Assembly: GCA_937922705.1 (NCBI GenBank)
Contig: CALAIW010000026.1
Span: 1 to 64,000 of the forward strand
Reading direction: 5' to 3'
DNA length: 64,000 nucleotides
Source: an uncultured bacterium
Lineage (GTDB): Bacteria; Atribacterota; Atribacteria; Atribacterales; Caldatribacteriaceae
Shown here: positions 1 through 64,000 of the stretch, one piece after another
How positions within the stretch are numbered: position 1 is the stretch's first letter
Layout: every line of letters starts with the position of its first letter
Position numbers and translations under genes: made by a program
Notes under the pieces: generated by a model
The model's database searches: none
Seen by the model: the letters and a program-made list of their open reading frames with translations, nothing else
What the model was told of the DNA's origin: nothing

Positions 1-13
1 AGGAGGACTCCTC

Positions 14-562
14 ATGGGATGGATTGTTCTTGCCATTGTTGTTGCTCTTTTTCTGTACCTTGTGGCTCTCTACAACCGTCTCATCACCTTTCGGAATCGG
101 GTAGATAATGCTTGGGCTCAGGTTGAGGTGCAACTCAAGCGCCGCTACGACCTCATCCCGAACCTTGTGGAGACGGTGAGAGGATATGCTGCTCACGAAA
201 AAGAGGTCTTCGAAACTGTGGCTCGGGCTCGTCAGGCAGCTATTGCTGCTCAAGGACCCGAAGAGAAAGGACGCGCAGAGAATGCCTTAACGCAGGCTCT
301 GCGGCAACTCTTTGCCGTTGCCGAGGCATACCCTGTTCTTCGAGCAAGTGAGAACTTTCAGAGTCTTCAAGGGGAACTCACTGAGACGGAGAATAAAATT
401 GCCTATGCTCGTCAGTTTTACAACGACACCGTGTACCGGTACAACACCGCAATCGAGAAGTTTCCTGCTTTAATCTTTGCCCGTGCCTTCGGTTTCACTA
501 AACGAGCGTACTTTGAAGCTGAAGAGGAAGCACGGCAAGGGGTTGCAGTGCGGTTTTCGTAA
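14..562 (+). CDS. lemA: LemA family protein
   Basis: A 182-residue protein of the LemA family, usually a single-pass membrane protein with the rest folded as a helical bundle outside the membrane. Residues 2-20 form a hydrophobic N-terminal anchor. The family signature follows: WAQVEVQLKRRYDLIPNLV at about 35-53, then VRGYAAHEKEVFE and a long helical body with ENFQSLQGEL near residue 112. The ATG at 14 is preceded by a perfect AGGAGG at positions 1-6, so the gene is complete although it starts at the window edge. Biochemical function in the family is unclear; it often sits beside TPM-domain or HtpX proteins, but upstream neighbours are outside the window. Confidence 0.93.
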   Translation: MGWIVLAIVVALFLYLVALYNRLITFRNRVDNAWAQVEVQLKRRYDLIPNLVETVRGYAAHEKEVFETVARARQAAIAAQGPEEKGRAENALTQALRQLFAVAEAYPVLRASENFQSLQGELTETENKIAYARQFYNDTVYRYNTAIEKFPALIFARAFGFTKRAYFEAEEEARQGVAVRFS

Positions 563-630
563 AATTTAGCCCTCACCAGAATCCCTCAAGAGAAGCTTAG
601 ATGCGCCTCCTATAGTGCCAGGAAAATGGG

Positions 631-659
631 TTGACAATTATGCACAAATGGGTTACCAT
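631..659 (+). promoter_or_regulatory. sigma70-type promoter of small lipoprotein gene
   Basis: TTGACA at 631-636, a 17-base spacer and TACCAT at 654-659, ahead of the lipoprotein start at 693. The -10 region carries a short dyad, AATGG-GTTA-CCATT. The arrangement TTGACAA-N14-GTTACC recurs in front of the related lipoprotein gene at 60272. Confidence 0.6.
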
Positions 660-692
660 TATTCATCTTTTACCATGGGAAGGAGAGTAAAT

Positions 693-1031
693 ATGAAAAA
701 GTTTTTACTTTTGATCATTGTGGTTTCAGCAACTCTTGCCCTGACCCTCGCCGGATGTGGCGGAACCAACACACAACCACCCAGTCCTACCCAACCCGCG
801 ATGTGTTACCTCCGTGTTGCATCAACCTCACCTAATGTGTGGGGGTACGTTTGGGTGAATGGTATGAATACCGGTGTTTACCTCAATGCAATGGGCGTGG
901 CACAGGTCGGTCCTTACTCTTGTGGTCAGCAAGTTAGTGTTCAGATTATTGATGAGTTTGGTCAACAAAGTCATATTGAGATTGTGAACCTCAGCGGGCC
1001 AATCACTACAGTCAGCTTCTCCTGGTGGTGA
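693..1031 (+). CDS. small PEGA-like lipoprotein
   Basis: A 112-residue predicted lipoprotein. MKKFLLLIIVV begins a signal peptide ending in the lipobox LTLAGC, so Cys22 should be lipidated. The start at 693 was chosen over an in-frame start at 615 because GGAAGGAGAG lies just upstream and the signal peptide begins there. After a Pro/Thr-rich linker comes a small beta-rich domain with the pattern G-x-V-x-V-N-G-x3-G-V-x-L, resembling PEGA-type surface domains. It resembles the two small lipoproteins at 59634-60272 in architecture (lipobox, about 80-residue domain, [DN]G-x3-G core). Specific role unknown. It has its own promoter and is followed by a strong hairpin, so it is monocistronic. Confidence 0.75.
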   Translation: MKKFLLLIIVVSATLALTLAGCGGTNTQPPSPTQPAMCYLRVASTSPNVWGYVWVNGMNTGVYLNAMGVAQVGPYSCGQQVSVQIIDEFGQQSHIEIVNLSGPITTVSFSWW

Positions 1032-1048
1032 GCCTCACAGAGCACCAC

Positions 1049-1076
1049 CCCTGGGGGAGAAGCTGCTCCCCCAGGG
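1049..1076 (+). terminator. strong hairpin, probable terminator
   Basis: A perfect 11-bp inverted repeat, CCCTGGGGGAG and CTCCCCCAGGG, with a 6-base loop lies 18 bases after the lipoprotein stop. There is no clean T-run after it, so it may be a terminator of moderate efficiency or an mRNA-stabilising stem. Confidence 0.6.
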
Positions 1077-1089
1077 AAACACCTCTCTC

Positions 1090-1118
1090 TTGACATCCCG
1101 TTCCACTCATAGTATATT
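1090..1118 (+). promoter_or_regulatory. promoter of tRNA-Lys
   Basis: TTGACA at 1090-1095, a 17-base spacer and TATATT at 1113-1118: six of six and five of six consensus matches. The tRNA begins 14 bases downstream. Confidence 0.8.
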
Positions 1119-1131
1119 TACCCTGTCCGGT

Positions 1132-1207
1132 GGGCCGTTAGCTCAGTAGGTAGAGCACCGGACTTTTAATCCGGGTGTCGCAGGTTCGATTCCTGCACGG
1201 CTCACCA
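1132..1207 (+). tRNA. tRNA-Lys (anticodon TTT)
   Basis: A 76-base tRNA with a fully paired acceptor stem (GGGCCGT with ACGGCTC, one G-U), the D-loop sequence AGCTCAGTAGGTAGAGC, anticodon loop CTTTTAA giving UUU for lysine, and the T-arm AGGTTCGATTCCT. The terminal CCA (1205-1207) is encoded in the DNA. Confidence 0.96.
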
Positions 1208-1561
1208 GGTTCTGCAAGGTATCTAGCAATCCTCCCTTGAAGGAGAAAGTTTTCCTACCGATTGTGTCACATCGTTACTCATACTTCCCCGAGAAATCCG
1301 AAAAACTTTGCTACCGCTTATCCTCCGGCACAGAATATCTGGGTGTTTGTCCCAGGAGGTCGTACCACCCTCTACACGAATCTGAGGGTGTTCTACAAGA
1401 AAAGACGGGGTGCACTGATTTTCGAGAGAGCTTGCGAACGCCTTAAGACACCCTATGCAATCTTCCGCAGTAGTGGGGCACTGTTGTAAACTCTTTCTGG
1501 GGGGATAGCTACCTCCTGTGGAGCGTTTTAGGACGCCAAGTTCTGTGAAGGAGGGGTAAAT
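1208..1561. other. 354-base gap with no convincing gene
   Basis: Between tRNA-Lys and the secreted-protein gene at 1562. Two overlapping open frames (about 70 and 75 codons) occur on the + strand. The one ending at 1489 would start at TTG without a Shine-Dalgarno sequence. Its C-terminal part (residues around VFVPGGRTTLYTNLRVF) looks more protein-like than random and might be a gene relic. I see no copy of the tRNA 3' end that would mark an attachment site. Confidence 0.4.
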
Positions 1562-2107
1562 GTGAAAAAATTCCTCTTGGTGCTGGTTGCGGTTCTTTTG
1601 GTGAGTACTGTTGCCTATGCAGAATACAACCCATTATCGTTCAAGAACAAAGAACCTAATGGCTTCCGGTGCTTAAAGTGGGGAACAGAACTCAGCGCAA
1701 TTGGTGGCATGAGGGTGATCGGAGAAGAAAAGGAAAAAATGCTTAAGCTTTGCATAAGGGAAGGAGACAGGCTGAGGTTTGGTTCTGCTAAACTCAAAGA
1801 GATCTTGTACATTTTTTGGAACGACAAACTCTGGGCTGTGTACATGAGCACAAGCGGTTACCAGAATGCTCAAAGGCTCAAAAAAGCAGCCTACAAAGCT
1901 TTTGGTAAACCCTACAAAGATCCGAGAGGGGAGCGCTATTACTGGTCCGGAAAAAGAACAGGAATTGTTTTAGAGATACTTTCCGAAGCCGCAGACTTTG
2001 CCCTCTTTTCTGTAGCAATAAGTGAGCAGAGGGAGGCCTTCCTCCTCTCTTGTGGCGGGGTTTTCCGGACCCCCGTTTGTAGACGCCTTGCAAAACTCCC
2101 TCCTTGA
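1562..2107 (+). CDS. secreted protein of unknown function
   Basis: A 181-residue protein starting at GTG with GAAGGAGGGG just upstream; the ATG two bases earlier is followed at once by a stop. Residues 1-20 are a classical signal peptide (MKKFLLVLVAVLLVSTVAYA) with an AYA cleavage site. The mature part is hydrophilic, with GFRCLKWGTELS and a later FGKPYKDPRGERYYWSGKRT segment, reminiscent of small bacterial secreted proteins that model the expected substrate change of a residue pair, but I cannot name a family. Convergent with the prepilin peptidase gene. Confidence 0.7.
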   Translation: MKKFLLVLVAVLLVSTVAYAEYNPLSFKNKEPNGFRCLKWGTELSAIGGMRVIGEEKEKMLKLCIREGDRLRFGSAKLKEILYIFWNDKLWAVYMSTSGYQNAQRLKKAAYKAFGKPYKDPRGERYYWSGKRTGIVLEILSEAADFALFSVAISEQREAFLLSCGGVFRTPVCRRLAKLPP

Positions 2108-2123
2108 TAGGAGCTCTTCCTCT

Positions 2124-2145
2124 GGGCAGGACGTATACCCTGCCC
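2124..2145. terminator. hairpin between convergent genes
   Basis: GGGCAGG (2124-2130) and CCTGCCC (2139-2145) form a 7-bp stem with an 8-base loop in the 46-base space between convergent genes. It could end transcription in both directions, but neither side has a strong T-run. Confidence 0.4.
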
Positions 2146-2153
2146 ACCTTTGC

Positions 2154-2612
2154 CTACAACGCCCACATTCTGAAGTACCATTCAAGAATCCTTTCACCAC
2201 AAAAGAGGCTCAGCGTAGCCCCAAGAGCAAGAAAAGGACCGAAGGGCAAAGGGTCTTTCAGGGTCCTTTTGCGAAAGAGGATAAGGAGAATTCCCACAAT
2301 ACTTCCCAGAAAAAAGGACAAAAGCGCCGCAAGGACCCCAAGCTTCCAGCCCAGAAAAAGACCGATGGCACCGGCTAATTTCACATCCCCAAAACCCATA
2401 CCCCTGGGAAAAAGAAGGTGCACAAGGAGGAAGAAACCAAAAAGCAAAGAAGCACCAAAGAGAGGGGGAAAGAAATGTCCCTCAAGGAGCATCTTGGCAA
2501 CCCCAAGACCAAAGAGGAGAAGAACGAGAAAATCAGGAATGATATAGTGTTTCAAATCAAAGACGGAAATGGCAAAAAGGAGCGCGGTGAAAAAGAAACC
2601 AAAAAGCACCAT
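2154..2612 (-). CDS. prepilin peptidase, catalytic domain only
   Basis: A 152-residue polytopic membrane protein of the type IV prepilin peptidase (A24) family. Both catalytic aspartate motifs are visible: the D of FDLKHYIIPD at about residue 19 and GMGFGDVKL at about 80. PilD homologues are usually near 250 residues with an N-terminal domain carrying two CxxC motifs and the N-methyltransferase activity. That part is absent here and no frame upstream supplies it. The start at ATG 2612 is preferred over TTG 2633 because GGGAGGA lies nine bases upstream. It is last in the pilB-pilT-pilC cluster, so it probably processes the pilins of this system, which are not in the window. Confidence 0.85.
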   Translation of the reverse strand: MVLFGFFFTALLFAISVFDLKHYIIPDFLVLLLFGLGVAKMLLEGHFFPPLFGASLLFGFFLLVHLLFPRGMGFGDVKLAGAIGLFLGWKLGVLAALLSFFLGSIVGILLILFRKRTLKDPLPFGPFLALGATLSLFCGERILEWYFRMWAL

Positions 2613-2744
2613 GAAAAGAGCATCCTCCCTCAATCCTCATTTTTCAGCATTTCTTACTCCTGGGTACGTAGAATCATCGCCTCTCTAGAGACCAAGCTTG
2701 TCCCGGCAAAGAACCAAACCCCCAAGCACAACGCTCTGGCACCC

Positions 2745-3977
2745 CTACATCCCCCCTCCCATGCCCTTTGAGGCAATCTCAAACATAGGCATGAAGAAGG
2801 CAAGGGCAACGAAGAAAACACCCACACCAATAATGAGGGTGAGAACAGGTTCAATGACTGCCGAGAGCCGAGAGACGAAAATGGCAACCTCCTTGTCGTA
2901 GAGTTCGCTCGTTTTTCCCAGGGTGAATTCGAGATTTCCTGATTCCTCACCGATACTCACCATCTGCACCACAAAAGGGGGGAAGAACTCATGCTCTGCC
3001 AGGCTCTGGGTAAGGTTTTTGCCCTGGCGGATACTCCGGGCAACAGAAAGAAGCATATCCCTCATGTAGAGGTCCCCAACAGCACTTGCCGTAACCTCGA
3101 GAGCCTGAACCATGGGCATGCCGCTTCGAACCAGGGCATTAAGGACCCAAGCAAAGCGGGAGAGGATAACTTTTCTGAAGAGCTGGCCAAAGAGAGGAAG
3201 ACGGTGCTTTTTCTCATCCCAGAACCGTCGGCCCTTTTCAGATTGAATGTAAAGGAAAAAGGCGAGAATCCCCCCAAAAAGCCCACCGTATACGAGGGAC
3301 CAGTTGGTATTCATGAAGCGAATAACGGAAAGCATAAGAAGGGTCGGTAGGGGAAGCTCAATATTGAAGCCCTCAAAAAGGAGGAGAAACTGGGGGAAAA
3401 CAAAGTACACCAGGAAAAAGGAGGCCGCAATCATGGCAACTACAAGGATAATCGGGTAGTACATCGCCGACTGTATTTTATCTCGCAGGTCCTTCTCCCA
3501 TTCAAGGTAATCAGCCAGGCGCCCCAGAGACCAGTCGAGGTTTCCCCCGGCTTCTCCAGATTGCACCATACCCACAACTACTCGATTGAAAACCTTAGGA
3601 TAGTCAGCAAAAGCCTGAGAGAGCGAATACCCCCGCTCAACTTTCAAAGCAATCTCATCAATGACCGAGGCAAAGTACCGATTTTCCGCTTGGCGGGCAA
3701 GGCTCTGGAGCGCAGAAAGCAGAGGAACGCCAGACTCAAGCATCACTGAAAGCCCCCGAACAAAGGAAGCAAGTTCGGGAAGCTTCACTTTCTTTGCCTC
3801 AAAAAGAGACGAGAGCTTCCTCTCAGAAACTTTCCCAACCTTTTCTTCTTCAATTGCCGTAACGAAAAAACCCTGTTCCCGAAGCCTCGATACCGCTTCC
3901 TGGACTCCTGAAGCCTCTATTCGCCCCAAGGAAATACTCCCACTTCGGTCACGGACACGGTACAAATAGACAGGCAT
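2745..3977 (-). CDS. pilC: type IV pilus / type II secretion inner-membrane platform protein PilC
   Basis: A 410-residue PilC/GspF protein, the inner-membrane platform on which the assembly and retraction ATPases act. It begins with the typical MPVYLYRVRDRSG and has two tandem T2SSF domains, about residues 65-190 and 270-395, each followed by a transmembrane helix (for example IILVVAMIAASFFLVYFVF and TLIIGVGVFFVALAFFM). FVRGLSVMLESGVPLLSAL and its repeat VLNALVRSGMPMVQAL mark the two domains. Its ATG shares one base with the pilT stop codon (TAATG), so translation is coupled. Full family length. Confidence 0.96.
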   Translation of the reverse strand: MPVYLYRVRDRSGSISLGRIEASGVQEAVSRLREQGFFVTAIEEEKVGKVSERKLSSLFEAKKVKLPELASFVRGLSVMLESGVPLLSALQSLARQAENRYFASVIDEIALKVERGYSLSQAFADYPKVFNRVVVGMVQSGEAGGNLDWSLGRLADYLEWEKDLRDKIQSAMYYPIILVVAMIAASFFLVYFVFPQFLLLFEGFNIELPLPTLLMLSVIRFMNTNWSLVYGGLFGGILAFFLYIQSEKGRRFWDEKKHRLPLFGQLFRKVILSRFAWVLNALVRSGMPMVQALEVTASAVGDLYMRDMLLSVARSIRQGKNLTQSLAEHEFFPPFVVQMVSIGEESGNLEFTLGKTSELYDKEVAIFVSRLSAVIEPVLTLIIGVGVFFVALAFFMPMFEIASKGMGGGM

Positions 3978-5047
3978 TACAATCGATTCCTCCAGGTGGC
4001 AAACTCCTTCTGGTCAATAGCCCGAGAGAGCGCCTCCTCCCAGGTAACAAGGCCTTTCTTGTAAAGCTCAAAAAGAGCCCGGTCCATGGTAACCATGCCC
4101 TCAGCAAGAGAGGCCTGCATAATGGTGTAAATCTGGTGGCTCTTCCCCTCCCGGATAAGGTTACGAATGGCGGTGTTGGCGATCATGATTTCTACCGCTG
4201 GAATACGCCCCTTCCCATCGGCACGAGGGAGAAGCTGCTGTGCAACGATACCCTGAAGGCATCCAGCAAGCTGCACTCTAACCTGTGTTTGTTGGTAAGG
4301 AGGAAAAACATCGACAATGCGGTCAACTGTTTGGGGAGCATTGTTGGTATGCAGCGTAGCCAAAACGAGGTGTCCGGTCTCTGCCGCTTGCAGAGCAATG
4401 GAGATGGTCTCAAGGCTTCGCATCTCCCCAACGAGAATGACATCAGGGTCTTCCCGAAGGGCATGAACGAGAGCGCTCTCAAAGGATGGGGTATCCGAGC
4501 CTACCTCTCGCTGGTTGACGATGCTCTTCTTGTGAGAGTGGAGGTACTCAATAGGGTCTTCAATGGTCACGATATGACACGAGCGAGTAGTATTAATGTA
4601 CTCAATCATGGAGGCCAGGGTTGTCGATTTTCCGCTTCCTGTTGGACCGGTGACCAGGACAAGACCCCGAGGGAGCGAGGCAAGGCGCTGCAAAATCTCT
4701 TTGGGAAGGTGCAGTTCATCCATCGTGGGGATACGATAACTCAAAGCGCGGATGGCCAAACCACAAGACCCTCGCTGACGGTAAACATTCACCCGAAAGC
4801 GACCAAGGTCGGGAACGCCTACGGAGAAATCAAGCTCAAGCTCTTTTACAAACTTCGCCCACCGCTCTTCCCCAGCAAGAGTCTGGGCTACAACCTCGGT
4901 GTCTTGAGGTGTTAGGGGTGGGTAGGAATGAAGAGGGGTGAGTTGGCCATGAATTCGCACTGTGGGAGGAATACCCACGGTAAGGTGCAAATCGGAAGCT
5001 CCAAGATCCACGGTCCTTCGAAGAAGCTCAAAGACATCTAAGGCCAT
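3977..5047 (-). CDS. pilT: pilus retraction ATPase PilT
   Basis: A 356-residue hexameric ATPase that depolymerises type IV pili. Visible motifs are Walker A GPTGSGKST near residue 135, the Asp box EDPIEYLH, Walker B DPDVILVGEMR, the His box GHLVLATLHTN, and the PilT-specific C-terminal AIRNLIREGK motif, which separates retraction from assembly ATPases. It lacks the tetracysteine zinc motif of PilB. Two start codons are possible: ATG 5047 has GGGAG eight bases upstream and is preferred to ATG 5062. It lies between pilB and pilC in the same transcript, 45 bases after pilB. Confidence 0.96.
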   Translation of the reverse strand: MALDVFELLRRTVDLGASDLHLTVGIPPTVRIHGQLTPLHSYPPLTPQDTEVVAQTLAGEERWAKFVKELELDFSVGVPDLGRFRVNVYRQRGSCGLAIRALSYRIPTMDELHLPKEILQRLASLPRGLVLVTGPTGSGKSTTLASMIEYINTTRSCHIVTIEDPIEYLHSHKKSIVNQREVGSDTPSFESALVHALREDPDVILVGEMRSLETISIALQAAETGHLVLATLHTNNAPQTVDRIVDVFPPYQQTQVRVQLAGCLQGIVAQQLLPRADGKGRIPAVEIMIANTAIRNLIREGKSHQIYTIMQASLAEGMVTMDRALFELYKKGLVTWEEALSRAIDQKEFATWRNRL

Positions 5048-5092
5048 TGCTCCATCTCCCATCTGTATATATCGGTACGTCTTTCTCTTTCT

Positions 5093-6796
5093 TTACACCC
5101 GTGCAGTAACTCGGTACATTTCTTCTACCGTGGTTACTCCTCGAAGGACCTTCCGGATGGCGTTTTCTCGAAGGGTTTTCATACCCTTTGCACAGGCTTT
5201 TTCGGTAATTTCACGCTCTGTGGCGTTTCGCAGAACAAGAGCCCGGAGATCATCATCCATAACCAAAACTTCACTTACGGCAATCCGGCCTCGATATCCG
5301 GTTTTGTTACACTCAGGGCATCCTCTACCCCGGAAAACGGTAACCCGGTCTTTCTCTCCATAGGTCAACTCCCGGGCGATGTTGCCATAAACCTCAAACT
5401 CTATTTTGCACCGTTCACATATTTTCCGTACCAGACGCTGGGCAACAACTCCCACAAGAGCCGAAGCGATAAGATACGAAGGAATACCCATTTCCTGAAG
5501 CCTTACTAAGGCTCCCGCTGCCGTGTTGGTGTGCAGGGTAGAAAAAACGAGGTGTCCAGTTAAAGCAGCGTGAACAGCGATTTCGGCAGTTTCGTAATCC
5601 CGAATCTCTCCCACCATGATGACGTCAGGATCCTGACGCATGATAGCCCGAAGGGCGTTGGCAAAGGTAAGACCGATCTTGGGACGGACTTGAACCTGGT
5701 TGATACCAGGGAGACGATACTCCACCGGGTCCTCAATAGTGATGATATTGAGGTCAGGTTTATTGATGAAATTAAGGGCAGAATAAAGCGTCGTCGTTTT
5801 TCCGCTTCCAGTAGGACCGGTGAGAAGAATCATCCCGTAGGGGTGCTGAATAAGGCGGTAAAACTTCTCAAGGTCCTCTTCTTCAAAACCCAAACGGTCA
5901 AGGTCAAGAAGAAGAGTGGATTTATCGAGAATCCGCATAACGATTTTTTCGCCGAAAATCGTAGGGAGCGACGAAACCCGAAAATCAACGGTACGGTTGT
6001 CCACCGTGACCTGAAAGCGCCCATCCTGCGGTAAGCGCCGCTCAGCAATATTCATCCGGGAGAGAATCTTAATGCGGGAGACTATAGCCGGGTGCACCCG
6101 GATAGAAGTCGAAGTAACATCGTGGAGAATACCATCAATCCGAAAGCGGATGCGAACCTGGTCTTCTTGAGGCTCAATGTGAATGTCACTTGCCCCAGAG
6201 CGAATGGCCTGAAGGATAATCATGTTCACTACCCGGATGATAGGTGCTTCCTCCCCAAGGGCTTTAAGCTGGTCAATTTTCAGCTCTTCCTCTTCCTCGG
6301 GAAGGACAAGGCTCTCCTGGGTTGCTTCCCGAATGAGCTCTTCAACCGATTCCCCAACACCGTAGTAGGCATTCAGGGTCTTCTCAATGTCGTGGGGAGT
6401 GGCGATAACTGGCTGAATCTCCCGTTTGGTCATAAGCCGTATCCGGTCGATGGTCATAACATCCACGGGATTGGCCATGGCAATAATAAGCGTGTTACCC
6501 TCTTCCCCTATGGGAACAACCTGGTGCTGGCGGCAGAACTTCTCAGGAAGGATGGTTACCACTCTTGGGTCGATGACGTAACTATCAAGGTCCACATAAG
6601 GCGTTCCAAGTTGCTCAGCTAGAGCCTCGTACACCTCCCGGCTCTCCACAAGACCCATTTTCTGCAGGACTTCTCCCAGTTTTTCACCGGTCTTTTTCTG
6701 CATCTCAAGAGCTTTCTCCAGCTGCTCAGGAGTAATGCAGTGCTTTTGAACAAGGAGTTCTCCAAGTCTTGCCGGACGATCGATGCGTTCTTCCAT
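5093..6796 (-). CDS. pilB: pilus assembly ATPase PilB (GspE family)
   Basis: A 567-residue assembly ATPase powering pilus extension. The N-terminal 150 residues are an MshEN/T2SSE_N domain (ARLGELLVQKHCITPEQLEKAL), a fold that in some homologues binds cyclic di-GMP. The C-terminal motor has Walker A GPTGSGKTTTLYSALNF, the Asp box TIEDPVEY, Walker B QDPDVIMVGEIRD and the His box GHLVFSTLHTN. The zinc tetracysteine CERC...CPEC that distinguishes PilB/GspE from PilT is present. The start ATG shares one base with the aroE stop (TGATG). Confidence 0.96.
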   Translation of the reverse strand: MEERIDRPARLGELLVQKHCITPEQLEKALEMQKKTGEKLGEVLQKMGLVESREVYEALAEQLGTPYVDLDSYVIDPRVVTILPEKFCRQHQVVPIGEEGNTLIIAMANPVDVMTIDRIRLMTKREIQPVIATPHDIEKTLNAYYGVGESVEELIREATQESLVLPEEEEELKIDQLKALGEEAPIIRVVNMIILQAIRSGASDIHIEPQEDQVRIRFRIDGILHDVTSTSIRVHPAIVSRIKILSRMNIAERRLPQDGRFQVTVDNRTVDFRVSSLPTIFGEKIVMRILDKSTLLLDLDRLGFEEEDLEKFYRLIQHPYGMILLTGPTGSGKTTTLYSALNFINKPDLNIITIEDPVEYRLPGINQVQVRPKIGLTFANALRAIMRQDPDVIMVGEIRDYETAEIAVHAALTGHLVFSTLHTNTAAGALVRLQEMGIPSYLIASALVGVVAQRLVRKICERCKIEFEVYGNIARELTYGEKDRVTVFRGRGCPECNKTGYRGRIAVSEVLVMDDDLRALVLRNATEREITEKACAKGMKTLRENAIRKVLRGVTTVEEMYRVTARV

Positions 6797-7626
6797 CAGA
6801 ACCCCCCAAAAAGGGCCTCTTCCATAACCTCGAGGGGTGCCGAAACCCCGGTAAAAAGGGAGAAACTCCTTGCCCCCTGGTACAGGAGCATGTACTTTCC
6901 ATCAAAACTCTTTATGCCACGCATTTTCGCCTCCCATACAAGAGGCGTCCCCTCCCGGTGATAGACAAGGTCGATGACCACCTCTAGAGAAGGAAAAGCT
7001 TCCCAAGGAAGAGGAAGAACCTCCCCTCCAAGGCCAAGAGACGTTGCATTGATTATACCATGCACTGCTTGCACCTCCTGAGAAAGCCACGGAAGGACCT
7101 CACACGAAAACCCTAAAACGTTCCTTGCCCAGGCACAAAGCGCTACAGCACGCTCATGGGTGCGGTTCATGAGATAGACTTTTTGCGCCTTTTCTTTCGC
7201 CAAGACAAAAAGCGCCGACTTTGCCGCTCCTCCTGCCCCAAGGAGGAGAAAGGTTTTTCCCGAAACCACCACACCCTCGCGCCGTAAGCTCTCCTGAAAC
7301 CCATACACATCGGTGTTATACCCAAAAAATTTCCCTTCCCGGTTGACCACAGTGTTCACTGCCTGGAGCACTTTGGCCTCTTCCTCAAGAACATCAAGGA
7401 AGGGACAAATCGCCTCCTTGTGAGGAACAGTAACATTGAAACCCAAAACCCCAAGAACTCGAAAAGCCTCCAGAGCATCTCTGAGCCGTTCTGGGGGGAT
7501 GTCAAAAGCAAGGTACACGAAAGGGAGGCGAAGGTACTGGAGCGCAGCGTTTTGGAATCGCGGAGAGAGAGAATGAGCCACAGGATGTCCTATCAGGGCA
7601 AGAAGCTTCGTTCGGGCATCAATCAC
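6796..7626 (-). CDS. aroE: shikimate dehydrogenase
   Basis: A 276-residue NADP-dependent shikimate dehydrogenase, reducing 3-dehydroshikimate to shikimate in aromatic amino acid synthesis. The substrate-binding SLSP of GHPVAHSLSPRFQN, the catalytic Lys in VTVPHKE and the Asp of NTDVYGF are present. They are followed by the dinucleotide loop GAGGAAKSA and NRTHERA, then the C-terminal YQGA glutamine. Length is typical. It starts at GTG, overlaps yqeG by eight bases and leads directly into pilB. No other shikimate gene is nearby, so its place is probably due to operon packing. Confidence 0.95.
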   Translation of the reverse strand: MIDARTKLLALIGHPVAHSLSPRFQNAALQYLRLPFVYLAFDIPPERLRDALEAFRVLGVLGFNVTVPHKEAICPFLDVLEEEAKVLQAVNTVVNREGKFFGYNTDVYGFQESLRREGVVVSGKTFLLLGAGGAAKSALFVLAKEKAQKVYLMNRTHERAVALCAWARNVLGFSCEVLPWLSQEVQAVHGIINATSLGLGGEVLPLPWEAFPSLEVVIDLVYHREGTPLVWEAKMRGIKSFDGKYMLLYQGARSFSLFTGVSAPLEVMEEALFGGF

Positions 7627-8125
7627 GATTTGCGAACCTCCAAAGAATCAGACGCTCGAAAAATCTTCCCAGACGGGTGGTAAAAAATTCCCGCTCTGAA
7701 AGGGGACGAACAAGAATGGTGTAGAGTCCAAGGCGATTTCCTCCAAAAACATCGGTGAAAACCTGGTCACCGATGACGGCAACTTCATTCCTCTTAAGTC
7801 CAAGGATTTCCAAAGCTACCCGAAACGCACCTCGACGAGGCTTCTGGGCCTTAGAAATCCCAGGAATAGCAAGAAGCCTTGAAAAGTACGCTACTCTCCT
7901 CTCCAAGGCATTAGAGACAATGCAAATGGCAAAGCCCTGTTCTTTGGCTTTCTCTATCCAGCGGGCAATACGCTCGGGAAGGTCGTACGTATCCCAGGCC
8001 ACAAGGGTATTATCAAGGTCGACAATAAGCCCACGGATACCACGGTTTCGCAATTTCACAAGGTCGATGTCCTCAAGAGCACTTACAAAAAGGTGGGGCA
8101 GAAAGTATCGAAAAATCCCCCTCAT
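7619..8125 (-). CDS. yqeG: YqeG-family HAD phosphatase
   Basis: A 168-residue HAD-superfamily IIIA protein. Catalytic motif I DLDNTLVAWD lies near residue 36, motif II is VSNAL, and motif III plus IV is QKPRRGAF followed by VIGDQVFTDVFGGNRLG. This pattern matches the YqeG family, annotated as phosphatases acting on phosphatidylglycerophosphate or unknown substrates. It starts at an ATG that overlaps the mltG stop (ATGA) and is followed by aroE, an order often seen in Firmicutes-like genomes where yqeG neighbours aroE. Confidence 0.9.
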   Translation of the reverse strand: MRGIFRYFLPHLFVSALEDIDLVKLRNRGIRGLIVDLDNTLVAWDTYDLPERIARWIEKAKEQGFAICIVSNALERRVAYFSRLLAIPGISKAQKPRRGAFRVALEILGLKRNEVAVIGDQVFTDVFGGNRLGLYTILVRPLSEREFFTTRLGRFFERLILWRFANRD

Positions 8126-9087
8126 GGAGTACCTCGCTTGTTTTTGAGATGCTCCTCATAGGTTCGGGAAAAGGCATGTCGGCCATCTTCCTGAAGGACG
8201 AAATAGAGGTAATCGGTCTCCGCTGGTTCAAGAATGGCCTTAATAGAGGAAAGACCTGGGTTACAGATTGGATGCGGCGGCAGACCCATCACACGGTACG
8301 TATTAAAAGGAGAATCAATCTCAAGGTCTTTCTTTTGCAGGGTATGTACGGTAACCCCTTTCTCCCTTTTCAGGGCATAGACGACGGTCGCACAGGACTG
8401 GAGGCGCATATTCTCCTTTAAGCGGTTGAGAAAAACCGAAGCCACAAGGGGTTTCTCCTCTTCAAGGCGAGCCTCCTTTTCCACAATGGAGGCAAGGATA
8501 ATAACCTCGTTAAGTCCTTTATCCCTTCCAGCAAAAAGGGGAAGAACAACCTCCTCAAAGCGGGCAAGTTGCGTCGCAATAACCTCCTGAGGAGGAGTGG
8601 GAACCTGGAAAAAATAGGTATCAGGAAAGAGAAAACCCTCAAGGGTCAAAGCCTGGGAAAGCCATGGTTTACTAAAGTACTCGGGGTGCTCCACAAAAAA
8701 GAGGTATGCAGAGGCTTCACAAACCCCTATGCTCTCGAGGGTTTGAGCCATATCCTCGGCAGTGAAGCCCTCCGGAAAGGTTACCCGCACCTGCGGTGGT
8801 CCCTGGGAGAGGATGCGAACCAACGACGCTGGAGACACTCCAGGAGTCAGGCGGTACCATCCAGCAATAAGGGTAGTCTTTCGAGAAAGAAGGGCAAAGA
8901 CAAGGAATCGGAAACGAGAGGTAATCCCCTCCCGCTCAAGGATTTGGGCAATACCAGAAAGGGGAGTCCCTTTAGGAATCGCTACAAGCTTGGGTTCTCC
9001 AAAAGGAAGGTCAAGGAAAAACGCAAGGTACGCAAAAACGCCCAAAAGGTAGAGAACCGCAAGGACAAGGATACCCCAAAGCCTCAC
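8122..9087 (-). CDS. mltG: endolytic murein transglycosylase MltG
   Basis: A 321-residue YceG-like membrane protein that cleaves nascent glycan strands and so ends peptidoglycan polymerisation. Residues 4-26 form an N-terminal transmembrane anchor. A LysM-like segment follows (IPKGTPLSGIAQILEREGI). The catalytic domain has EGFLFPDTYFF, the ASIVEKEA segment with the catalytic Glu, LQSCATVVYAL, and NTYRVMGLPPHPICNPG. The start is a GTG overlapping the ruvX stop (GTGA). Family-typical length. Confidence 0.95.
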   Translation of the reverse strand: MRLWGILVLAVLYLLGVFAYLAFFLDLPFGEPKLVAIPKGTPLSGIAQILEREGITSRFRFLVFALLSRKTTLIAGWYRLTPGVSPASLVRILSQGPPQVRVTFPEGFTAEDMAQTLESIGVCEASAYLFFVEHPEYFSKPWLSQALTLEGFLFPDTYFFQVPTPPQEVIATQLARFEEVVLPLFAGRDKGLNEVIILASIVEKEARLEEEKPLVASVFLNRLKENMRLQSCATVVYALKREKGVTVHTLQKKDLEIDSPFNTYRVMGLPPHPICNPGLSSIKAILEPAETDYLYFVLQEDGRHAFSRTYEEHLKNKRGTP

Positions 9088-9494
9088 ACCTTTTCCCTCG
9101 CCAGATACGCTTCAAGAATAAGACAAGCAGCAATTTTGTCTACAAGCTTTTTCCTCCGGGAACGCGTGGTATCAAGGGCAATGAGGTGTTTTTCAGCTTC
9201 TTTCGTAGAGAAGCGTTCATCCCAGAGGACAATCTCTCCCGGAAAGTGCTTTTTGAGCTCCTCGGCAAATTCCCAGAGAGCTTGAGCTTCTTTTCCTAAA
9301 GACCCATCGGTCCTTCGAGGAAACCCAAGAACAATGGTATCAACGGAAAGCTCCCGAGCAAGGGACACAAGAGTAGCAATGTCCTTTTTCCCTTCCCGGA
9401 GAAGAACGGTATAGGGGAAAGCACAAGAGGTTCCCCAGTTCAGGGCGACACCAATGCGTTTCTCTCCCACATCAAGTGCCATGACCCGCTTCAT
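9084..9494 (-). CDS. ruvX: YqgF/RuvX-family Holliday junction resolvase or rRNA-processing nuclease
   Basis: A 136-residue RNase H-fold nuclease of the YqgF family, linked to pre-16S rRNA maturation in E. coli and proposed as a Holliday junction resolvase. The family motifs are ALDVGEKRIGVAL at the N terminus, VLGFPRRTDGSLG, and WDERFSTKEAEKHL, followed by DKIAACLILEAYL with the last acidic residue. It overlaps the alaS 3' end by 23 bases. Close linkage of alaS, ruvX and mltG is common in bacteria and supports the calls. Confidence 0.94.
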   Translation of the reverse strand: MKRVMALDVGEKRIGVALNWGTSCAFPYTVLLREGKKDIATLVSLARELSVDTIVLGFPRRTDGSLGKEAQALWEFAEELKKHFPGEIVLWDERFSTKEAEKHLIALDTTRSRRKKLVDKIAACLILEAYLAREKV

Positions 9495-12099
9495 AGCGCC
9501 TCAGGAACTCCTCAAGGAGCTTGAGAAATTCTCCCCAGTTTGACCTTGGAATTCCTCCAAACTGGGCAAAGTGTGGTTTCCCTCCCCCACCTCCTCCAAC
9601 AGTCTTTGAGACCTCCCGAAGGAATGCCCCAAGGTGTACCCCCTTGGAAAGCCCAACCCCAGCGATAACCCCTCGAACCTTTCCTTCCTCCTCCACCCCA
9701 AGGGCGATGACACCGCGAGTGAACCTTCTCCCCAAGACATCGGCAATCTCCCGCAAAACATCCATATCGAGGGTGTCCGAAAAGAGGTGCGCAAAAAGAA
9801 GCGACTCTGAAGGAAGAGAGGCGACTTCTTTCTCCAGGGAAAGAAGAAGACGCTCTTTCCTCTCTCGGGCAAGGGATTTTTGCAGACTGCGATTTTCCTC
9901 AAGGAGATTCTTCAAAAACTCAGGAAGACGCGCCTCAGGAACACCAGAAAGCCCTCTAAGCTCTCCCAGGATTCTCCGGGAAGTACGAAGGACGTGAAGT
10001 GCCCGTTCTCCAGCCACAGCCTCAATGCGTCGTATCCCCGCACCAATGCTTGACTCAGAGAGAATCACAAAAGCGCAGGCTTCGCTTGTGCGGCGAAGGT
10101 GGGTTCCTCCACAGAGTTCTGCAGTGTAGTCCCCTATCCGGACGATACGCACCGGAAATTCGTACTTCTCCCCAAAAAGGGCAATCACTCCACGCTTTTG
10201 AGCCTCTTCAAGAGAACCGAAGCTTATGTACACCGGAAGGTCTTCAAGGATCTTCTCGTTGACCCGCTTTTCCACCGCTTCGAGTTCCTCAGGGGAAAGG
10301 GGAGCAAAATGGGTAAAATCAAAGCGCAAACCTTCCTCTCCTACAAAGGAACCCGCCTGGTGAACCTGCTCACCGAGGATTTCCCGAAGTGCCCGATGGA
10401 GGAGATGCGTTACCGTATGGTGAGTCTCAAGGTTTTTGCGGCGTCTGGCGTTTACCTGTGCTTTCCCCCGCTCGCCCACCACCACCGTTCCTTCCCGGAC
10501 AATACCCCGGTGCACCGAAAGGGACGAAGTAGGACTGCTTACCCGAAGGACTTCAATTGTTCCTGAGGGGGTCACAAAAACCCCCGTGTCCCACTCCTGA
10601 CCTCCCTTCTCAGCGTAAAAAGGCGTCACATCAAGGACAAAAAGAACTTCTTCCCCCAAGTGCGCCTCAGGAATAAGCTTCTCCCCGTCAGAGAGGGCAC
10701 AGAGGGTGGCTTCTGCTAAAAGGGTGTCGTAGCCTACGAAAGTGGAGCGAAAACCAGAGAACAGCTCCTCCTCCTTTTTCTGTCCTTTGAGACCAAAAAC
10801 CTTTTCCTCTTGGGCTTTGCGGGCACGGGTTCTCTGCTCTTCCATCTCTTGTGCAAACTCCTCCTGAGAGAAGGAAAAGCCTTCTTCCCTCAAAATTTCC
10901 TCGGCAAAGTCCACCGGGAAACCATAGGTATCGTAGAGCTTGAAAATCTCTTTTCCGGAAATCGTCCGTTCCTTGCGCGCTTTTGCCTCTTCGATGAGCT
11001 CTTCAAGGCGAGCAAATCCCAAAGCCAAGGTGTCCTCAAAGCGTTTCTCCTCTTGAAACGTGACCTGAGCAATGGTTGTCTCTCGGGAACGGAGCTCTGG
11101 ATACACCTCCCCCATAAGGGCAACGACCAAAGCGGTGAGTTCATGGAGAAAAGGTTTTTGCAAGCCAAGTTTCCTCCCAAAGCGATGCGCCCGGCGGATA
11201 AGCCGACGAAGGACGTATCCTCGTCCCTCATTGGCCGGATATACCCCATCGGCGATGAGAAAAGCCACGGCTCGAGAGTGATCGGCAATGAGGCGGAAAA
11301 AAGGCTTGGCACTTGAGTAAGCGACACCACTTAAGCCTTGAAGGGCCTGGATAATAGGAAGAAAAAGGTCTGTTTCGAAATTGGACTCCGTATCCTGGAC
11401 CACGGCACTAATCCGCTCAAGACCCATACCGGTATCGATGTTTTTGCTGGGAAGCTCCTCAAGCGTTCCGTCAGACTGACGGTCAAACTCCATGAAGACG
11501 AGGTTCCAGACCTCTAAGAAGCGGTCGCAGTCGCACCCCGGACGGCAGGTCTCCTTCCCACATCCCCGATGCTCTCCAGTATCGTAGTAAATCTCCGAAC
11601 AGTACCCACAGGGTCCCACAGGTCCTGAAGCCCAAAAGTTATCTGCATCTCCAAGGAAAACAATTTTTTCCTCTGGAAGACCGACAACATCACGCCAGAT
11701 GAAAAACGCTTCCTCATCCTTTTCATGTACGGAAACAAAGAGACGCTCTTCAGAGAGGTGGAGCTCCTCGGTAAGAAATTCCCAGGCCCACTGGCAAGCC
11801 TCTTTTTTAAAGTAATCGCCAAAAGAGAAGTTTCCGAGCATCTCAAAAAAGGTATGATGCCTTGGGGTGTAACCGACTTTCTCCAGGTCACTCACCCGGA
11901 CACACTTTTGGACGGTACAAACCCGTCGAAAGCTTGGCTTTACCTGCCCGAGGAAGATAGGCTTGAAAGGCACCATACCAGCAATGGTGAGAAGCAGGGT
12001 TGGGTCAGAGGGAATAAGGGATGCGCTTGGAAGCACCGCATGTCCCCGCTTTTGGAAAAAAGAGAGGAAAAGATTCCGGATGTCACCACTGTGCAACAC
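9472..12099 (-). CDS. alaS: alanyl-tRNA synthetase
   Basis: An 875-residue class II synthetase charging tRNA-Ala. The N terminus IRNLFLSFFQKRGH and motif GMVPFKPIFLG are typical. Motif 2 lies around RHHTFFEMLGNFSFGDYFKKEA. The editing domain zinc site is seen as HTVTHLLHRAL and CGGTHLRRT. The C-terminal C-Ala domain ends in the GGGGGGKPHFAQFGG glycine stretch. Full family length. The start is GTG or the following TTG at 12096; the 5' end overlaps the PP-loop gene by 17 bases. Confidence 0.97.
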   Translation of the reverse strand: MLHSGDIRNLFLSFFQKRGHAVLPSASLIPSDPTLLLTIAGMVPFKPIFLGQVKPSFRRVCTVQKCVRVSDLEKVGYTPRHHTFFEMLGNFSFGDYFKKEACQWAWEFLTEELHLSEERLFVSVHEKDEEAFFIWRDVVGLPEEKIVFLGDADNFWASGPVGPCGYCSEIYYDTGEHRGCGKETCRPGCDCDRFLEVWNLVFMEFDRQSDGTLEELPSKNIDTGMGLERISAVVQDTESNFETDLFLPIIQALQGLSGVAYSSAKPFFRLIADHSRAVAFLIADGVYPANEGRGYVLRRLIRRAHRFGRKLGLQKPFLHELTALVVALMGEVYPELRSRETTIAQVTFQEEKRFEDTLALGFARLEELIEEAKARKERTISGKEIFKLYDTYGFPVDFAEEILREEGFSFSQEEFAQEMEEQRTRARKAQEEKVFGLKGQKKEEELFSGFRSTFVGYDTLLAEATLCALSDGEKLIPEAHLGEEVLFVLDVTPFYAEKGGQEWDTGVFVTPSGTIEVLRVSSPTSSLSVHRGIVREGTVVVGERGKAQVNARRRKNLETHHTVTHLLHRALREILGEQVHQAGSFVGEEGLRFDFTHFAPLSPEELEAVEKRVNEKILEDLPVYISFGSLEEAQKRGVIALFGEKYEFPVRIVRIGDYTAELCGGTHLRRTSEACAFVILSESSIGAGIRRIEAVAGERALHVLRTSRRILGELRGLSGVPEARLPEFLKNLLEENRSLQKSLARERKERLLLSLEKEVASLPSESLLFAHLFSDTLDMDVLREIADVLGRRFTRGVIALGVEEEGKVRGVIAGVGLSKGVHLGAFLREVSKTVGGGGGGKPHFAQFGGIPRSNWGEFLKLLEEFLRRYEAGHGT

Positions 12100-13072
12100 G
12101 GTAATCCACCACCTGGAATGTCCGTAGTCTCCTGTTGGTTGAGGGCAAAAAGACGCACTCTACCGGAAAGGCAAAATCGGGCTGGATTCTCCCCCGAGAA
12201 AGCCAAAAGCGTGAGAGGTCGTTACGGTAAATCCCCAAATTGGCACGGATAAAAAGGGTTATCGGGGCGTCAACCAAAACAACCTGGGAAAGTTCAGGGA
12301 GAGCCGCCAAAGCATCAATAATACGCTTTCGAAGCGATTCCTCTGGAAGGGGAAAAACATTCACCAGGGCAATATTCTCCGCCAGTGGTCCAATAATGGT
12401 GACATTGGCGATATCCCTGGGATAGGATGCCTCGTCAAGGAGACGCAAAAGCAAAGCATTGGCTTCAACAACGGCCTTTCCGTGATAGTTAGGGACAGCA
12501 AGAGGTTTCAAGAGGTGTTTCAGGTAACACCCTTCCCGAACTCGGTTTTCCCCAATACGACGAATAGGTATGCCAAAGCGTTCCACCAAAAAAGCGATGT
12601 CTTCTTTGGTGAGGTCAAAAAGCGGCGAGAAGGTGTCACCCAAGAGTTTTACCCCCCGGTGTCCCCAGCTATCGCTCTTGTTCGCTCCACCGATGATGAG
12701 CGTACCCTCTTTAAAGTACTCGCGAATGCGCCCAAGCTTTGCCCTTTTCGTGCAGAGGTTACACGATGGACCACCTCGGGCAACCTCCTCAAGGGCGTCT
12801 TGTCCCGGGATGTACACATGCTCCACTCCAAAATACTCCACAAGGAAAGCGATGTTTTCCCGTGCTTTTTCCGGAAGGTACGGACCCCAATCAACCGTAC
12901 AGGCAAGGACCTTAGAGCGGCCGAGGGCTTCGATGGTACAAAAGAGAGCCAGGGTGCTATCCATCCCCCCAGAAAAAGCTACCACCACCCTACGGAAACG
13001 CGAAGCTACCTCTCGAATCTCCTCAAGGATGGTGGTGCAAGAGGGTACTCTCTCTGTAAAGGGAACACTCAT
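12083..13072 (-). CDS. LarE-like PP-loop ATPase
   Basis: A 329-residue protein of the PP-loop ATP pyrophosphatase superfamily. AFSGGMDSTLALF near residue 34 is the PP-loop that binds ATP. GPSCNLCTKRAKLGRI resembles the conserved cysteine region of LarE, the sacrificial sulfur transferase for the nickel-pincer cofactor, and GGANKSD is the usual second nucleotide motif. The C-terminal 120 residues are not like LarE and I do not recognise them. No larB or larC is in the window, so the substrate is open; sulfur insertion or tRNA thiolation are both possible. The ATG overlaps the rpsA stop (ATGA). Confidence 0.7.
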   Translation of the reverse strand: MSVPFTERVPSCTTILEEIREVASRFRRVVVAFSGGMDSTLALFCTIEALGRSKVLACTVDWGPYLPEKARENIAFLVEYFGVEHVYIPGQDALEEVARGGPSCNLCTKRAKLGRIREYFKEGTLIIGGANKSDSWGHRGVKLLGDTFSPLFDLTKEDIAFLVERFGIPIRRIGENRVREGCYLKHLLKPLAVPNYHGKAVVEANALLLRLLDEASYPRDIANVTIIGPLAENIALVNVFPLPEESLRKRIIDALAALPELSQVVLVDAPITLFIRANLGIYRNDLSRFWLSRGRIQPDFAFPVECVFLPSTNRRLRTFQVVDYRVAQW

Positions 13073-15006
13073 TTTTTCAGGTTGTGAAGAATTGTGGTCA
13101 GCTTTTCCCCAATGAGGTCACCCAAAGTAACACGGCTATCCTGAGCCTGTTCTTTGCGAGCTTTCTCTTCTTCCTCTTTGAGAGCTTGCTTAATACTCAG
13201 ACCAATTTTCCGCTCCGCATCATCGAGCTTAATGATTTTAACCTTAACAATGTCACCCTCTTTGAGGACATCCCGAGGGGAACTTATCCGCTCTTCGGAG
13301 ATTTCTGAGATATGCACCAGACCATCCCAACCCTCTTCAAGTTCTACAAAGGCTCCAAAGTCTACAATCCGGACAACCTTCCCCTCGTGAATGCTTCCCA
13401 GAGGATACCGTGCCTTGACAATCTCCCAGGGGTCAGGAAGCAGAGCCTTCCGGCTCACCACGATGCGCTGCTCTTCAGGTTTAAGTTCGATAATCTTCAA
13501 AGAAACGGTCTGCCCTTTTTTGAAAACCTGACTTGGATGCTTTACTGCTTCCCAGGCGATTTCTGAAAGGGGAAGAAGCGCCTCAACTTCGGGAGCAACC
13601 TCCACAAAAGCACCAAAATTCATAAGACGCTGGATTTTCCCCTCCACCACATCGCCCACCTTCCACTGTGCCGCGATGCTCTCCCAGGGATTGGGGCGAA
13701 GCTGGCGCAAACTCAAGGTAAGCTGGCGGCTTTCCCGGTCAATGGCAATAACCTTAGCCTCTACAAGCTGATTCCTTCGGACCACGTCGTTCACCCGAGT
13801 GACACGTTTCCAGGAAAGTTCCTCAAGAGGAATGCGCCCTTCAACACCTTCTGTAACCTCTACAAGGGCTCCCCGAGCATTAATTTTATGCACCCGGACA
13901 CGGACTGTACTCCCAATGGGATACTTTTCCTCGATGTCCTCCCATGGATCGGGGAAAATCTGCTTCAGCCCAAGAGAAAGCCTCCGGCGCTCAGGGTCAA
14001 GCTCTAAGACCTTAGCCTCCACAATCTCGCCAACTTTCACCACTTCCCGAGGATGCTTCACATACCCCCAGGAAAGGTCCGAGATGTGGATGAGCCCTTC
14101 AACACCCTCCTCAACCTCCACAAAAACGCCAAAGTCCTTCAGGGAAACAACCTTCCCTTTCACCGTATCGCCAACCTTGACTTCCTGGGCAAAGCGTTCC
14201 CAGGGGTCAGGGGTGAGGCGTTTCAAGCTCAGACTGATTTCTTCCTTTTCCGGATTCCAGCCAATGACCTTCACCTCAATCTCGTCGCCCTTCTGAAAGA
14301 GGTCTTCAAGCTTCCCTACCTTCCCCCAGGAAACCTCAGAGATGTGGAGGAGTCCGTCAATACCCCCAAGGTCGACAAAGACACCAAAGTTTGTGATGTT
14401 TTTGACAATACCTTTACGGACCTGACCAACCTCAAGAGAAGCAATGGTTTCCTGACGGCGACGAGCAAGCTCCTCTTCAATTAACGCTCGACGAGAGACG
14501 ATGACATTACGGGTCTTGCGGTCAGCTTCGATAACTTTAACCTCAATAGTCTCGCCAATGAGTTCATCGAGGTTGCGAGGAACGACATCCACACAAGAAG
14601 CAGGAAGAAAAGCATTAACCCCGACATCAACAATAAGTCCACCTTTGACCTTCCGCTTGACCTTGGCAAGAAGGGGTTTGCCTTTCTCTTTGCTCTCCTC
14701 TATATCAATCCAGGCTCCCTGGTAGCGAGCTTGCTCCCGGGAAAGCCATACATATCCCTGGTCGTCAATTCGAGTCACCATGACCCAAATTTCTTCGCCT
14801 TCCTGGAAATCGTGCTCCACCTCTCCTTCACGACCCTGTGCCCGCTCCCGGAAAGGAAGAATACCCTCAGCTTTGTAATTAATATTTACGAAATACCCTT
14901 CCTCGCCTTTTTTGATAACCTTTCCTTTGATGAGATCACCGGGGCGCACCATGCGGATTTGCTCGAGGTTCTCGTGGAGCAATTCCATAGCCTTTTCATT
15001 TTCCAC
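13069..15006 (-). CDS. rpsA: ribosomal protein S1 homologue with seven S1 repeats
   Basis: A 645-residue RNA-binding protein made almost wholly of S1 (OB-fold) repeats. I count seven. They are headed by PGDLIKGKVIKKGEEGYFV, GKPLLAKVKRKVKGGLIV, VGQVRKGIVKNITNFGVFV, VGDTVKGKVVSLKDFGVFV, IGSTVRVRVHKINARGALV, VGDVVEGKIQRLMNFGAFV and LGSIHEGKVVRIVDFGAFV. E. coli S1 has six and many Gram-positive homologues four. Repeats 1 and 2 are the least canonical, as in the ribosome-binding repeats of S1. A short acidic/basic tail follows. The start at GTG 15006 sits eight bases after AAGGAG and is preferred to GTG 15015. Confidence 0.9.
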   Translation of the reverse strand: MENEKAMELLHENLEQIRMVRPGDLIKGKVIKKGEEGYFVNINYKAEGILPFRERAQGREGEVEHDFQEGEEIWVMVTRIDDQGYVWLSREQARYQGAWIDIEESKEKGKPLLAKVKRKVKGGLIVDVGVNAFLPASCVDVVPRNLDELIGETIEVKVIEADRKTRNVIVSRRALIEEELARRRQETIASLEVGQVRKGIVKNITNFGVFVDLGGIDGLLHISEVSWGKVGKLEDLFQKGDEIEVKVIGWNPEKEEISLSLKRLTPDPWERFAQEVKVGDTVKGKVVSLKDFGVFVEVEEGVEGLIHISDLSWGYVKHPREVVKVGEIVEAKVLELDPERRRLSLGLKQIFPDPWEDIEEKYPIGSTVRVRVHKINARGALVEVTEGVEGRIPLEELSWKRVTRVNDVVRRNQLVEAKVIAIDRESRQLTLSLRQLRPNPWESIAAQWKVGDVVEGKIQRLMNFGAFVEVAPEVEALLPLSEIAWEAVKHPSQVFKKGQTVSLKIIELKPEEQRIVVSRKALLPDPWEIVKARYPLGSIHEGKVVRIVDFGAFVELEEGWDGLVHISEISEERISSPRDVLKEGDIVKVKIIKLDDAERKIGLSIKQALKEEEEKARKEQAQDSRVTLGDLIGEKLTTILHNLKK

Positions 15007-15083
15007 ACCCAACACACTCCTTCCTCACAGTGTGACCCCGCCGCTGTCGTGTGTCAACCGCTTTGATCCTCGTCCTCCAAAAA

Positions 15084-15213
15084 GTGGGTGCCCTCTCAAG
15101 GAAGCCGCAGCTTCCCTGAAGTCCGGGCTCCCTGGACAAGGGTGTTGGGTCAAAGCCTCATTTGACATCACGGGCAGGGCAGGGTCACAAACCGAGACTT
15201 CTTCCTCAGGGAA
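15084..15213 (-). ncRNA. candidate structured leader or small RNA upstream of rpsA
   Basis: Downstream of a good promoter on the - strand, about 130 bases hold several designed-looking structures. A 6-bp hairpin GTCAAA/TTTGAC spans 15166-15149. A GGAAGC-TGCG-GCTTCC hairpin lies near 15116-15101. Two CCCTG boxes face two CAGGG boxes in nested order, and CCCTGAGGAAG at the 5' end can pair with CTTCCTTGAGAGGG at the 3' end. That long pairing would compete with the TGCG hairpin. A run of five T (15083-15079) follows. The rod-like closing resembles 6S RNA, but it is shorter and I cannot confirm conserved 6S positions. It could equally be an rpsA leader for autoregulation. Confidence 0.35.
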
Positions 15214-15242
15214 ATAATAGCACAAGCTATCCCCTTTTGCAA
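15214..15242 (-). promoter_or_regulatory. promoter upstream of rpsA leader
   Basis: On the - strand: TTGCAA (15242-15237), a 17-base spacer and TATTAT (15219-15214). It begins just after the aspS stop and should drive the leader and the rpsA-to-pilD genes independently of the upstream synthetase genes. Confidence 0.65.
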
Positions 15243-15247
15243 CGAAA

Positions 15248-16990
15248 CTATTTTCGGCTCCCTTGAAGGGTAATGCCAAGGACGTCAAGCTGCTCCCGGG
15301 TAACCGGTGCAGGCGCACCGGTAAGAAGACATACACCCTTTTGGGTCTTTGGAAAAGCAATAACCTCCCGAATAGAATCCTCTCCACACATGAGCATAAC
15401 TAAGCGGTCAAAACCAAGGGCTATTCCTCCATGGGGAGGGCAACCGAACTGCAATGCCTCAACAAAAAAGCCGAACTTCTCGCGAATTTCATCCTCGGTG
15501 AGGCTTAAAAGGGTGAAGATTTTCTCCTGGAGGTCCCGCCGATGGATTCTGATACTCCCCCCTCCCACTTCGTATCCATTGAGGACAAGGTCATAGGCCT
15601 TCGCCCTGACTCGCGCTGGATCGGTATCAAGAAGCGGGAGATCTGCATCAAAGGGTGCAGTAAAAGGATGGTGCACCGAAACCCAGCGGTTTTCCTCTTT
15701 GCTCCACTCAAAGAGGGGGAAGTCTAAAACCCAGGTAAAGGCAAAGCGCTCTTTCTCTTCAAGGTCTTTACCGATACGTACCCGAAGCTCCCCAAGAAAC
15801 TCCTGAAGCGCCTCCTCTTCCCCCCAGGAAAGGAGAAGCACCGAGCCTTCCTGAAAGGGATACTGGGCTACAAGGCGCTGGAAAAGGGAATCGGAGATTT
15901 TCCCTTTCAGAGGCGAGGAAAATTCCTCCTGGGTTTTCCGAACCCAGGAAAAGGAAAGATGCTTATCCTTTGCTTCCTGGGCAAGGGCATCGAGTTTCTT
16001 CCTCGAGAACCCATGGTCCTGAGGAACAAAAAGACCCCGTATGGCTACATGCCCTCCAAAGAACTTTTCTCCCTCTTCGAAGAAAAGGGGGGTAAGGTCA
16101 TCAATGGGGAGGGCAAAGCGAAGATCAGGTTTATCCGTCCCATACCGCTTCATAGCCTCTTCATAGGAAAGGCGAGGAAAAGGAATTGTAAGAGAAACCC
16201 CAAGAACCTCGGCGAAGAGAACCTGCATGAGCTCCTCTACAAGTTTCATAACATCCTCTCGATCCACAAAAGACATCTCAATGTCTACCTGGGTGAACTC
16301 AGGTTGTCGATCAGCCCGGAGGTCCTCATCACGGAAGCAACGGACAATCTGAAAGTAACGATCAAAACCAGCAATCATGAGAATCTGTTTGAAAAGCTGT
16401 GGCGACTGAGGAAGAGCGTAAAACGACCCAGGATTCAGGCGACTTGGCACGAGAAAATCACGAGCTCCTTCAGGAGTACTTTTCGTAAGGAAGGGCGTCT
16501 CAACCTCTATGAAACCCCGAGAATCAAGGAAACGACGAATAGACTGAGCCGCTCGGTGACGGAGGAAAAGATTCTCTTGCATTCTGCGGCGTCGCAAATC
16601 GATGTATCGATACCGAAGACGAAGGGATTCATCCACCTCTTTTTTCCCCTCAATTTCAAAAGGAGGAAGCTCCGAAGGGGAAAGGATTTCAAGGGATTCT
16701 GCATGCACCTCAATCTCACCAGTAGCCAGGCGTGGGTTTGCAAACCCTTCCGGACGCTTTTGCACCACACCCTTTACCTGTACGACGTATTCAGGGCGAA
16801 GAGCAGAGGCAACCGCATAAGCCCTGGCGTTTTTGGAATCCACCACCACCTGGGTTATCCCCCAGCGATCCCGGAGGTCAAGAAACACAATTCCCCCGTG
16901 GTCTCGCATTCGATGCACCCAGCCAGCAAGAACCACTTCCTTCCCCACATCAGTCTGCCGAAGCTCCCCACAGGTATGCGTTCTCAGCAT
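15248..16990 (-). CDS. aspS: aspartyl-tRNA synthetase (bacterial type)
   Basis: A 580-residue class IIb synthetase. It has an N-terminal OB-fold anticodon-binding domain (VLAGWVHRMRDHGGIVFLDLRD), the catalytic core with motif 2 FRDEDLRADRQPEFTQ, the inserted bacterial GAD domain at about residues 290-420, and motif 3 GIALGFDRLVMLM. Length and insertion identify the bacterial subtype. Whether it also charges tRNA-Asn cannot be decided by eye. Its ATG overlaps the hisS stop by seven bases, a linkage of hisS and aspS common in Firmicutes and Atribacterota-like genomes. Confidence 0.97.
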   Translation of the reverse strand: MLRTHTCGELRQTDVGKEVVLAGWVHRMRDHGGIVFLDLRDRWGITQVVVDSKNARAYAVASALRPEYVVQVKGVVQKRPEGFANPRLATGEIEVHAESLEILSPSELPPFEIEGKKEVDESLRLRYRYIDLRRRRMQENLFLRHRAAQSIRRFLDSRGFIEVETPFLTKSTPEGARDFLVPSRLNPGSFYALPQSPQLFKQILMIAGFDRYFQIVRCFRDEDLRADRQPEFTQVDIEMSFVDREDVMKLVEELMQVLFAEVLGVSLTIPFPRLSYEEAMKRYGTDKPDLRFALPIDDLTPLFFEEGEKFFGGHVAIRGLFVPQDHGFSRKKLDALAQEAKDKHLSFSWVRKTQEEFSSPLKGKISDSLFQRLVAQYPFQEGSVLLLSWGEEEALQEFLGELRVRIGKDLEEKERFAFTWVLDFPLFEWSKEENRWVSVHHPFTAPFDADLPLLDTDPARVRAKAYDLVLNGYEVGGGSIRIHRRDLQEKIFTLLSLTEDEIREKFGFFVEALQFGCPPHGGIALGFDRLVMLMCGEDSIREVIAFPKTQKGVCLLTGAPAPVTREQLDVLGITLQGSRK

Positions 16991-18255
16991 AACTCCCGCT
17001 CCTTTCGTAACCGCGCAAGAAGCTCAGAAAGAGGAAGAGATACCTGTTCTCCACTGGCGAGATCCTTTAGAGCAAAGACCCCTCGAGTGCGCTCACTCTC
17101 TCCAACAATGACTACAAACCGGATACGCATTCTCTGCGCGTGCTTGAGGTGATACTTCAGGCTTTTGGTTGCAAAATCAAGGTGAAAGGGAATACCACAG
17201 GCAACCAGTTCCCGACTCAAGGAAAGAAGCACTCCTTCCCCTGCTTCGTCCTGAGGCGCAAGGTAGACCCGAAAAGGGAAAGAAGGTTGCGTGGTCTTTT
17301 CAAGAAGAAGGACAATGCGTTCCATCCCAGAAGCAAAACCAACTCCAGGGACATCAGGTCCCCCAAGAGCTTGGGAAAGCCCATCGTACCTTCCCCCACC
17401 ACCTACAGCATCCTGTGCTCCGAGGTGTCGCACTTTAATCTCAAAGACCGTACGAGTATAGTAATCGAGTCCCCGAACAAGGCGATGGTTCACAGCAAAA
17501 GGAATGCGGAGGTTTTCAAGAAGGGTAAAGAGCTCCCTTTCGTGCTTGCGGCACGCATCGCAGAGAAAATCCTGAATCTTTGGGAAAGTTGCTTCTCCGA
17601 AAACCTCTTGACACGATTCCACCTTACAGTCAAGGACCCGAAGGGGATTGCTGACAAGGCGCCTCCGGCAGTTCTCACAGAGTCTGTCCTCAAGCGGAGC
17701 AAGGTACTCCCGAAGTCTTGCGATGTAGCGAGGTCTACAGAGGGGGCAACCGATGCTATTCACCTCGAGGGAGAGGTCGAGAAGACCGAGTTCCTGGTAA
17801 ATCATCCAGGCAAGGTGAATAATCTCCGCATCACAAGCTGGCTCCCCAAAACCCAGGGCCTCAAAGCCAAACTGGTGAAACTGGCGCATGCGCCCCGCCT
17901 GGGGACGCTCGTACCGAAACATAGGACCAATGTAGTACCACTTCACCCGGGGCTCATGCACTGAGAACCCGTGTTCAAGGTAGGCCCGAACAACGGGTGC
18001 CGTACCTTCGGGGCGCAGGGTGAGGCTTCGCCCCCCTTTGTCGGTGAAAGTGTACATCTCCTTCTGGACAATGTCTGTTTCCTCCCCAACCCCCCGAGTA
18101 AAAAGTTCCGTGTGCTCAAAAATGGGGGTGCGGATTTCCTCATACCCAAAAAGGAGAGCGTACTTTCGCACCACCTCTTCCAGGCGCTGCCAGAGGAACA
18201 CTTCCTCACCCAGAATGTCCCGCGTTCCTCGCGGCGCTTTGATAACTTCAGCCAC
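16984..18255 (-). CDS. hisS: histidyl-tRNA synthetase
   Basis: A 423-residue class II synthetase. The N terminus AEVIKAPRGTRDIL, motif 1 EEIRTPIFEHTELF, motif 2 YYIGPMFRYERPQAGRMRQF, the histidine-A signature LVRGLDYYTRTVFE and motif 3 GVGFASGMERIVLLL are all present. The C-terminal anticodon-binding domain ends at the stop. The start at GTG 18255 has AGGAAGGG seven bases upstream; an in-frame GTG at 18273 would overlap the mgtC-like stop as GTGA and is the alternative. Confidence 0.96.
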   Translation of the reverse strand: MAEVIKAPRGTRDILGEEVFLWQRLEEVVRKYALLFGYEEIRTPIFEHTELFTRGVGEETDIVQKEMYTFTDKGGRSLTLRPEGTAPVVRAYLEHGFSVHEPRVKWYYIGPMFRYERPQAGRMRQFHQFGFEALGFGEPACDAEIIHLAWMIYQELGLLDLSLEVNSIGCPLCRPRYIARLREYLAPLEDRLCENCRRRLVSNPLRVLDCKVESCQEVFGEATFPKIQDFLCDACRKHERELFTLLENLRIPFAVNHRLVRGLDYYTRTVFEIKVRHLGAQDAVGGGGRYDGLSQALGGPDVPGVGFASGMERIVLLLEKTTQPSFPFRVYLAPQDEAGEGVLLSLSRELVACGIPFHLDFATKSLKYHLKHAQRMRIRFVVIVGESERTRGVFALKDLASGEQVSLPLSELLARLRKERELC

Positions 18256-18269
18256 TTCGCATCCCTTCC

Positions 18270-18905
18270 TCACTGAATCTCAAGATCATGCACGACTTCA
18301 AGCCCCCGCAAAGCCGAAACTATCTCAACGATGGTTCTCGTTTTTGGGACGTGTACAAAGAGCGTACACCAGGATTTTCCCTCCCTTTTGTGCAGTCGAG
18401 CAGCATCAATATTCACCCCAAGTTCCCCAAGAACCAGACCAACCTTCCCAAGGGCTCCTGGTTCATCCTCAAGGACAAGCTCAAGGGAATACTTCCCTTT
18501 GGTTTTCAAAAAATGCCCCTCAAAGTACTCCAAAAGCCAGAGAACAAGGAGAATAAAGCCAACCCCAGCAAAACCAAGGAAGAACATCCCCACTCCCATG
18601 GCAATGCCCACTCCGCAGGTAGCCCAAAGACTCGCTGCGGTTGTGAGTCCAGCAACAGTTGGGCCATAGCGGAAGATGGTTCCGGCTCCAAGAAACCCAA
18701 TGCCACTCACAATTTGTGCGGTAATGCGAGCTGGATCCCCCGGAAAAAAGACAACTGAAACTATAGTCATAAGAGCTGAACCAAGGCAAACAAGGATGTG
18801 GGTCCGCAGTCCGGCCGGTTTCTCAGCCAGTTCCCTCTGCCAGCCGATGATTCCTCCCGCAATAAAAGCAGCACAAAGGCGAAGGAATATGGTTAGCTCA
18901 AGCAT
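18270..18905 (-). CDS. MgtC/SapB family membrane protein with ACT-like C terminus
   Basis: A 211-residue membrane protein. The N-terminal 125 residues are an MgtC/SapB domain with about four transmembrane helices, the hallmark GGIIGWQRELAEKPAGLRTHILVCLG and GIGFLGAGTI. The C-terminal 75 residues (YSLELVLEDEPGALGKVGLVLGELGVNI) look like an ACT regulatory domain, a known MgtC arrangement. MgtC proteins act in magnesium-limited or intramacrophage survival in pathogens; the general bacterial role is uncertain. Overlaps the upstream kinase gene by eight bases. An MgtE magnesium channel is also encoded in this window at 60340-61707. Confidence 0.9.
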   Translation of the reverse strand: MLELTIFLRLCAAFIAGGIIGWQRELAEKPAGLRTHILVCLGSALMTIVSVVFFPGDPARITAQIVSGIGFLGAGTIFRYGPTVAGLTTAASLWATCGVGIAMGVGMFFLGFAGVGFILLVLWLLEYFEGHFLKTKGKYSLELVLEDEPGALGKVGLVLGELGVNIDAARLHKREGKSWCTLFVHVPKTRTIVEIVSALRGLEVVHDLEIQ

Positions 18906-19854
18906 TGAGGAACTCCACTTCTCCCTCCCCGTGTTGCGCTATGAACTCTTCAAGGTCCCGCATATAGGGGAGAGCGGTTTGGGCACCAACCTTAGTGCAG
19001 GCAATGGCTCCAGCAGTGTTAGCGAGCTTCAGTGCCTCAAGGAAGCTTCGGCCCTGTGCAATGCCCACAAGAAGTCCTGCATTAAAGGCATCCCCTGCAG
19101 CGGTGGTATCCTCAACCGGGACCTTGCGAGGCGGAAGATACGCATAGCGCCCATCCCCAAGATCCGCAATGGCCCCTTGTTCCCCAAGGGTTATGACCAC
19201 ACGGGCTCGAGAACGCTCCGCAAGAACCCGAAGCGCCCGCACCGCATCATCGCGGCTTGTGATGGTGACACCACTTAAGACTTCCGCTTCGTACTTATTT
19301 GGAGTCATTATATCATTGGCGGTCAAGATTTCGATGGGAAATTGCTGTGCCGGCGCAGGGTTCAAAACCACTGTCAGCCCAAAGCGGTGAGCCACCTCAA
19401 TGGCTCGATACACTACCTCATGAGGAATTTCAAGTTGCAAGAGCAGAAAGTCACAAGATTTAAAGAGTTCTAAAGCGTTTTCCACATCTCGAACTGAAAG
19501 CTTCATATTTGCCCCAGGGGCGACAAGGATACGATTCTCTCCTCGTGCATCGATGAAGATAAAAGCAAGACCTGTATGGGTGAGGGGTTGTTTGGTAACA
19601 AAGGCATAGTCAACGTTTTCCTGCTCAAGATTGAGGAGGAGCCTTGCCCCAAAGTCGTCATCTCCGACTTTACCGATCATACTCACTACAGCACCAAGAC
19701 GGGCACAGGCAATGGCCTGGTTATTCCCTTTCCCTCCAGGGAACATGGAAAATTCCCGAGCAAAAAGGTTTTCTCCAACCTCAGGCATGCGCTCAACCTT
19801 CAAAACCATATCCATGTTCAGGCTACCGATAACAAGAACCCTTGCTCTCCCCAC
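18898..19854 (-). CDS. rbsK: PfkB-family sugar kinase, ribokinase-like
   Basis: A 318-residue carbohydrate kinase. PfkB signature 1 is GGKGNNQAIACARLGA near residue 40 and signature 2 is DTTAAGDAFNAGLLVG, with the catalytic Asp in the GAGD-type anion hole. The N-terminal GSLNMDMVLKVERMPEVGEN and the motif LNPAPAQ are ribokinase-like, so phosphorylation of ribose is likely; other sugars or nucleosides cannot be excluded. It starts at GTG with GAGGTGGG five bases upstream, and is the first gene of the long minus-strand train, divergent from purH. Confidence 0.9.
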   Translation of the reverse strand: MGRARVLVIGSLNMDMVLKVERMPEVGENLFAREFSMFPGGKGNNQAIACARLGAVVSMIGKVGDDDFGARLLLNLEQENVDYAFVTKQPLTHTGLAFIFIDARGENRILVAPGANMKLSVRDVENALELFKSCDFLLLQLEIPHEVVYRAIEVAHRFGLTVVLNPAPAQQFPIEILTANDIMTPNKYEAEVLSGVTITSRDDAVRALRVLAERSRARVVITLGEQGAIADLGDGRYAYLPPRKVPVEDTTAAGDAFNAGLLVGIAQGRSFLEALKLANTAGAIACTKVGAQTALPYMRDLEEFIAQHGEGEVEFLNA

Positions 19855-19891
19855 AGATACCCACCTCTTTCATTGCATAAAACCCCTGGGT

Positions 19892-19936
19892 ATTGTACCA
19901 TATCTCCTTTTCAGCGCTTCCCTCCTCAGATACAAT
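19892..19936. promoter_or_regulatory. divergent promoters of the kinase and purH
   Basis: On the + strand TTTTCA (19908-19913), a 17-base spacer and TACAAT (19931-19936) precede purH. On the - strand an extended -10, TG-G-TACAAT (TACAAT at 19897-19892), precedes the kinase start. The two -10 boxes are about 35 bases apart. Confidence 0.55.
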
Positions 19937-19962
19937 GAAGAAAAGTGACGGGAGGGATGGGA

Positions 19963-21507
19963 ATGATTCGAGTTCATACTGCGCTTCTCAGTGTTTCGGA
20001 GAAAACCGGGCTTGGGGACCTTGCTTTGGGCCTCCACCAACTTGGCATACAGATTATCTCGACTGGAGGAACGGCACGACACCTTCGGGAACTTGGCATT
20101 CCGGTCACAGAAGTTTCCACAGTTACTGGTTTTCCAGAAATCTTGGGAGGGAGGGTGAAGACGCTCCATCCGATCATTGAAGGGGGAATCCTTGCCCGCC
20201 GGGACAAGCCTGAAGACTTGGAAGACTTGAAAAGGCATGGCATCACCCCAATTGACCTTGTCGTCTGCAACCTCTACCCCTTCGAAAAGAAAATGGAGGA
20301 AGGCGAAAGCAACCTCGACGTTCTTGTGGAGGAAATCGACATCGGTGGAGTAACCCTCCTTCGGGCTGCGGCAAAAAACTGGAAGCACGTTGTGGTCGTC
20401 TCCTCTCCCGCCCAATACGGGGAACTTCTCGAAGAACTCCACAAAAATGGTGGCTTTCCTGAGGAAAAATCTCTCCTTTGGGCTATTGAAGCCTTTGCCC
20501 GGACCTCGCGATACGATGGTTCTATTGCCACATACCTCGATACTATCCGTACGGGAAACACTTTCCCTCAGTACCTCACCATTCAGCTGAAAAAGGTTAC
20601 TCATCTCCGCTACGGTGAGAACCCCCATCAGAGAGGTGCTTTCTACGAAGACCTTTCCCTTGATGGTGGCGGCTTCTTCAAGCACCTTGAGGTTCTCGCA
20701 GAAGGGAGAGAGCTCTCCTTTAATAACCTTTACGATGTCCAAGCAGCCTACAGCCTCGTTCGGGAGTTTCAAGATCCCGCGGTAGTTATCGTAAAGCACA
20801 ATAACCCCTGCGGCGTTGCAGTGCACGAAGACCTCGTTGAGGCAACTCGCGGAGCCTTAGAGTGTGACCCTGTTTCTGCCTTTGGGGGAATTGTGGCCAT
20901 GAACCGAACGGTAACCAAAGAAAGCGTCGAAGTCTTTGGGAATCTCTTCCTTGAGGTTTTCATCGCCCCCTCCTATGAACCAGAGGCTTTAGAGGCGCTT
21001 CGCAAACGCAAAAACCTTCGGATTCTTGCCGCACCCCTTCTTCCCCCATCGCGCTTTGACCTCAAAAAGATTGACGGTGGGTTTCTCCTCCAGGATAACG
21101 ACAATGCAGTACTCTCCAAAGAGGCTCTCCAATTCGTAACCGAGAAAAAGCCCACTGAAACCGAACTCGAAGACCTCATTTTTGCCTTTACCGTCGCCAA
21201 ATACGTGAAATCCAATGCCATTGTCCTTGCCAAGGAGAGAAAAACAATTGGCATTGGTGCAGGGCAGATGAGCCGTATTGACGCCCTCCGGATTGCTCTG
21301 GCTAAAGCCCAGGGGAGGGAAAAAGGCGCCGTCCTTGCCTCAGACGCTTTCTTTCCCTTCAGCGACGTTGTGGAAGAAGCAGGAAAAGCAGGTATTCAAG
21401 CCATAATCCAACCTGGCGGTTCTATCCGTGACGCCGACTCTGTAGCCTCTTGTAACCGCCTGGGAATCGCTATGGTTTTCACTGGGATGCGACACTTCCG
21501 GCACTGA
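19963..21507 (+). CDS. purH: bifunctional AICAR transformylase / IMP cyclohydrolase
   Basis: A 514-residue enzyme carrying out the last two steps of purine synthesis, using 10-formyl-THF made by Fhs encoded elsewhere in this window. The N-terminal IMP cyclohydrolase domain has ALLSVSEKTGL, STGGTARHLRELG and GGRVKTLHP. The C-terminal transformylase domain has LRYGENPHQRGAFY, NNLYDVQAAYSLV, KHNNPCGVA with the catalytic Lys-His, and VAKYVKSNAIVLAK. The start at ATG 19963 sits six bases after GGAGGG; GTG 19945 and ATG 19957 are less likely. Confidence 0.97.
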   Translation: MIRVHTALLSVSEKTGLGDLALGLHQLGIQIISTGGTARHLRELGIPVTEVSTVTGFPEILGGRVKTLHPIIEGGILARRDKPEDLEDLKRHGITPIDLVVCNLYPFEKKMEEGESNLDVLVEEIDIGGVTLLRAAAKNWKHVVVVSSPAQYGELLEELHKNGGFPEEKSLLWAIEAFARTSRYDGSIATYLDTIRTGNTFPQYLTIQLKKVTHLRYGENPHQRGAFYEDLSLDGGGFFKHLEVLAEGRELSFNNLYDVQAAYSLVREFQDPAVVIVKHNNPCGVAVHEDLVEATRGALECDPVSAFGGIVAMNRTVTKESVEVFGNLFLEVFIAPSYEPEALEALRKRKNLRILAAPLLPPSRFDLKKIDGGFLLQDNDNAVLSKEALQFVTEKKPTETELEDLIFAFTVAKYVKSNAIVLAKERKTIGIGAGQMSRIDALRIALAKAQGREKGAVLASDAFFPFSDVVEEAGKAGIQAIIQPGGSIRDADSVASCNRLGIAMVFTGMRHFRH

Positions 21508-21513
21508 GGGCTT

Positions 21514-22938
21514 ATGCGCCGAGAAAGAGACTTTCTTGGAGAATGTGACCTTCCTGATAATCGCTATTTTGGGATTCACACACTACGGGCTCGAGAAAAC
21601 TTTCCCCTTACGGTTCCCGTTCCTCCCGCTCTCATCCGAGCCTTCTTTGCGGTGAAATGGGCTTGCGCAGCGGCAAACCGCGATATTGGTCTTCTTGAAG
21701 AACCCCTGGCCAGGGCGATACTCCGTGCTTGTGAAGAGGGTATGGAAGGAAAATGGGATGGAGAAATCATTGTTCCCCTCTTTCAGGGGGGAGCGGGAAC
21801 TTCCCTCAACATGAACGTGAACGAGGTCATCGCCAACCGGGCTTTGGAAATCCTTGGGTATGAAAAGGGTCGCTACGACATTATAAACCCCTTTGATACG
21901 GTCAATCTCAGCCAGTCCACCAACGACGTGTTCCCAACGGCACTCCGGGTAGCAGCTTTGTGGGAGCTTGGAGACCTGGAAAAAGCCATTGTGAAGCTTC
22001 AGGACACCTTGCAAAAGAAGGAAAGAGAATTTGCCTCTATCCTCAAAGTCGGTCGGACAGAACTCCAGGACGCCGTTCCTGTGACTCTTGGGATGGAATT
22101 TGGTGCCTGGGCTGAGGCTATCGGGAGAGACCGCTGGCGTCTGTGGAAGGCAAAAGAGCGGCTCAAGGAAGTCAACTTGGGGGGAACAGCGGTAGGCACT
22201 GGACTCAATGCTCATCCCCGCTACATTGCCCGGGCAATAGCTTACCTTAACGAAATTACTGGTCTTCCTGTGGCGAAGGCAATGAACACCTTCGAAAATA
22301 CCCAAAATCTGGACGTTTTCTCTGAGGTCTCGGGGCTCCTTCGCACCCTTGCGGCAAACCTAAGAAAGATGACCAACGACCTCCGGATTCTAGCCATGGG
22401 CCCCCGAGCTGGCATCGGAGAAATCACCCTTCCACCCCTTCAGGAAGGCTCTTCCATTATGCCGGGGAAGGTAAACCCAGTGCTCTGTGAGTACGTTGAG
22501 GGTATTGCTCTTGACGTCTTTGGGAAGGACCTTGCCCTCTCCTTTGCTGCTTCAAGTGGACAGCTGGAGCTCAACCATCTCCTACCCTTTGTGGCGTACT
22601 TCCTTCTCACCATGATTGAGGAACTCAGAGTAGCCTGTACGGTTCTTGCCGACCGCTACATCCCTTATATTCAGGCCAACGAAGCACGATGCCAAGAGCT
22701 CCTCACAAAGAGCTTTGCCCTGGCCACATGCCTTGTCCCCTACTTAGGGCATGAGGCAACCTCAGAGCTAGTGCGAGAGTGCCTCCAATCGGGAAAGAAT
22801 CTCCAGGATATGCTCCTTGAGAAAAAACTCTTTACCCCAGAGGAGTTGGAAATAATCTTCAATCCTTCGGAGTTATCAAAACCAGGAATACCTGGTTTGG
22901 GAAAGGTCAAAAGAGGCGATGCAGGGAACACCTCGTAG
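21514..22938 (+). CDS. aspA: aspartate ammonia-lyase (fumarase/aspartase family)
   Basis: A 474-residue class II fumarase/aspartase enzyme. The early RYFGIHTLRARENFP favours aspartase over fumarase. Other motifs are GGAGTSLNMNVNEVIANRA, NLSQSTNDVFPTA, VGRTELQDAVPVTLG, GGTAVGTGLNAHPRY and the signature loop GSSIMPGKVNPV with its catalytic serine. It would deaminate aspartate to fumarate and ammonia. It begins six bases after purH and overlaps hydF by 20 bases. As I recall, aspartase-like genes recur in [FeFe]-hydrogenase maturation clusters, so a role beside HydF is possible. Confidence 0.93.
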   Translation: MRRERDFLGECDLPDNRYFGIHTLRARENFPLTVPVPPALIRAFFAVKWACAAANRDIGLLEEPLARAILRACEEGMEGKWDGEIIVPLFQGGAGTSLNMNVNEVIANRALEILGYEKGRYDIINPFDTVNLSQSTNDVFPTALRVAALWELGDLEKAIVKLQDTLQKKEREFASILKVGRTELQDAVPVTLGMEFGAWAEAIGRDRWRLWKAKERLKEVNLGGTAVGTGLNAHPRYIARAIAYLNEITGLPVAKAMNTFENTQNLDVFSEVSGLLRTLAANLRKMTNDLRILAMGPRAGIGEITLPPLQEGSSIMPGKVNPVLCEYVEGIALDVFGKDLALSFAASSGQLELNHLLPFVAYFLLTMIEELRVACTVLADRYIPYIQANEARCQELLTKSFALATCLVPYLGHEATSELVRECLQSGKNLQDMLLEKKLFTPEELEIIFNPSELSKPGIPGLGKVKRGDAGNTS

Positions 22939-24172
22939 TCTGCGACCCCATATTGGAATTTTTGGGCGGCGGAACGTGGGAAAGTCTTCCCTCATTAACG
23001 CCCTTGTGGGTCAAGAGGTGGCCATTGTTTCTGATATACCCGGAACAACCACTGACCCAGTTTTCAAGCCTATTGAGCTTTTACCCTTTGGCCCGGTGGT
23101 TCTCATTGACACTGCAGGACTTGACGATGAGGGGTTCTTGGGAGAACTTCGAAAGCAAAAGTCTTTGGAGATTCTCCGGCGCTGCGATGTTGCCCTTCTT
23201 GTCTTTGACGGAAAAACAGACTTTTCTCTAGAACGGGAGATTCTCGCCCTTCTTCGGGAGCGGGGAGTACTCGTCCTTGGAGTGGCCAACAAGATCGACG
23301 AAGTCCATAAATTCCCCTCCCCTCCTGAAGACTTTACCATTCCCATTTTCCGCACCAGCGCAAAGACGAAAGAAGGCATCCCCGAACTCAAAGCCACACT
23401 CATTGAGATTCTCCAAAAGGGTATTCAGGAAAAGCCCCTCATTCGAGACCTCCTTCACCCTGGGGACCTTGTTGTCCTGGTCGTTCCTATCGACCTTGGG
23501 GCCCCAAAAGGGCGCCTCATTCTCCCTCAGGTGCAGACCATTCGGGAAATTCTTGACGCAGACGCAATGAGTCTTGTGGTTAAAGAGCGAGAACTCAGCG
23601 AGGCTCTAGAGCGCCTTAAAACTCCACCCCGTCTTGTAGTCACCGATTCCCAGGTATTTCACAAAGTTGCTGGAGCTGTTCCTCCCTCAGTCCCCATAAC
23701 GAGCTTCTCCATCCTCTTTGCCCGTCACAAGGGGGACCTGCAAACCTTTGTCGAGGGAGTGAAAGCTGTAGAGCGCCTCAAACCTGGCGATCGGGTTCTC
23801 ATCCTCGAGGCCTGCACGCACCATCCTCTCCCTGATGACATCGGTCGGGTGAAAATTCCTCGTTGGCTTAGACAATACCTGGGCTTTGACCTGTCCTTTG
23901 AGGTCGTCGCTGGTCCTTCGGTTTCTCTCTCCCTCAAAGACTATAACCTCATTATCCACTGCGGGGGATGCATGATTAACCCCAAAGAAATGCTCTTTCG
24001 TCTCCAGGAGGCCACACGTTTCGGCGTACCAATAACCAACTACGGCATCCTCATTGCGTATCTCCAGGGGCTCTTTCCCAGGGCCTTGGAGGTTTTTCCC
24101 GAAATGGCCTTCCTCAAAGAGGAGACAGTCTCGCCCCTCTTTCGAAAGATCGGTGGCCGCTGGAGCTTGTAG
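22919..24172 (+). CDS. hydF: [FeFe]-hydrogenase maturation GTPase HydF
   Basis: A 417-residue scaffold protein on which the diiron subcluster of the H-cluster is assembled before transfer to the hydrogenase. The N-terminal GTPase has G1 GRRNVGKSS, G3 DTAGLDD and G4 NKID. The middle dimerisation domain follows. The C-terminal cluster-binding region has CTHH near residue 300 and HCGGC near 350, giving the C-x-H and H-C-x2-C ligands expected of HydF. HydE, HydG and hydrogenase subunits are not in the window and must be elsewhere. It overlaps aspA by 20 bases. Confidence 0.96.
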   Translation: MQGTPRSLRPHIGIFGRRNVGKSSLINALVGQEVAIVSDIPGTTTDPVFKPIELLPFGPVVLIDTAGLDDEGFLGELRKQKSLEILRRCDVALLVFDGKTDFSLEREILALLRERGVLVLGVANKIDEVHKFPSPPEDFTIPIFRTSAKTKEGIPELKATLIEILQKGIQEKPLIRDLLHPGDLVVLVVPIDLGAPKGRLILPQVQTIREILDADAMSLVVKERELSEALERLKTPPRLVVTDSQVFHKVAGAVPPSVPITSFSILFARHKGDLQTFVEGVKAVERLKPGDRVLILEACTHHPLPDDIGRVKIPRWLRQYLGFDLSFEVVAGPSVSLSLKDYNLIIHCGGCMINPKEMLFRLQEATRFGVPITNYGILIAYLQGLFPRALEVFPEMAFLKEETVSPLFRKIGGRWSL

Positions 24173-24174
24173 CC

Positions 24175-25008
24175 TCAGTTAAAGAACGCTTCGAAAATGT
24201 TGTACTTGCGGAAGGTGAGATACCGGTCGGTCATGACGTTGAGGGGTTTTTTAGTGAAACGGAAATTGTCAGCGATGTAGGAGAGGAGGGTATCAAGCTG
24301 GTATTCCCGAGCCGTAACGCTTTCACTTGCCTTCCGGTAGAGGGCAATCCCTTTCTCCTCAAGCTCTTCGCCTCTGCCTCTGAAGTTTCGGAGCCAGGTA
24401 CGCTTGGCAAAGGAGGCATGGAGCTCGCCAAAGAGTTGCTCTGGGAAGATACCACTCACAAAAAGGGCAATGTCTCCAGCTCGCTTGAGGAAAATGAATC
24501 GGTACGGCTCATCCACTCGTTCGCTGAGTTCGGCCAAAAGATCAAGGTCAAAGTCCGAAAGGGTCTTTTTGAAGTACACGCCACGGCCCCTTCGGATGTA
24601 CACAGTGATGTTGTTGATGCGGATGAAGGACACAAGAAGCTCCACGAGGTAATCCCGCAACGCATCCCGCGCAAGGACTTCCAGGACCTTCCTCCCGTCA
24701 AATACGGGGATAACGGTACGGTATCCAATTCGCTCCAGGGTATACGACTCTCGCTCGATATCTCGAATAGCTCGCCGAAGGAGAAGCTCAAAGTAGAGGT
24801 AAGGACTCACCTGGACGAAGAGGTGTTCGTCCCGAGCAACACGGTCAAAAAGAAGGTCATTGTCAAGGATGGTGTTCAGGGTATCGTAATCGTTGGTCAC
24901 TAGGCCAAGAAAAGCCCTCTTTTCCTCCCCTCCCCGACAGAGGGTTTCCGCGAGAAACTGAAAATCTGAAGGAGTGAACTTCTCAAAAATCTTGCGCACG
25001 AACCTCAC
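24175..25008 (-). CDS. unknown protein at the 3' end of the C1/Hdr operon
   Basis: A 277-residue soluble, charged protein that I do not recognise. It has no signal peptide, membrane helix or cysteine motif. It contains a helical N-terminal half (TPSDFQFLAETLCRGGEE, ELLLRRAIRDIERESYTL) and a mixed C-terminal half with repeated aromatic-basic segments. It is the last gene of a tightly spaced transcript, three bases after the secreted protein gene, and nearly abuts the convergent hydF (two bases apart). The context suggests co-expression with methyl-branch enzymes but not a specific activity. Confidence 0.75.
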   Translation of the reverse strand: MRFVRKIFEKFTPSDFQFLAETLCRGGEEKRAFLGLVTNDYDTLNTILDNDLLFDRVARDEHLFVQVSPYLYFELLLRRAIRDIERESYTLERIGYRTVIPVFDGRKVLEVLARDALRDYLVELLVSFIRINNITVYIRRGRGVYFKKTLSDFDLDLLAELSERVDEPYRFIFLKRAGDIALFVSGIFPEQLFGELHASFAKRTWLRNFRGRGEELEEKGIALYRKASESVTAREYQLDTLLSYIADNFRFTKKPLNVMTDRYLTFRKYNIFEAFFN

Positions 25009-25011
25009 TCC

Positions 25012-25860
25012 TCAGAAAACAACGCCAAACTTCTCAGCGTAGAAACCTCTAACGTCTTTCACCTCTTCCCTCTTCCGTATATTATAAACATACCTGAGGA
25101 CTCGTTTCTTCCAGAACTCATCGGAACTCAAAAAGCCCCTTCTCCAAATGTCGAAATCGTACGCTTTCACCTGGAAACTCAAGACATACTCTCTGTCCAA
25201 AACAAGTTGCACTACAAGCCAGGAGGCATCGGGAAAGATTCGCTTAAGCGAATCGAATCCTACCCCGATTTGGTTCCAAAATGCCTGATCAAGGGAATGG
25301 GTACCCATCTCCATGCGGATGTACGCTTCGTTGTCTTCTTCCAAAAAACCTACATCAAGGACAGTGTACCCAAACTTGGAAAGAAGCGAAGTGGTACGTC
25401 GTATCGCTTCATCCCGAGAGGCGCTCTCCACGATGCTACTTTCCACTAGGGTGAAGGAGGTTTCAACAAGTGTTTCTCCCGAAACGGAAAAGGAGGCTCT
25501 CCAGGTCCCTGAGGGAAGTGGCTTTCCCCCCAGAGGAAGCTCGCCTTTCACTCCAATGTACTCTTGAGTTTCCTCAAGAATGAGAAAACTCTCCACCGGG
25601 GGTCCCGAAGGAGGGAGAAACACAAAGTGACACTCGTCTCCCTTCTGGGCACCTTCAAGAAAAACCCAGAAAACTACTGCTTGATCCTCGGTACTGAATT
25701 TATCCGTCCGATCAAGAGGAAGGCCGTCTTTATCAAGACCGTGGCACAAAGCCCAGTCAAGGACACGAAGCGCTAGAGCCTCTTGCCCTATTCCCAAGAG
25801 TAACCCAAGAATGCAAAAAAGGAGAAGCGTCTTTCGCACCAAAGCCACCACTTGCATCAT
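25012..25860 (-). CDS. secreted or membrane-anchored protein of unknown function
   Basis: A 282-residue protein with an N-terminal hydrophobic segment (about 9-30, LLLFCILGLLLGIGQEALA) ending in an ALA-type cleavage site. A beta-rich region follows (residues 40-145, with FSTEDQAVVFWVFLEG and SGTWRASFSVSGE), then an alpha/beta C-terminal half. The early part resembles small bacterial domains that describe extracellular tone of substrate binding, but no family can be named. It lies 12 bases after the corrinoid methyltransferase gene and three before the operon's last gene, so it travels with C1 genes. Confidence 0.7.
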   Translation of the reverse strand: MMQVVALVRKTLLLFCILGLLLGIGQEALALRVLDWALCHGLDKDGLPLDRTDKFSTEDQAVVFWVFLEGAQKGDECHFVFLPPSGPPVESFLILEETQEYIGVKGELPLGGKPLPSGTWRASFSVSGETLVETSFTLVESSIVESASRDEAIRRTTSLLSKFGYTVLDVGFLEEDNEAYIRMEMGTHSLDQAFWNQIGVGFDSLKRIFPDASWLVVQLVLDREYVLSFQVKAYDFDIWRRGFLSSDEFWKKRVLRYVYNIRKREEVKDVRGFYAEKFGVVF

Positions 25861-25872
25861 ACCGCAAAATGC

Positions 25873-26673
25873 TCACGGACACAACTTTCCAGCCCGGTAC
25901 GCGGCAATATAGTTCATGCAAAATTCGTCTCTCCCAAGGAGGGCAAGAGAGGCAAAAAGGACTGACATGAGTTCCCGATCCAGAGGGTCGATAATCGCTG
26001 CATCCAGGCCATACCCTATGCACAGAGCAAGAAATGTCCGGTTCAGGAGGCGACGGTTGGGCATCCCGAAAGAAATGTTACTCAGGCCACATATCGTCCG
26101 AACGTCAGGGAATTCCCGCTTCAAAGCCTGAAGCGTTTCAAGAAACAACTTGCCCTGTCTTTGGTCCGTCCCAATTGGGACCACAAGGGGGTCGATGAAA
26201 AGGCGCTCCCGCGGAATACCATGGTCATCAGCCGCCCGCACCAGGCGTTCCACAAGCTTCAGGCGGTCAGCAACGGACTCCGGAATTCCCCCATCTCCCA
26301 TCGCCAAACCCACAACGTATGCCCCAAAGGATTGAGCCAGAGGGAGCACTCTCTCAATGCGATGGGGTTCGGCGGTAAAAGAATTAATCATAACCTCCTT
26401 CTTTTTGTACACCCCCAAGGCTTTTTCTAGGGCCTTGTCGTTTGCCGTGTCAAGACACAGGGGAATACCAACGGCATCCTGTAGAAGCTCCACAAGCCAG
26501 GGGAGGTTAGCGATTTCCTCTTCTGCTTCCGTTCCCGCATTGACATCGAGAAAATGCGCTCCCGCTGCCTCCTGTTTTTTAGCCTCCTCAAGGAGAAAAG
26601 CCGCATCCCTTCTTTCAAGCGCCTCCCGAATAGGCTTTCTTGCGGCGTTAATCCGCTCAGCAACAATCAGCAC
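25873..26673 (-). CDS. acsE: methyltetrahydrofolate:corrinoid methyltransferase (AcsE/MtgA-like)
   Basis: A 266-residue TIM-barrel protein of the pterin-binding family. The opening LIVAERINAARKPIREAL, EAGAHFLDVNAGT-like strand (AAGAHFLDVNAG), DTANDKALEKAL and FIDPLVVPIGTD match methyl-THF:corrinoid methyltransferases rather than dihydropteroate synthase, which would have a longer N-terminal loop and folate-synthesis neighbours. It would move the methyl group from methyl-THF to a corrinoid protein, possibly the one encoded at 41972-42613. CODH/ACS subunits are not in the window. It overlaps folC by seven bases. Confidence 0.88.
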   Translation of the reverse strand: MLIVAERINAARKPIREALERRDAAFLLEEAKKQEAAGAHFLDVNAGTEAEEEIANLPWLVELLQDAVGIPLCLDTANDKALEKALGVYKKKEVMINSFTAEPHRIERVLPLAQSFGAYVVGLAMGDGGIPESVADRLKLVERLVRAADDHGIPRERLFIDPLVVPIGTDQRQGKLFLETLQALKREFPDVRTICGLSNISFGMPNRRLLNRTFLALCIGYGLDAAIIDPLDRELMSVLFASLALLGRDEFCMNYIAAYRAGKLCP

Positions 26674-28004
26674 AGCTCCACCTCCTCTTCAAGTACTTCC
26701 CGCACCCGGAATTCCTCTTGGAAAGGTCGGGCAAGGTAAAAGGATCCAGCCACAACCAGGGGGAGACCCAAACGGTCCGCTACGGAGAGCGCTCTCTCCT
26801 TTGCCCGGTAAACATCAGGAATAACCTCCTGAGGGACGGAGAGTCCAGCAAAGTACGCCGAAGCCTCCAAAGCGTGCCAAGCCCTCGGATGGAGAGGTTC
26901 AGTAAACACAAGGTATGCCGCAGTACTCTTGAGTTCCTGAGCAATCCCAGCGTAATCTTTCCCTTCGAGAAATCCCAGAAGGTACACTGCCTTTTCTATC
27001 CCAAGGTAGTCCCGTAGGGTCTTACAAAGTGCCCGGAACGACGCTTGATTGTGGGCAACGTCAAAGATAAGGAGGGGATCCCAAAAGAGAACATCCACCC
27101 GACCCCAGAAGGAAAGGGATTCCAAAGTCTTTGCTATTCGAGAAAGGTCACAAGGAAGGTCAAAAAGGGAAAGCACCCCAAAGGCAGTAAGAGCGTTGGT
27201 CACTTGGTGGTCCCCAAGAAGAGAAAGGACCACCTCTCCCTCTCCCCAAGAAGGGAGAGCAAAAAAGAACCGAGATCCTTGAGGGGTTCGTAAAAGAATC
27301 TCCACTCGAGCCCAATCCGCTATTTCAAAGACTGGGGCGCCTCTTTTCTCCGCCTCTTCAAGAATAGTCCTTCGGGCTTCGTCCTCCTGTGGTGCAAGGA
27401 CAAGAGGTACAGAAGAACGGAGAATCCCTGCCTTCTCCCGGGCAATTGCTGCAAGGGTATTCCCAAGAACCTCCATATGGTCAAAACTTATGGGGGTAAT
27501 AACCGTAACACAGGGCTCAGAAACGTTCGTTGCGTCAAGTCTTCCTCCAAGGCCAACTTCAAAAACCGCCACATCAACTTTGCGCCGTAAAAAGTACAAA
27601 AAGGCAAGGCCCACCGAAACTTCAAAATACGTGGGCTTCCCCCAGGGAGACTCCTCCCCCATCCTTTCTACCACTGGGCGGACTTCTACGACAAGGTCAG
27701 CTAACTCCTGCGGGGTGATATACCTGTCGTTTATGCGGATACGCTCTCGAAAGGTGAAAAGATGGGGCTTCGAGTACAGACCACAGGAGAAATGGAAGCT
27801 CTCAAAAAGACGGTGAAGGATGTAGGAGGTGCTCCCTTTCCCTTTAGTGCCAGCAACAAGGACAGTTGGGACCTCCTTCTCAGGGTTACCAAGGCGGGCC
27901 ATAAACTCCCGCATCCTCTCAAGTTTCAAATCAGTGTAGGGGACGTTGGTCTTCTCATAGTTAATGAGTCCCAAAAGGTACTCCAGGGCTTCTCGATATT
28001 CCAT
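26667..28004 (-). CDS. folC: folylpolyglutamate / dihydrofolate synthase
   Basis: A 445-residue Mur-ligase-family enzyme adding glutamate to folates, which tightens their binding by THF enzymes. The P-loop VAGTKGKGSTSYILHRLF lies near residue 52, followed by SPH-like YSKPHLFTFRERIRIND, EVGLGGRLDATN, and the C-terminal FDVAHNQASFRAL. Its place inside a THF-dependent C1 operon fits. It starts two bases after the FlxA-like stop and overlaps the methyltransferase gene. Confidence 0.95.
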   Translation of the reverse strand: MEYREALEYLLGLINYEKTNVPYTDLKLERMREFMARLGNPEKEVPTVLVAGTKGKGSTSYILHRLFESFHFSCGLYSKPHLFTFRERIRINDRYITPQELADLVVEVRPVVERMGEESPWGKPTYFEVSVGLAFLYFLRRKVDVAVFEVGLGGRLDATNVSEPCVTVITPISFDHMEVLGNTLAAIAREKAGILRSSVPLVLAPQEDEARRTILEEAEKRGAPVFEIADWARVEILLRTPQGSRFFFALPSWGEGEVVLSLLGDHQVTNALTAFGVLSLFDLPCDLSRIAKTLESLSFWGRVDVLFWDPLLIFDVAHNQASFRALCKTLRDYLGIEKAVYLLGFLEGKDYAGIAQELKSTAAYLVFTEPLHPRAWHALEASAYFAGLSVPQEVIPDVYRAKERALSVADRLGLPLVVAGSFYLARPFQEEFRVREVLEEEVELC

Positions 28005-28006
28005 GG

Positions 28007-28834
28007 TCAGTACTCCTCAGGCATTGTGACAAGCATCTCGTAAGAGAACACCGGCCCATCCTGACACACATAGTACGGACCAATGTTGCATCGCCCACAT
28101 TTCCCAAGACCACACTTCATTTTCATCTCTAGCGTCGTAATAATCCTTCGTGCTTCAAAACCCATTTCCCGAAGCGCTTTGATGGTAAACTTTATCATAA
28201 TTGGAGGACCACAGACAATACCCACCCAGTTTGCGCAAGACCTAGTAAACACCTCTTGCAGCACGTTAGGTACAAGCCCTACCCGGCCGCTCCAGGAGGT
28301 ATCCCCTTCGTCCACGGTGAGGCAAAGGGTAAGGTCCTTTCGCTTCTCCCAGGAAGGGAACTCCCACCGAAACACGAGGTCCCCTGGGGTGCGGGCACCA
28401 TAAAGGACAAATACCTCTCCAAAAGACTCTCGGTGCTCCGGAGAGAGAACATAGTTGATAAGAGAACGCAAAGGTGCAAGGCCAATGCCACCCCCCACAA
28501 AGAGGAGGTTTTTCCCCAAAAGTTCCTCAAGGGGAAACCCCTTTCCATAAGGCCCCCGAAGACCAATGGTATCTCCAGGGTTTAAGCGGTGCAGCGCCTG
28601 AGTGACTGAACCAATACGCTTTATGCTGAACTCAAGAAAGGTGGGATTGGTGGGTGATGAGGAAATGGAAAAGGGTGCTTCACCAACACCAGGGACAAAA
28701 ATCTCGGCAAACTGTCCTGGAAGGTACACAAAGTCTTCTGGACGACGAATTCGAAAGGTCTTAATGTCCCGGGTTTCCTCGATAATCTCCTCTATGGGGA
28801 GAAGGCAAGGCGTATACGTCCCCTCACAGCGCAC
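28007..28834 (-). CDS. FlxA-like FAD/NAD-binding oxidoreductase subunit
   Basis: A 275-residue ferredoxin-NADP reductase fold protein. It has a FAD-binding barrel with PGQFAEIFVPGVGEAPFSIS and LRGPYGKGFPL, then an NAD-binding half with FVGGGIGLAPLRSLI and GIVCGPPIMI. A C-terminal [2Fe-2S] site follows, C-x4-C-x2-C-x7-C (CGLGKCGRCNIGPYYVC). This is the layout of FlxA, sulfhydrogenase gamma and AsrB subunits, and of PyrK-type modules. With the next genes it should let NAD(H) exchange electrons with the Hdr core. It overlaps the FlxC-like gene by 11 bases. Confidence 0.88.
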   Translation of the reverse strand: MRCEGTYTPCLLPIEEIIEETRDIKTFRIRRPEDFVYLPGQFAEIFVPGVGEAPFSISSSPTNPTFLEFSIKRIGSVTQALHRLNPGDTIGLRGPYGKGFPLEELLGKNLLFVGGGIGLAPLRSLINYVLSPEHRESFGEVFVLYGARTPGDLVFRWEFPSWEKRKDLTLCLTVDEGDTSWSGRVGLVPNVLQEVFTRSCANWVGIVCGPPIMIKFTIKALREMGFEARRIITTLEMKMKCGLGKCGRCNIGPYYVCQDGPVFSYEMLVTMPEEY

Positions 28835-29789
28835 AGGATACCACCCTCTCTACTGCTTCCCGAATGTCCCAGTTAACGGGACAGGCAAGAACACATCGTC
28901 CACATCCTACGCAGCCAAACTTCCCTTTCCGAAGGGGAAAGTAGGAGAACTTGTGAAGCACTCTCTGGCGGACCCGCTGCAACGGATTTGCTCTTGGGTT
29001 GTGAGAAGAGGCATGAAGGGTAAATTTCGGGAACATACAGCTATCCCAGGTACGAACCATCGCCCCACGGAGTTTCCCCTCCAAAGCAAGGTCAAAGCAA
29101 AAGCAGGTGGGACAGAGGAAAGTACACGCTCCACAGTTTAAGCATCCCCAGGCAACTTCTTCCCAGACTTCCCTCTCGAAAGCGCTATAGAGATACTCTG
29201 GAGTTTTTTCTGGAAGGGGCTTTAGGGCCTCTTTGGCAAGACGTTCCACAAGTTTCTCAAGCTCTTCTTTTTCCAGAGGCTCAAGCGCCCGGCCTTCTGG
29301 TCCTTCCCCTTCAAGATACACCCCAAAGGGGAGAGGCAAGGCAAAGCAATTCCCCCCTTCCCAAGAAAGAGGATGGCCTCCAACCCTTGTACAGAAACAG
29401 GTAGCCTCAAAAAAGGTGCATCCCACAACGAGTAAAGTAAGGTTTTCGCGCCGCACTACATAAGAGGAATCAGGAGGTGCATTTTTCAAAAAGACCTCGT
29501 CAAGAACATGGACAACAGCCTTTGCTTCACAGGGAGCAAGAAGGAGGAGAACCTTTTCTGAAGCAGGGGGGAGAGGAATAACCTTCCATTCTCTTTTCCC
29601 CCACAGAAAGTGATAAAGCTCCTCCCTCTGGGGGAGGAGAAGGCTCTTGGGCGTGGGAAGGGAAGGAAGGGCAATATTGAAGCGACTCAGAACTATTTCC
29701 GTAGCGAAAGCCTTGCTCGCCTGTAACCACCTAAGGAATTCCTCATACGATACGAGACGCCCCTCATAGGATAAACGCATTAGGGTCAT
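28824..29789 (-). CDS. FlxC-like iron-sulfur subunit (sulfhydrogenase beta / AsrA type)
   Basis: A 321-residue protein with an N-terminal domain of the sulfhydrogenase beta/AsrA type (LLLLAPCEAKAVVHVLDEVF, VVGCTFFEATCFCTRVGGHP). Two C-terminal [4Fe-4S] motifs follow: CLNCGACTFLCPTCFC and CVGCGRCVLACP. It would carry electrons between the FlxA-like flavoprotein and the Hdr part. It overlaps both neighbours by 11 and 26 bases, so the three Flx genes are translated together. Confidence 0.85.
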   Translation of the reverse strand: MTLMRLSYEGRLVSYEEFLRWLQASKAFATEIVLSRFNIALPSLPTPKSLLLPQREELYHFLWGKREWKVIPLPPASEKVLLLLAPCEAKAVVHVLDEVFLKNAPPDSSYVVRRENLTLLVVGCTFFEATCFCTRVGGHPLSWEGGNCFALPLPFGVYLEGEGPEGRALEPLEKEELEKLVERLAKEALKPLPEKTPEYLYSAFEREVWEEVAWGCLNCGACTFLCPTCFCFDLALEGKLRGAMVRTWDSCMFPKFTLHASSHNPRANPLQRVRQRVLHKFSYFPLRKGKFGCVGCGRCVLACPVNWDIREAVERVVSCAL

Positions 29790-30684
29790 CCTCCCGATAG
29801 GTTACAAAAGGTGCCGGGGCCTCAACACTTGCCCCAGCCTCAAAGGCAAAGTGCTCCCGCACTATCTCAGCAACGGCAAGAAAGAGTGTGGCAATGGGTA
29901 TTCCCAAGGGACAAGCTCGCTCACAAGCGCCGCACTCCACACAGCGTCCCGCAAGATGCATCGCCCGTCCAAGGTGAAACACAAAGTTGTCCCGAAGGGT
30001 TGGGGAAGGGTGGATAAAGAGGGGCTTGTGACTCTCCGCAAAACACTCCTTGCAGTAACACATGGGGCAAGCATTCCGACAGGCATAGCAACGAATACAA
30101 CGGGAAAGCTCTTGAGCAAAAAATTCCCACCGTTTCTCCTTGGGAAGACGCCAGAGTGCAGCAAGATGGTCCTCAAAAGGAAAGGGTGATGCCTCCGCAC
30201 CAAGAAGGATGTCGTACTCTAGGGGACTCCGGTAGCGACACCGTTTGCACGAAGCCTCCAAAAACGAGGAAAGAGGATGAGGTACCCCTCGAATAAGGAT
30301 GGTACCTTCCTCGAAAGCCACCTCGCTCTCTTTGAGGTCCTTCCATTGGGCGAGCTTTCTCCAGTCCACCATCCCCGGACAGTGCACCCCAAGAATGTAG
30401 AGGTTTTCCCGCTTGAGTTGATGCTCCCGCACAAGGACGGTTAAAGCCCGACTATCGCAACCTTTAGCGACAACGGCTACCTTTCCAAAATCCCCAGGAA
30501 GACGGAGGAGGTACCGTGCGAGATTCGTCCCGCAAAAGGGGGTGAAAACGAGCTCCTCAACTTCTTGCGGATTGCGGAAAAGGTAGGGCCTGGTTCGAAA
30601 GGGAAGGGACCCCCTTTTGTATCCCAGAACACCCTGAACACTCTTTTCTTCGAGAAGTTTCCGAGCTCCTTCACGCAAGGTCAT
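29764..30684 (-). CDS. FlxB-like iron-sulfur protein (FrhB/FdhB fold)
   Basis: A 306-residue protein. The N-terminal 180 residues look like the F420-hydrogenase/dehydrogenase beta fold (VVAKGCDSRALTVLVREHQ, LGVHCPGMVDW). The C-terminal part holds a cysteine-rich region CIRCYACRNACPMCYCKEC and a second [4Fe-4S] motif CVECGACERACP. It matches FlxB or formate-dehydrogenase-beta-type electron carriers. The start at ATG 30684 leaves a 14-base overlap with the MvhD-like gene; a longer frame to 30738 would overlap by 68 bases. It may hold a flavin in addition to clusters. Confidence 0.82.
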   Translation of the reverse strand: MTLREGARKLLEEKSVQGVLGYKRGSLPFRTRPYLFRNPQEVEELVFTPFCGTNLARYLLRLPGDFGKVAVVAKGCDSRALTVLVREHQLKRENLYILGVHCPGMVDWRKLAQWKDLKESEVAFEEGTILIRGVPHPLSSFLEASCKRCRYRSPLEYDILLGAEASPFPFEDHLAALWRLPKEKRWEFFAQELSRCIRCYACRNACPMCYCKECFAESHKPLFIHPSPTLRDNFVFHLGRAMHLAGRCVECGACERACPLGIPIATLFLAVAEIVREHFAFEAGASVEAPAPFVTYREDDPNAFIL

Positions 30685-31105
30685 GGTACTTTCGCTCCCC
30701 TGCAAGTGGGCTTGGACCAAGTTTCTCAACCGCCGCAACTACCGAGGTCACCACTTCGGCAAAACGCTGCCCTTCTGATGCTGAGACCCAGGAGAAATGC
30801 ACCCGTCCCTCAAGGCCAAGGAACCTCAAAAGCTCATAAAGAACGAAAAACTTTCGCCGGGCAAAGTAGTTACCACTTAAGTAGTGGCAATCTCCAGGAT
30901 GACACCCTGAAACAAGCACTCCATCGGCTCCCTCCCGGAGGGCTTTAAGGATATAGAGGGGGTCAACGCTTCCTGAACACGGCACTCGGATAACCCGGAT
31001 ATTCGGAGGGTACTGAATGCGGCTCACCCCAGCAAGGTCTGCCCCCGCATAGCTACACCAATGGCAAAGAAAGGCAACAATTTTAGGTTCCCAGGGAGAG
31101 CTCAT
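30671..31105 (-). CDS. MvhD/FlxD-like [2Fe-2S] subunit
   Basis: A 144-residue hydrogenase delta/FlpD-type protein. It has the cysteine pattern FLCHWCSYAGAD, RVPCSGSVDP and VSGCHPGDCHY, followed by GNYFARRKF, all typical of MvhD, which passes electrons to HdrA. The start at ATG 31105 overlaps the giant HdrA by 23 bases; a longer upstream frame is rejected because MvhD proteins begin near this point. It is the link between the Flx subunits and the HdrA protein. Confidence 0.9.
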   Translation of the reverse strand: MSSPWEPKIVAFLCHWCSYAGADLAGVSRIQYPPNIRVIRVPCSGSVDPLYILKALREGADGVLVSGCHPGDCHYLSGNYFARRKFFVLYELLRFLGLEGRVHFSWVSASEGQRFAEVVTSVVAAVEKLGPSPLAGERKYHDLA

Positions 31106-34100
31106 AGAGGTACTCCACCTCGGCAAGGATAGCTTCTTTGGTAAAACCAAAGACCTGCACCGCTCCACTCCGGCAGGTCGCACTGCACAATCCACACCCC
31201 TTGCACAGTGCCCGGTTGACCTCTGCCACACCCTTTTCCCGGTTTACCCTGATTGCCTGGTACTGGCACACTCTTTCACAATCTCCACAGGCAACACACT
31301 TTTTCGCATCAACGGTGGCAATCTGCGCCTCAGAAAGGAGGGTATCTTTGCTCAAAACCGTCATAAGGCGGGCTACCGCGGCCTTTGCCTGAAGAACACT
31401 CTCTTCGGCCAGCTTTGGGCCATGGGCAAGCCCACAAACGTAAATACCCTCGGTAGCAAAGTCCACCGGGCGAAGCTTTACATGGGCTTCGAGGAAAAAT
31501 CCATCCTGAGTGAGAGGAACTTTAAGGAGCTTTGAGAGTGAGGATGCATCGTCATGAGGCACGATACCAGTACTCAAGACTACAAGATCGGCAAAAAGCA
31601 CAACCTCTTCCTTAAGAAGGGGGTCAAAGAAGCGTACCGAGAGCTTGCCATGTTGTTCCTCCACGGTAGGCATCCCTTCGTCTCCAAACCGGACAAAAAG
31701 GACACCCTTTTTTCGAGCTTTAGTGTAGTACCGCTCATACAACCCATAGGTCCGCATATCCCGGTACAGCACAGTAACTTCCGTTTCCTGAGAGATTTCC
31801 TTAAGGCGTAACGCGTTTTTCACCGCCTGAACACAGCACACTCGGCTGCAGTACGGATGCTTTTCATCTCGGGAACCAACACACTGAATCATGAGGACCT
31901 CTTTTGGAAAACCAAGGGTACCTTCGTGTATCCTTCGTTCGAGTTCCCTTTGGGTGAGAACCCGAGGGTCCTTTCCATAGAGAAAGGCACCATTTTCGGG
32001 AATATACTCTTTACCACCAGTGGCAACGATAATACCTCCATGTTTCAGGGTGTGGCGAGTTTCTCGCTCTTGCACCACACTCTCAAAATTTCCCACAAAA
32101 CCATTGACTTCAACAACGGTACTCTCAGTGAAAACGGTAATTTTAGGGTTCTCCGCAACTTCCCTTCTGAGCCTTTCCCGGAATTCTCCAAGGTCCACCC
32201 CTTCAAGGGTATACCAAAGGTCTTGCCCTCCAAGCTCCTTCTCCCGCTCTACGAGATAGACAGTAAGCCCCTGTCGTGCTGCCTCCACCGCTGCGGTCAT
32301 CCCCGCCAATCCCCCACCAATGATAAGAACCGCTCTTTCCACGGGAACGGGAATGGGAGTAAGCGGCTCAAGAAGTGCAGCCTTGGCTACCGCCATAGCC
32401 ACAAGGTCTTTAGCCTTTTCTGTTGCTTCTTCTTTCTCCTCCTGATGCACCCAGGAACACTGATCGCGGATGTTGGCCATGACACAAAGGTAGGGGTTAA
32501 GACCCGCCTCCTTGAGAGTTTCCCGGAAGAGGGGTTCATGCGTTCGGGGAGAACAGGAGGCTACAACCACCCGGTTGAGACGGTGCTCCTGGATTTTCTC
32601 TTGAATGCGCTTTTGGGTATCCTGTGAGCAGGTGTACAGATTTTCCTCAGCGTACACCACTCCGGGAAGGTTCTTTGCCCACGCAACCACCTCTTCAGTG
32701 TTCACTACTCCAGCAATGTTGATGCCACAACGGCACACAAAAACCCCAATCCGAAGCGGCTCAGAGCTCACATCCCGCTCAGGAGGATACGTTTTCTCCC
32801 GAACATACTGGAAGCGAGACGGTGCAAGAAGCACTCCAACCTCAGAAGCTACCGCACTCCCCTCAACCACTGCCGCTGGAATATCCTTAGGACCTGCCAA
32901 ACTCCCGCATACGAAAACCCCAGGCCGCACACTCCGTGTTCCAAAGGCAGAGAAGTATGGAAAACCTTCTGGATCAAGGGGAACACCAAGGTGCGCAAGG
33001 CGCTTTCTTTCGCTCTCGGGAACACAGAGCCCAACCGAAAGGACCACAAGGTCAAAAACCTCGCTTTCCCTTTTCCCACCCTCATCAACGTAAAAAACCA
33101 CCACATTCCCATCCTCCTGAGGAGCAATATGGCTTACCCGCCCACGGATAAAGCGAATGCCCTGGGTTTTTGCCCGCTCGTAATACCGCTCAAAGTCCTT
33201 CCCAAAGGCTCGCATGTCAATGAGGAAGATGGTAACTTCCAAAGGAGCGGTTTCTCCCTCAGAAGATGGAGAAAACGGTGCACAGCAGGAAACATCCCCT
33301 TCGACACGAAGGTGTTCTTGAGCAACGAGAGCTTCTTTCACCGCATACATGCAGCACACTGAAGAACAAAAGCTCCCCCCTCGTTCTGGGTCGCGGGAAC
33401 CCACACACTGTATGAAAGCAACCCTTCTTGGAACTTTCCCGTCGGAGGGGCGAAGAACTTTCCCCTTTGTCGGACCAGAAGCGTTAAGGATGCGCTCAAA
33501 GTCAAGGCTCGTGATAACATTTGGGTACTTTCGGTACCCAAGCTCTCGAAAGCGTTCCTCAGGGCGGAACACGTCAGTACCCTGAGCGTATACAATCGCT
33601 CCAACTTCAAGAGTACGAAGACGTGCTCTATCCTCGTGACGTATGGCATTCCTCTTACACGCTTCAACACACCTCAGGCACTCTGCGCATCCTCCGCAGG
33701 AAAGACACCTCGAAGCCTCCCTCCGGGCTTCCTCTTCCGTATATCCCGAAATAACCTCTGAAAACCCAGAAAGTCGCTCCACCCCTTCGAGCTTTCTTGG
33801 ACTCACCCCGGGGTTTTTCGCCTTCCCCCAGGGAAGGGAAAGAGGTGCGGGATGACGAGGATTCTCACTAAAGGATTGCCCCCGCAGGAAGGCATGAATA
33901 GCGTAAGCGGCACGTTTCCCATGGGCTATGGCCTCAACGAGAGTTGCTGGCCCAAGGACTAGGTCGCCTCCAGCAAAAACCCAAGGTAAAGAGGTGGCAA
34001 GGTTTTGGTCCACTTTCACCGTTCCCCAGGGAGTAAGCTCAAGCCCTTCGTTCTCAGGCAGAGCAACCTTTTGTCCCGTAGCCACAATGTAGAGGTCTGC

Positions 34101-35546
34101 CGAAACGGTGAATTCGCTTCCCGGAATCACCTCAGGCCGGCGCCTCCCCGAAGCATCAGGAGCACAGAGTCGCACACCGGACATTTCAAGGAGAAGGTGT
34201 CCGTCCTCCTCAATGAAGCGCTTTGGTGCAGCACAGAAGACAAACTCCACACCTTCTTCTTTGGCCTCTTCAACCTCTTCTTGGCGTGCGGGCATCTCAT
34301 CAAAAGAGCGGCGGTAGTACACGGTGACTTCCTTTGCTCCCTGGCGGAGCGCCACTCGAGCACAGTCAATGGCTACATTGCCCCCACCGATGACTGCAAC
34401 GCGTCGCGCCTTGGGGATATCCTCGCAGCGGTGGCAGCGGAGAAGGTACGCAAGACCGTCAATAACCTGGGGATGGTCTTCCCCCTCAATACCAAGGCGC
34501 GCCCCTTTCCACGCTCCACAGGCAAGATATACTGCAGAAAATCCCCAAGCGAAAAGGTCAGAAAGGGTGAAATCTTTCCCCCAGGAGATTCCACAGCGTA
34601 TCTCCACTCCAAGCTTCTCCAAGACCGCGATTTCCCAGTCCACCACCTCACGGGGGAGACGATACGGGGGAATCCCAAAGCGCATCATGCCTCCAGGTTG
34701 GTCCTGGGCCTCAAAAACCACAACACGATACCCAAGAAGACGCAGAAAATACGCACAGCTCAAGCCACTTGGCCCTGCACCAACAATGGCAACAGCTTCA
34801 GGATACTCTCCTTTGACTTCGGGGAGAAACGCTGCGCCAAGGTTACGCTCAAAATCCGCAAGGAACCTCTTGAGGTACGGAATGCGCACTGGAGCATCAA
34901 ACATCCCCCGCTGGCACTGTTCCATGCAGGGGTGGTGACATGCCCGACCACAGATACCTGGAAAGGGGTTGTCCATTCGGACGACCCGAATCGCTTCTTC
35001 AAAGCGTCCCTCCCGAATAAGGGCAATGTACCCTTGGGCCTTTTGCTCTAGAGGACAGGCTGCCTGGCAGTTGGGGGTCCCGTGTTTTGTGATTTGGAAA
35101 GCTCCGGGGAAAGCCTGGGGGAAAAGGCGAAAAATCGCCTTTCGGGTGCTCAACCTTCCCTCAAAGTCATTGGGAAGGCTCACCGGACAGACACTGGCGC
35201 AGTCTCCACACCCTGTACAGGAGGCAACGTCCACGTAACGAGGGTTCTCCTGCACCGTGACGACAAAGTGTCCTGGTTCTCCAGAGATATCGACTACCTC
35301 CGCAAGAGTAAGGACCTCAATATTGAGGTGGCGGCCACACTCTACGAGTTTTGGCGAGAGAATGCACATCGCACAGTCATTGGTGGGGAAGGTTTTGTCC
35401 AGAGAGGCCATAAGCCCCCCAATGCTTGGGGATTTCTCAACAAGGTATACGAAAAATCCCGCTTCGGCAAGATTCAAGGAAGTCTCAATGCCTGCAATAC
35501 CGCCACCAACAACAAGAACCGTCCCAAGAGGGTTACTGTGTTCCAT
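31083..35546 (-). CDS. hdrA: giant HdrA flavoprotein: split HdrA with inserted GltD/NfnB module plus second HdrA
   Basis: One unbroken 1487-residue frame with four parts. (1) Residues 1-150: HdrA FAD domain start GGGIAGIETSLNLAEAG, the FPTNDCAMCILSPKLVEC cysteine motif and one [4Fe-4S] motif CTGCGDCASVCP. (2) Residues 155-565: a GltD/NfnB-like module with NCQAACPLEQKAQGYI, CGRACHHPCMEQC, FAD loop VGAGPSGLSCAYF, NADPH loop IGGGNVAIDCARVALRQGA and YRRSFDEMPA. (3) Residues 600-910: the rest of the first HdrA, with FIQCVGSRDPERGGSFCSSVCC. (4) Residues 930-1487: a complete second HdrA beginning GVFVCRCGINIAGVVN, with its own IQCVGSRDEKHPYCSRVCC and two C-terminal [4Fe-4S] motifs (1417-1470). It probably carries three FAD and several clusters, and can take electrons from NADPH as well as through MvhD. 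Large HdrA fusions (HdrL) are known in sulfate reducers, so the fusion may have relatives. Confidence 0.92.
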   Translation of the reverse strand: MEHSNPLGTVLVVGGGIAGIETSLNLAEAGFFVYLVEKSPSIGGLMASLDKTFPTNDCAMCILSPKLVECGRHLNIEVLTLAEVVDISGEPGHFVVTVQENPRYVDVASCTGCGDCASVCPVSLPNDFEGRLSTRKAIFRLFPQAFPGAFQITKHGTPNCQAACPLEQKAQGYIALIREGRFEEAIRVVRMDNPFPGICGRACHHPCMEQCQRGMFDAPVRIPYLKRFLADFERNLGAAFLPEVKGEYPEAVAIVGAGPSGLSCAYFLRLLGYRVVVFEAQDQPGGMMRFGIPPYRLPREVVDWEIAVLEKLGVEIRCGISWGKDFTLSDLFAWGFSAVYLACGAWKGARLGIEGEDHPQVIDGLAYLLRCHRCEDIPKARRVAVIGGGNVAIDCARVALRQGAKEVTVYYRRSFDEMPARQEEVEEAKEEGVEFVFCAAPKRFIEEDGHLLLEMSGVRLCAPDASGRRRPEVIPGSEFTVSADLYIVATGQKVALPENEGLELTPWGTVKVDQNLATSLPWVFAGGDLVLGPATLVEAIAHGKRAAYAIHAFLRGQSFSENPRHPAPLSLPWGKAKNPGVSPRKLEGVERLSGFSEVISGYTEEEARREASRCLSCGGCAECLRCVEACKRNAIRHEDRARLRTLEVGAIVYAQGTDVFRPEERFRELGYRKYPNVITSLDFERILNASGPTKGKVLRPSDGKVPRRVAFIQCVGSRDPERGGSFCSSVCCMYAVKEALVAQEHLRVEGDVSCCAPFSPSSEGETAPLEVTIFLIDMRAFGKDFERYYERAKTQGIRFIRGRVSHIAPQEDGNVVVFYVDEGGKRESEVFDLVVLSVGLCVPESERKRLAHLGVPLDPEGFPYFSAFGTRSVRPGVFVCGSLAGPKDIPAAVVEGSAVASEVGVLLAPSRFQYVREKTYPPERDVSSEPLRIGVFVCRCGINIAGVVNTEEVVAWAKNLPGVVYAEENLYTCSQDTQKRIQEKIQEHRLNRVVVASCSPRTHEPLFRETLKEAGLNPYLCVMANIRDQCSWVHQEEKEEATEKAKDLVAMAVAKAALLEPLTPIPVPVERAVLIIGGGLAGMTAAVEAARQGLTVYLVEREKELGGQDLWYTLEGVDLGEFRERLRREVAENPKITVFTESTVVEVNGFVGNFESVVQERETRHTLKHGGIIVATGGKEYIPENGAFLYGKDPRVLTQRELERRIHEGTLGFPKEVLMIQCVGSRDEKHPYCSRVCCVQAVKNALRLKEISQETEVTVLYRDMRTYGLYERYYTKARKKGVLFVRFGDEGMPTVEEQHGKLSVRFFDPLLKEEVVLFADLVVLSTGIVPHDDASSLSKLLKVPLTQDGFFLEAHVKLRPVDFATEGIYVCGLAHGPKLAEESVLQAKAAVARLMTVLSKDTLLSEAQIATVDAKKCVACGDCERVCQYQAIRVNREKGVAEVNRALCKGCGLCSATCRSGAVQVFGFTKEAILAEVEYLYELSLGT

Positions 35547-35991
35547 CTTTTTCCCCCCCTAGGTAGTGCTTCCACCACTTTTCATACTCCGGAAACGAAA
35601 AGGCTTTCTTATCCCAAAGAAAAGCGATGCAATCACGCCGAAGTTTCTGGGTGCGAGAATCGAGGTCCTCAATGATGCGCTTCCATTCCGGGGGGACATA
35701 GCCTCCTTCAACCGCCATTTCCCGAAGGACCTGGAGCACATTGGCGAATTCCACCCCCTGTGGGCAATGGGCAACACAGCGGAAACACGCTGCACACATC
35801 CAAATACTCCGGGAAGACAAAACACTTCGATCCCCCAAAAGCACCTGGTGAATAATCCGGCGAGGGTTAAAATCCTCTTCTATCTCCGCCACGGGACAGG
35901 TTGCAGTACACACCCCACAGGAGAAGCACAGAAAAAGCCCTTCTCCCCCTGGGCGATGGGCAACCTCATACCGAAAGGACGTATCACGCAC
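35533..35991 (-). CDS. hdrC: HdrC-like iron-sulfur subunit
   Basis: A 152-residue HdrC protein with two [4Fe-4S] motifs, CFSCGVCTATCPVAE and CAACFRCVAHCPQGVEFANV. HdrC normally joins HdrA to HdrB, but no hdrB is present. The start at GTG 35991 sits eight bases after GGGAGG and overlaps metF by eight bases; the longest frame (36057) would overlap metF by 74. It overlaps hdrA by 14 bases, supporting equimolar synthesis. Its partner here may be MetV, which has its own clusters. Confidence 0.9.
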   Translation of the reverse strand: MRDTSFRYEVAHRPGGEGLFLCFSCGVCTATCPVAEIEEDFNPRRIIHQVLLGDRSVLSSRSIWMCAACFRCVAHCPQGVEFANVLQVLREMAVEGGYVPPEWKRIIEDLDSRTQKLRRDCIAFLWDKKAFSFPEYEKWWKHYLGGEKDGTQ

Positions 35992-36910
35992 CTTCGCCAC
36001 CTCCCTGCATTGGACGGGGGAAAAGACCTGATCTTTGCACAATTTCCGGAACAACACTCTCCCAGGCTACCGCCATGATATGAATTCCTCGGACTCCCTC
36101 AACGCGGCGGAGTGCCTCGATGATTTCAACGGCAATCCGTATCCCCTCTTCTTTTGGGTCCTGGGCACGTTCCATTCGTTCCTCAACCCAGCGAGGGATA
36201 ACCATCCCTGGGACCTCCTCCTTCATGTAGCGAAGAGCCTGAAGCGACTTGAGAGGAATAACCCCTGCAAGGATATGCACCCTCTTGTGGAGACCAAAAC
36301 GGCGAACTTCTTCCATCCACCGGGAAAAGATTTCAAGGTCAAAAACAGCCTGGGTTTGGATGAACTGCGCCCCTGCCTCAACCTTTTTGGCCAGGCGAAA
36401 CACCCGGAATTCCAGAGGATCCGCAAAGGGATTCTCCCCCGCCCCAAGAAATGCCCGGATTTCCCCTTTTGCCTTCTCACCATTGGCAAAAACACCCTCA
36501 TCTCGAAGCTTGCGAAAGATGGAAAGAAGCTGTATCGAGTCGACATCAAAAACGCTTCGCGCTTCCGGGTGATTCCCAAGACTCTGGTGGTCTCCGGTAA
36601 TGCAGAGAAAGTTTGGAATCCCCAAAGCACAGGCACCGAGGAAATCGCTCTGGAGAGCGATACGGTTTCGGTCTCGACAGGCAAGCTGCATCACCGGCTC
36701 AAGACCAGCTTCACACGCGATGAGACAGCTAGCAAAACTTGAAAGGCGCACCACCGCGGTTTGGTTATCGGTAACGTTGACCGCATCAACGTATCCTTTA
36801 ACCTGGACGCACTTCTTTTCGAAACTTGCCCGGTCTGTACCCTTTGGAGGGCCAATTTCAGCAGTTACCACAAAGACCCCACGGTCTAGGAGTTCCTGAA
36901 GCAGGCTCAC
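35984..36910 (-). CDS. metF: methylenetetrahydrofolate reductase MetF
   Basis: A 308-residue TIM-barrel flavoprotein reducing 5,10-methylene-THF to 5-methyl-THF. FVVTAEIGPPKGTD with its catalytic Glu, NVTDNQ, LACRDRNR, LCITGDHQSLGNHP, AGAQFIQTQAVFD and LAGVIPL are the usual motifs. It is preceded by metV with an ATGA-type four-base overlap and followed by hdrC. Acetogens such as Moorella carry metV-metF beside hdrABC-mvhD and form a complex from them; this context argues for the same kind of electron coupling. Confidence 0.95.
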   Translation of the reverse strand: MSLLQELLDRGVFVVTAEIGPPKGTDRASFEKKCVQVKGYVDAVNVTDNQTAVVRLSSFASCLIACEAGLEPVMQLACRDRNRIALQSDFLGACALGIPNFLCITGDHQSLGNHPEARSVFDVDSIQLLSIFRKLRDEGVFANGEKAKGEIRAFLGAGENPFADPLEFRVFRLAKKVEAGAQFIQTQAVFDLEIFSRWMEEVRRFGLHKRVHILAGVIPLKSLQALRYMKEEVPGMVIPRWVEERMERAQDPKEEGIRIAVEIIEALRRVEGVRGIHIMAVAWESVVPEIVQRSGLFPRPMQGGGEGA

Positions 36911-37557
36911 GGCCTGACATCCTCCCGAATGATTTTCCTCTGTGCTCCAAAGCGCGAGGGTGCCCAGTTCTTTGGAGGCTGAATGGCAAAGAGTTCTTCA
37001 AGCCTCCCGAGAGCTTGCATCCTCTCGTAAATGAGTTGCCACGCACAATCCCGATTTGGTCGAACCTCGCACTGCCCATTCTTTGACCCCCCACAGGGAC
37101 CGTTGAGAAGGTTCTTGGCACAGCGGGCCACTGGGCAGATATTCCCAAAGCGATGCACAACGCACTCCCCACACCCGATACACCGCTCTTCAAAAACTCC
37201 AACCCCTAAAGGTGCACCCATAAAGCTGGTGTTAAGACCAGGAAAAACGGGAATTTTTGGAAAAACCTCGCTCAGCGTTTGCACCCCCACACCACAGGCA
37301 AGAGAAAGCACTGCAGAGAAGGCAGAAATCGTCTTCTCAAGGGGCATAATAAACTCCCTTTCGCACTGTCGCTCAACCGACGTGGCCTCTGCCGCAAAGC
37401 CTTTGAGTCGCAGCAAAAGGGCAAGTTCCCGAGCCTCTTTCTCTCCTCCGGAAAGACATACCGTGACGCAAGCTCCACATCCAAGAACAAGAACCTCCTT
37501 ATAGGGAGCAAGGAGAGCAAGAATTTCTTTGAGGGGCTTTTGTTCTCCGACAATCAT
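36907..37557 (-). CDS. metV: MetV, zinc/iron-sulfur partner of MetF
   Basis: A 216-residue methylene-THF reductase C-terminal-type protein. The N-terminal half has LGCGACVTVC and RQCEREF, an arrangement of metal ligands. The C-terminal half has ERCIGCGECVVHR, ICPVARCAKNLLNGPCGG and a final CAWQLIYERM motif, all typical of MetV. It is needed for MetF activity in acetogens and passes electrons to the MetF FMN. The start ATG 37557 overlaps the upstream stop as ATGA; an earlier in-frame start at 37611 has no support. Confidence 0.92.
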   Translation of the reverse strand: MIVGEQKPLKEILALLAPYKEVLVLGCGACVTVCLSGGEKEARELALLLRLKGFAAEATSVERQCEREFIMPLEKTISAFSAVLSLACGVGVQTLSEVFPKIPVFPGLNTSFMGAPLGVGVFEERCIGCGECVVHRFGNICPVARCAKNLLNGPCGGSKNGQCEVRPNRDCAWQLIYERMQALGRLEELFAIQPPKNWAPSRFGAQRKIIREDVRP

Positions 37558-37901
37558 CCAAGAACCCTCGCTTTGAGTTCTCCAAGGCGGTTGAGGTGAG
37601 CAAAAACACAAAAGACCTTCTTGGGTACCGCAGCTTCTTCAAGGAGCTGCGAGATTCGGGCTACTCGTTTCTCAGCAAGGGTACTCCCCCAGGTATTCCG
37701 ACAACTCGAAGGCGGACAGCCCACAAGAAGGAGGGTATCACACCAAAGAAGCGCCTCAAAAATCGTCTCCTCTTTTACCCCACCAAGACAGGGTACAGGA
37801 ATGACTCCTGCAATCCGGTCCCAGATATTTGGGTTTTCCCTCCCCAAGGCACAGAGTGCCGGAAACCCACTCCGTTCACACCCTATGATTCCCAAAGCCA
37901 C
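37554..37901 (-). CDS. cysteine-poor MvhD-like protein
   Basis: A 115-residue protein related to MvhD. It keeps VPCLGGVKEETIFEAL and LLLVGCPPSSCRNTWGSTLAEKRV, which align with the MvhD pattern C-G-x..GC-x2-x-x-C-x..GN..A..R. It lacks the N-terminal CxWC pair, replaced by GCERSG, so a [2Fe-2S] cluster of the usual type is doubtful. The start at GTG 37901 (GAGG nine bases upstream) gives a 26-base overlap with the polyferredoxin gene; the frame extends to 37958. Together with the two genes before it, it forms a second HdrA-MvhD-like set. Confidence 0.7.
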   Translation of the reverse strand: MALGIIGCERSGFPALCALGRENPNIWDRIAGVIPVPCLGGVKEETIFEALLWCDTLLLVGCPPSSCRNTWGSTLAEKRVARISQLLEEAAVPKKVFCVFAHLNRLGELKARVLG

Positions 37902-39216
37902 AGCGCACCACCTCAAACGTGATTGCCCCTGCTGGACAAAGACCGGCACAGATACCACACCGTGTACAAAGCGCCGCGTTCACCGCAACGCACCGCTTGA
38001 GATTTCCTGAAAGTTCAATCGCTCCCACAGGGCAGCTCCGAAGGCAGGTCAGGCACAAAGCGCAGCGCTCTGCATCGACAACGACCCGTCCTTCCTCAAG
38101 GACTCTCCCTTCCCTAAGGTACGAGGAAACGGCTGTCACCAAGGCTTCCACATCACCTTTGGCCACAAAAACTCCTGGAATATTCGTGGCAAAAGGGGGG
38201 AGGTTAGGATTTTCAGGGATCTCCAGAGGAACCTCCCGGTCGCTTAGGAAAACCTCTTCAAAGGGTGGAAGAAGAAAACGCCTTCGGGCTACCGGGACAA
38301 GGAAATGGGCTTCGAAACGTACCGGGAAAGGGTCTTTTTCGGGAATGTACTCCACAACAACGCGGCGCATATCAGAACTTGGAGAAAGATGGACTCGAGA
38401 AAGAGGAAGCTTTTCAAAGATAACCCCACTTTCCCGAGCCTTCCTGAAGGCCTCCTCAAACCCCTCATGAGCAACAAAAATGTCCTCTGCAAGGACTATA
38501 ACCTCCACCCCCTGAGGGGGCAAAGACGCTAAAGCAAAAATTTCCTCCCAATCCTCGGGATAAGGATGGGGTGAGGGAACAAGAAGGACAAGGCACATTT
38601 TTCGAAACAATGTAACTTTAAGGATTTGAGAAAGACGCGCAAGAGGCACAACTCTTTGTGTTTCCAGGACTTCCTCGGGTATTTCCAGAGGCGGTTCTTC
38701 CTGGAGAGAGGGAATAAGCACACAGGCGCCCACAAGGAGATCGTGGGGAGTAATGTGAAAATCCATCCCCTTCCGGGAAAGGAGCAAAGAGGGGAAAGAA
38801 ACCACCGGAATACCCACCTTGGAAAAAGCCTGAGAGAGGGTATCGCTATCCCCCGGATAGAGGAGTACCCTCCGGGTCGGAGTGACCCGCTGCAGGGTGA
38901 TTGCTCGGTGAGGAGGGGTAAGAGATCGCAGAAAACTTCGCCAAAGCAGGTGACATTTCCTCTCGGGCAAAGCGCTTATCTCCTCGTACGGAAAAACGTG
39001 AACCGCAAGAGGATTAACCCCAAGTCGCAACGCAAACTCAGCAATATTCTCTTCCGTCCACAGGGAATTCCCAAGGACCACCAAAAGAGACGAGGGCGGA
39101 AAGGTTCGCACCTCTCCAGGGGTCAAAACCTCAAAAGAGAAGGAAGCCTCACGAAGCTCCTCGGCCATCCAAGACGGCACATCCTTGTTAGGAGAAAAAA
39201 GGTATACCTGACGCAC
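37876..39216 (-). CDS. HdrA C-terminal-like polyferredoxin
   Basis: A 446-residue protein. The last 80 residues carry two [4Fe-4S] motifs, CALCLTCLRSCPVGA and CTRCGICAGLCPAGA, in the arrangement seen at the C terminus of HdrA. They are preceded by a segment (FATNIPGVFVAKGDVEALVTAV) that resembles the HdrA GVFVCG-G motif. The first 330 residues look like a degenerate, cysteine-free copy of the HdrA N-terminal domain (NIAEFALRLGVNPLAVHVFP) plus linker, but I cannot align them with confidence. It starts one base after the FAD protein gene, so the pair probably forms a split HdrA. Confidence 0.7.
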   Translation of the reverse strand: MRQVYLFSPNKDVPSWMAEELREASFSFEVLTPGEVRTFPPSSLLVVLGNSLWTEENIAEFALRLGVNPLAVHVFPYEEISALPERKCHLLWRSFLRSLTPPHRAITLQRVTPTRRVLLYPGDSDTLSQAFSKVGIPVVSFPSLLLSRKGMDFHITPHDLLVGACVLIPSLQEEPPLEIPEEVLETQRVVPLARLSQILKVTLFRKMCLVLLVPSPHPYPEDWEEIFALASLPPQGVEVIVLAEDIFVAHEGFEEAFRKARESGVIFEKLPLSRVHLSPSSDMRRVVVEYIPEKDPFPVRFEAHFLVPVARRRFLLPPFEEVFLSDREVPLEIPENPNLPPFATNIPGVFVAKGDVEALVTAVSSYLREGRVLEEGRVVVDAERCALCLTCLRSCPVGAIELSGNLKRCVAVNAALCTRCGICAGLCPAGAITFEVVRCGFGNHRV

Positions 39217-39217
39217 C

Positions 39218-40186
39218 TTATCCTCCGAGAAATCTCAAAAGGTCTTCGGCAAGTCTTTCTGCTTCACCAATGGTGCTCACAATATCCTTTGGACCGGTAG
39301 CTGTCCCACACGCAAAGATTCCATCCTCAGGACGGGGCACAAGAAACCCACCCTCCTTTTGAGGAAGGCGAAAGAGCTCTCCCGCACGTCTTGTCCCCGA
39401 AGACGGCACAAGACCAACCGAAAGTACCACCGCGTCGTAACGCCGCTTCACGACCTTCCCCTCTATCTCCACCCAAACCGTAACCCCCAAAGCGTCCTCC
39501 TCAAGGGCAAAAGGAAGAGAACGAAAGAGAGATACCGAAGACGCTATGGTACGAAGGTCTTTCTCCCCGTCTCCAAAGATTTGCAGGTCCATATAGTATA
39601 GGTCACAAGACGTTTCAGGGAAGCGAAACCGGAGGTTTTCCACCAACCGCAGGGCATAGCGGCAACACACTTGTGAGCAGTATCCCCGCCTCTCCTTGCT
39701 GCTTCGGGAGCCCACACACTGCACAAAAGCACAAGAAGAAAAAGAGGCGAAGTCCTCAAGATTTCCGCTTTTGAGTTTTTTCTCCAGCTCAAAACCGGTG
39801 AAAATGCGCCTCTTTCGCCCCCAAAGGTACCGGGGAAATTCCTCCACCCGAAAAGGAACCGCCCCCGTTGCTAGGACCACACTACGAACCGCAAAGGCAC
39901 GGTGATTGGTAGCAACATGAAAGACTCCCTTTCCCCAGGACACGGACTCTAGAGATTCTCCAGTAATACTGTGTATCCCAAAAGATGCCTTCCGCAGTAC
40001 CTCTACCGCTCGACACACCCCGCAGCGAAGACACCGATTCGTAGCCTTACAGGAAAGCTCCCTGGCAAGGCCTCCAAGAAACTCCTTTTCCTCAAGGACA
40101 AGAACGCTAGCTGTACCTTCAAGGGCAGAAGCCACCGTAAGTCCGGCAATACCCCCACCCACCACAAGGACATCGAAACGTTCCAT
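39218..40186 (-). CDS. HdrA-like FAD-dependent oxidoreductase (stand-alone FAD domain)
   Basis: A 322-residue flavoprotein. FDVLVVGGGIAGLTVASALEG is the FAD-binding Rossmann start. CKATNRCLRCGVCRA gives four cysteines in the position of the HdrA FAD-proximal cluster, and FVQCVGSRSSKERRGYCSQVCC is the HdrA hallmark. GIFACGTATGPKDIVSTIGEAE closes the FAD domain. It has no C-terminal ferredoxin domain, which is instead on the next gene. It shares one base with the fhs stop. It would bifurcate or confurcate electrons only if it works with the polyferredoxin and MvhD-like proteins. Confidence 0.82.
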   Translation of the reverse strand: MERFDVLVVGGGIAGLTVASALEGTASVLVLEEKEFLGGLARELSCKATNRCLRCGVCRAVEVLRKASFGIHSITGESLESVSWGKGVFHVATNHRAFAVRSVVLATGAVPFRVEEFPRYLWGRKRRIFTGFELEKKLKSGNLEDFASFSSCAFVQCVGSRSSKERRGYCSQVCCRYALRLVENLRFRFPETSCDLYYMDLQIFGDGEKDLRTIASSVSLFRSLPFALEEDALGVTVWVEIEGKVVKRRYDAVVLSVGLVPSSGTRRAGELFRLPQKEGGFLVPRPEDGIFACGTATGPKDIVSTIGEAERLAEDLLRFLGG

Positions 40187-41880
40187 CAGAAAAGCCCCAC
40201 AATCCGCCCTTCCGCATCGATATCTACTCTATTCCCCGCAGGCTCTGAGGGCAACCCAGGCATGGTACGGATTTCCCCACAGAGGGGGTAGAGAAACCCT
40301 GCCCCTATGGCTGGACGAATGTCCTTTACCGGGAGCTTAAACCCTTGGGGTCGTCCTTTGAGTTTTGGGTCGTGGGAGAGGGAGAGATGCGTTTTGGCCA
40401 TGCAAATGGGAAGCTCGCTCCATCCAAACTCAGTGAAGCGCTTGATCTTTTCTTCCACACCTTCTTCGTACACCACTCCACTTGCCCCGTAGATTTTGGT
40501 TGCAATGATTTCAATCTTCTCTTTAATTGGAATATCAAGGGGGTAGAGAAAGCGGAAATTCTTAGGTTCTTCGCAAGCCCGCACTACCGCTTCAGCAAGC
40601 TCTCTCCCACCCTTACTTCCTTTGGCCCACACCTCTGACACCGCACAGGCATAAGCGCCACTGTCAAGAGCAATCTTTTCGATTGCCTGGATTTCCCGGT
40701 CGGTGTCAGTGGTAAAGAGGTTTATGGCCACCACCACAGGAACTCCAAAAAGACGAGCGTTTTCAATTTGCTTTATAAGATTCTCTGCTCCTTTCTCTAC
40801 CGCTGCCACGTCTTCCTCTTGCAAAGCTGGATCAAGAGGCTTTCCCGGAATCACCTTGTATTTGCCGCTATGCATCTTGAGAGCCCGCACTGAGCACACC
40901 ATAACCACACAATCGGGGGAGAGACCACTGTAGCGGCACTTGATATTCATGAACTTCTCCATGCCACAGTCAGCACCAAAGCCACTCTCGGTAACCACAT
41001 ATTCGCTCAGGCGGAGAGCAATCTGATCCGCCAGGATGGAGCTATTCCCATGGGCAATGTTGGCAAAGGGTCCAGCGTGAACAAAGCAAGGAGTATTCTC
41101 AAGCGTCTGCAAGAGATTCGGTTTTATAGCGTCCTTCAAAAGGACTGCCATTGCCCCAGCACACTTTAGGTCCTCTGCGGTCACCGGTTTTTTCTCTACA
41201 TTGTACCCAATGACAATGCGACCAAGGCGCTCCCGCAAATCCCTCATACCCGTTGTAAGGGCAAGGATAGCCATAACCTCAGAGGCCACAGCAATATCAA
41301 AACCTGACTCCCGAGGGATACCGTTTTCCTTTCCTCCAAGCCCAATGACGATTTTTCGCAGCGCCCGGTCACTTACATCCACAACCCTCGGCCAGCTTAT
41401 GGTGAAAGGGTCAATACGCAGGGCGTTCCCATGGTACAGGTGGTTGTCGATGAAAGCAGCAAGGAGGTTATGGGCTAAAGCAACGGCATGGGTGTCGCCG
41501 GTAAGGTGGAGGTTGAAATCTTCCATAGGGACAACCTGAGCGTATCCTCCCCCTGCCGCCCCTCCTTTGATGCCAAACACCGGACCAAGCGATGGCTGAC
41601 GGATGCAGACAATGCTCTTTTTCCCAATGGCGTTGAGCGCCATGGAGAGGCCAATGGTGGTGACCGTCTTCCCTTCCCCAAGGGGTGTGGGGGTAATAGC
41701 AGTTACATCAATGTACTTGCCAAGAGGGCGATCCTTAAGCTTTTCAAGAACCTGAAGTGACACTTTTGCTTTGTACTTTCCGTAAAGCTCGATATCATCT
41801 TCGTCAAGACCAAGGCTTTTGGCAATTTCCGCAATGGGTTTTAAGTGGGCACTCTGGGCAATTTCAAGGTCGGTGAGCAT
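40186..41880 (-). CDS. fhs: formate-tetrahydrofolate ligase
   Basis: A 564-residue ATP-dependent enzyme making 10-formyl-THF from formate. The P-loop region TPTPLGEGKTVTTIGLSMAL lies near residue 65; IRQPSLGPVFGIKGGAAGGG, EDFNLHLTGDTHA and GAGFLYPLCGEIRTMPGLP are hallmarks. It is the first gene of the C1/Hdr operon, behind its own promoter and a GGAGGGGGAG site seven bases before the ATG. It feeds the methyl branch and PurH. A formate channel gene (42754-43488) lies nearby and could supply substrate. Confidence 0.97.
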   Translation of the reverse strand: MLTDLEIAQSAHLKPIAEIAKSLGLDEDDIELYGKYKAKVSLQVLEKLKDRPLGKYIDVTAITPTPLGEGKTVTTIGLSMALNAIGKKSIVCIRQPSLGPVFGIKGGAAGGGYAQVVPMEDFNLHLTGDTHAVALAHNLLAAFIDNHLYHGNALRIDPFTISWPRVVDVSDRALRKIVIGLGGKENGIPRESGFDIAVASEVMAILALTTGMRDLRERLGRIVIGYNVEKKPVTAEDLKCAGAMAVLLKDAIKPNLLQTLENTPCFVHAGPFANIAHGNSSILADQIALRLSEYVVTESGFGADCGMEKFMNIKCRYSGLSPDCVVMVCSVRALKMHSGKYKVIPGKPLDPALQEEDVAAVEKGAENLIKQIENARLFGVPVVVAINLFTTDTDREIQAIEKIALDSGAYACAVSEVWAKGSKGGRELAEAVVRACEEPKNFRFLYPLDIPIKEKIEIIATKIYGASGVVYEEGVEEKIKRFTEFGWSELPICMAKTHLSLSHDPKLKGRPQGFKLPVKDIRPAIGAGFLYPLCGEIRTMPGLPSEPAGNRVDIDAEGRIVGLF

Positions 41881-41909
41881 TCTTCTCCCCCTCCAAATTG
41901 CTTTTGTGA

Positions 41910-41939
41910 ATTATAACATAGTTAAATTTTTTAAGTAAA
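41910..41939 (-). promoter_or_regulatory. promoter of the fhs-Hdr-Flx operon
   Basis: On the - strand TTTACT (41939-41934), an 18-base spacer and a perfect TATAAT (41915-41910). It is the only clear promoter before the 17 genes ending at 24175. Confidence 0.7.
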
Positions 41940-41950
41940 GTGGGAAAAGA

Positions 41951-41972
41951 AAAAGGGGCACAAGCCCCTTTT
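41951..41972 (-). terminator. intrinsic terminator of corrinoid protein gene
   Basis: AAAAGGGGC-TTGT-GCCCCTTTT, a 9-bp stem with a 4-base loop, directly after the corrinoid gene stop on the - strand and followed by TTTTTCTTTT. It separates that gene from the fhs promoter downstream. Confidence 0.85.
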
Positions 41973-42613
41973 CAGTTGAGCCCTAAAAGCTCCTTAGCCT
42001 TGTCCACTGCCGAAGCCGCATCAGGAGCGTACCCATCAGCTCCTACCTCATCAGCAAATTTTTGGGTTACTGGAGCACCCCCCACCATGATCTTCACCGT
42101 ATCCCGGATGCCGGCTTCCCTGAAAGCTTTGATGTTTTCCCGAATCTGAATCATCGTGGTGGTGAGAAGTGCCGACATTCCCACAATTTGAGGCTTGTGC
42201 TCCCGTACCGCCTGGATAAACTTTTCAGCCGGTACGTCGATTCCCAGATCGATGATTTCAAAACCTGCTCCTTCCATCATCATGGCAACGAGATTTTTCC
42301 CAATGTCATGGAGATCGCCTTTAACCGTCCCGATGACCATCCTGGCTACCGGTTCAACCCCCGTTTCCACAAGCTTGGGCCGGAGGATTTCCATTCCTGC
42401 TTTCATGGCTCGTGCAGCAATGAGAACTTCAGGAACGTAAATTTCATTGGCCTTGAACTTCACACCCACTTCATTCATGCCCTTTATGAGGCCATCGTTG
42501 AGGACTTCCTGAGGTGAAAAACCCTCATTCAAAGCCTTTTCTACGAGTTCTGCTACCGCCTTCGCGTTTCCTGCAAAGAGTTCTCGGACAATTTGATCCA
42601 GAATCTCCGCCAT
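41972..42613 (-). CDS. corrinoid (B12-binding) methyl-carrier protein
   Basis: A 213-residue MtgC/MttC-type corrinoid protein. The N-terminal 85 residues are the four-helix cap (EIYVPEVLIAARAMKAGM). The C-terminal Rossmann domain has GTVKGDLHDIGKN with the cobalt-ligating His, then GMSALLTTTM and VGGAPVT. Its methyltransferase partner may be the AcsE-like protein encoded at 25873; no dedicated substrate methyltransferase (MttB, MtgB) is next to it. It has a -10-like TACAAT (42653-42648) upstream and its own terminator, so it is monocistronic. Confidence 0.93.
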   Translation of the reverse strand: MAEILDQIVRELFAGNAKAVAELVEKALNEGFSPQEVLNDGLIKGMNEVGVKFKANEIYVPEVLIAARAMKAGMEILRPKLVETGVEPVARMVIGTVKGDLHDIGKNLVAMMMEGAGFEIIDLGIDVPAEKFIQAVREHKPQIVGMSALLTTTMIQIRENIKAFREAGIRDTVKIMVGGAPVTQKFADEVGADGYAPDAASAVDKAKELLGLN

Positions 42614-42695
42614 TCTGAACCCTCCCTCTCCACCGTTTTCTTCTAGTATTGTACCAGAGACGAGAGGGGAAATCCATAATTCCCTTTATAAAACT

Positions 42696-42723
42696 TTGCA
42701 AAGAAAAGAAAATCATTTATCAT
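42696..42723 (+). promoter_or_regulatory. promoter of formate channel gene
   Basis: TTGCAA (42696-42701), a 16-base spacer and TATCAT (42718-42723). A start about seven bases on would give a leader of some 25 bases that contains the AGGAGGGAGGA ribosome site. Confidence 0.55.
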
Positions 42724-42753
42724 GTATCTAAGTAAAGAAAGGAGGGAGGACCA

Positions 42754-43488
42754 CTGAGTCTGCACAACTTTTGTGAGGAAAAACTCAAAAAAAGCCCTGA
42801 AAAAACCCTCCTCCAGGGGTTCCTCGCTGGAGCGTACATCGGTTTTGCCGGACAGATGTTCACCCTCGTGACCCTCTCACAGGAGATTCCCCTCAGTTTT
42901 CGCCAGCTCCTTGGAGGTCTTGTGTTTTCTGTGGGGCTCATTATGGTTGTCTTGGGAAAGGCGGACCTTTTTACTGGAAATTGCCTCCTTGTCGCCCACT
43001 GCCTCAAAAAGAAGGCGTCTTTCACCAGTGTTCTCACGAACTGGGGTCTGGTGTACAGTGGGAATTTCCTTGGAGCAGTGTTTTTAGCACTCCTTTACGT
43101 CGCCTCAGGACTTCCCGAAGCACAAAATGGCGTTATTGCCGAACGCATCGCTGCCATTGCCCAAGGAAAAGTAGCCATTCCCTTTCTTGAGGGGTTCTTT
43201 CGAGGGATTCTCTGCAACTGGCTTGTGGACCTTGCGGTACTTTTTGCCATCTATGCGGAAAACACCCTCACCCGAATCCTTGTCATTCCTGGACCTATTA
43301 TGACCTTTGTCACCTTAGGATACGAACACAGCGTGGCCAACATGTACTTTCTTGCCGCGGGAATCTTCCAGGGAGGTTCTGGGATACGCTGGGGACAAGC
43401 ACTTTTCCAGAACCTCCTTCCTGTAACCCTTGGGAATATAGTAGGAGGAAGTATCCTCGTTGGGGCTCTCTATAGCCTATTCCTTTAA
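42754..43488 (+). CDS. focA: formate/nitrite channel (FocA family), apparent CTG start
   Basis: A 244-residue FNT-family channel with six helices. GFLAGAYIGFAGQMF is helix 1; later GKADLFTGNCLL, GILCNWLVDLAVLFAIYA and FVTLGYEHSVANMYF give the family's conserved residues, including the pore histidine. The only ATG in frame (42856) falls inside helix 1 and would remove 34 residues the family needs. Between the upstream in-frame stop (42733) and 42856 there is no ATG, GTG or TTG. CTG at 42754, seven bases after AGGAGGG, is the best start. It probably exchanges formate for Fhs. Confidence 0.85.
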   Translation: MSLHNFCEEKLKKSPEKTLLQGFLAGAYIGFAGQMFTLVTLSQEIPLSFRQLLGGLVFSVGLIMVVLGKADLFTGNCLLVAHCLKKKASFTSVLTNWGLVYSGNFLGAVFLALLYVASGLPEAQNGVIAERIAAIAQGKVAIPFLEGFFRGILCNWLVDLAVLFAIYAENTLTRILVIPGPIMTFVTLGYEHSVANMYFLAAGIFQGGSGIRWGQALFQNLLPVTLGNIVGGSILVGALYSLFL

Positions 43489-43494
43489 CTAAAA

Positions 43495-43716
43495 CTAAAA
43501 GACCTGCTCGACAGATTTGACTTCCGGGACTTCCTCTTTGAGAATACGCTCAATGCCGTCTTTTAAAGTAATCATCGCCATGGGGCAGGCACTGCACATA
43601 CCTTTCAAGCGAACCTTGACCACCCCATCAACGACATCCACAAGCTCTACATCTCCACCCTCGTACTGGAGATAGCCCCGGATTTTCTCAAGAGCCTGTT
43701 CCACTTTCTCGCGCAT
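43495..43716 (-). CDS. NifU C-terminal-domain iron-sulfur scaffold
   Basis: A 73-residue stand-alone NifU C-terminal domain, which carries a transient Fe-S cluster on a CxxC pair. EKIRGYLQYEGGDVELVDV and KGMCSACPMAMITLKDGIERILKE contain the motif (CSAC). The ATG at 43716 lies six bases after GGAGGG, so it is preferred to the ATG at 43722 immediately adjacent to that site. It follows glyA by about 50 bases and would serve the many Fe-S proteins encoded in this window. Convergent with focA, six bases apart. Confidence 0.93.
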   Translation of the reverse strand: MREKVEQALEKIRGYLQYEGGDVELVDVVDGVVKVRLKGMCSACPMAMITLKDGIERILKEEVPEVKSVEQVF

Positions 43717-43768
43717 AAGCATCCCTCCGCTTGAAGTTTACACCTTTTTAACCCCAAAGACCTTTTCC

Positions 43769-45019
43769 CTATTCCCCGATTTCTGGATAGAGAGGAAAAG
43801 AAGCGCAAAGATCAAGCACAGCCTTGCGCACTTTCTCAAGAACTGAAGAGTTGTCGCGATTGCGAAGAGTGGTATCGATGAGCTCAGCAATAAGGCGCAT
43901 CTCCTCTTCTTTCATCCCCCGAGTGGTACAGGCTGGTGTCCCAAGACGAATGCCACTCGTTACCGTGGGCTTTTGCGGGTCAAAAGGAATGACATTTTTG
44001 TTTACCGTTATTCCCACCTGATCGAGGATATGTTCCGCTTCCTTCCCCGTAAGGCCGAGGTTTCTTAAGTCTACAAGGAGGAGGTGCGTATCCGTTCCTC
44101 CTGAAACAAGGCGATATCCCCGCTCTTTCAGAGCCTCCGCCAGGGCCTGGGCGTTCCGCACCACCTGTTTCTGATAGGCTACGAATTGCGGGGTTTGGGC
44201 TTCTCGAAGGGCTACGGCTTTAGCGGCAATAACGTGCATGAGAGGTCCACCTTGAATTCCTGGGAAGAGGGCTTTGTCCAGAGCCTGGGCAAACTCCTTC
44301 GTACACAGAACTATACCTCCCCGCGGTCCCCGAAGGGTCTTGTGGGTTGTTGTGGTCACAAAGTGAGCATAAGGCACAGGATTAGGATGCATTCCCGCAG
44401 CCACAAGGCCTGCAAAGTGGGCCATATCGACCATAAGGTATGCCCCGACTGTATCACAGATTTCCCGCATCCTGGCAAAGTCGATGATACGAGGATAGGC
44501 ACTCCCTCCAGCGACAATGAGTTTGGGGCGAACTTCAAGGGCCAGCTTTTCAAGGGCCTCGTAATCGATGGTTTCCGTCTTTTCACTCACCCCATAGGGG
44601 ACAAAGCGGTACAGCATCCCCGAGAAGTTCACTCGACTCCCATGGGTAAGGTGTCCCCCATGGGCAAGGTCCATGCCCATGACCACATCCCCAGGCTTCA
44701 ATACGGCAAAGTACACCGCCATATTGGCCTGAGACCCTGAGTGAGGTTGCACGTTGGCATGCTCAGCGCCAAAAACTTCCTTCGCCCGCTTTATAGCTAG
44801 CGCTTCTACCTCGTCAACGTACTCACACCCTCCATAGTAGCGTCGTCCAGGGTAGCCCTCAGCGTACTTGTTGGTCAGGAGTGTACCCTGAGCCTCCATA
44901 ACCGCAAGGCTTGTGAAGTTTTCCGAGGCAATAAGCTCTAGAGTATTCCGCTCCCGCGAAAGCTCTGCTAGGACACAGCGGTACACTTCAGGATCCTGAG
45001 TCTTCAGGTGCTCCCACAT
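43769..45019 (-). CDS. glyA: serine hydroxymethyltransferase
   Basis: A 416-residue PLP enzyme converting serine and THF to glycine and methylene-THF, the substrate of Met[29 protein letters not shown], the substrate loop [12 protein letters not shown], and the PLP-lysine motif [14 protein letters not shown] are all present. The start at ATG 45019 has GGGAGG four bases upstream; an earlier in-frame start at 45043 would overlap leuD. Eleven bases separate it from leuD. Confidence 0.97.
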
Positions 45020-45029
45020 GGTACCTCCC

Positions 45030-45539
45030 TTAGACGCGCTCAAAAGACCCGTACTTCTTGAAATAGTTCACCAGTCCCCCCTCCTTAAGGATATCAATCA
45101 TAACCTGCGGGAGGGGTGCAACAGAGAGCTCAAAACCCCTGGTGTGGTTGATGACCCTTCCTTCTCCAAGGTCCACCGTTACTTCGTCTCCAGTCTCAAA
45201 ACGGTCCGTATCGCATTCTACAACAAAGAGCCCGCAGTTTATCGCGTTGCGGAAGAAAATTCGGGCAAAAGACTTGGCAAGAATGCCGCGGATCCCACAG
45301 GCAAGAAGCGCTCGTGGCGCCTGTTCTCTTGAAGACCCACAACCAAAGTTCTTCCCAGCAGCGATAAAATCCCCAGGTTGCACACGACTGGCAAAGCCCG
45401 GATCAATATCCTCCATGACGTGTTTGGCGAGTTCCTGCATGTCCAGAGTCTTGAACTTGTACTTCCCCGAAATAATGTAGTCGGTATTGATATCGTCGCC
45501 GAATTTATGGATACGTCCTGTCAAACGCATACTCCTCAC
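45030..45539 (-). CDS. leuD: 3-isopropylmalate dehydratase small subunit
   Basis: A 169-residue swivelling-domain subunit of an aconitase-family hydro-lyase. [33 protein letters not shown] and [15 protein letters not shown] are the typical motifs. It pairs with the large subunit encoded just upstream. The start may be GTG 45539, overlapping the leuC stop by four bases, or ATG 45530. The family includes homoaconitase and 2,3-dimethylmalate dehydratase; without leuA or leuB nearby the substrate cannot be fixed. Confidence 0.92.
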
Positions 45540-46792
45540 CCCAGATATGTTCTCGGATCGGTAATCTTTCCCTCAATCGCTGAAGCTGCCACCGTCGCTG
45601 GAGAAGCAAGGTAAATCGACGCCTCCCGGTTCCCCATCCTCCCTCGAAAGTTTCGATTCGCGGTAGAAATGACGTTCCACCCGTCTCCTGGAATCCCCTG
45701 ATGCGTTCCAACACAAGGTCCGCATCCCGGGGGGACAAAAACTCCACCAGCCTTAACGATATCCTCAACCCACCCTTTCTCCAAGGCAAAGAGGAACACC
45801 TCCCGAGATGCTGGGGCCACAATGAGCCGCACCTCAGGATGTACTTTTCGGCCCCGCAAGATTTGTGCCGCCACCTCCAGGTCCGGGATGCGTCCATTCG
45901 TACAGGTACCAATAAACGCCTCTTGAATTGGGATGCCCTCCGCCTCCCTGATACCCCGCGCCGTATCGACCCGATGGGGAAAGGCAACTTGGGGCTCAAG
46001 GGAAGAGCAATCAATCTCGAGGACTTTGGCATACGCCGCATCAGGGTCAGGAAGCACTACCTCAAAGGGGCGGTCGGTGCGTTCTCGTACCCAAGAGAGC
46101 GTCTTTGCATCAGGGGGCACCAGTCCAGCCTTGGCCCCAACCTCAACCACCATGTTTGTGATGGTTGCCCGTTCCTCCACGCTCAGGCTCTCTACTACCG
46201 GGCCATGGAACTCAATAGCCTGGTACGTTGCTCCATCCGCCCCCAAAAGAGCAGCAAGATGAAGAATAACATCTTTGGCATAGACGCCCTTGGGAAGCTC
46301 GCCAAGAAGGCGAATGCAGATGGTCTCAGGGACTTTAAACCAGAGTTTCCCGGTCATCATGACCACGGCAAGCTCAGTGCTCCCAATACCTGTGGAAAAC
46401 GCTCCAATGGCACCATAAGTACAAGTGTGGGAGTCAGCACCTACCACGAGGTCTCCGGGAACCACAAGACCACGGCTCATCATAAGCTCGTGGCAAACAC
46501 CTTCTCCTACCTCAAAGACCCGAATGCCAAAACGCTTGGCAAAGGACCGCATGAGATCGTGAAGACGTGATACTGACTCTAAAGGGCTTGGAGCATTGTG
46601 GTCGATGACAAAAACAATCCTTTCTGGACGAAACACCGATTTCCCATGCATCTCTTCAAAGGATTGAATCGCAAGAGGGGTTGTTCCATCCTGCCCCATA
46701 GCCCAGTCAACGGGAGCAACGACAATGTCCCCTGGGCGAACAGGTTTCCCAACCTTGCGCTCAAAAATCTTCTCAGCCATTGTCTTCCCCAT
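45536..46792 (-). CDS. leuC: 3-isopropylmalate dehydratase large subunit (LeuC2/HacA type)
   Basis: A 418-residue large subunit, the shorter archaeal-type LeuC. GKTMAEKIFERKVGKPVRPGD starts it. VIDHNAPSPLE, GVCHELMMSRGLVVPGDLVVGADSHTCTYGA, the cluster cysteines in GTCTNGR and PPGCGPC, and the final NRNFRGRMGNREASIYLASP are typical. The ATG 46792 follows GAGGAAG; the frame extends to 46984 without a ribosome site and across the divergent promoter region. First gene of the leuC-leuD-glyA-nifU transcript. Confidence 0.93.
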   Translation of the reverse strand: MGKTMAEKIFERKVGKPVRPGDIVVAPVDWAMGQDGTTPLAIQSFEEMHGKSVFRPERIVFVIDHNAPSPLESVSRLHDLMRSFAKRFGIRVFEVGEGVCHELMMSRGLVVPGDLVVGADSHTCTYGAIGAFSTGIGSTELAVVMMTGKLWFKVPETICIRLLGELPKGVYAKDVILHLAALLGADGATYQAIEFHGPVVESLSVEERATITNMVVEVGAKAGLVPPDAKTLSWVRERTDRPFEVVLPDPDAAYAKVLEIDCSSLEPQVAFPHRVDTARGIREAEGIPIQEAFIGTCTNGRIPDLEVAAQILRGRKVHPEVRLIVAPASREVFLFALEKGWVEDIVKAGGVFVPPGCGPCVGTHQGIPGDGWNVISTANRNFRGRMGNREASIYLASPATVAASAIEGKITDPRTYLG

Positions 46793-46818
46793 GCGACTTC
46801 CTCGCTTCCCTGGCGTAA

Positions 46819-46866
46819 TTGACATAGTGTTGGCAAAATAATACATTCGAGAAAAAGGAAAGTCAA
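46819..46866. promoter_or_regulatory. overlapping divergent promoters for leuC and nadE
   Basis: On the - strand TTGACT (46866-46861), 17 bases, TATTAT (46843-46838) precedes leuC. On the + strand TTGACA (46819-46824), 17 bases, TACATT (46842-46847) precedes nadE. The two -10 boxes overlap, so only one polymerase can occupy the site. Confidence 0.7.
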
Positions 46867-46883
46867 CGAGAGGAGGATACTCC

Positions 46884-47636
46884 ATGGACCCTGCCAAGGA
46901 AGTGGAACGCATCGTCCGCTGGATACAGGAAAGGGTTGACGAAGCCCACGCCCAGGGACTCGTCTTTGGGATGAGCGGTGGCATAGACTCTTCAGTAGTG
47001 GCGGTTTTAGCCCAAAAGGCTTGTGGAAACAGTATCCTTGGGGTGGTTATGCCCTGTTACAGTAGCCCCGAGGACCTCGAAGATGCCCGACTGGTTGCCG
47101 AAACCTTTGGGATTCCTTACCGGGTGGTTCCCTTAGAGAAACCCTTTAGCGCTCTTCTTGAGGTCCTTGGGGAAAGGTACGATCCCCGGAATCTCCCTCA
47201 GGCCAACGTGAAACCTCGCCTCCGCATGTGTGTTCTCTACTTTTTCGCCAATACCCTTAATTACCTCGTTTGCGGTTCGAGTAATCGTAGTGAACTCACC
47301 GTTGGGTATTTCACCAAATACGGAGACGGCGGGGTAGACATCGCTCCTTTAGCGCACCTCACCAAAAGAGAGGTCCGGGAAGTCGCCGCCTTTTTGGGAA
47401 TCCCAGAGCGCATCATCGCCAAGCCCCCTTCTGCAGGACTCTGGCCTGGTCAAACCGACGAGGGTGAAATGGGTGTAACCTATGAAGTTCTCGACCGATT
47501 CCTCCTTGGTGACCCTATCGAGGAAGCATACCACAGGAAAATCCTTGCTTTTCGCGAAAAAAGCATGCACAAAAGGAGGCTTCCTGCCACCTTATTCCCC
47601 ATTGAGGAGCTTGCGCTTCCGGGCAAGAAAGCCTAA
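46884..47636 (+). CDS. nadE: NH3-dependent NAD+ synthetase
   Basis: A 250-residue enzyme amidating nicotinic acid adenine dinucleotide to NAD. The PP-loop FGMSGGIDSSVVAVLAQKA lies near residue 30. GSSNRSELTVGYFTKYGDGG and DIAPLAHLTKREV are the substrate-binding motifs, and PPSAGLWPGQTDEGEMG is the C-terminal loop. It lacks an amidase domain, so it uses free ammonia. It has AGAGGAGG before the ATG and its own promoter. The last 45 bases overlap the antisense 3' end of polX. Confidence 0.97.
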   Translation: MDPAKEVERIVRWIQERVDEAHAQGLVFGMSGGIDSSVVAVLAQKACGNSILGVVMPCYSSPEDLEDARLVAETFGIPYRVVPLEKPFSALLEVLGERYDPRNLPQANVKPRLRMCVLYFFANTLNYLVCGSSNRSELTVGYFTKYGDGGVDIAPLAHLTKREVREVAAFLGIPERIIAKPPSAGLWPGQTDEGEMGVTYEVLDRFLLGDPIEEAYHRKILAFREKSMHKRRLPATLFPIEELALPGKKA

Positions 47637-49331
47637 AAGTTCCTCAGGACTCAGGGTGTTCAAAACGTCTTCTTTGCGCAGCCAGGCCCTCCGAGCCTGA
47701 GCAACACCATAGCGCATGTACTCCAAAGACCCTGGATCATGGGCATCAGTAGAAATGACGATTTTCACCCCACTTTGTGCCGCACGTCGTGCATCTATAT
47801 CCCGAAGGTCCAAGCGTTCAGGCTGTGCATTGATTTCCAAAGCCGTATGTGTCGCCTTCGCCATGGCAATGAGAACGTCAATATCCATCTCTGAAGCGTC
47901 ACGCCGGCCAATGATGCGCCCGGTGGGGTGACTTATAACCTGAACATAAGGGTTCTTCATGGCACGCTCAAGGCGCATGAGGATTTTCTCTGCCTTCTGG
48001 GTAAGCCCAGAGTGCAACCCGGCAACAACCACATCAAGGAGGAGAAGTTCCCCATCGGGAAAGTCAATAGAACCATCGCTCAAAATATTGGCTTCAACAC
48101 CGTTGAGAACAAGAAGCCCCGCGTGTTTCTCGTTCCACCGACGTATTTCCTTCTCCCGCTCGTGAACTTCTTCGGGAGTTAATCCTGAGGCCACCGCAAG
48201 GGATTGGGTGTGGTCACAAATCGCCAGGTACTTGTACCCCCGTGCTTTGGCTGCCTGCGCCATTTCCTCAATCGAGGCAATGCCATCGCTCCAGTGGGAG
48301 TGCACATGGAGATCCCCTTGAATATCCTCCATGGTCACAAGGACAGGGAGCCTCTTTTCCAGAGCGCATTCAATTTCCCCCTGGTCCTCCCGAAGTTCTG
48401 GAGGAATCCACTCCATGCCAAGAATCTCGTAGATGTCCTCTTCTCTCTCTCCTCCTACACGTTCATTAGTATCAAGGCGGAAAATACCGTACTCACTCAC
48501 CTTGAAACCTTTTCGGAGGGCAATTTCCCGAAGCTTAATGTTGTGGGCTTTGGATCCGGTAAAATACTGGAGCGCCGCTCCAAAGCACTCCTCTTCCACC
48601 ACCCTGAGATCCACCTGAATCCCCTCATGGGTCACAATGCTTGACTTTGTGTCACCTCGGGCAAGAACTTCCCGCACCTGAGGAAGGGTGGTGAAAGCAT
48701 CCATAATGGGCTTTGGATCCCTTGCCGCCACAAGAATATCGATATCACCAATCGTCTCTTTCATTCGCCGGATGCTTCCCGCAGGGCTGATTTTGGTGAT
48801 GCCCGTTTTCTCTTGGAGAAGCGCTACAATACTCTCAACCAGGGGCAAAGCCTGCCCAAGGAGCATGCGGCCGGTTTTGCGACGAAACATTTCCAGACCT
48901 TTCGCAATTCTCTCCTCACTCTTTAGCCCAAGGCGGGGAAGGTTACGGAGCTTTTTCTCCCGTATAGCCTGCTCGAGGTCTTCGATAGTCCGCACCCCAA
49001 GTTGCTCATAGAGGAGCTTAGCAATCTTGGGACCGACACCGGGAATCTCGGTAAGCTCAATGAGTTCAGGGGGAATTTCCCGGGTGAGCTCTTCAAAGTA
49101 GGTCATCTTCCCAGTGGCAAGGTACTCGGCGATTTTACTGGCAATGCTTGCCCCAATCCCGGGAATATCCTCAAGCCTCCCACTCTTCCAAACTTCCTCA
49201 ATCGGCTCAGGCCAGTTCTCTATGCGCCGGGCAGCTTCTTCATACGCTACTACCCGAAAACGATTCTCTCCCTTGATATCGAGAAGAACGGCAATATCGT
49301 GAAGGATTTTCGCCACTTCCTGGTTTCGCAT
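47592..49331 (-). CDS. polX: family X DNA polymerase with PHP domain
   Basis: A 579-residue bacterial PolX. The N-terminal 8-kDa-like domain has two helix-hairpin-helix motifs ([19 protein letters not shown] and [19 protein letters not shown]). The nucleotidyltransferase core has [17 protein letters not shown] with two catalytic Asp and a third in VDLRVV. The C-terminal PHP domain has [12 protein letters not shown], and near the end STDAHDPG for metal binding, implying 3'-5' exonuclease or AP-endonuclease activity. The ATG 49331 with GGGGGAAGGGG is preferred to the frame start at 49391. Confidence 0.95.
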
Positions 49332-49366
49332 ACCCCTTCCCCCTTTTCCTTTCCACAAGCATATGC

Positions 49367-49372
49367 TATCAT
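49367..49372 (+). promoter_or_regulatory. extended -10 box, near-leaderless start
   Basis: TG-C-TATCAT with TATCAT at 49367-49372, only nine bases before the ATG at 49382. No ribosome binding site lies between, so the transcript leader would be about two or three bases. Confidence 0.45.
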
Positions 49373-49381
49373 GGACCCCAA

Positions 49382-51316
49382 ATGAAAGCAAAAATCGTTA
49401 CCGTCCTTCTCCTTGTATTTTGGAGTTTCCTTTTTGTCTTTGGAGCAAGAGGAAAGGACGACGCATGGCATTTTCTCTTCGTTACTACCCTGATACACAG
49501 CCGGGCTAAAGCCTTAGCCCAAAGGGCAGTTATCTCAAGCCTCGAGAAAGAGAAAATCCTTGGCGACCATCTTGCCTTACTCTGTCTTGAACGCTGCAAC
49601 CCTCCAAAAGAGGAAAAGGCACGTCTCCTTGACCTTCTTGAGCACTTCTTCCCTGAGTCCCCTGTTTCGTTCCATGCCGCGCTATTCTCCGCCCAAAAAG
49701 AACAATCCTTTTCCTTTGCCATCCGCGCCCTACGCCTTGCACCAAGTGAGGAAGAGAAGCTCTCTGCTTTTGAAACCCTCTTTGTCCTTCTCAAAGAGAA
49801 GGGATTCTACCACGAAGCAGCGCTACTCCTTGCCCGAATGTACCGGGATTTTCGCGACCAGACAACCGTAAAGACCCGACGCGAAATGCTCCCACTTCTT
49901 CCTTTCCTCACTCCTGAATCGTTTTCTCCCCCCTCGCGCCTGTCCCTTGCCGAACTCTTTTTGTCCTTGGGTTTTCTCGGAAAAGCCGAGGAATTTTTGG
50001 CCACCCTTGAAGATGCCTTCCTCCTCAAGGCGCGCCTCTTCCTGCGAAAAGGAGACCTTAAAGCCCTAGAAAGGCTCCTCGAAGGGCAAAAAGAGAGCGA
50101 AGACGTTCTCTGGTACCGGGCTGTCCTTGCGCAGCGAATGGGACGCCAGCTCGATGCCCTATCCCTCTATGAGGAACTCCTCACCCGTTTCCCTCAAAGC
50201 GCCTACGCCCTGAACGCTCTCAGGAACATTGCCTCTATGTACAAGGCACAGGGCCAAACCAAAGAGTACATCGCGACTCTGGAGCGAGCAGTGCGTCTTT
50301 TCCCTCGTAATGGGTCACTCCTTTCGGACCTCTTTTTTGCTCTCTACGAGAGTAAGGACCTTACCAAAGCCCAGAATGTCCTCCGTGACCTTGCCGCCAT
50401 CCCAGAATGGCGAAATCAAGCGCTTTTTTGGAGTTTTAAAATCTCCCAAGACACCTCCTATCTGGCCACAATCCTTGAAGAATCCCGTCTTGACTATTAC
50501 TACGTCAGGGCCTCCCAAATTCTGGGTCATTCTTCACCCTTTAAAGAAGAAAAACCGCCTCCTCTTTCCCTCTCCGAACCTCTTGCCACTTCCTGGACGC
50601 GGTACCGCTTGCTCTCTTCCTTCCGTCTCTGGCACAATGCTGCCATTGAACTCTTGTCCCTTCTCCGCCGGGACCCTAAAAACCCTTCCCTGCTTCTTGA
50701 AGCCTCCCTTCTCCTTGCTCAAAGAGGTCTCTATCCCAAAAGTATCCGCCTTGCCCTTCGCCTCTTTCCCGAAAAGGGAAAAATTCCGGAGTTCGCAGGA
50801 AAAGCGTACTATCCCCTTGCCTTTTTCAAAGACATAGAGAAATTCGCTTCCCAGCACAATCCCCCTCTTGATCCGTACCTCATCCTTGCCCTGGTGCACG
50901 CCGAAAGCCTCTTTGACCACGAAGCGGTCTCCATCGCTGGAGCCATAGGCCTTGCCCAGGTTATGCCTCAAACTGGAGCCTGGGTCATCGAAAAGGGATG
51001 GGTGCACCTTGGAAGGAATCCAGAAAACATTGAGGACGCTTTACGCAACCCCAAGGAAAACCTTGCCATCGGGATAGCTTACCTTGCCTACCTTTTCCGA
51101 AGATTCGAAAAAGACGTGGTCCTTGCCCTCTGCGGGTACAACGCCGGTCCAGGGAGAGCCGATGAGTGGCAGAAACGTCTCCCCCCAGACCGAGATATGT
51201 TCATCGAATCAATTCCCTTCCCCGAAACGAAAAACTACGTCAAAAAGGTTCTCACCAACTACTTTGCCTACACCGCCCTGTACCGTGGGGTCACTGCATT
51301 TCCAAATACTTTTTAA
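49382..51316 (+). CDS. lytic transglycosylase with TPR-like superhelix
   Basis: A 644-residue exported murein hydrolase of the Slt70/MltE type. Residues 1-23 are a signal peptide (MKAKIVTVLLLVFWSFLFVFGARG). About 450 residues of helical TPR-like repeats follow, for example SLYEELLTRFPQSAYALNAL. The catalytic SLT domain lies near 480-640: ALVHAESLFDHEAVSIAGAIG with the catalytic Glu, GLAQVMPQTG, and GYNAGPGRADEWQ. It would cut peptidoglycan with formation of anhydromuramic ends. It starts at ATG without a Shine-Dalgarno site. The final 26 bases overlap the antisense DUF4432 gene. Confidence 0.93.
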   Translation: MKAKIVTVLLLVFWSFLFVFGARGKDDAWHFLFVTTLIHSRAKALAQRAVISSLEKEKILGDHLALLCLERCNPPKEEKARLLDLLEHFFPESPVSFHAALFSAQKEQSFSFAIRALRLAPSEEEKLSAFETLFVLLKEKGFYHEAALLLARMYRDFRDQTTVKTRREMLPLLPFLTPESFSPPSRLSLAELFLSLGFLGKAEEFLATLEDAFLLKARLFLRKGDLKALERLLEGQKESEDVLWYRAVLAQRMGRQLDALSLYEELLTRFPQSAYALNALRNIASMYKAQGQTKEYIATLERAVRLFPRNGSLLSDLFFALYESKDLTKAQNVLRDLAAIPEWRNQALFWSFKISQDTSYLATILEESRLDYYYVRASQILGHSSPFKEEKPPPLSLSEPLATSWTRYRLLSSFRLWHNAAIELLSLLRRDPKNPSLLLEASLLLAQRGLYPKSIRLALRLFPEKGKIPEFAGKAYYPLAFFKDIEKFASQHNPPLDPYLILALVHAESLFDHEAVSIAGAIGLAQVMPQTGAWVIEKGWVHLGRNPENIEDALRNPKENLAIGIAYLAYLFRRFEKDVVLALCGYNAGPGRADEWQKRLPPDRDMFIESIPFPETKNYVKKVLTNYFAYTALYRGVTAFPNTF

Positions 51317-52385
51317 AGGCCTCAATCTCTTGAGGTCCCTCAACAATGCCAATTTCCAGGGTAATTTTTCGGACCTCCCCAGGTTTCAGGAAAACGAGCC
51401 TCCCCTCTTCCCGCTCCTTCTTCCTTCCCAGGGGGAAGCAGTTTCCCGGCTCCATTCCCACAACATACTCCCCTTCTCCCATCATCTTCCACTCGGTGAA
51501 ATAGGGAAGTTCCTTCGGATCAAATTTCACATACACTCCAAGTCCCAGATTCTCGTTGAGAAGAAGCGATGCCCCGAAACCATCCTCTAAAGTCTTTGGG
51601 TAGTGGAGGTATACCTTTTCAAAGTACCCTTTCTGCGGAGCGTGGAAGCGGTCCCACTCTTCCTTTCCATCCTCTGCCCAGTGGTCCCGAGGAACTGTCT
51701 TCGTTACAGGAAGGAGGAGACGACTCCCCTCATCGAGAAGGGGATAGCCGATGTTGATGTGGTAGAGGATCATAAAGGGACTTTCGATGTGACCCTCGTT
51801 GGCCACCTGGTCCTCAATGTGGATGACCTTTTCCCCAAGGCGACTCCATATCTTCCGGGTGAGAACCAGTTTCTCTCCAAAGACAATAGCTTCCCGGATC
51901 TTCCCCTGAACCCACATGATGTACTCATCGCCCTGCCAGGCCCCATCGGCATACACATTCCCCGCCGGAAGGTACGAGGCTCGTCCATGAAGCCCAAGGT
52001 CTTCTTCCTCCAAGCGGTGTACAAGGGTTGAGGTATCACGACAGGGTGCTCCCGCATAGGAGAGACCACAGGTGTTCATAAGTCCTCCATGAAAACCCCG
52101 GAGCCATCCAAATCCCTCTGGCTCAAAGAGGAAAGGAGAAAGATTGTGGGTTCCTGACCTCCAGCCAACGCTTATGCCCTTGTACGTTGTCCAAGCAATG
52201 TCCATACCCCGGTCAAGGAGAACCGTATAGAAGAGACCACTGCCCGTATTGACCTCAGCAATCCGTACCCCCCGTTCAAGACCGTCAAGGAGTTCGGCAA
52301 CCCTCACTCCTCCAAGCTGCGAAAGGTCACCAACCCGTCTTAGGATTTCTTCTCGAGTCATCTGCTTCCCAAAAATCGTGGCCAT
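51291..52385 (-). CDS. aldose epimerase-like protein (DUF4432 type)
   Basis: A 364-residue protein with the galactose-mutarotase beta-sandwich look. LLDRGMDIAWTTYKGISVGWRSG near residue 57, GFHGGLMNTCGLSYAGAP near 98, and YHINIGYPLLDEGSRLLLP with a likely catalytic His match DUF4432 proteins, which are annotated as aldose-1-epimerase relatives. Substrate unknown. It lies 12 bases after ftsZ on the same strand, an unexpected partner, and is convergent with the lytic transglycosylase gene. Confidence 0.85.
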   Translation of the reverse strand: MATIFGKQMTREEILRRVGDLSQLGGVRVAELLDGLERGVRIAEVNTGSGLFYTVLLDRGMDIAWTTYKGISVGWRSGTHNLSPFLFEPEGFGWLRGFHGGLMNTCGLSYAGAPCRDTSTLVHRLEEEDLGLHGRASYLPAGNVYADGAWQGDEYIMWVQGKIREAIVFGEKLVLTRKIWSRLGEKVIHIEDQVANEGHIESPFMILYHINIGYPLLDEGSRLLLPVTKTVPRDHWAEDGKEEWDRFHAPQKGYFEKVYLHYPKTLEDGFGASLLLNENLGLGVYVKFDPKELPYFTEWKMMGEGEYVVGMEPGNCFPLGRKKEREEGRLVFLKPGEVRKITLEIGIVEGPQEIEAFKKYLEMQ

Positions 52386-52397
52386 GTCGCTCCCCCC

Positions 52398-53690
52398 TCA
52401 TCTCCGAAAAAATGGAAAACCATTGCTTCCCCGGCGCTCCTGAGAAGCGCTTTTTCGAGCCGTTTCCCTCAAAAAGGCAGGGACATCAATGTCATCGTCA
52501 ATGATAATGCGACTCTCAATGTCCTCTTCCTTTCCTCCAACAAGAGGAACAAACTCCTCTTCGCGCTTTTCTGCCTCAAAACGGGTAGCAATAACCGTCA
52601 CCACGACTTCGTTAGAGAGCGTCTCGTCCACTTTGCACCCCCAGAGAATATCCACATCCGTCCCTGCGGCATGTTTCACAAAGTTCACGATTTCGGTGAC
52701 CTCGCTTAAGGTCATATCCGGACCGCCTGTGACATTGAGAATAACCGACCGCGCTCCTTTTACCGAAATTTCAAGCAGAGGACTGTTGATGGCCTCTTCG
52801 GCTGCCTGTTTTGCCTTTTCCCTTCCTCTCCCATTGCCAATCCCAATAAGCACCATTCCAGCACCACTTAAAACCGTTCGCAAATCGGCGAGGTCGAGGT
52901 TAATGTCCTGAGGCGAGGTAATGAGGTCGGTAATTCCTCGCACCGCCTGATACAGGACGTGATCTGCAACTTTAAACGCCTCCTGAAGGGAGGTATCCTT
53001 TTTAGCCACTTCAAGAAGGCGTTCATTAGGAATAACAATGAGGGCATCCACAACTTCCTGGAGCTTACGAATACCCTCTTCTGCCTGGTTGCGACGCCGC
53101 ACCCCCTCAAAGCTAAAGGGTTTGGTCACCACCCCAATGGTTAAAGCCCCCGCCTCTTTGGCTAAAGAGGCAATAACCGGTGCAGCTCCTGTACCCGTCC
53201 CCCCTCCCATACAGGCAGCGATAAACACAAGGTCCGCATCCTCCACCACCTGCAGGAGTTTATCCCGGTCTTGTTTTGCCGCCTCTTCACCAATTCGGGG
53301 ATCACCTCCTGTGCCCAAACCTCGGGTAAGGTTGAAGCCAATCTGGATTTTTTCAGGAGCAAGGGACCGCTTAAGGGATTGGACATCGGTATTCACCGCC
53401 ACAAGGTCAACGCCGTCTAATCCCGCTTCAATCATGTGGTTTATGGCATTATTTCCTCCACCACCAACTCCAATGACTTTAATGGTGGCAACACGCTCTT
53501 CTGCTCTTTTCTCTCTTGGCCTTTCCGAGGGTTTCTTGGCAGCGGATTTTTTGCTCTTTGAGGACCTGGAGGGGGAGAGAGAGACATCCACATCGTCATC
53601 CTTTTTGAGGTCTTTCGTAGTGTCCCGAATGAGTTCCCTCTTAAAATCAAGTCTTTCGGAAAAGCCTCTTTTTAGGCTTTTCTTTTTCAA
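52398..53690 (-). CDS. ftsZ: cell division GTPase FtsZ with basic N-terminal extension
   Basis: A tubulin-like GTPase of up to 430 residues that forms the division ring. VIGVGGGGNNAINHMI, NTDVQSL, the GTP-binding GGGTGTGAAPVIASLAKE, and DLADLRTVLSGAG are typical. The C-terminal peptide DDIDVPAFLR, which binds FtsA or other partners, is present. The first 68 residues are unusual, rich in Lys, Asp and Ser. The frame starts at TTG 53690 (AGGTGA six bases upstream) and overlaps parA by 44 bases; a GTG at 53591 with AAGGA seven bases upstream would give 397 residues. It is outside any dcw cluster. Confidence 0.95.
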   Translation of the reverse strand: MKKKSLKRGFSERLDFKRELIRDTTKDLKKDDDVDVSLSPSRSSKSKKSAAKKPSERPREKRAEERVATIKVIGVGGGGNNAINHMIEAGLDGVDLVAVNTDVQSLKRSLAPEKIQIGFNLTRGLGTGGDPRIGEEAAKQDRDKLLQVVEDADLVFIAACMGGGTGTGAAPVIASLAKEAGALTIGVVTKPFSFEGVRRRNQAEEGIRKLQEVVDALIVIPNERLLEVAKKDTSLQEAFKVADHVLYQAVRGITDLITSPQDINLDLADLRTVLSGAGMVLIGIGNGRGREKAKQAAEEAINSPLLEISVKGARSVILNVTGGPDMTLSEVTEIVNFVKHAAGTDVDILWGCKVDETLSNEVVVTVIATRFEAEKREEEFVPLVGGKEEDIESRIIIDDDIDVPAFLRETARKSASQERRGSNGFPFFRR

Positions 53691-54453
53691 GCCGAATCAC
53701 CTCTTTTGCTAAAGCAAGGTAATTTTGAGCCCCCATGGATGTGGGCTCATACTCAATAACTGGCATACCATGACTCGTCGCCTCAGCAAGGGCGATATTC
53801 CGATGAATAATGGTCTCAAACATCCGATCCCCAAAGTACTCCCGAACTTCTTCAATAACCTCCCGGTAGAGGTTGGTACGAGTATCGGCAATGGTGATGA
53901 GAACATACACTTCAGGATCGTGTTTCAAATTTTCCCGCATGAGTTCCAGAGTTTCCATGAACTCCTCAATTCCTCTCAAGGCAAAGTAGTGGGGCTGGAT
54001 GGTGATGATGACTTCGCGACAGGCCTTGAGAGCGTTAATGGTGAGGATACCCAAAGAGGGTGGACAATCGATGAGAATGTAGTCGAAGGAGAGATTGGCT
54101 CGCTGAATACTGTTATTCAAAAAATCTTCCCGCCCAATTTTGTCGATTAAACGGTACTCAGCACCGGCAAGATCAATATTTGCTGGAGCAAGATAGAGGT
54201 TTGGAGTCCGGGTAGGGATAATAACGTCTTTGAGCTCAAGGCGATAGGGACTTTTCGGAGGTTCAAGGACATTCAGGATAGTCTTATCGAATTCATTGGG
54301 TTCAAATCCGAGACCAAGAGTGGAGTGCGCCTGGGGATCCATGTCAATAATGAGAACCTGCCGAGCGTGATAGGCCAGTGATGCTCCCAGATTGATACAC
54401 GTTGTAGTCTTCGCCACCCCTCCTTTTTGATTAGCAATAGCGATAATCCTCAT
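53647..54453 (-). CDS. parA: ParA-family chromosome partitioning ATPase
   Basis: A 268-residue Walker-type ATPase (Soj/ParA). MRIIAIANQKGGVAKTTT carries the deviant Walker A lysine, followed by LIIDMDPQAHSTLGLGF (Walker A' region) and YILIDCPPSLGILTINAL (Walker B). The ATG 54453 has GGGAGG five bases upstream; the frame continues 32 codons further without support. No parB is adjacent. Pairing with ftsZ suggests coordinated segregation and division; a MinD-like role is less likely because no C-terminal amphipathic helix of MinD type is seen. Confidence 0.94.
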   Translation of the reverse strand: MRIIAIANQKGGVAKTTTCINLGASLAYHARQVLIIDMDPQAHSTLGLGFEPNEFDKTILNVLEPPKSPYRLELKDVIIPTRTPNLYLAPANIDLAGAEYRLIDKIGREDFLNNSIQRANLSFDYILIDCPPSLGILTINALKACREVIITIQPHYFALRGIEEFMETLELMRENLKHDPEVYVLITIADTRTNLYREVIEEVREYFGDRMFETIIHRNIALAEATSHGMPVIEYEPTSMGAQNYLALAKEVIRLEKEKPKKRLFRKT

Positions 54454-54512
54454 AAATCCTCCCCAAACACCAAAAAACAAAAACCCGGTATCCAAGCTCC
54501 GCTTACTTTTAA

Positions 54513-54563
54513 ATGATAACACATCCTCAGGGGATTGGAAGACCCCCACCTTTCGAGTACAAT
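54513..54563. promoter_or_regulatory. divergent promoters sharing a -35 box (parA and TGS GTPase)
   Basis: On the + strand TTGGAA (54535-54540), 17 bases, TACAAT (54558-54563) precedes the GTPase gene. On the - strand the same hexamer reads TTCCAA, followed after 16 bases by TATCAT (54518-54513), ahead of parA. Confidence 0.5.
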
Positions 54564-54581
54564 GAAAAAGGGGCGAAGGTT

Positions 54582-55574
54582 ATGCCGGCGAATCTCCCAC
54601 CACAGTACTTTGAGGTAGAAGCCAAATATCGAGCGGCAAAAACTCCCGCTGAGAAACTCGAGGCTCTCGAAGAAATGCTTGCGGTTATCCCCAAACACAA
54701 GGGAACCGAAAAACTCCAGGCCGAAATCAAGCAAAAAATCGCCAAGCTCAAAAAAGCTCAGGCCCAGGAAAAGCGCAAAGGGGCAACCCATGACCCCTTC
54801 CTCATCGAAAAAAGTGGTGCCGCACAAATTATTCTCTGTGGTCCCCCAAACACTGGAAAATCCACGCTCCTTTCCCTCCTCACCAACGCCCGCCCAGAAA
54901 TCGCCGAGTACCCTTTCACCACCTTTTACCCTACCCCCGGAATGATGGATTACGAGGATGTGCAGATTCAGCTTGTGGACTTTCCCCCCTTCAGCGGTTC
55001 AGAGCTTGAAGGCCCCATGGCCAGCGCTCTTCGAAGGAGCGACGGTGCGATACTCCTTTTCGATGCCCAAAGCGATACCCTCCTTGAGGATATTGAAAAC
55101 ACCTTGAACCTCCTCTCCCAAGGGAAAATCCTTGCTGGAACACAACCCCTTCCCCTTCCCTCTCCCTCCTGGCATTTCCTTCCCTCCCTGCTTCTTCTCT
55201 CCAAGGTGGAGAACCAGGACGCAGAAGAAAAGGTTTCGGTGATTCTTGAGCTGTACCGCGACCGCTTTGAAGTTTTGGGAGTATCTCTGAAAGACTTTGC
55301 CCCTTACCGGGACAAGGTGAAAGAAGCCATATTTCGCATAAGTGGCATCATCCGTATCTACAGTAAACCCCCGGGGAAACCTCCAGACCTTTCCCGCCCC
55401 TTTGTCCTCAAAAAGGGGAGCACCGTCTCTGACCTTGCTGAGGCCATTCACAAGGACTTACTCCTGCGCCTTAAGGGAGCCCGGGTCTGGGGTTCGGCAA
55501 AATTTGGAGGGCAACTCGTCCCACCCGATTACGTCCTTCAGGACAAAGACATTGTGGAAATCCGTACATCCTGA
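54582..55574 (+). CDS. OBG/DRG-like GTPase with TGS domain
   Basis: A 330-residue P-loop GTPase. A helical N-terminal region of about 75 residues (KTPAEKLEALEEMLAVIPKH) precedes G1 GPPNTGKSTLLSLLTNA near residue 90. G3 is DFPPFSGSE rather than DxxG, and the G4 position reads SKVENQ rather than NKxD, so guanine specificity may be weakened. A TGS domain at residues 270-330 (PFVLKKGSTVSDLAEAIHKDL) ends the protein, as in DRG and OBG relatives. Likely ribosome- or RNA-associated. The 3' end overlaps the radical SAM gene by 37 bases. Confidence 0.85.
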   Translation: MPANLPPQYFEVEAKYRAAKTPAEKLEALEEMLAVIPKHKGTEKLQAEIKQKIAKLKKAQAQEKRKGATHDPFLIEKSGAAQIILCGPPNTGKSTLLSLLTNARPEIAEYPFTTFYPTPGMMDYEDVQIQLVDFPPFSGSELEGPMASALRRSDGAILLFDAQSDTLLEDIENTLNLLSQGKILAGTQPLPLPSPSWHFLPSLLLLSKVENQDAEEKVSVILELYRDRFEVLGVSLKDFAPYRDKVKEAIFRISGIIRIYSKPPGKPPDLSRPFVLKKGSTVSDLAEAIHKDLLLRLKGARVWGSAKFGGQLVPPDYVLQDKDIVEIRTS

Positions 55575-56548
55575 AGGAAGCACTGGGTATCTTCTCCAAA
55601 GGGATTTCCCAAAACTCCGTACGCCAACGCCCGACACCCAAGGCATCCGCGAACCTCACAGATTCTGCACTTCCCCTCAAGGTACTGGCGACTCTTAAGT
55701 CTTACGATGTATGGGTGCTCGATAAGACTTTTGAGGCTTTCTTGACCAATGTTTCCAAGAGGTATAGGCAACCGCCGGCAGGGGAAAAGCACGCCATCGG
55801 GCATAAGGCAAAAAGACTCCCCGAGACTACAGGGTGCCCCAAGAAGGCTCACCCCATCCTGAAACTCCACCCAGAAGGCTTTGTAGGGAAGAAGGGACCC
55901 AAGGGGAATATCCATTTCACAGAGTTCACAAAGGGTCCGAAGGAATGCCTCCCACTCTCGCTTTCCAAGAACTTCCTGAGCCATACCCTTTCCGATACCC
56001 TCGGGCACAAACCGCTCAAAAATGATTCCGTGAACCCCAAACTCCCGGAAAAAGGCAAAAAAGGCTGGAACTTCAGAAAGGTTTCCCTTGTGGAGGGTCA
56101 TCATGAGGACAACGCGAAGGGAACTGGCACAAAGGTGCTCAAGAGCCTGCAAAACTCTCCGAAAAACCCCTTTCCCCCGAATGGCGTCGTTCGTCTCTTC
56201 CATCCCTTCAAGGGAAACCTTTACGGTCGTGAGCTTTGAAAAGGAGGAAAGCCGCGCCACAACTGGAGCGTCAATCTTCAGAGCATTGGTGATAAGCATG
56301 ATTTCAAGAATTCGAGGGTGAGCCTCGAGCATTTCCAAAAGGCGAAAAAGGTCTTCTTCGAGAAGAAGCGGCTCTCCACCGGTGATATTGAGGACACTGG
56401 AACGCGAAAGCTCCTCAAGCCCAAGAAGGAGCCGCTCCGCCAAAGCACGGAGCCTTCCTGGGGTTTCGTCCTGAAAAGTTTCCTGGTAACAGTGACGACA
56501 CCGCAAGTTACACCGATTGGTTATATGCCACTGGAAATCAAGAGTCAT
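55538..56548 (-). CDS. radical SAM protein with SPASM domain
   Basis: A 336-residue radical SAM enzyme. CNLRCRHC near residue 13 is the SAM cluster motif, followed by NITGGEPLLLEE and KVSLEGMEETND. The C-terminal half has a SPASM-type cysteine array, C-x7-C...C near GVLFPCRRLPIPLGNI and CRICEVRGCLGCRALAYG, binding auxiliary clusters. Such proteins mature ribosomal peptides or act as enzyme-activating anaerobic maturases. No precursor peptide is recognisable next to it. ATG 56548 is preferred to TTG 56554; it overlaps the dehydrogenase gene by 11 bases. Confidence 0.9.
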   Translation of the reverse strand: MTLDFQWHITNRCNLRCRHCYQETFQDETPGRLRALAERLLLGLEELSRSSVLNITGGEPLLLEEDLFRLLEMLEAHPRILEIMLITNALKIDAPVVARLSSFSKLTTVKVSLEGMEETNDAIRGKGVFRRVLQALEHLCASSLRVVLMMTLHKGNLSEVPAFFAFFREFGVHGIIFERFVPEGIGKGMAQEVLGKREWEAFLRTLCELCEMDIPLGSLLPYKAFWVEFQDGVSLLGAPCSLGESFCLMPDGVLFPCRRLPIPLGNIGQESLKSLIEHPYIVRLKSRQYLEGKCRICEVRGCLGCRALAYGVLGNPFGEDTQCFLQDVRISTMSLS

Positions 56549-57554
56549 AGACAATCTGGACCTTTAGGCGGTCCTTGTTGGTGAGCACTTCTTCCAAGGC
56601 ATCGCCAAAGCGCTCAAGGGGATACTGAGAGGAGATAAGGTCCCGCACATCAATAGCCCCGCTCCCAAGAAGGTTCAACGCATACTGCATGGTCTTTTTC
56701 ACCGCAAAGGACCCTACAATATGGAGGTCCCTTCGGAAGACTTCGTACGGTTCAAGGCGCATGGAAGCACCCCGTGGCGCTACCCCAAAGAGGAGAAAGG
56801 TTCCATCCGGTTCGAGGTAGTCAAGGGCTTTCTCCATAACTTCAGGAATGCCGGTGGCATCGACCACAACCTCAAAACCAAAGGGGGCAATTTCTCTAAG
56901 GCGCTTTTTTTCGCTTCCATCAGCCCGAAGCGCTTCATTGGCTCCCCGCCTGAGGGCCAGCTCAAGCTTCTTCTCACTGATATCCACCACGATAACCTCT
57001 GATGCTCCCGAAACCCGAAAAAGGGAAAGGAGCAAAAGCCCAATAGGACCGGCACCAAAAATGAGTACCTTTTCACCCGGCTTTATACGGCTTCTCTGTA
57101 CCCCATAAACTGCACAGGCTAAAGGTTCAGCCATCGCCCCTTCCGAAAAACTCAACCTCTCCGGCAAGGGGAAAACGCACTTTGCTGGGACAGTGAGGTA
57201 CTCGGCGAAAGCGCCGCTTCGGGTCACTCCTACGGCGGCAAAATTCAGACAGTGGTTGTTCTTATTGATTTTACAAAAATAGCAATGGTCACAGAAAATA
57301 TTAGGGTCTGCCGTAACCCGCTCCCCCACCGTAAATCCCTCCACTCCCTCTCCCAAAGCGGCAATCTCTCCGGCAAACTCGTGTCCAGCAACGATGGGAA
57401 AGTCCTGGAAGTACTCCCCCCGGAGAATATGGATATCGGTACCACAGATTCCCGCTGCCCGAACGCGGATAAGAACCTCTCCCGGGCGAGGAGAGGGCAC
57501 AGGAACTTCTTGAATGCTAAAGCGATTCCTTCCCTCAAAGACGCACGCTCGCAT
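56538..57554 (-). CDS. zinc-dependent medium-chain alcohol dehydrogenase (sorbitol/threonine type)
   Basis: A 338-residue MDR enzyme. The catalytic zinc site is ICGTDIHILRG and GHEFAGEIAALGEG; the structural zinc loop is DPNIFCDHCYFCKINKNNHC. The nucleotide motif GAGPIGLLLLSLFRVSGA and VVDISEKKLELA indicates NAD preference. The overall pattern fits polyol or threonine dehydrogenases. The start at ATG 57554 has GGGAGG seven bases upstream, and it overlaps the symporter gene by 20 bases, so uptake and oxidation of one substrate are probably coupled. Confidence 0.92.
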   Translation of the reverse strand: MRACVFEGRNRFSIQEVPVPSPRPGEVLIRVRAAGICGTDIHILRGEYFQDFPIVAGHEFAGEIAALGEGVEGFTVGERVTADPNIFCDHCYFCKINKNNHCLNFAAVGVTRSGAFAEYLTVPAKCVFPLPERLSFSEGAMAEPLACAVYGVQRSRIKPGEKVLIFGAGPIGLLLLSLFRVSGASEVIVVDISEKKLELALRRGANEALRADGSEKKRLREIAPFGFEVVVDATGIPEVMEKALDYLEPDGTFLLFGVAPRGASMRLEPYEVFRRDLHIVGSFAVKKTMQYALNLLGSGAIDVRDLISSQYPLERFGDALEEVLTNKDRLKVQIVYDS

Positions 57555-58968
57555 GCTTTTCGCCTCCCGTAAGCATCGATACCAGAGGGAAAACCCCAAG
57601 GGGAACAAGCATAGCACACGACCCCACAAGGGGAAGTACTGCAGACCGGAAACCGAAGGCCAAAGACCCAAAAAGACCAATACCGAGTCCAGTGAGCATA
57701 CTCGCCAGTGCTCCCCACCGGTTTCCTCTCTTCCAGTAAAGTCCCCAAAGGTAGGGAGCAATGAAACTCCCTGCCACCGTTCCCCAAGAGATGGACATAA
57801 GGTTCACAATAAAGGAAACCCGACACAAGGCAAGAACAAGGGACAAAGCCACAAAGAGCCCACAAAGTACCCGCATGGAAAGAAGCGACCTCAAACGACT
57901 CGAAGAAGGCACAAGGTCAATGACGATGGCTGAGGAGGATACAAGAACCAAAGACGAGAGGGTGGACATCGAAGCGGAAAAGACGAGAAGGAGCAAAATA
58001 AGGGCAAAAGACGATGGCATAACGGTAGCAATAAGATGGGGCATGAGAAGATCCGGATCAGGCTTTCCCTGAGAAAGGGGTGGTGCCTCAAAGAAAAGGC
58101 GCGTCAGAGACCCCGAAAAGTATGCCCCAAAAGTGCAAACAAAGGCAAAGATGGTGACAACAACGGTTGCGGTTTTTATGACCCTTTCACTCCGGATAGC
58201 GTAGAACTTTTGCACCATCTGCGGCAAGCCCCAGGGACCAAGACTTGTAAGCACCACCAAGCCAAAAAGGGGCCAGAACCCTGGAGGACCAATAACGCTT
58301 ACAAGGCGGGGATTGACATGAGCGAGTTTCGTAATAGCCCCGCTTATTCCCCCCACTTCAGGGCGCAAAAGGAGATATCCCACAAGAAAAAGAGAACCAA
58401 AAAGCATGATCATCCCCTGAACTGCATCGGCAAGGTTTACCGCAAGGTACCCACCCATAAGAAGGTACACCCCGGTAAGGATAGCCATAAAGGCTAAGGC
58501 GTACTGGTACGAGATGCCAAGTACCGCATCAAAGAGGTAACTCAAGCCCATGTACACCGAAGCAGAATAAGGGACAAGAAAAACAAAGATAATCAAAGCG
58601 GAGAGAATGCGGAGGAACGAACCACCGTAGCGGGCTTCGAGAAACTCGGGCATGGTCATAGCGTTTAGCGATTCGGTGCACTTTCGCGTTCTCCGGGCAA
58701 GGATAACCCAGGCAAGGAACGACCCCACGATAGCATTCCCCACCACAATCCAAAGACTGGAAAGACCAAATCCCCAGCCAATGCGCCCGGCATAGCCAAT
58801 GAAAAGCACCGCACTAAAGTACGTCGTTCCATAGGCAAAGGCAGAAATCCACGGACCGAGGTTACGACCGGCTAAAAAGAAATCGCTGAGGTTTTTCGTT
58901 TTTCGGGAAGCCACGTATCCTAAAGCAAGCATTCCCACCACATAGAGTACCAAAGCAACCGTTTTCAC
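57535..58968 (-). CDS. sodium:solute symporter
   Basis: A 477-residue SSS-family transporter with about 13 helices. SDFFLAGRNLGPWISAFAYGTTYFSAVLFIGYAG contains the conserved early helices, GLPQMVQKFYAIRS is a family-conserved loop, and SASMSTLSSLVLVSSSAIVIDL holds the sodium-site serines of helix 8. It starts at GTG with AGGAGGAGGA nearby. First gene of a symporter, dehydrogenase, radical SAM transcript; the substrate, perhaps a polyol or organic acid, cannot be read from sequence. Confidence 0.94.
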   Translation of the reverse strand: MKTVALVLYVVGMLALGYVASRKTKNLSDFFLAGRNLGPWISAFAYGTTYFSAVLFIGYAGRIGWGFGLSSLWIVVGNAIVGSFLAWVILARRTRKCTESLNAMTMPEFLEARYGGSFLRILSALIIFVFLVPYSASVYMGLSYLFDAVLGISYQYALAFMAILTGVYLLMGGYLAVNLADAVQGMIMLFGSLFLVGYLLLRPEVGGISGAITKLAHVNPRLVSVIGPPGFWPLFGLVVLTSLGPWGLPQMVQKFYAIRSERVIKTATVVVTIFAFVCTFGAYFSGSLTRLFFEAPPLSQGKPDPDLLMPHLIATVMPSSFALILLLLVFSASMSTLSSLVLVSSSAIVIDLVPSSSRLRSLLSMRVLCGLFVALSLVLALCRVSFIVNLMSISWGTVAGSFIAPYLWGLYWKRGNRWGALASMLTGLGIGLFGSLAFGFRSAVLPLVGSCAMLVPLGVFPLVSMLTGGEKHASVRL

Positions 58969-58998
58969 TTGTCCTCCTCCTCTGTTTCACCTATTATA
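58969..58998. promoter_or_regulatory. overlapping divergent promoters for nth and the symporter
   Basis: On the + strand TTGTCC (58969-58974), 17 bases, TATTAT (58992-58997) ahead of nth. On the - strand a perfect TATAAT (58998-58993) faces the symporter without a good -35. The nth ATG lies six bases after its -10 box. Confidence 0.55.
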
Positions 58999-59003
58999 GA
59001 GCT

Positions 59004-59651
59004 ATGCGAACCGGCGACGTTGTACAAATCTTTCATATTCTAAAGGAAGCGGCCAAAAACTGGCAAGACGAAACGGTAGGGAACATTACCCGCGACCCCT
59101 TTTGGGTCCTTATTGGAGGTATTCTGAGTCACCGAACGCAGGACAGGACAACTCACAAGGTCGTGCAACGCCTTCGCAAGTTTATCCGAGCACCTGAGGA
59201 CCTCCTCGCATTTTCTGAAGAAGACCTGGCACGTCTCATCTACCCGGTGGGATTCTATCGGGAGAAGGCAAAAAGGCTCCAGAGCATCGCCCGGATGCTT
59301 CTTGAAGAACACGAAGGCAAGGTTCCAGACCGGGAGGAGGAACTGCTGCGCCTTCCTGGGGTAGGACGGAAAACCGCTAACCTCGTCCTGAGCCTAGCCT
59401 TCGGAAAACCAGCTATCTGTGTTGACACCCATGTGCACCGCATTACCAACCGCCTGGGTCTAGTGAGCACGAGAACCCCGGAAGAGACCGAACGGGCACT
59501 CCAAAGAATCCTTCCCCAGGACCTCTGGGGAAAGGTCAACCATCTCCTTGTCCTCTTTGGGCAAAACGTGTGTCTTCCCCGCAATCCCCGCTGCCATATG
59601 TGTCCCATCGCTTCGTTTTGCGAGCGCCGGGGATTACCCAGGAAGGCTTAA
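59004..59651 (+). CDS. nth: endonuclease III
   Basis: A 215-residue bifunctional DNA glycosylase/AP lyase removing oxidised pyrimidines. The helix-hairpin-helix LLRLPGVGRKTANLVL carries the catalytic Lys, and VDTHVHRITNRLGL the catalytic Asp. A C-terminal [4Fe-4S] loop, C-x6-C-x2-C-x5-C (CLPRNPRCHMCPIASFC), is intact. The E. coli LSAQATD segment reads LSHRTQD here. Promoter spacing places the first transcribed base at or beside the ATG, so the mRNA is probably leaderless. Its end overlaps the antisense lipoprotein by 18 bases. Confidence 0.96.
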   Translation: MRTGDVVQIFHILKEAAKNWQDETVGNITRDPFWVLIGGILSHRTQDRTTHKVVQRLRKFIRAPEDLLAFSEEDLARLIYPVGFYREKAKRLQSIARMLLEEHEGKVPDREEELLRLPGVGRKTANLVLSLAFGKPAICVDTHVHRITNRLGLVSTRTPEETERALQRILPQDLWGKVNHLLVLFGQNVCLPRNPRCHMCPIASFCERRGLPRKA

Positions 59652-59957
59652 GGAAATAACCTCACCGGGGCAAAGGGGTGGCTCGATACGGAAAACGCAT
59701 GCCCCTTCAGGACAGGACGGGGCTAAAACTCTTACCTCATGAGGGAAATCAAGGGTCACAAGAGAACGCAAACTCCCCAGAGGAGGGAGGTATCCCACTT
59801 CTCTACCATCAAGAAGAAGGGGGCCAAAGAGCAAGGGGTCAACTGAGCGGAAGGTCACATACCCAAGGCGCAACTCAACTCCAACGCTTACCCCCACACG
59901 GCATCCTGCAAAAAGCACAAGAAACGTAAGAGCACAGAGAAGAACCCAACGAGCCAT
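59634..59957 (-). CDS. small PEGA-like lipoprotein
   Basis: A 107-residue predicted lipoprotein. The signal peptide ends in the lipobox VLFAGC at Cys19. The mature part has GPLLLDGREVGYL near residue 45, the same [DN]G-x3-G core as the proteins at 59967 and 693, then a beta-rich tail. It starts nine bases after the preceding lipoprotein gene and probably shares its transcript; its ribosome site is weak. Function unknown, most likely an envelope or surface component. Confidence 0.72.
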   Translation of the reverse strand: MARWVLLCALTFLVLFAGCRVGVSVGVELRLGYVTFRSVDPLLFGPLLLDGREVGYLPPLGSLRSLVTLDFPHEVRVLAPSCPEGACVFRIEPPLCPGEVISLSLPG

Positions 59958-59966
59958 TGCCGTGCT

Positions 59967-60272
59967 CTAGTAAATGGTCACGACCTGCCCTGAGAAGTTC
60001 AGGTAAAACTCCCGGGAATAGACTCCACCCCAAGGATGGTACACTCGCGCTACATGGTATTTCCCAAGAAGGAGGTTATCCGCAACGAGGCACGTATTCG
60101 GCTCAAGATACCCTATGTATCGTCCGTCAACATAGAGCTCTCCGTAAATACCAGGGCTTCCTGAGCATATCTGCGCCGAACCGTAGGTCACGGGGACAAC
60201 GATAGACATGGTGCAGCCGGCAAAAAGCACAAGGGTACACGCAAGAATTCCCAAAAGGAAAAACTTTCGCAT
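59967..60272 (-). CDS. small PEGA-like lipoprotein
   Basis: A 101-residue predicted lipoprotein with MRKFFLLGILACTLVLFAGC as signal and lipobox. The PEGA-like core GELYVDGRYIGYLEPN lies near residue 48, followed by LLLGKYHVARVYHP and a C-terminal strand. The start at ATG 60272 follows GAGGAGGG by five bases; the frame to 60311 has no support. It is the closest relative in layout of the lipoprotein at 693, and its promoter has the same TTGACAA-N14-GTTACC arrangement. Confidence 0.75.
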   Translation of the reverse strand: MRKFFLLGILACTLVLFAGCTMSIVVPVTYGSAQICSGSPGIYGELYVDGRYIGYLEPNTCLVADNLLLGKYHVARVYHPWGGVYSREFYLNFSGQVVTIY

Positions 60273-60301
60273 TTTTTCCCTCCTCAAATCGCTCTGTAAA
60301 G

Positions 60302-60330
60302 AGGGTAACAAAAGCCTCCCTCTTTGTCAA
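60302..60330 (-). promoter_or_regulatory. lipoprotein promoter with overlapping dyad
   Basis: On the - strand TTGACA (60330-60325), 17 bases, TACCCT (60307-60302). The segment AAAGAGGG...CCCTCTTT, a perfect 8-bp inverted repeat with a 12-base centre, spans from the -35 edge to the -10 box and may be an operator or a terminator for mgtE. Confidence 0.5.
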
Positions 60331-60339
60331 CCAATCCAA

Positions 60340-61707
60340 TTAGAAGCGGAGAAGAGCCTGGGCAATGCGGAAGTAGATGATCACCCCGATGACGTCCACA
60401 ATGGTGGTGATTACCGGCGTTGCCGCAATAGCAGGATCAAGGCGCATCTTTTTAAGAAGCACCGGGAGAAAAATCCCAATAAGGTTAGAGATAAAGACAA
60501 TGACAAAAATCGAAAGTCCCACAATAAGCCCAATGAGAGGAGACTCTTTGAGGAAAATAACCCGGGCAACACCAATAACCCCAAGAAGTATCCCCAGAAC
60601 CCCCCCAATGAGTGTCTCCACAAGCACCACTTTCCATAGGGTCTTCCCCTCAAGCTCTCCAATAGCTAAACCCCGAACCACCACAGTCGTTGACTGGCTC
60701 CCCACATTTCCTCCGGTATCGATGAGCATGGGGATAAAGAAGGACAGAGCAACGATAGCCTGAATAACCTCAGAAAATTCCTGGATAACGAAGCTTGTCA
60801 GCGTCCCCATGATAAGGAGCACCGCAAGCCAAATGAAACGATTCTTGATTTTCCTCCAAAGCGGAGCGTGAAGGTACTCATCTTCAGTGGTACGAATCGC
60901 AGCAAGACGGTGAATGTCCTCAGTTGCCTCGGCTTCGATGATATCAATGGCGTCGTCGACGGTTACCGCCCCCACAAGGCGTCCTTCCCGGTCAACCACA
61001 GGGACAGCCACAAGGTCGTACTTCTGAATGATTTGGGCAACCTTTTCCTGGTCGTCGTCGGTAGAAACAGAGATAACCTCCCGGTCCATAATATCGCCAA
61101 TCTTGTCCTCGGGGTCAGCAAGGACAAGGTCCCGGAGAGACACCCGACCGATGAGGTGTCGCTCCCCATCAGTGACATAGGCAGTGTAGGAGAGCTCCTC
61201 TGGGGGATTCAGCCGACGGAAACGCTTGAGCGCTTGCTCCACCGTGTAGTACTCCTTAAGGTCTACTACCCGGGGATTCATAATCCGACCAGCGCTGTTT
61301 TCCGGATACCCAAGCATGCTTGCGGCAATATCCCGCTGTTCTGGCTCAAGGAGGTTGAGGAGTTTCTTGACGACTTTTGCAGGAAGCTCGTCAAAAAGCT
61401 CCATGCGGTCGTCAGGGGACATCTGGTTAAGGATTTCAGCAACCTTTTCGTCGGTAAAGTGTCGGAGAAGATTTTCCTGGTGCTCAAAGTCAAGCTGCTC
61501 AAAAACGGCAATGGCAAGGTCTTTCTTCAAAAGCCGGAAAAGGATAACCTGCTTCTGAGAGTCCAAAAGACCCATAAGCTCGGCAATATCCACTGGATGG
61601 AGCTCGTTGACCTCTTGTTTCACCTCGTTGTAACGACCCTCTTCAAGAAGGCCAATAATCCGCTCTACAAAGGAAGCCGTATCCTCTCGAATGACCTCGA
61701 TATCCAT
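60340..61707 (-). CDS. mgtE: magnesium transporter MgtE
   Basis: A 455-residue Mg2+ channel. The N-terminal domain (LHPVDIAELMGLLDSQKQ) is followed by paired CBS domains at about residues 135-260 (PEELSYTAYVTDGERHLIGRVSLRDL and VAVPVVDREGRLVGAVTVDDAIDII). Five C-terminal helices include SFFIPMLIDTGGNVGSQSTT with the pore segment. The cytosolic parts gate the channel by Mg2+ binding. It starts nine bases after the TPR lipoprotein gene. Confidence 0.96.
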   Translation of the reverse strand: MDIEVIREDTASFVERIIGLLEEGRYNEVKQEVNELHPVDIAELMGLLDSQKQVILFRLLKKDLAIAVFEQLDFEHQENLLRHFTDEKVAEILNQMSPDDRMELFDELPAKVVKKLLNLLEPEQRDIAASMLGYPENSAGRIMNPRVVDLKEYYTVEQALKRFRRLNPPEELSYTAYVTDGERHLIGRVSLRDLVLADPEDKIGDIMDREVISVSTDDDQEKVAQIIQKYDLVAVPVVDREGRLVGAVTVDDAIDIIEAEATEDIHRLAAIRTTEDEYLHAPLWRKIKNRFIWLAVLLIMGTLTSFVIQEFSEVIQAIVALSFFIPMLIDTGGNVGSQSTTVVVRGLAIGELEGKTLWKVVLVETLIGGVLGILLGVIGVARVIFLKESPLIGLIVGLSIFVIVFISNLIGIFLPVLLKKMRLDPAIAATPVITTIVDVIGVIIYFRIAQALLRF

Positions 61708-61716
61708 AGGAGCACC

Positions 61717-62778
61717 TCACGGTCTACAATTCTCGTTTTCCTGGGAGGCCTCAAGGGCCGTACTTGAGAGGATGACCCCTTTCCACTCCCACCCGTAGCG
61801 ACCCTCAGCAAGCACAAGGTACAAAATATTGTACTCCGGATCGCCCCATCCCTCAACCCGTAAGACCCATGCGTCATCGTGCCTGAAAAGATGCTCAGAA
61901 ACCACAAGGTGAGGCGACTTTTGAAGATACCTGGAAAGGTAGTCCAGTATTACTGAAGCGTCGTCGACATCGAATTCGCTAAAGTTCACCCCGTTCCAGA
62001 AATCTCCCTTTTTGGCAAGATGTCTTAGGCGATTCAGGTCTTTTGCCTGAAGGGCATCGACAAGTTCTCTTTGAAGTTCCTCTTGCGTTGCAAAGCGTTT
62101 TTCTGGAGGCTCAGTGAGGTACACAATTCTCAGGCGTGCCCAGCGCTCAAAAAACGACCCAGACGCCTCCTGCATCACTTCCCGATAGAGGGCTAAGGCT
62201 CTCTCCATTTCCCCAAGTTCCTCAAGACACATCCCCCAGGACATCTTTGCCTGGAGCTTTTCCTCGGGATCTTCGGAGAGCTCGGCAACCTTCCTGTACA
62301 TCTCTAGAGCTTTCTTATAGTCCCTTTTCCGATACTGCAAAAGATACGCAAGGTCTGAGAAGACCTGAACCCGAAGCCCAAAGGGGTCCTCTGGGGGGAG
62401 ACTATGGGCAAGTTCTTCAAGAAGGGCAATGGCTCTATCCTCATTCCCCAGCTCTTCCTCATGCTTTGCCACCCAGTAACGGAAAAGGTACGCCCGGGGA
62501 GACTGGGGAAAGCGAGAAACGTAGGTCTGTAGCACTGCAATGGCTTTTCGCACCTCTCCTTTTTCCACAAAAAGGGACTCCAAAAGCTCAACCACATCCC
62601 CAAGGTGCTCCGGGTCAGTGTCTTTTTGTACCAGAGGCTCAAGAAGAGCTATAGCCTGGTCGATGTTTCCTGCCTCAAGAAAAAGCTGTGCCTGATCGAG
62701 AGGATCAAGGGATGAAGCCACCGAAGAACACCCCAAAAGAACCACCACGCTCAAAAACGCCAGAACAGGAATTTTCAC
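61717..62778 (-). CDS. TPR-repeat lipoprotein
   Basis: A 353-residue predicted lipoprotein. KIPVLAFLSVVVLLGC is a short signal ending in a lipobox Cys. Residues 25-235 are TPR-like helical repeats (AQLFLEAGNIDQAIALLEPL, AIALLEELAHSLPP, ALEMYRKVAELSEDPE), a protein-interaction scaffold. The last 110 residues (DLNRLRHLAKKGDFWNGVNFSEFD) form a compact domain with an NTF2-like or unknown fold. The start at GTG 62778 sits six bases after GGAGGG and overlaps the upstream stop as GTGA; ATG 62784 directly abuts the ribosome site. Confidence 0.85.
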   Translation of the reverse strand: MKIPVLAFLSVVVLLGCSSVASSLDPLDQAQLFLEAGNIDQAIALLEPLVQKDTDPEHLGDVVELLESLFVEKGEVRKAIAVLQTYVSRFPQSPRAYLFRYWVAKHEEELGNEDRAIALLEELAHSLPPEDPFGLRVQVFSDLAYLLQYRKRDYKKALEMYRKVAELSEDPEEKLQAKMSWGMCLEELGEMERALALYREVMQEASGSFFERWARLRIVYLTEPPEKRFATQEELQRELVDALQAKDLNRLRHLAKKGDFWNGVNFSEFDVDDASVILDYLSRYLQKSPHLVVSEHLFRHDDAWVLRVEGWGDPEYNILYLVLAEGRYGWEWKGVILSSTALEASQENENCRP

Positions 62779-63470
62779 CAGCATCCCTCCTTCGCCAAAA
62801 AGGGCACAAGACATCGAGACACCTGACGAGCAAGTTCATAGGGGTCCTTTACCTTTCGGGGATTGAGTTCTACAAGGTCCCCACCGAGGAAACGCAAGCC
62901 GTTCTTTCGACAGCACAGAGCAAGTCGTGCAAAGAAGTCTTCAAGACACCCGTGAACCGCTTTCCCTGGGAAATGGGCCACTTCAGGAAATCCAAAATCC
63001 ATATCCCAGGAGAGATACAAAAGCCCGGGGGAAAGCGCAGCAATTCGCTCTTCAAGCGTACCCAAGGAAGCAACGTCAGAACACACCAAAAGCCGGTCTT
63101 CCGGAAATTTCTCCCGCTCCAGGAGATAGGCGAGAAAATTCCCCCGATGGATGGGGAAAGACAGAGAAGCAGAGGAGAAAAGGTCAAGATGGGCATCAAG
63201 AACACAAAGGTAGGGGAAAAAGGACCAAATCCGCCTAAGACCTGCCACTACACCCCCGGTGAAGGCGTGGTCTTCAGCTATACAAAGGAAGGGATGGGCA
63301 AAAACCCTTGGTATAAGGCTTGTAGCGACTCTCTTCCCCACAAGAAAAGGTGCATCCCAAGAAACCTCCCAGGACACGAATCGGGCCTCTATCCTTTGGC
63401 TGAGGGCAAAAGCAAACTGGAGTAAAGGTTTTCCCCGACCCAAAGCAATGACGAAGCCTCTTTTTCTCAT
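62775..63470 (-). CDS. divergent arginase/agmatinase-fold protein
   Basis: A 231-residue protein with a full set of ureohydrolase landmarks in the right order: CIAEDHAFTGGV (GGDH-like position), VLDAHLDLF (DAHxD), LYLSWDMDFGFPE (SxDxD) and FLGGDLVELNP (the late E-x-N-P). These would bind the dimanganese centre. It is about 70 residues shorter than arginase or agmatinase, missing much of the N terminus. It might hydrolyse a guanidino or formimino compound, or belong to UPF0489-like relatives. GAGGGG lies seven bases before the ATG, and it heads a transcript into the TPR lipoprotein and mgtE. Confidence 0.72.
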   Translation of the reverse strand: MRKRGFVIALGRGKPLLQFAFALSQRIEARFVSWEVSWDAPFLVGKRVATSLIPRVFAHPFLCIAEDHAFTGGVVAGLRRIWSFFPYLCVLDAHLDLFSSASLSFPIHRGNFLAYLLEREKFPEDRLLVCSDVASLGTLEERIAALSPGLLYLSWDMDFGFPEVAHFPGKAVHGCLEDFFARLALCCRKNGLRFLGGDLVELNPRKVKDPYELARQVSRCLVPFLAKEGCW

Positions 63471-63532
63471 CCTTTTTCCCCTCCTTGGAGTAGAATAGAG
63501 GGGAAAAGAAACGGTCGCAAGGGAGGCAAGCT

Positions 63533-64000
63533 ATGGACCGAACATTCTTTGAACTCCAGGAAATTCTCAAAGAACCGGGGTGTTTTCTCTGCCGACTTGA
63601 AGAAGCCCACACCAGAAAGTTCTTCGAAACCCTCTTCTATGAATTTGTCACCGACTGGGGAGTGCGGGAGAGAATCCGCTCTGGAGGATTCTGCAAAACC
63701 CATGCCCAGAAGCTCTTTGCTCTTCGCCCCTCGATTCTGGGCATAGGCATTGTCTACCAGGACCTTTTGCACCGCTACCTCCTGGGAGAAACCCCCCAAA
63801 CGGAGTCGTGCCTGGTTTGTAAGGACTGGAAAGAGCGCCATGCGCACATTACGCACCTTCTTGCCACCCGCCTTGAGGAACTTGCACCCTTCTGGGGAGA
63901 GGAAACCTTTGTCTGCCTCCATCACCTTGCCCAGTTTTCTGAACCCCTAAGGACAAGGCTTGAAAACGCCACCCGAAAAGCCCTTGAGCGGATTGCCAGA
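63533..64000 (+). CDS. 5' part of a zinc-ribbon-like protein (DUF6062-like), cut by window end
   Basis: An open frame from ATG 63533 to the window end (156 codons, no stop). GGGAGG lies six bases upstream and a -10-like TAGAAT at 63491-63496. The protein is a repeat of about 75 residues: CFLCRLEEAHTRKFFETLF...GFCKTHAQKL, then CLVCKDWKERHAHITHLLATRLEEL...FVCLHHLAQF. Each copy has a CxxC pair and a later C-x2-H pair, as expected for a zinc site. This resembles DUF6062-type proteins, whose function is unknown. Divergent from the arginase-fold gene. Confidence 0.75.
   Translation, partial: MDRTFFELQEILKEPGCFLCRLEEAHTRKFFETLFYEFVTDWGVRERIRSGGFCKTHAQKLFALRPSILGIGIVYQDLLHRYLLGETPQTESCLVCKDWKERHAHITHLLATRLEELAPFWGEETFVCLHHLAQFSEPLRTRLENATRKALERIAR

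Follow-up and report, generated by a model that had tools for sequence, protein, structure and literature searches.

The window, a stretch of 64,000 nucleotides from an uncultured bacterium of the genus Caldatribacterium (Atribacterota), carries on its minus strand aspS (15248–16990), a 6S RNA gene (ssrS, 15188–15031) and rpsA, which encodes ribosomal protein S1 (13069–15006). The S1 protein shares 90% identity with that of Candidatus Caldatribacterium, the nearest named genomes. Translation of rpsA probably starts at the GTG at 15006, where GTGGAA is kept in relatives and lies at a good distance from the Shine-Dalgarno sequence GAGGAAGGAG (15017–15026), and not at the upstream GTG at 15015 of the mechanically called reading frame.

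Scanned with Rfam, the entire window gave two hits that pass the curated cut-offs: a tRNA at 1132–1204 and the 6S RNA (RF00013, 6S/SsrS) at 15188–15031, which scored 63.8 bits where 46.4 is required. The alignment spans the full model (positions 1–187), whereas the antisense strand scores only 24.4 bits. With 158 nucleotides for 187 model positions, the RNA falls short of the model mainly in its apical arm, and its score is moderate. In the same scan no Rfam leader family matched at 15188–15031, and the 1.85-Mb genome contains a single 6S copy. The first-pass annotation had offered two readings of a structured RNA in front of rpsA, a 6S-like RNA or a leader through which S1 regulates its own synthesis, to be separated by a covariance search against Rfam and an alignment of relatives. 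The former was right, with RF00013 supported by score, structure, covariation and promoter; 15188–15031 is almost certainly the 6S RNA gene of the genus, which folds into a rod and has a predicted extended −10 promoter of its own immediately past aspS. The rod architecture of closing stem, central bubble and apical stem, the full-length match and the separate promoter are all shared with other members of the family; rpsA directly downstream sets the window RNA apart.

The extent of the RNA had been given as 15207–15079. That a structured RNA lies here was correct, but its right-hand end was not, as the RNA continues 48 bases further to 15031. The stretch 15207–15031 has a predicted folding energy of −88.7 kcal/mol (z = −5.8), equalled by none of 200 shuffled sequences. 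By itself, 15207–15079 folds no better than chance (z = −1.2, with 24/200 shuffles equally good) because it omits the 3′ arm of the closing stem, which reaches to 15031; this 129-nt unit was therefore rejected as a complete RNA. The 5′ arm of the closing stem (15162–15188) pairs with about 15059–15032 in helices 1–3, and the 3′ arm (15031–15059) lies entirely beyond the end first assigned. The perfect hairpin AGGGAAGC-TGCG-GCTTCCTT proved to be the apical stem (15096–15119, TGCG loop). The CCCTG/CAGGG boxes and the TTTTT run (15079–15083) are likewise present in the sequence. The run had been read as the end of the RNA; according to the RF00013 alignment, however, it sits on the 3′ side of the central bubble, and the terminator scan returned no terminator-like site.

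Covariation among relatives supports this rod. Across 21 sequences of the same order, 98.1% of the cells in the 48-pair structure are paired, and pairing falls to at most 49% when partners are slid by 1–3 columns. The compensatory changes sought by the first-pass annotation are plentiful: two-sided changes occupy 98 cells, carried by 18 pairs, as opposed to 27.5 cells in shuffles, in an alignment that was fitted to the structure and hence leans towards it. A plain MAFFT alignment, which is not fitted in this way, gives a similar outcome (16 pairs with two-sided changes). The apical stem is the best covarying helix (8/10 pairs). These pair counts exclude one alignment containing mixed-in antisense matches. 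Family f3 shows a further outer stem, in which GGGTTT of the 5′ flank pairs with AAACCC of the 3′ flank, but inspection by eye did not find it shared by the other families. That the hairpins merely arose by chance in G+C-rich DNA, as the shuffle-like folding of the 15207–15079 piece might suggest, can be dismissed given the z-score of the full RNA, its passing of the curated Rfam cut-off and the covariation across relatives.

The promoter proposed earlier is present on the minus strand at 15242–15214, where the −35 element TTGCAA (15237–15242) follows directly on the aspS stop codon and is separated by 17 bases from the −10 element TATTAT (15214–15219), which is preceded by TG-N and thus of the extended −10 type. 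All 19 tabulated loci of the order contain TTG(A/C)AA-17-TATTAT with the same TG-N, and variants with identical spacing and TG occur at 21 other loci of the phylum, so that the promoter is conserved in 40/40 tabulated loci. Within the order, the −10 element ends 18–31 bases ahead of the 6S 5′ end, which would probably give the primary transcript a 5′ leader of about 11–24 bases. In the window, the predicted leader comprises 15189–15207, with a start near 15207 estimated from the −10 element, and would be either removed or left unpaired.

Canonical 6S RNA mimics an open promoter, competes for RNA polymerase holoenzyme and is released upon synthesis of a short product RNA (PMC12005410, PMC8876501). 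The predicted product-RNA template of the window RNA occupies 15144–15157, and the product starting at 15144, GUUGGGUCAAAGCC (opening bases GUUGGGUC), closely resembles the published product RNA of B. subtilis 6S-1, GUUCGGUCAAAACUA (PMC12005410). Furthermore, a potential 8-bp helix closes the bubble, formed by CCUUGUCC (15134–15141) and GGACGAGG (15075–15068). In relatives, 94.6% of its cells are paired with 7 two-sided changes, a modest statistic in that 45/500 shuffles match its number of pairs with such changes. A similar helix has been inferred for the collapse of the central bubble in B. subtilis and Aquifex 6S RNA (PMC8876501), but the window helix is also predicted in the free RNA.

By homology with these systems, the window RNA would bind the holoenzyme of RNA polymerase and the housekeeping sigma factor as an imitation of an open promoter, restraining the enzyme while growth is slow. 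Once nucleotides are available again, transcription by the polymerase from about 15144 along the 5′ side of the bubble would yield the short product RNA; the rod would then refold, probably via the bubble-closing helix as in B. subtilis and Aquifex, and the 6S RNA would be released. One promoter probably yields both the 6S RNA and the rpsA messenger, with the 6S RNA cut or trimmed from the shared transcript. The sequences themselves show family membership, fold, covariation, promoter, adjacency and the lack of ygfA in the order, whereas polymerase binding, product RNA, shared transcript and processing are what we infer for the window locus.

The Rfam model identified 6S RNA in 43 of 61 genomes of relatives, and a model derived from sequences of this order recovered it in 3 further order members. 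In one genome without a match (G009), the contig (L139) opens within the 3′ arm of 6S, immediately ahead of rpsA, so this absence is an assembly matter. More generally, draft contigs break in or near the 6S gene (L139, with contig ends close by in L005, L007 and L008), and some 6S absences are thus assembly breaks. At the loci of the order, rpsA lies downstream of 6S in 19/19 cases and aspS upstream in 18/19 (the exception being G007), while hisS and larE flank the aspS-6S-rpsA unit wherever the fetched stretch extends far enough. In the rest of the Atribacterota, aspS also precedes 6S in most loci with a sufficiently long contig; here, however, ygfA, encoding 5-formyltetrahydrofolate cyclo-ligase (PF01812), is located between 6S and rpsA, giving the arrangement aspS-6S-ygfA-rpsA (L002–L019). 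PF01812 was found in none of the 25 genomes of the window's order as opposed to 21/25 of the others in the phylum; among the four exceptions in the latter group, 6S lies close to a contig end in two, and in the other two no 6S was found either. The order has apparently lost ygfA, which would most simply account for 6S and rpsA lying in contact. The RNA itself also differs in length, measuring 221–236 nt in the other Atribacterota families (L002–L019) vs. 156–159 nt in the window's order, a difference located in the apical arm.

Proteobacteria and some Firmicutes are known to have 6S linked to ygfA (PMC9130861, PMC7641849), and a ygfA-type gene lies downstream of or overlaps 6S on the same strand in 24 of 100 loci from outside the phylum. 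Adjacency to aspS was rejected as a general trait, occurring in 0/100 loci from other phyla. It is described for B. subtilis (PMC11077062), and among about 30 Clostridia loci, 6 have aspS beside 6S; in five of these 6, tcdA lies downstream. B. subtilis 6S-1 (bsrA) resembles the window RNA in its position downstream of aspS (PMC11077062), its nearly identical product-RNA template and its potential bubble-closing helix (PMC8876501); unlike the window genome, B. subtilis has yrvM (tcdA) downstream and possesses a second 6S RNA. The ssrS-ygfA unit of E. coli likewise has a protein gene following 6S on the same strand, and E. coli 6S RNA is processed from the transcript (PMC7641849). The other Atribacterota have the same ygfA neighbour, whereas the genomes of the window's order lack ygfA and have rpsA instead.

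The contact with rpsA is close. Throughout the order, 6–24 bases separate the 6S end from the rpsA Shine-Dalgarno sequence, which begins at base 7 in the genus and at bases 19–25 in other families. No terminator-like site was found between 6S and rpsA in a simple scan; read-through into rpsA is therefore likely, and the two probably share a transcript, a reading which draws on that scan and leaves room for a further rpsA promoter. An rpsA promoter within the 6S 3′ arm was considered and rejected, as the TTGACA found there is explained by its pairing with TGTCAA; a good −10 element follows this TTGACA in families f3 and f4 only and not in the window. In these two families, TATAAT or CATAAT at the 6S 3′ end is a possible rpsA promoter. 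In genus g8 (L035, L036, L038–L040, L042), a perfect TATAAT overlaps the 6S end (GGGGCTATAATTCG) and could serve as a separate rpsA promoter.

Its placement immediately before rpsA, in the same orientation and within this short distance of the Shine-Dalgarno sequence, would also suit a cis-acting leader through which S1 protein represses its own synthesis by switching between two folds. This second reading of the first-pass annotation is very improbable. The structure belongs to the 6S family and is not specific to rpsA leaders, since the same family precedes ygfA in other Atribacterota. The rival fold, a 5′-3′ pairing said to exclude the TGCG hairpin, appears only in the truncated piece and is an artefact of the RNA having been cut short; the complete RNA pairs over long range through its closing stem, which forms alongside the hairpin. 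In addition, the Shine-Dalgarno core and the start codon of rpsA are unpaired in the predicted fold of the precursor, so no occlusion of rpsA is predicted and a hidden Shine-Dalgarno core was discarded as a candidate.

A 6S RNA that doubles as a working 5′ leader of rpsA, such that polymerase binding or leader processing affects the supply of S1, fares better and yet is unlikely. It fits the contact kept at every one of the order loci examined as well as RIP-seq data from B. subtilis, where 6S-1 extended by the aspS and yrvM messenger still binds the holoenzyme (PMC11077062). The contact is, however, already explained by the loss of ygfA, conserved pairing of the rpsA Shine-Dalgarno region was not seen, and families f3 and f4 may transcribe rpsA from a promoter of its own at the 6S 3′ end. 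Under the corresponding evolutionary scenario, which we consider similarly doubtful, the order turned 6S RNA into the regular rpsA 5′ leader after losing ygfA, thereby coupling polymerase sequestration, 6S maturation and S1 supply on one transcript. Given a real contact without a terminator, some cis effect of 6S on rpsA may nevertheless exist.

The locus is thus that of an ordinary 6S RNA whose neighbour is lineage-specific, in a phylum that has received little study. 6S RNA is now documented across the Atribacterota, a phylum never named together with 6S RNA in the literature searched. Outside the window's order, the arrangement aspS-6S-ygfA joins the aspS neighbour of Bacillota with the ygfA neighbour of Proteobacteria, a combination that hints at an ancient origin for both linkages. 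The order itself, with rpsA in the place of ygfA, would be a natural experiment on whether the gene sharing a transcript with 6S matters.

Follow-up and report, generated by a model that had tools for sequence, protein, structure and literature searches.

An operon for a proposed HdrB-free variant of the Hdr-type methylene-THF reductase in Caldatribacterium and its relatives

Caldatribacterium and its relatives carry an operon for a probable new, HdrB-free variant of the Hdr-type methylene-THF reductase (MTHFR). In the 64,000-nucleotide stretch of contig CALAIW010000026.1 analysed here (the window), the genes of the methylene-THF reductase MetVF are followed by those for HdrC, a giant HdrA, MvhD and three Flx-type proteins. 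Judging from the sequences, the operon probably encodes a single flavin-based bifurcating (or confurcating) methylene-THF reductase, with MetVF in the place of HdrB and NAD(P)H entering via the Flx proteins. No report joining Atribacterota with an Hdr-type MTHFR was found in the open-access papers searched.

The MetVF-HdrABC-MvhD complex of Moorella has been suspected of bifurcation since 2014; its second acceptor is not established, nor is the part played by HdrB, which has no known heterodisulfide substrate in bacteria (PMC8578096, PMC9430772). A lineage with MetVF, HdrC, HdrA and an NAD(P)H dehydrogenase module, and without HdrB, amounts to a natural deletion experiment, and any coupling of MetVF to HdrA in it would mean that such coupling does not require HdrB. 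Its proteins are thermophilic and the electron input is defined, both of which help in testing. How MTHFR is tied to energy metabolism is an old question, and the HdrB-free operon makes it more accessible to experiment. For Atribacteria that lack acetyl-CoA synthase, the operon is also a candidate for a step at which C1 metabolism conserves energy.

The operon lies within an unbroken run of minus-strand genes (window positions 41880-25873), most of which overlap their neighbours by a few to 26 bases. The run opens with the formate-THF ligase gene fhs (40186-41880; PF01268, 3e-265), two HdrA-derived genes (HdrA'-N, 39218-40186; HdrA'-C, 37876-39216) and a second mvhD (mvhD2, 37554-37901). These are followed by metV, encoding the small Fe-S/zinc-type subunit of MetVF (36907-37557; PF12225, 2.5e-36), metF, encoding its flavoprotein (35984-36910; PF02219, 6e-37), hdrC (35533-36000, start codon estimated), hdrA (31083-35546), mvhD or flxD of the FlpD family (30671-31105; PF02662, 3e-52), flxC (29764-30684), flxB (28824-29789) and flxA (28007-28834). 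A folC-type ligase gene with Mur_ligase domains (26667-28004) and a methyl-THF:corrinoid methyltransferase gene (25873-26673; NF005719, over cut-off) close the run. It is preceded on the same strand by a gene for a corrinoid protein nearest the MtgC (glycine betaine) type (42613-41972; NF047996, 3e-73, below cut-off), beyond which a formate/nitrite-type transporter gene lies divergently on the plus strand (42856-43488; TIGR00790, 2e-59, below cut-off). An earlier note on this DNA had described the eight genes from metV to flxA at 28007-37557; their coordinates are exact, and the strand, overlaps of about 4-26 bases and Pfam identities agree. That core stands, and the operon is longer than had been claimed, extending upstream through fhs, the split HdrA-like pair and the second MvhD (37554-41880) and downstream through folC and the methyltransferase gene.

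The CCG domain of HdrB (PF02754) had no match in the 1.85-Mb Caldatribacterium genome (48 contigs, 99.42% complete), in any of the family's 12 genomes or in an order-mate assembled as a single contig (G014); the same search was positive in 12 of 14 control genomes. Elsewhere in the order, a different family has HdrB in a few of its genomes. The earlier note had seen no HdrB in the window and had proposed searching the rest of the genome, and its observation thus extends to the whole genome and the family. A gap between contigs is formally possible, and so an HdrB lost in assembly, or a strongly diverged CCG protein, might complete an ordinary Moorella-type complex. This is strongly disfavoured, and we regard it as very improbable: the domain is missing across the family, from G014 and from a second phylum (below), a search for the CCG pattern among all ORFs of the window with 120 or more amino acids gave no CCG protein, and the C-terminus of HdrC is remodelled. 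Within the operon there is no room for hdrB between hdrC and hdrA, which overlap or abut, and metF directly adjoins hdrC.

The 1487-residue HdrA was characterized by Pfam domains and alignment to 5odc. It consists of an N-terminal half with a TrxR-like FAD domain that carries a GltD/NfnB-like insert (about residues 157-560), an MvhD-like domain, a C-terminal half with another TrxR-like FAD domain, and two C-terminal [4Fe-4S] clusters. A search of the genome with its own profile recovered no other full HdrA, the remaining matches being the split copy and two GltD-type proteins (frames of 498 and 1034 amino acids). The bifurcation residues E356 and K409 at the FAD (M. thermolithotrophicus numbering) correspond to E684 and K737 in the N-half, a pair that is invariant in all aligned sequences; the equivalent pair in the C-half also aligns, but some Atribacteria have lost it through K to R and E to A changes. 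The chains matched by the GltD insert are GltD-domain proteins of the Nfn type and of the molybdopterin/formate-dehydrogenase type. The insert's dinucleotide motif YRR[S/T]...EMPA, of NADP type, occurs in all HdrB-free clusters of this kind (type B, below), while an acidic variant is found in two of the four GltD-carrying sequences from HdrB-containing, Moorella-like clusters (type A). The insert is therefore predicted, by family knowledge of the motif, to be a second pyridine-nucleotide site with specificity for NADP(H). The HdrC assignment comes from NCBIfam HdrC matches, an HdrC-type Fer4 domain in Pfam and the HdrC alignment. Both of its CxxCxxCxxxCP motifs are kept in type B, whereas the C-terminus differs: where type A ends in ~60 residues with conserved GR..E...YKL and VR.IF, type B has another stretch, marked by a conserved D-x3-Q-x-[IL]-R motif. 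Such a change would fit the trace expected from losing one partner and gaining another.

The three Flx-type proteins were named by family resemblance rather than from an alignment with Desulfovibrio Flx sequences. FlxA is an FAD/NAD(P)-binding protein resembling sulfhydrogenase gamma and AsrB (Pfam; 9nez_C, 8e-57), and FlxB is an Fe-S protein of the AsrA/sulfhydrogenase beta type (TIGR02910, 1.3e-35; 9nez_B, 2e-25). FlxC is an Fe-S protein related to FdhB/FrhB, matching FdhB of the HdrABC-Fdh complex (7bkb_E, 6e-33). The presence of Flx-type subunits had been recognized before, with the flxB and flxC labels probably swapped: the neighbour of mvhD is the FdhB/FrhB-like gene and the next the AsrA-like one. 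These resemblances support, without proving, a route FlxA-FlxB-FlxC-MvhD-HdrA. The FlxA sequence fits NAD(P)H and does not separate NADH from NADPH.

Upstream of metV, a second HdrA that lacks the GltD insert is split into HdrA'-N (8rvv_A, 8e-30) and HdrA'-C. HdrA'-N is a TrxR-like FAD protein in which K409 is replaced by arginine in all sequences. The pair is more complete in the phylum of G305 and eroded in Atribacteria, where HdrA'-C has lost its FAD motif and kept two [4Fe-4S] clusters; its AlphaFold model is still HdrA-like, with HdrA as its best PDB matches (7bkd_A, probability 1.00). MvhD2 is a divergent FlpD protein (PF02662, 3e-12, and alignment; start estimated) that has lost one cysteine in Atribacteria. 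The likeliest role of the split HdrA' is that of a non-bifurcating relay.

MetV was sought in 386 genomes, of which 102 were positive, and 60 further neighbourhoods were read. Within the phylum sample, MetV is confined to this order, and in the order-mates that have it the gene order from the corrinoid protein to the methyltransferase is identical as far as the contigs reach. A contig scan with narrow peptide patterns matched almost only Atribacterota, which is no evidence of restriction to the phylum; the architecture recurs in two other small phyla, represented by L081 with two relatives from the G305 phylum and by L113 with two from the G260 phylum. The conservation of gene order across the order and these two phyla is far beyond chance. 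In the G260 phylum the cluster includes folD, inserted between mvhD2 and metV, which are adjacent throughout the order and the G305 phylum.

Most surveyed MetVF pairs had no HdrA in view, and five were stand-alone mvhD-metV-metF triplets. The MetVF-HdrA clusters contained either HdrB or Flx, never both: seven type A clusters had the order HdrC-HdrB-HdrA-MvhD-MetV-MetF with no Flx in view, and type B clusters had Flx and no hdrB. No HdrB was found in the five G260-phylum genomes searched or in G407; G305, G405 and G406 have one each, which in the latter two adjoins a different HdrA. In the unrooted HdrA tree, types A and B fall on opposite sides of one branch (support 100/99), and no separate clade of type-B MetV was recovered. 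Counted by independent families, the exclusion gave a rough Fisher p of 0.018 from few lineages; together with the one tree split, it is a single evolutionary contrast, not many. Related modules also stood without MetVF: L155 encodes a Flx-HdrABC of the classical kind, HdrB-like CCG protein included, and type B-like HdrCA-Flx genes lacked MetVF in the sequence read at L150 and at the G406 locus, which leaves a gap in the pattern.

The closest described system is the Hdr-type (type IV) MTHFR of Moorella thermoacetica and Sporomusa ovata (PMC9430772), which likewise combines MetV, MetF, HdrC, HdrA and MvhD in one cluster; the GltD insert, domain order and E/K bifurcation residues of Moorella HdrA as described there are also alike. 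The present operon has the MetVF core with HdrA, HdrC and MvhD, but differs in the genome-wide lack of HdrB, the added FlxCBA, the split second HdrA with MvhD2, the adjacency of hdrC and metF, the remodelled HdrC tail and the lack of acetyl-CoA synthase. It shares FlxA, FlxB, FlxC and an MvhD-like FlxD, alongside HdrC and HdrA, with the FlxABCD-HdrABC (FloxABCD) systems of Desulfovibrio and other anaerobes. Those systems, however, include HdrB with its CCG non-cubane site, and DsrC acts as their high-potential partner (PMC10553843), a place that MetVF would take here. Thermacetogenium phaeum also has MetVF and HdrA in a cluster without hdrB, but encodes HdrB and HdrC elsewhere in its genome, and no Flx is mentioned in the passages of that report consulted (PMC6895022). 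The HydB-HdrAC of NPL-UPA2 combines HdrA and HdrC without HdrB, its neighbours being HydB and Etf rather than MetVF (PMC6305446). By its missing HdrB the operon thus falls outside both the Moorella type and Flx-HdrABC, and it plausibly works like both.

These comparisons suggest a model for the complex, its route, direction and cofactors. NAD(P)H would pass hydride to FlxA, and electrons would travel through FlxB, FlxC and MvhD to HdrA, whose N-half would hold the bifurcating FAD. From there, one electron would reach ferredoxin through the Fe-S domains of HdrA and the other would pass via HdrC and MetV to MetF, reducing methylene-THF (E0' -200 mV). MetVF would replace HdrB as the partner next to HdrC, a second port, predicted for NADP(H), would lie in the GltD insert, and the whole machine would be reversible, methyl-THF oxidation running it backwards. 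The replacement of HdrB by MetVF, as the earlier note had proposed, is suggested by an operon that stays intact across the order although HdrB is missing from genome and family, by the same architecture in two further phyla, by HdrB-containing clusters that have no Flx in view and whose HdrA is set off by a supported branch, and by the lack of space for hdrB, the metF-hdrC adjacency and the new HdrC tail. That proposal had overlooked the GltD NAD(P) site, the split HdrA and MvhD2 as an alternative route, and the missing acetyl-CoA synthase. Bifurcation is favoured by the invariant E/K pair of the N-half and by Rnf throughout the order, which could use reduced ferredoxin; NAD(P)H entry is favoured by the likeness of FlxC to FdhB of HdrABC-FdhAB complexes. 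Coupling of MetVF to HdrA has a precedent in pull-downs from Sporomusa, where both MetF and MetV recover HdrA (PMC9430772). More tentatively, the operon may exemplify a distinct HdrB-free MTHFR class that spans three or more phyla. In such enzymes, MetVF docked on HdrC would form one complex linking four couples, namely NAD(H) at FlxA, NADP(H) at the GltD insert, ferredoxin and methylene/methyl-THF, and the split HdrA would serve as an accessory relay.

Several observations run counter to this model. In vitro, no ferredoxin reduction was obtained with the related complex of Moorella (PMC8578096), the C-half signature of HdrA is not conserved, type-B MetV forms no clade of its own and its model shows nothing HdrB-like, and the HdrCA-Flx genes of the G406 locus stand without MetVF in the part read. 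Reduced ferredoxin by itself is reported to suffice for MetVF enzymes elsewhere, and MetVF of C. ljungdahlii is reported to be ferredoxin-dependent (PMC8515935); together with the GltD insert of Nfn type and the L150 HdrCA-Flx, which has no MetVF beside it, this could mean that HdrCA-Flx is a separate NADH/NADP/ferredoxin transhydrogenase (Nfn/Stn-like), merely co-transcribed, with MetVF fed by free reduced ferredoxin. We consider this unlikely in view of the overlapping genes and fixed order in three phyla, the Sporomusa pull-downs and the other GltD-type proteins already encoded in the genome.

The weakest step of the bifurcation model is the route to MetVF. Electrons might instead arrive via HdrA'-N/-C and MvhD2, HdrC doing something else: these genes lie directly before metV, the stand-alone triplets join mvhD to metVF with no HdrA in view, and HdrA' has lost the bifurcation lysine, as a plain relay would have. 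Yet the loss of the FAD motif and of one MvhD2 cysteine in Atribacteria resembles a decaying redox role, and we regard this route as rather unlikely. The idea that MetV is a structural mimic of HdrB was rejected, its AlphaFold model having no significant fold match in the PDB and showing nothing HdrB-like.

In the preferred model, the operon could serve C1 metabolism in either direction. The E0' of methylene/methyl-THF is -200 mV and that of NAD(H) -320 mV, so that reduction can pay for ferredoxin reduction, while oxidation would need confurcation with reduced ferredoxin. Rnf/Nqr-type subunits were found in 24 of 25 genomes, and reduced ferredoxin could thus become an ion gradient. Corrinoid protein and methyltransferase genes flank the operon, and reductive use (formate to methyl groups) fits, as does oxidative use, in which methyl groups would end up as formate, Fhs would yield ATP and the neighbouring formate-type transporter would carry formate out of the cell.

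Acetogenesis by the Wood-Ljungdahl pathway was rejected for this genome: the CdhC domain of acetyl-CoA synthase had no match in it and is absent from the family, making methylene-THF unlikely as an acetogenic electron sink. In line with this, fhs, folD and metF without a full Wood-Ljungdahl pathway have been reported in a text from which HdrA is absent (PMC11227167). Two genomes of the order (G018 and G021) have the synthase, in one case right beside this cluster (L158). Methylotrophy via an MttB-type enzyme, one of which is encoded in the genome, is possible, but was rejected as a general explanation, as several order-mates keep the operon without such an enzyme. A bifunctional homocysteine methyltransferase/MTHFR is encoded separately in the genome, which weakens the case for methionine supply as the sole role; a homocysteine methyltransferase of ~300 residues is nearly universal in the order and keeps methionine supply possible.

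Stand-alone mvhD-metV-metF triplets were found at five loci elsewhere (L088, L091, L093, L098 and L128), with no HdrA in view, which suggests that MvhD is a general partner of the methylene-THF reductase MetVF. On a contig of 8 kb that carries no HdrA, FlxB-like and FlxA-like genes lie near metV (L137:3956-5941). An ORF of 660-700 aa with an internal MetV-type domain directly adjoins metV at L108:3020-5044, and similar ORFs occur in G161, G171, G228, G292, G302 and G373.

Within the HdrB-free cluster, in the small non-Atribacterota phylum of G260, a GAF-HD domain protein gene is placed between hdrC and hdrA (L113:6148-7896 and L153:3362-5110), assigned by Pfam for L113 and, for L153, as an ORF of equal length at the same place. 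Approximately 1.4 kb of extra sequence separates mvhD from flxC at L039:14256-15646 and is not present in the same-genus locus L040.

Only two members of the order bear acetyl-CoA synthase, among them the Nitricultor-like G018, where the gene (L158:3888-6212) adjoins the corrinoid-fhs end of the MetVF-HdrA-Flx cluster. Beside the methyltransferase, the window encodes a secreted-looking protein (25012-25860) without an NCBIfam match, a pairing kept across much of the order. The window also holds the [FeFe] hydrogenase maturase HydF (22919-24172), adjoining a fumarase/aspartase-family lyase. Elsewhere in the same genome, an MttB-family methyltransferase gene adjoins a sugar-type ABC transporter operon (L159:8513-9937), and a separate bifunctional homocysteine S-methyltransferase/MTHFR is encoded at L161:5190-7100.
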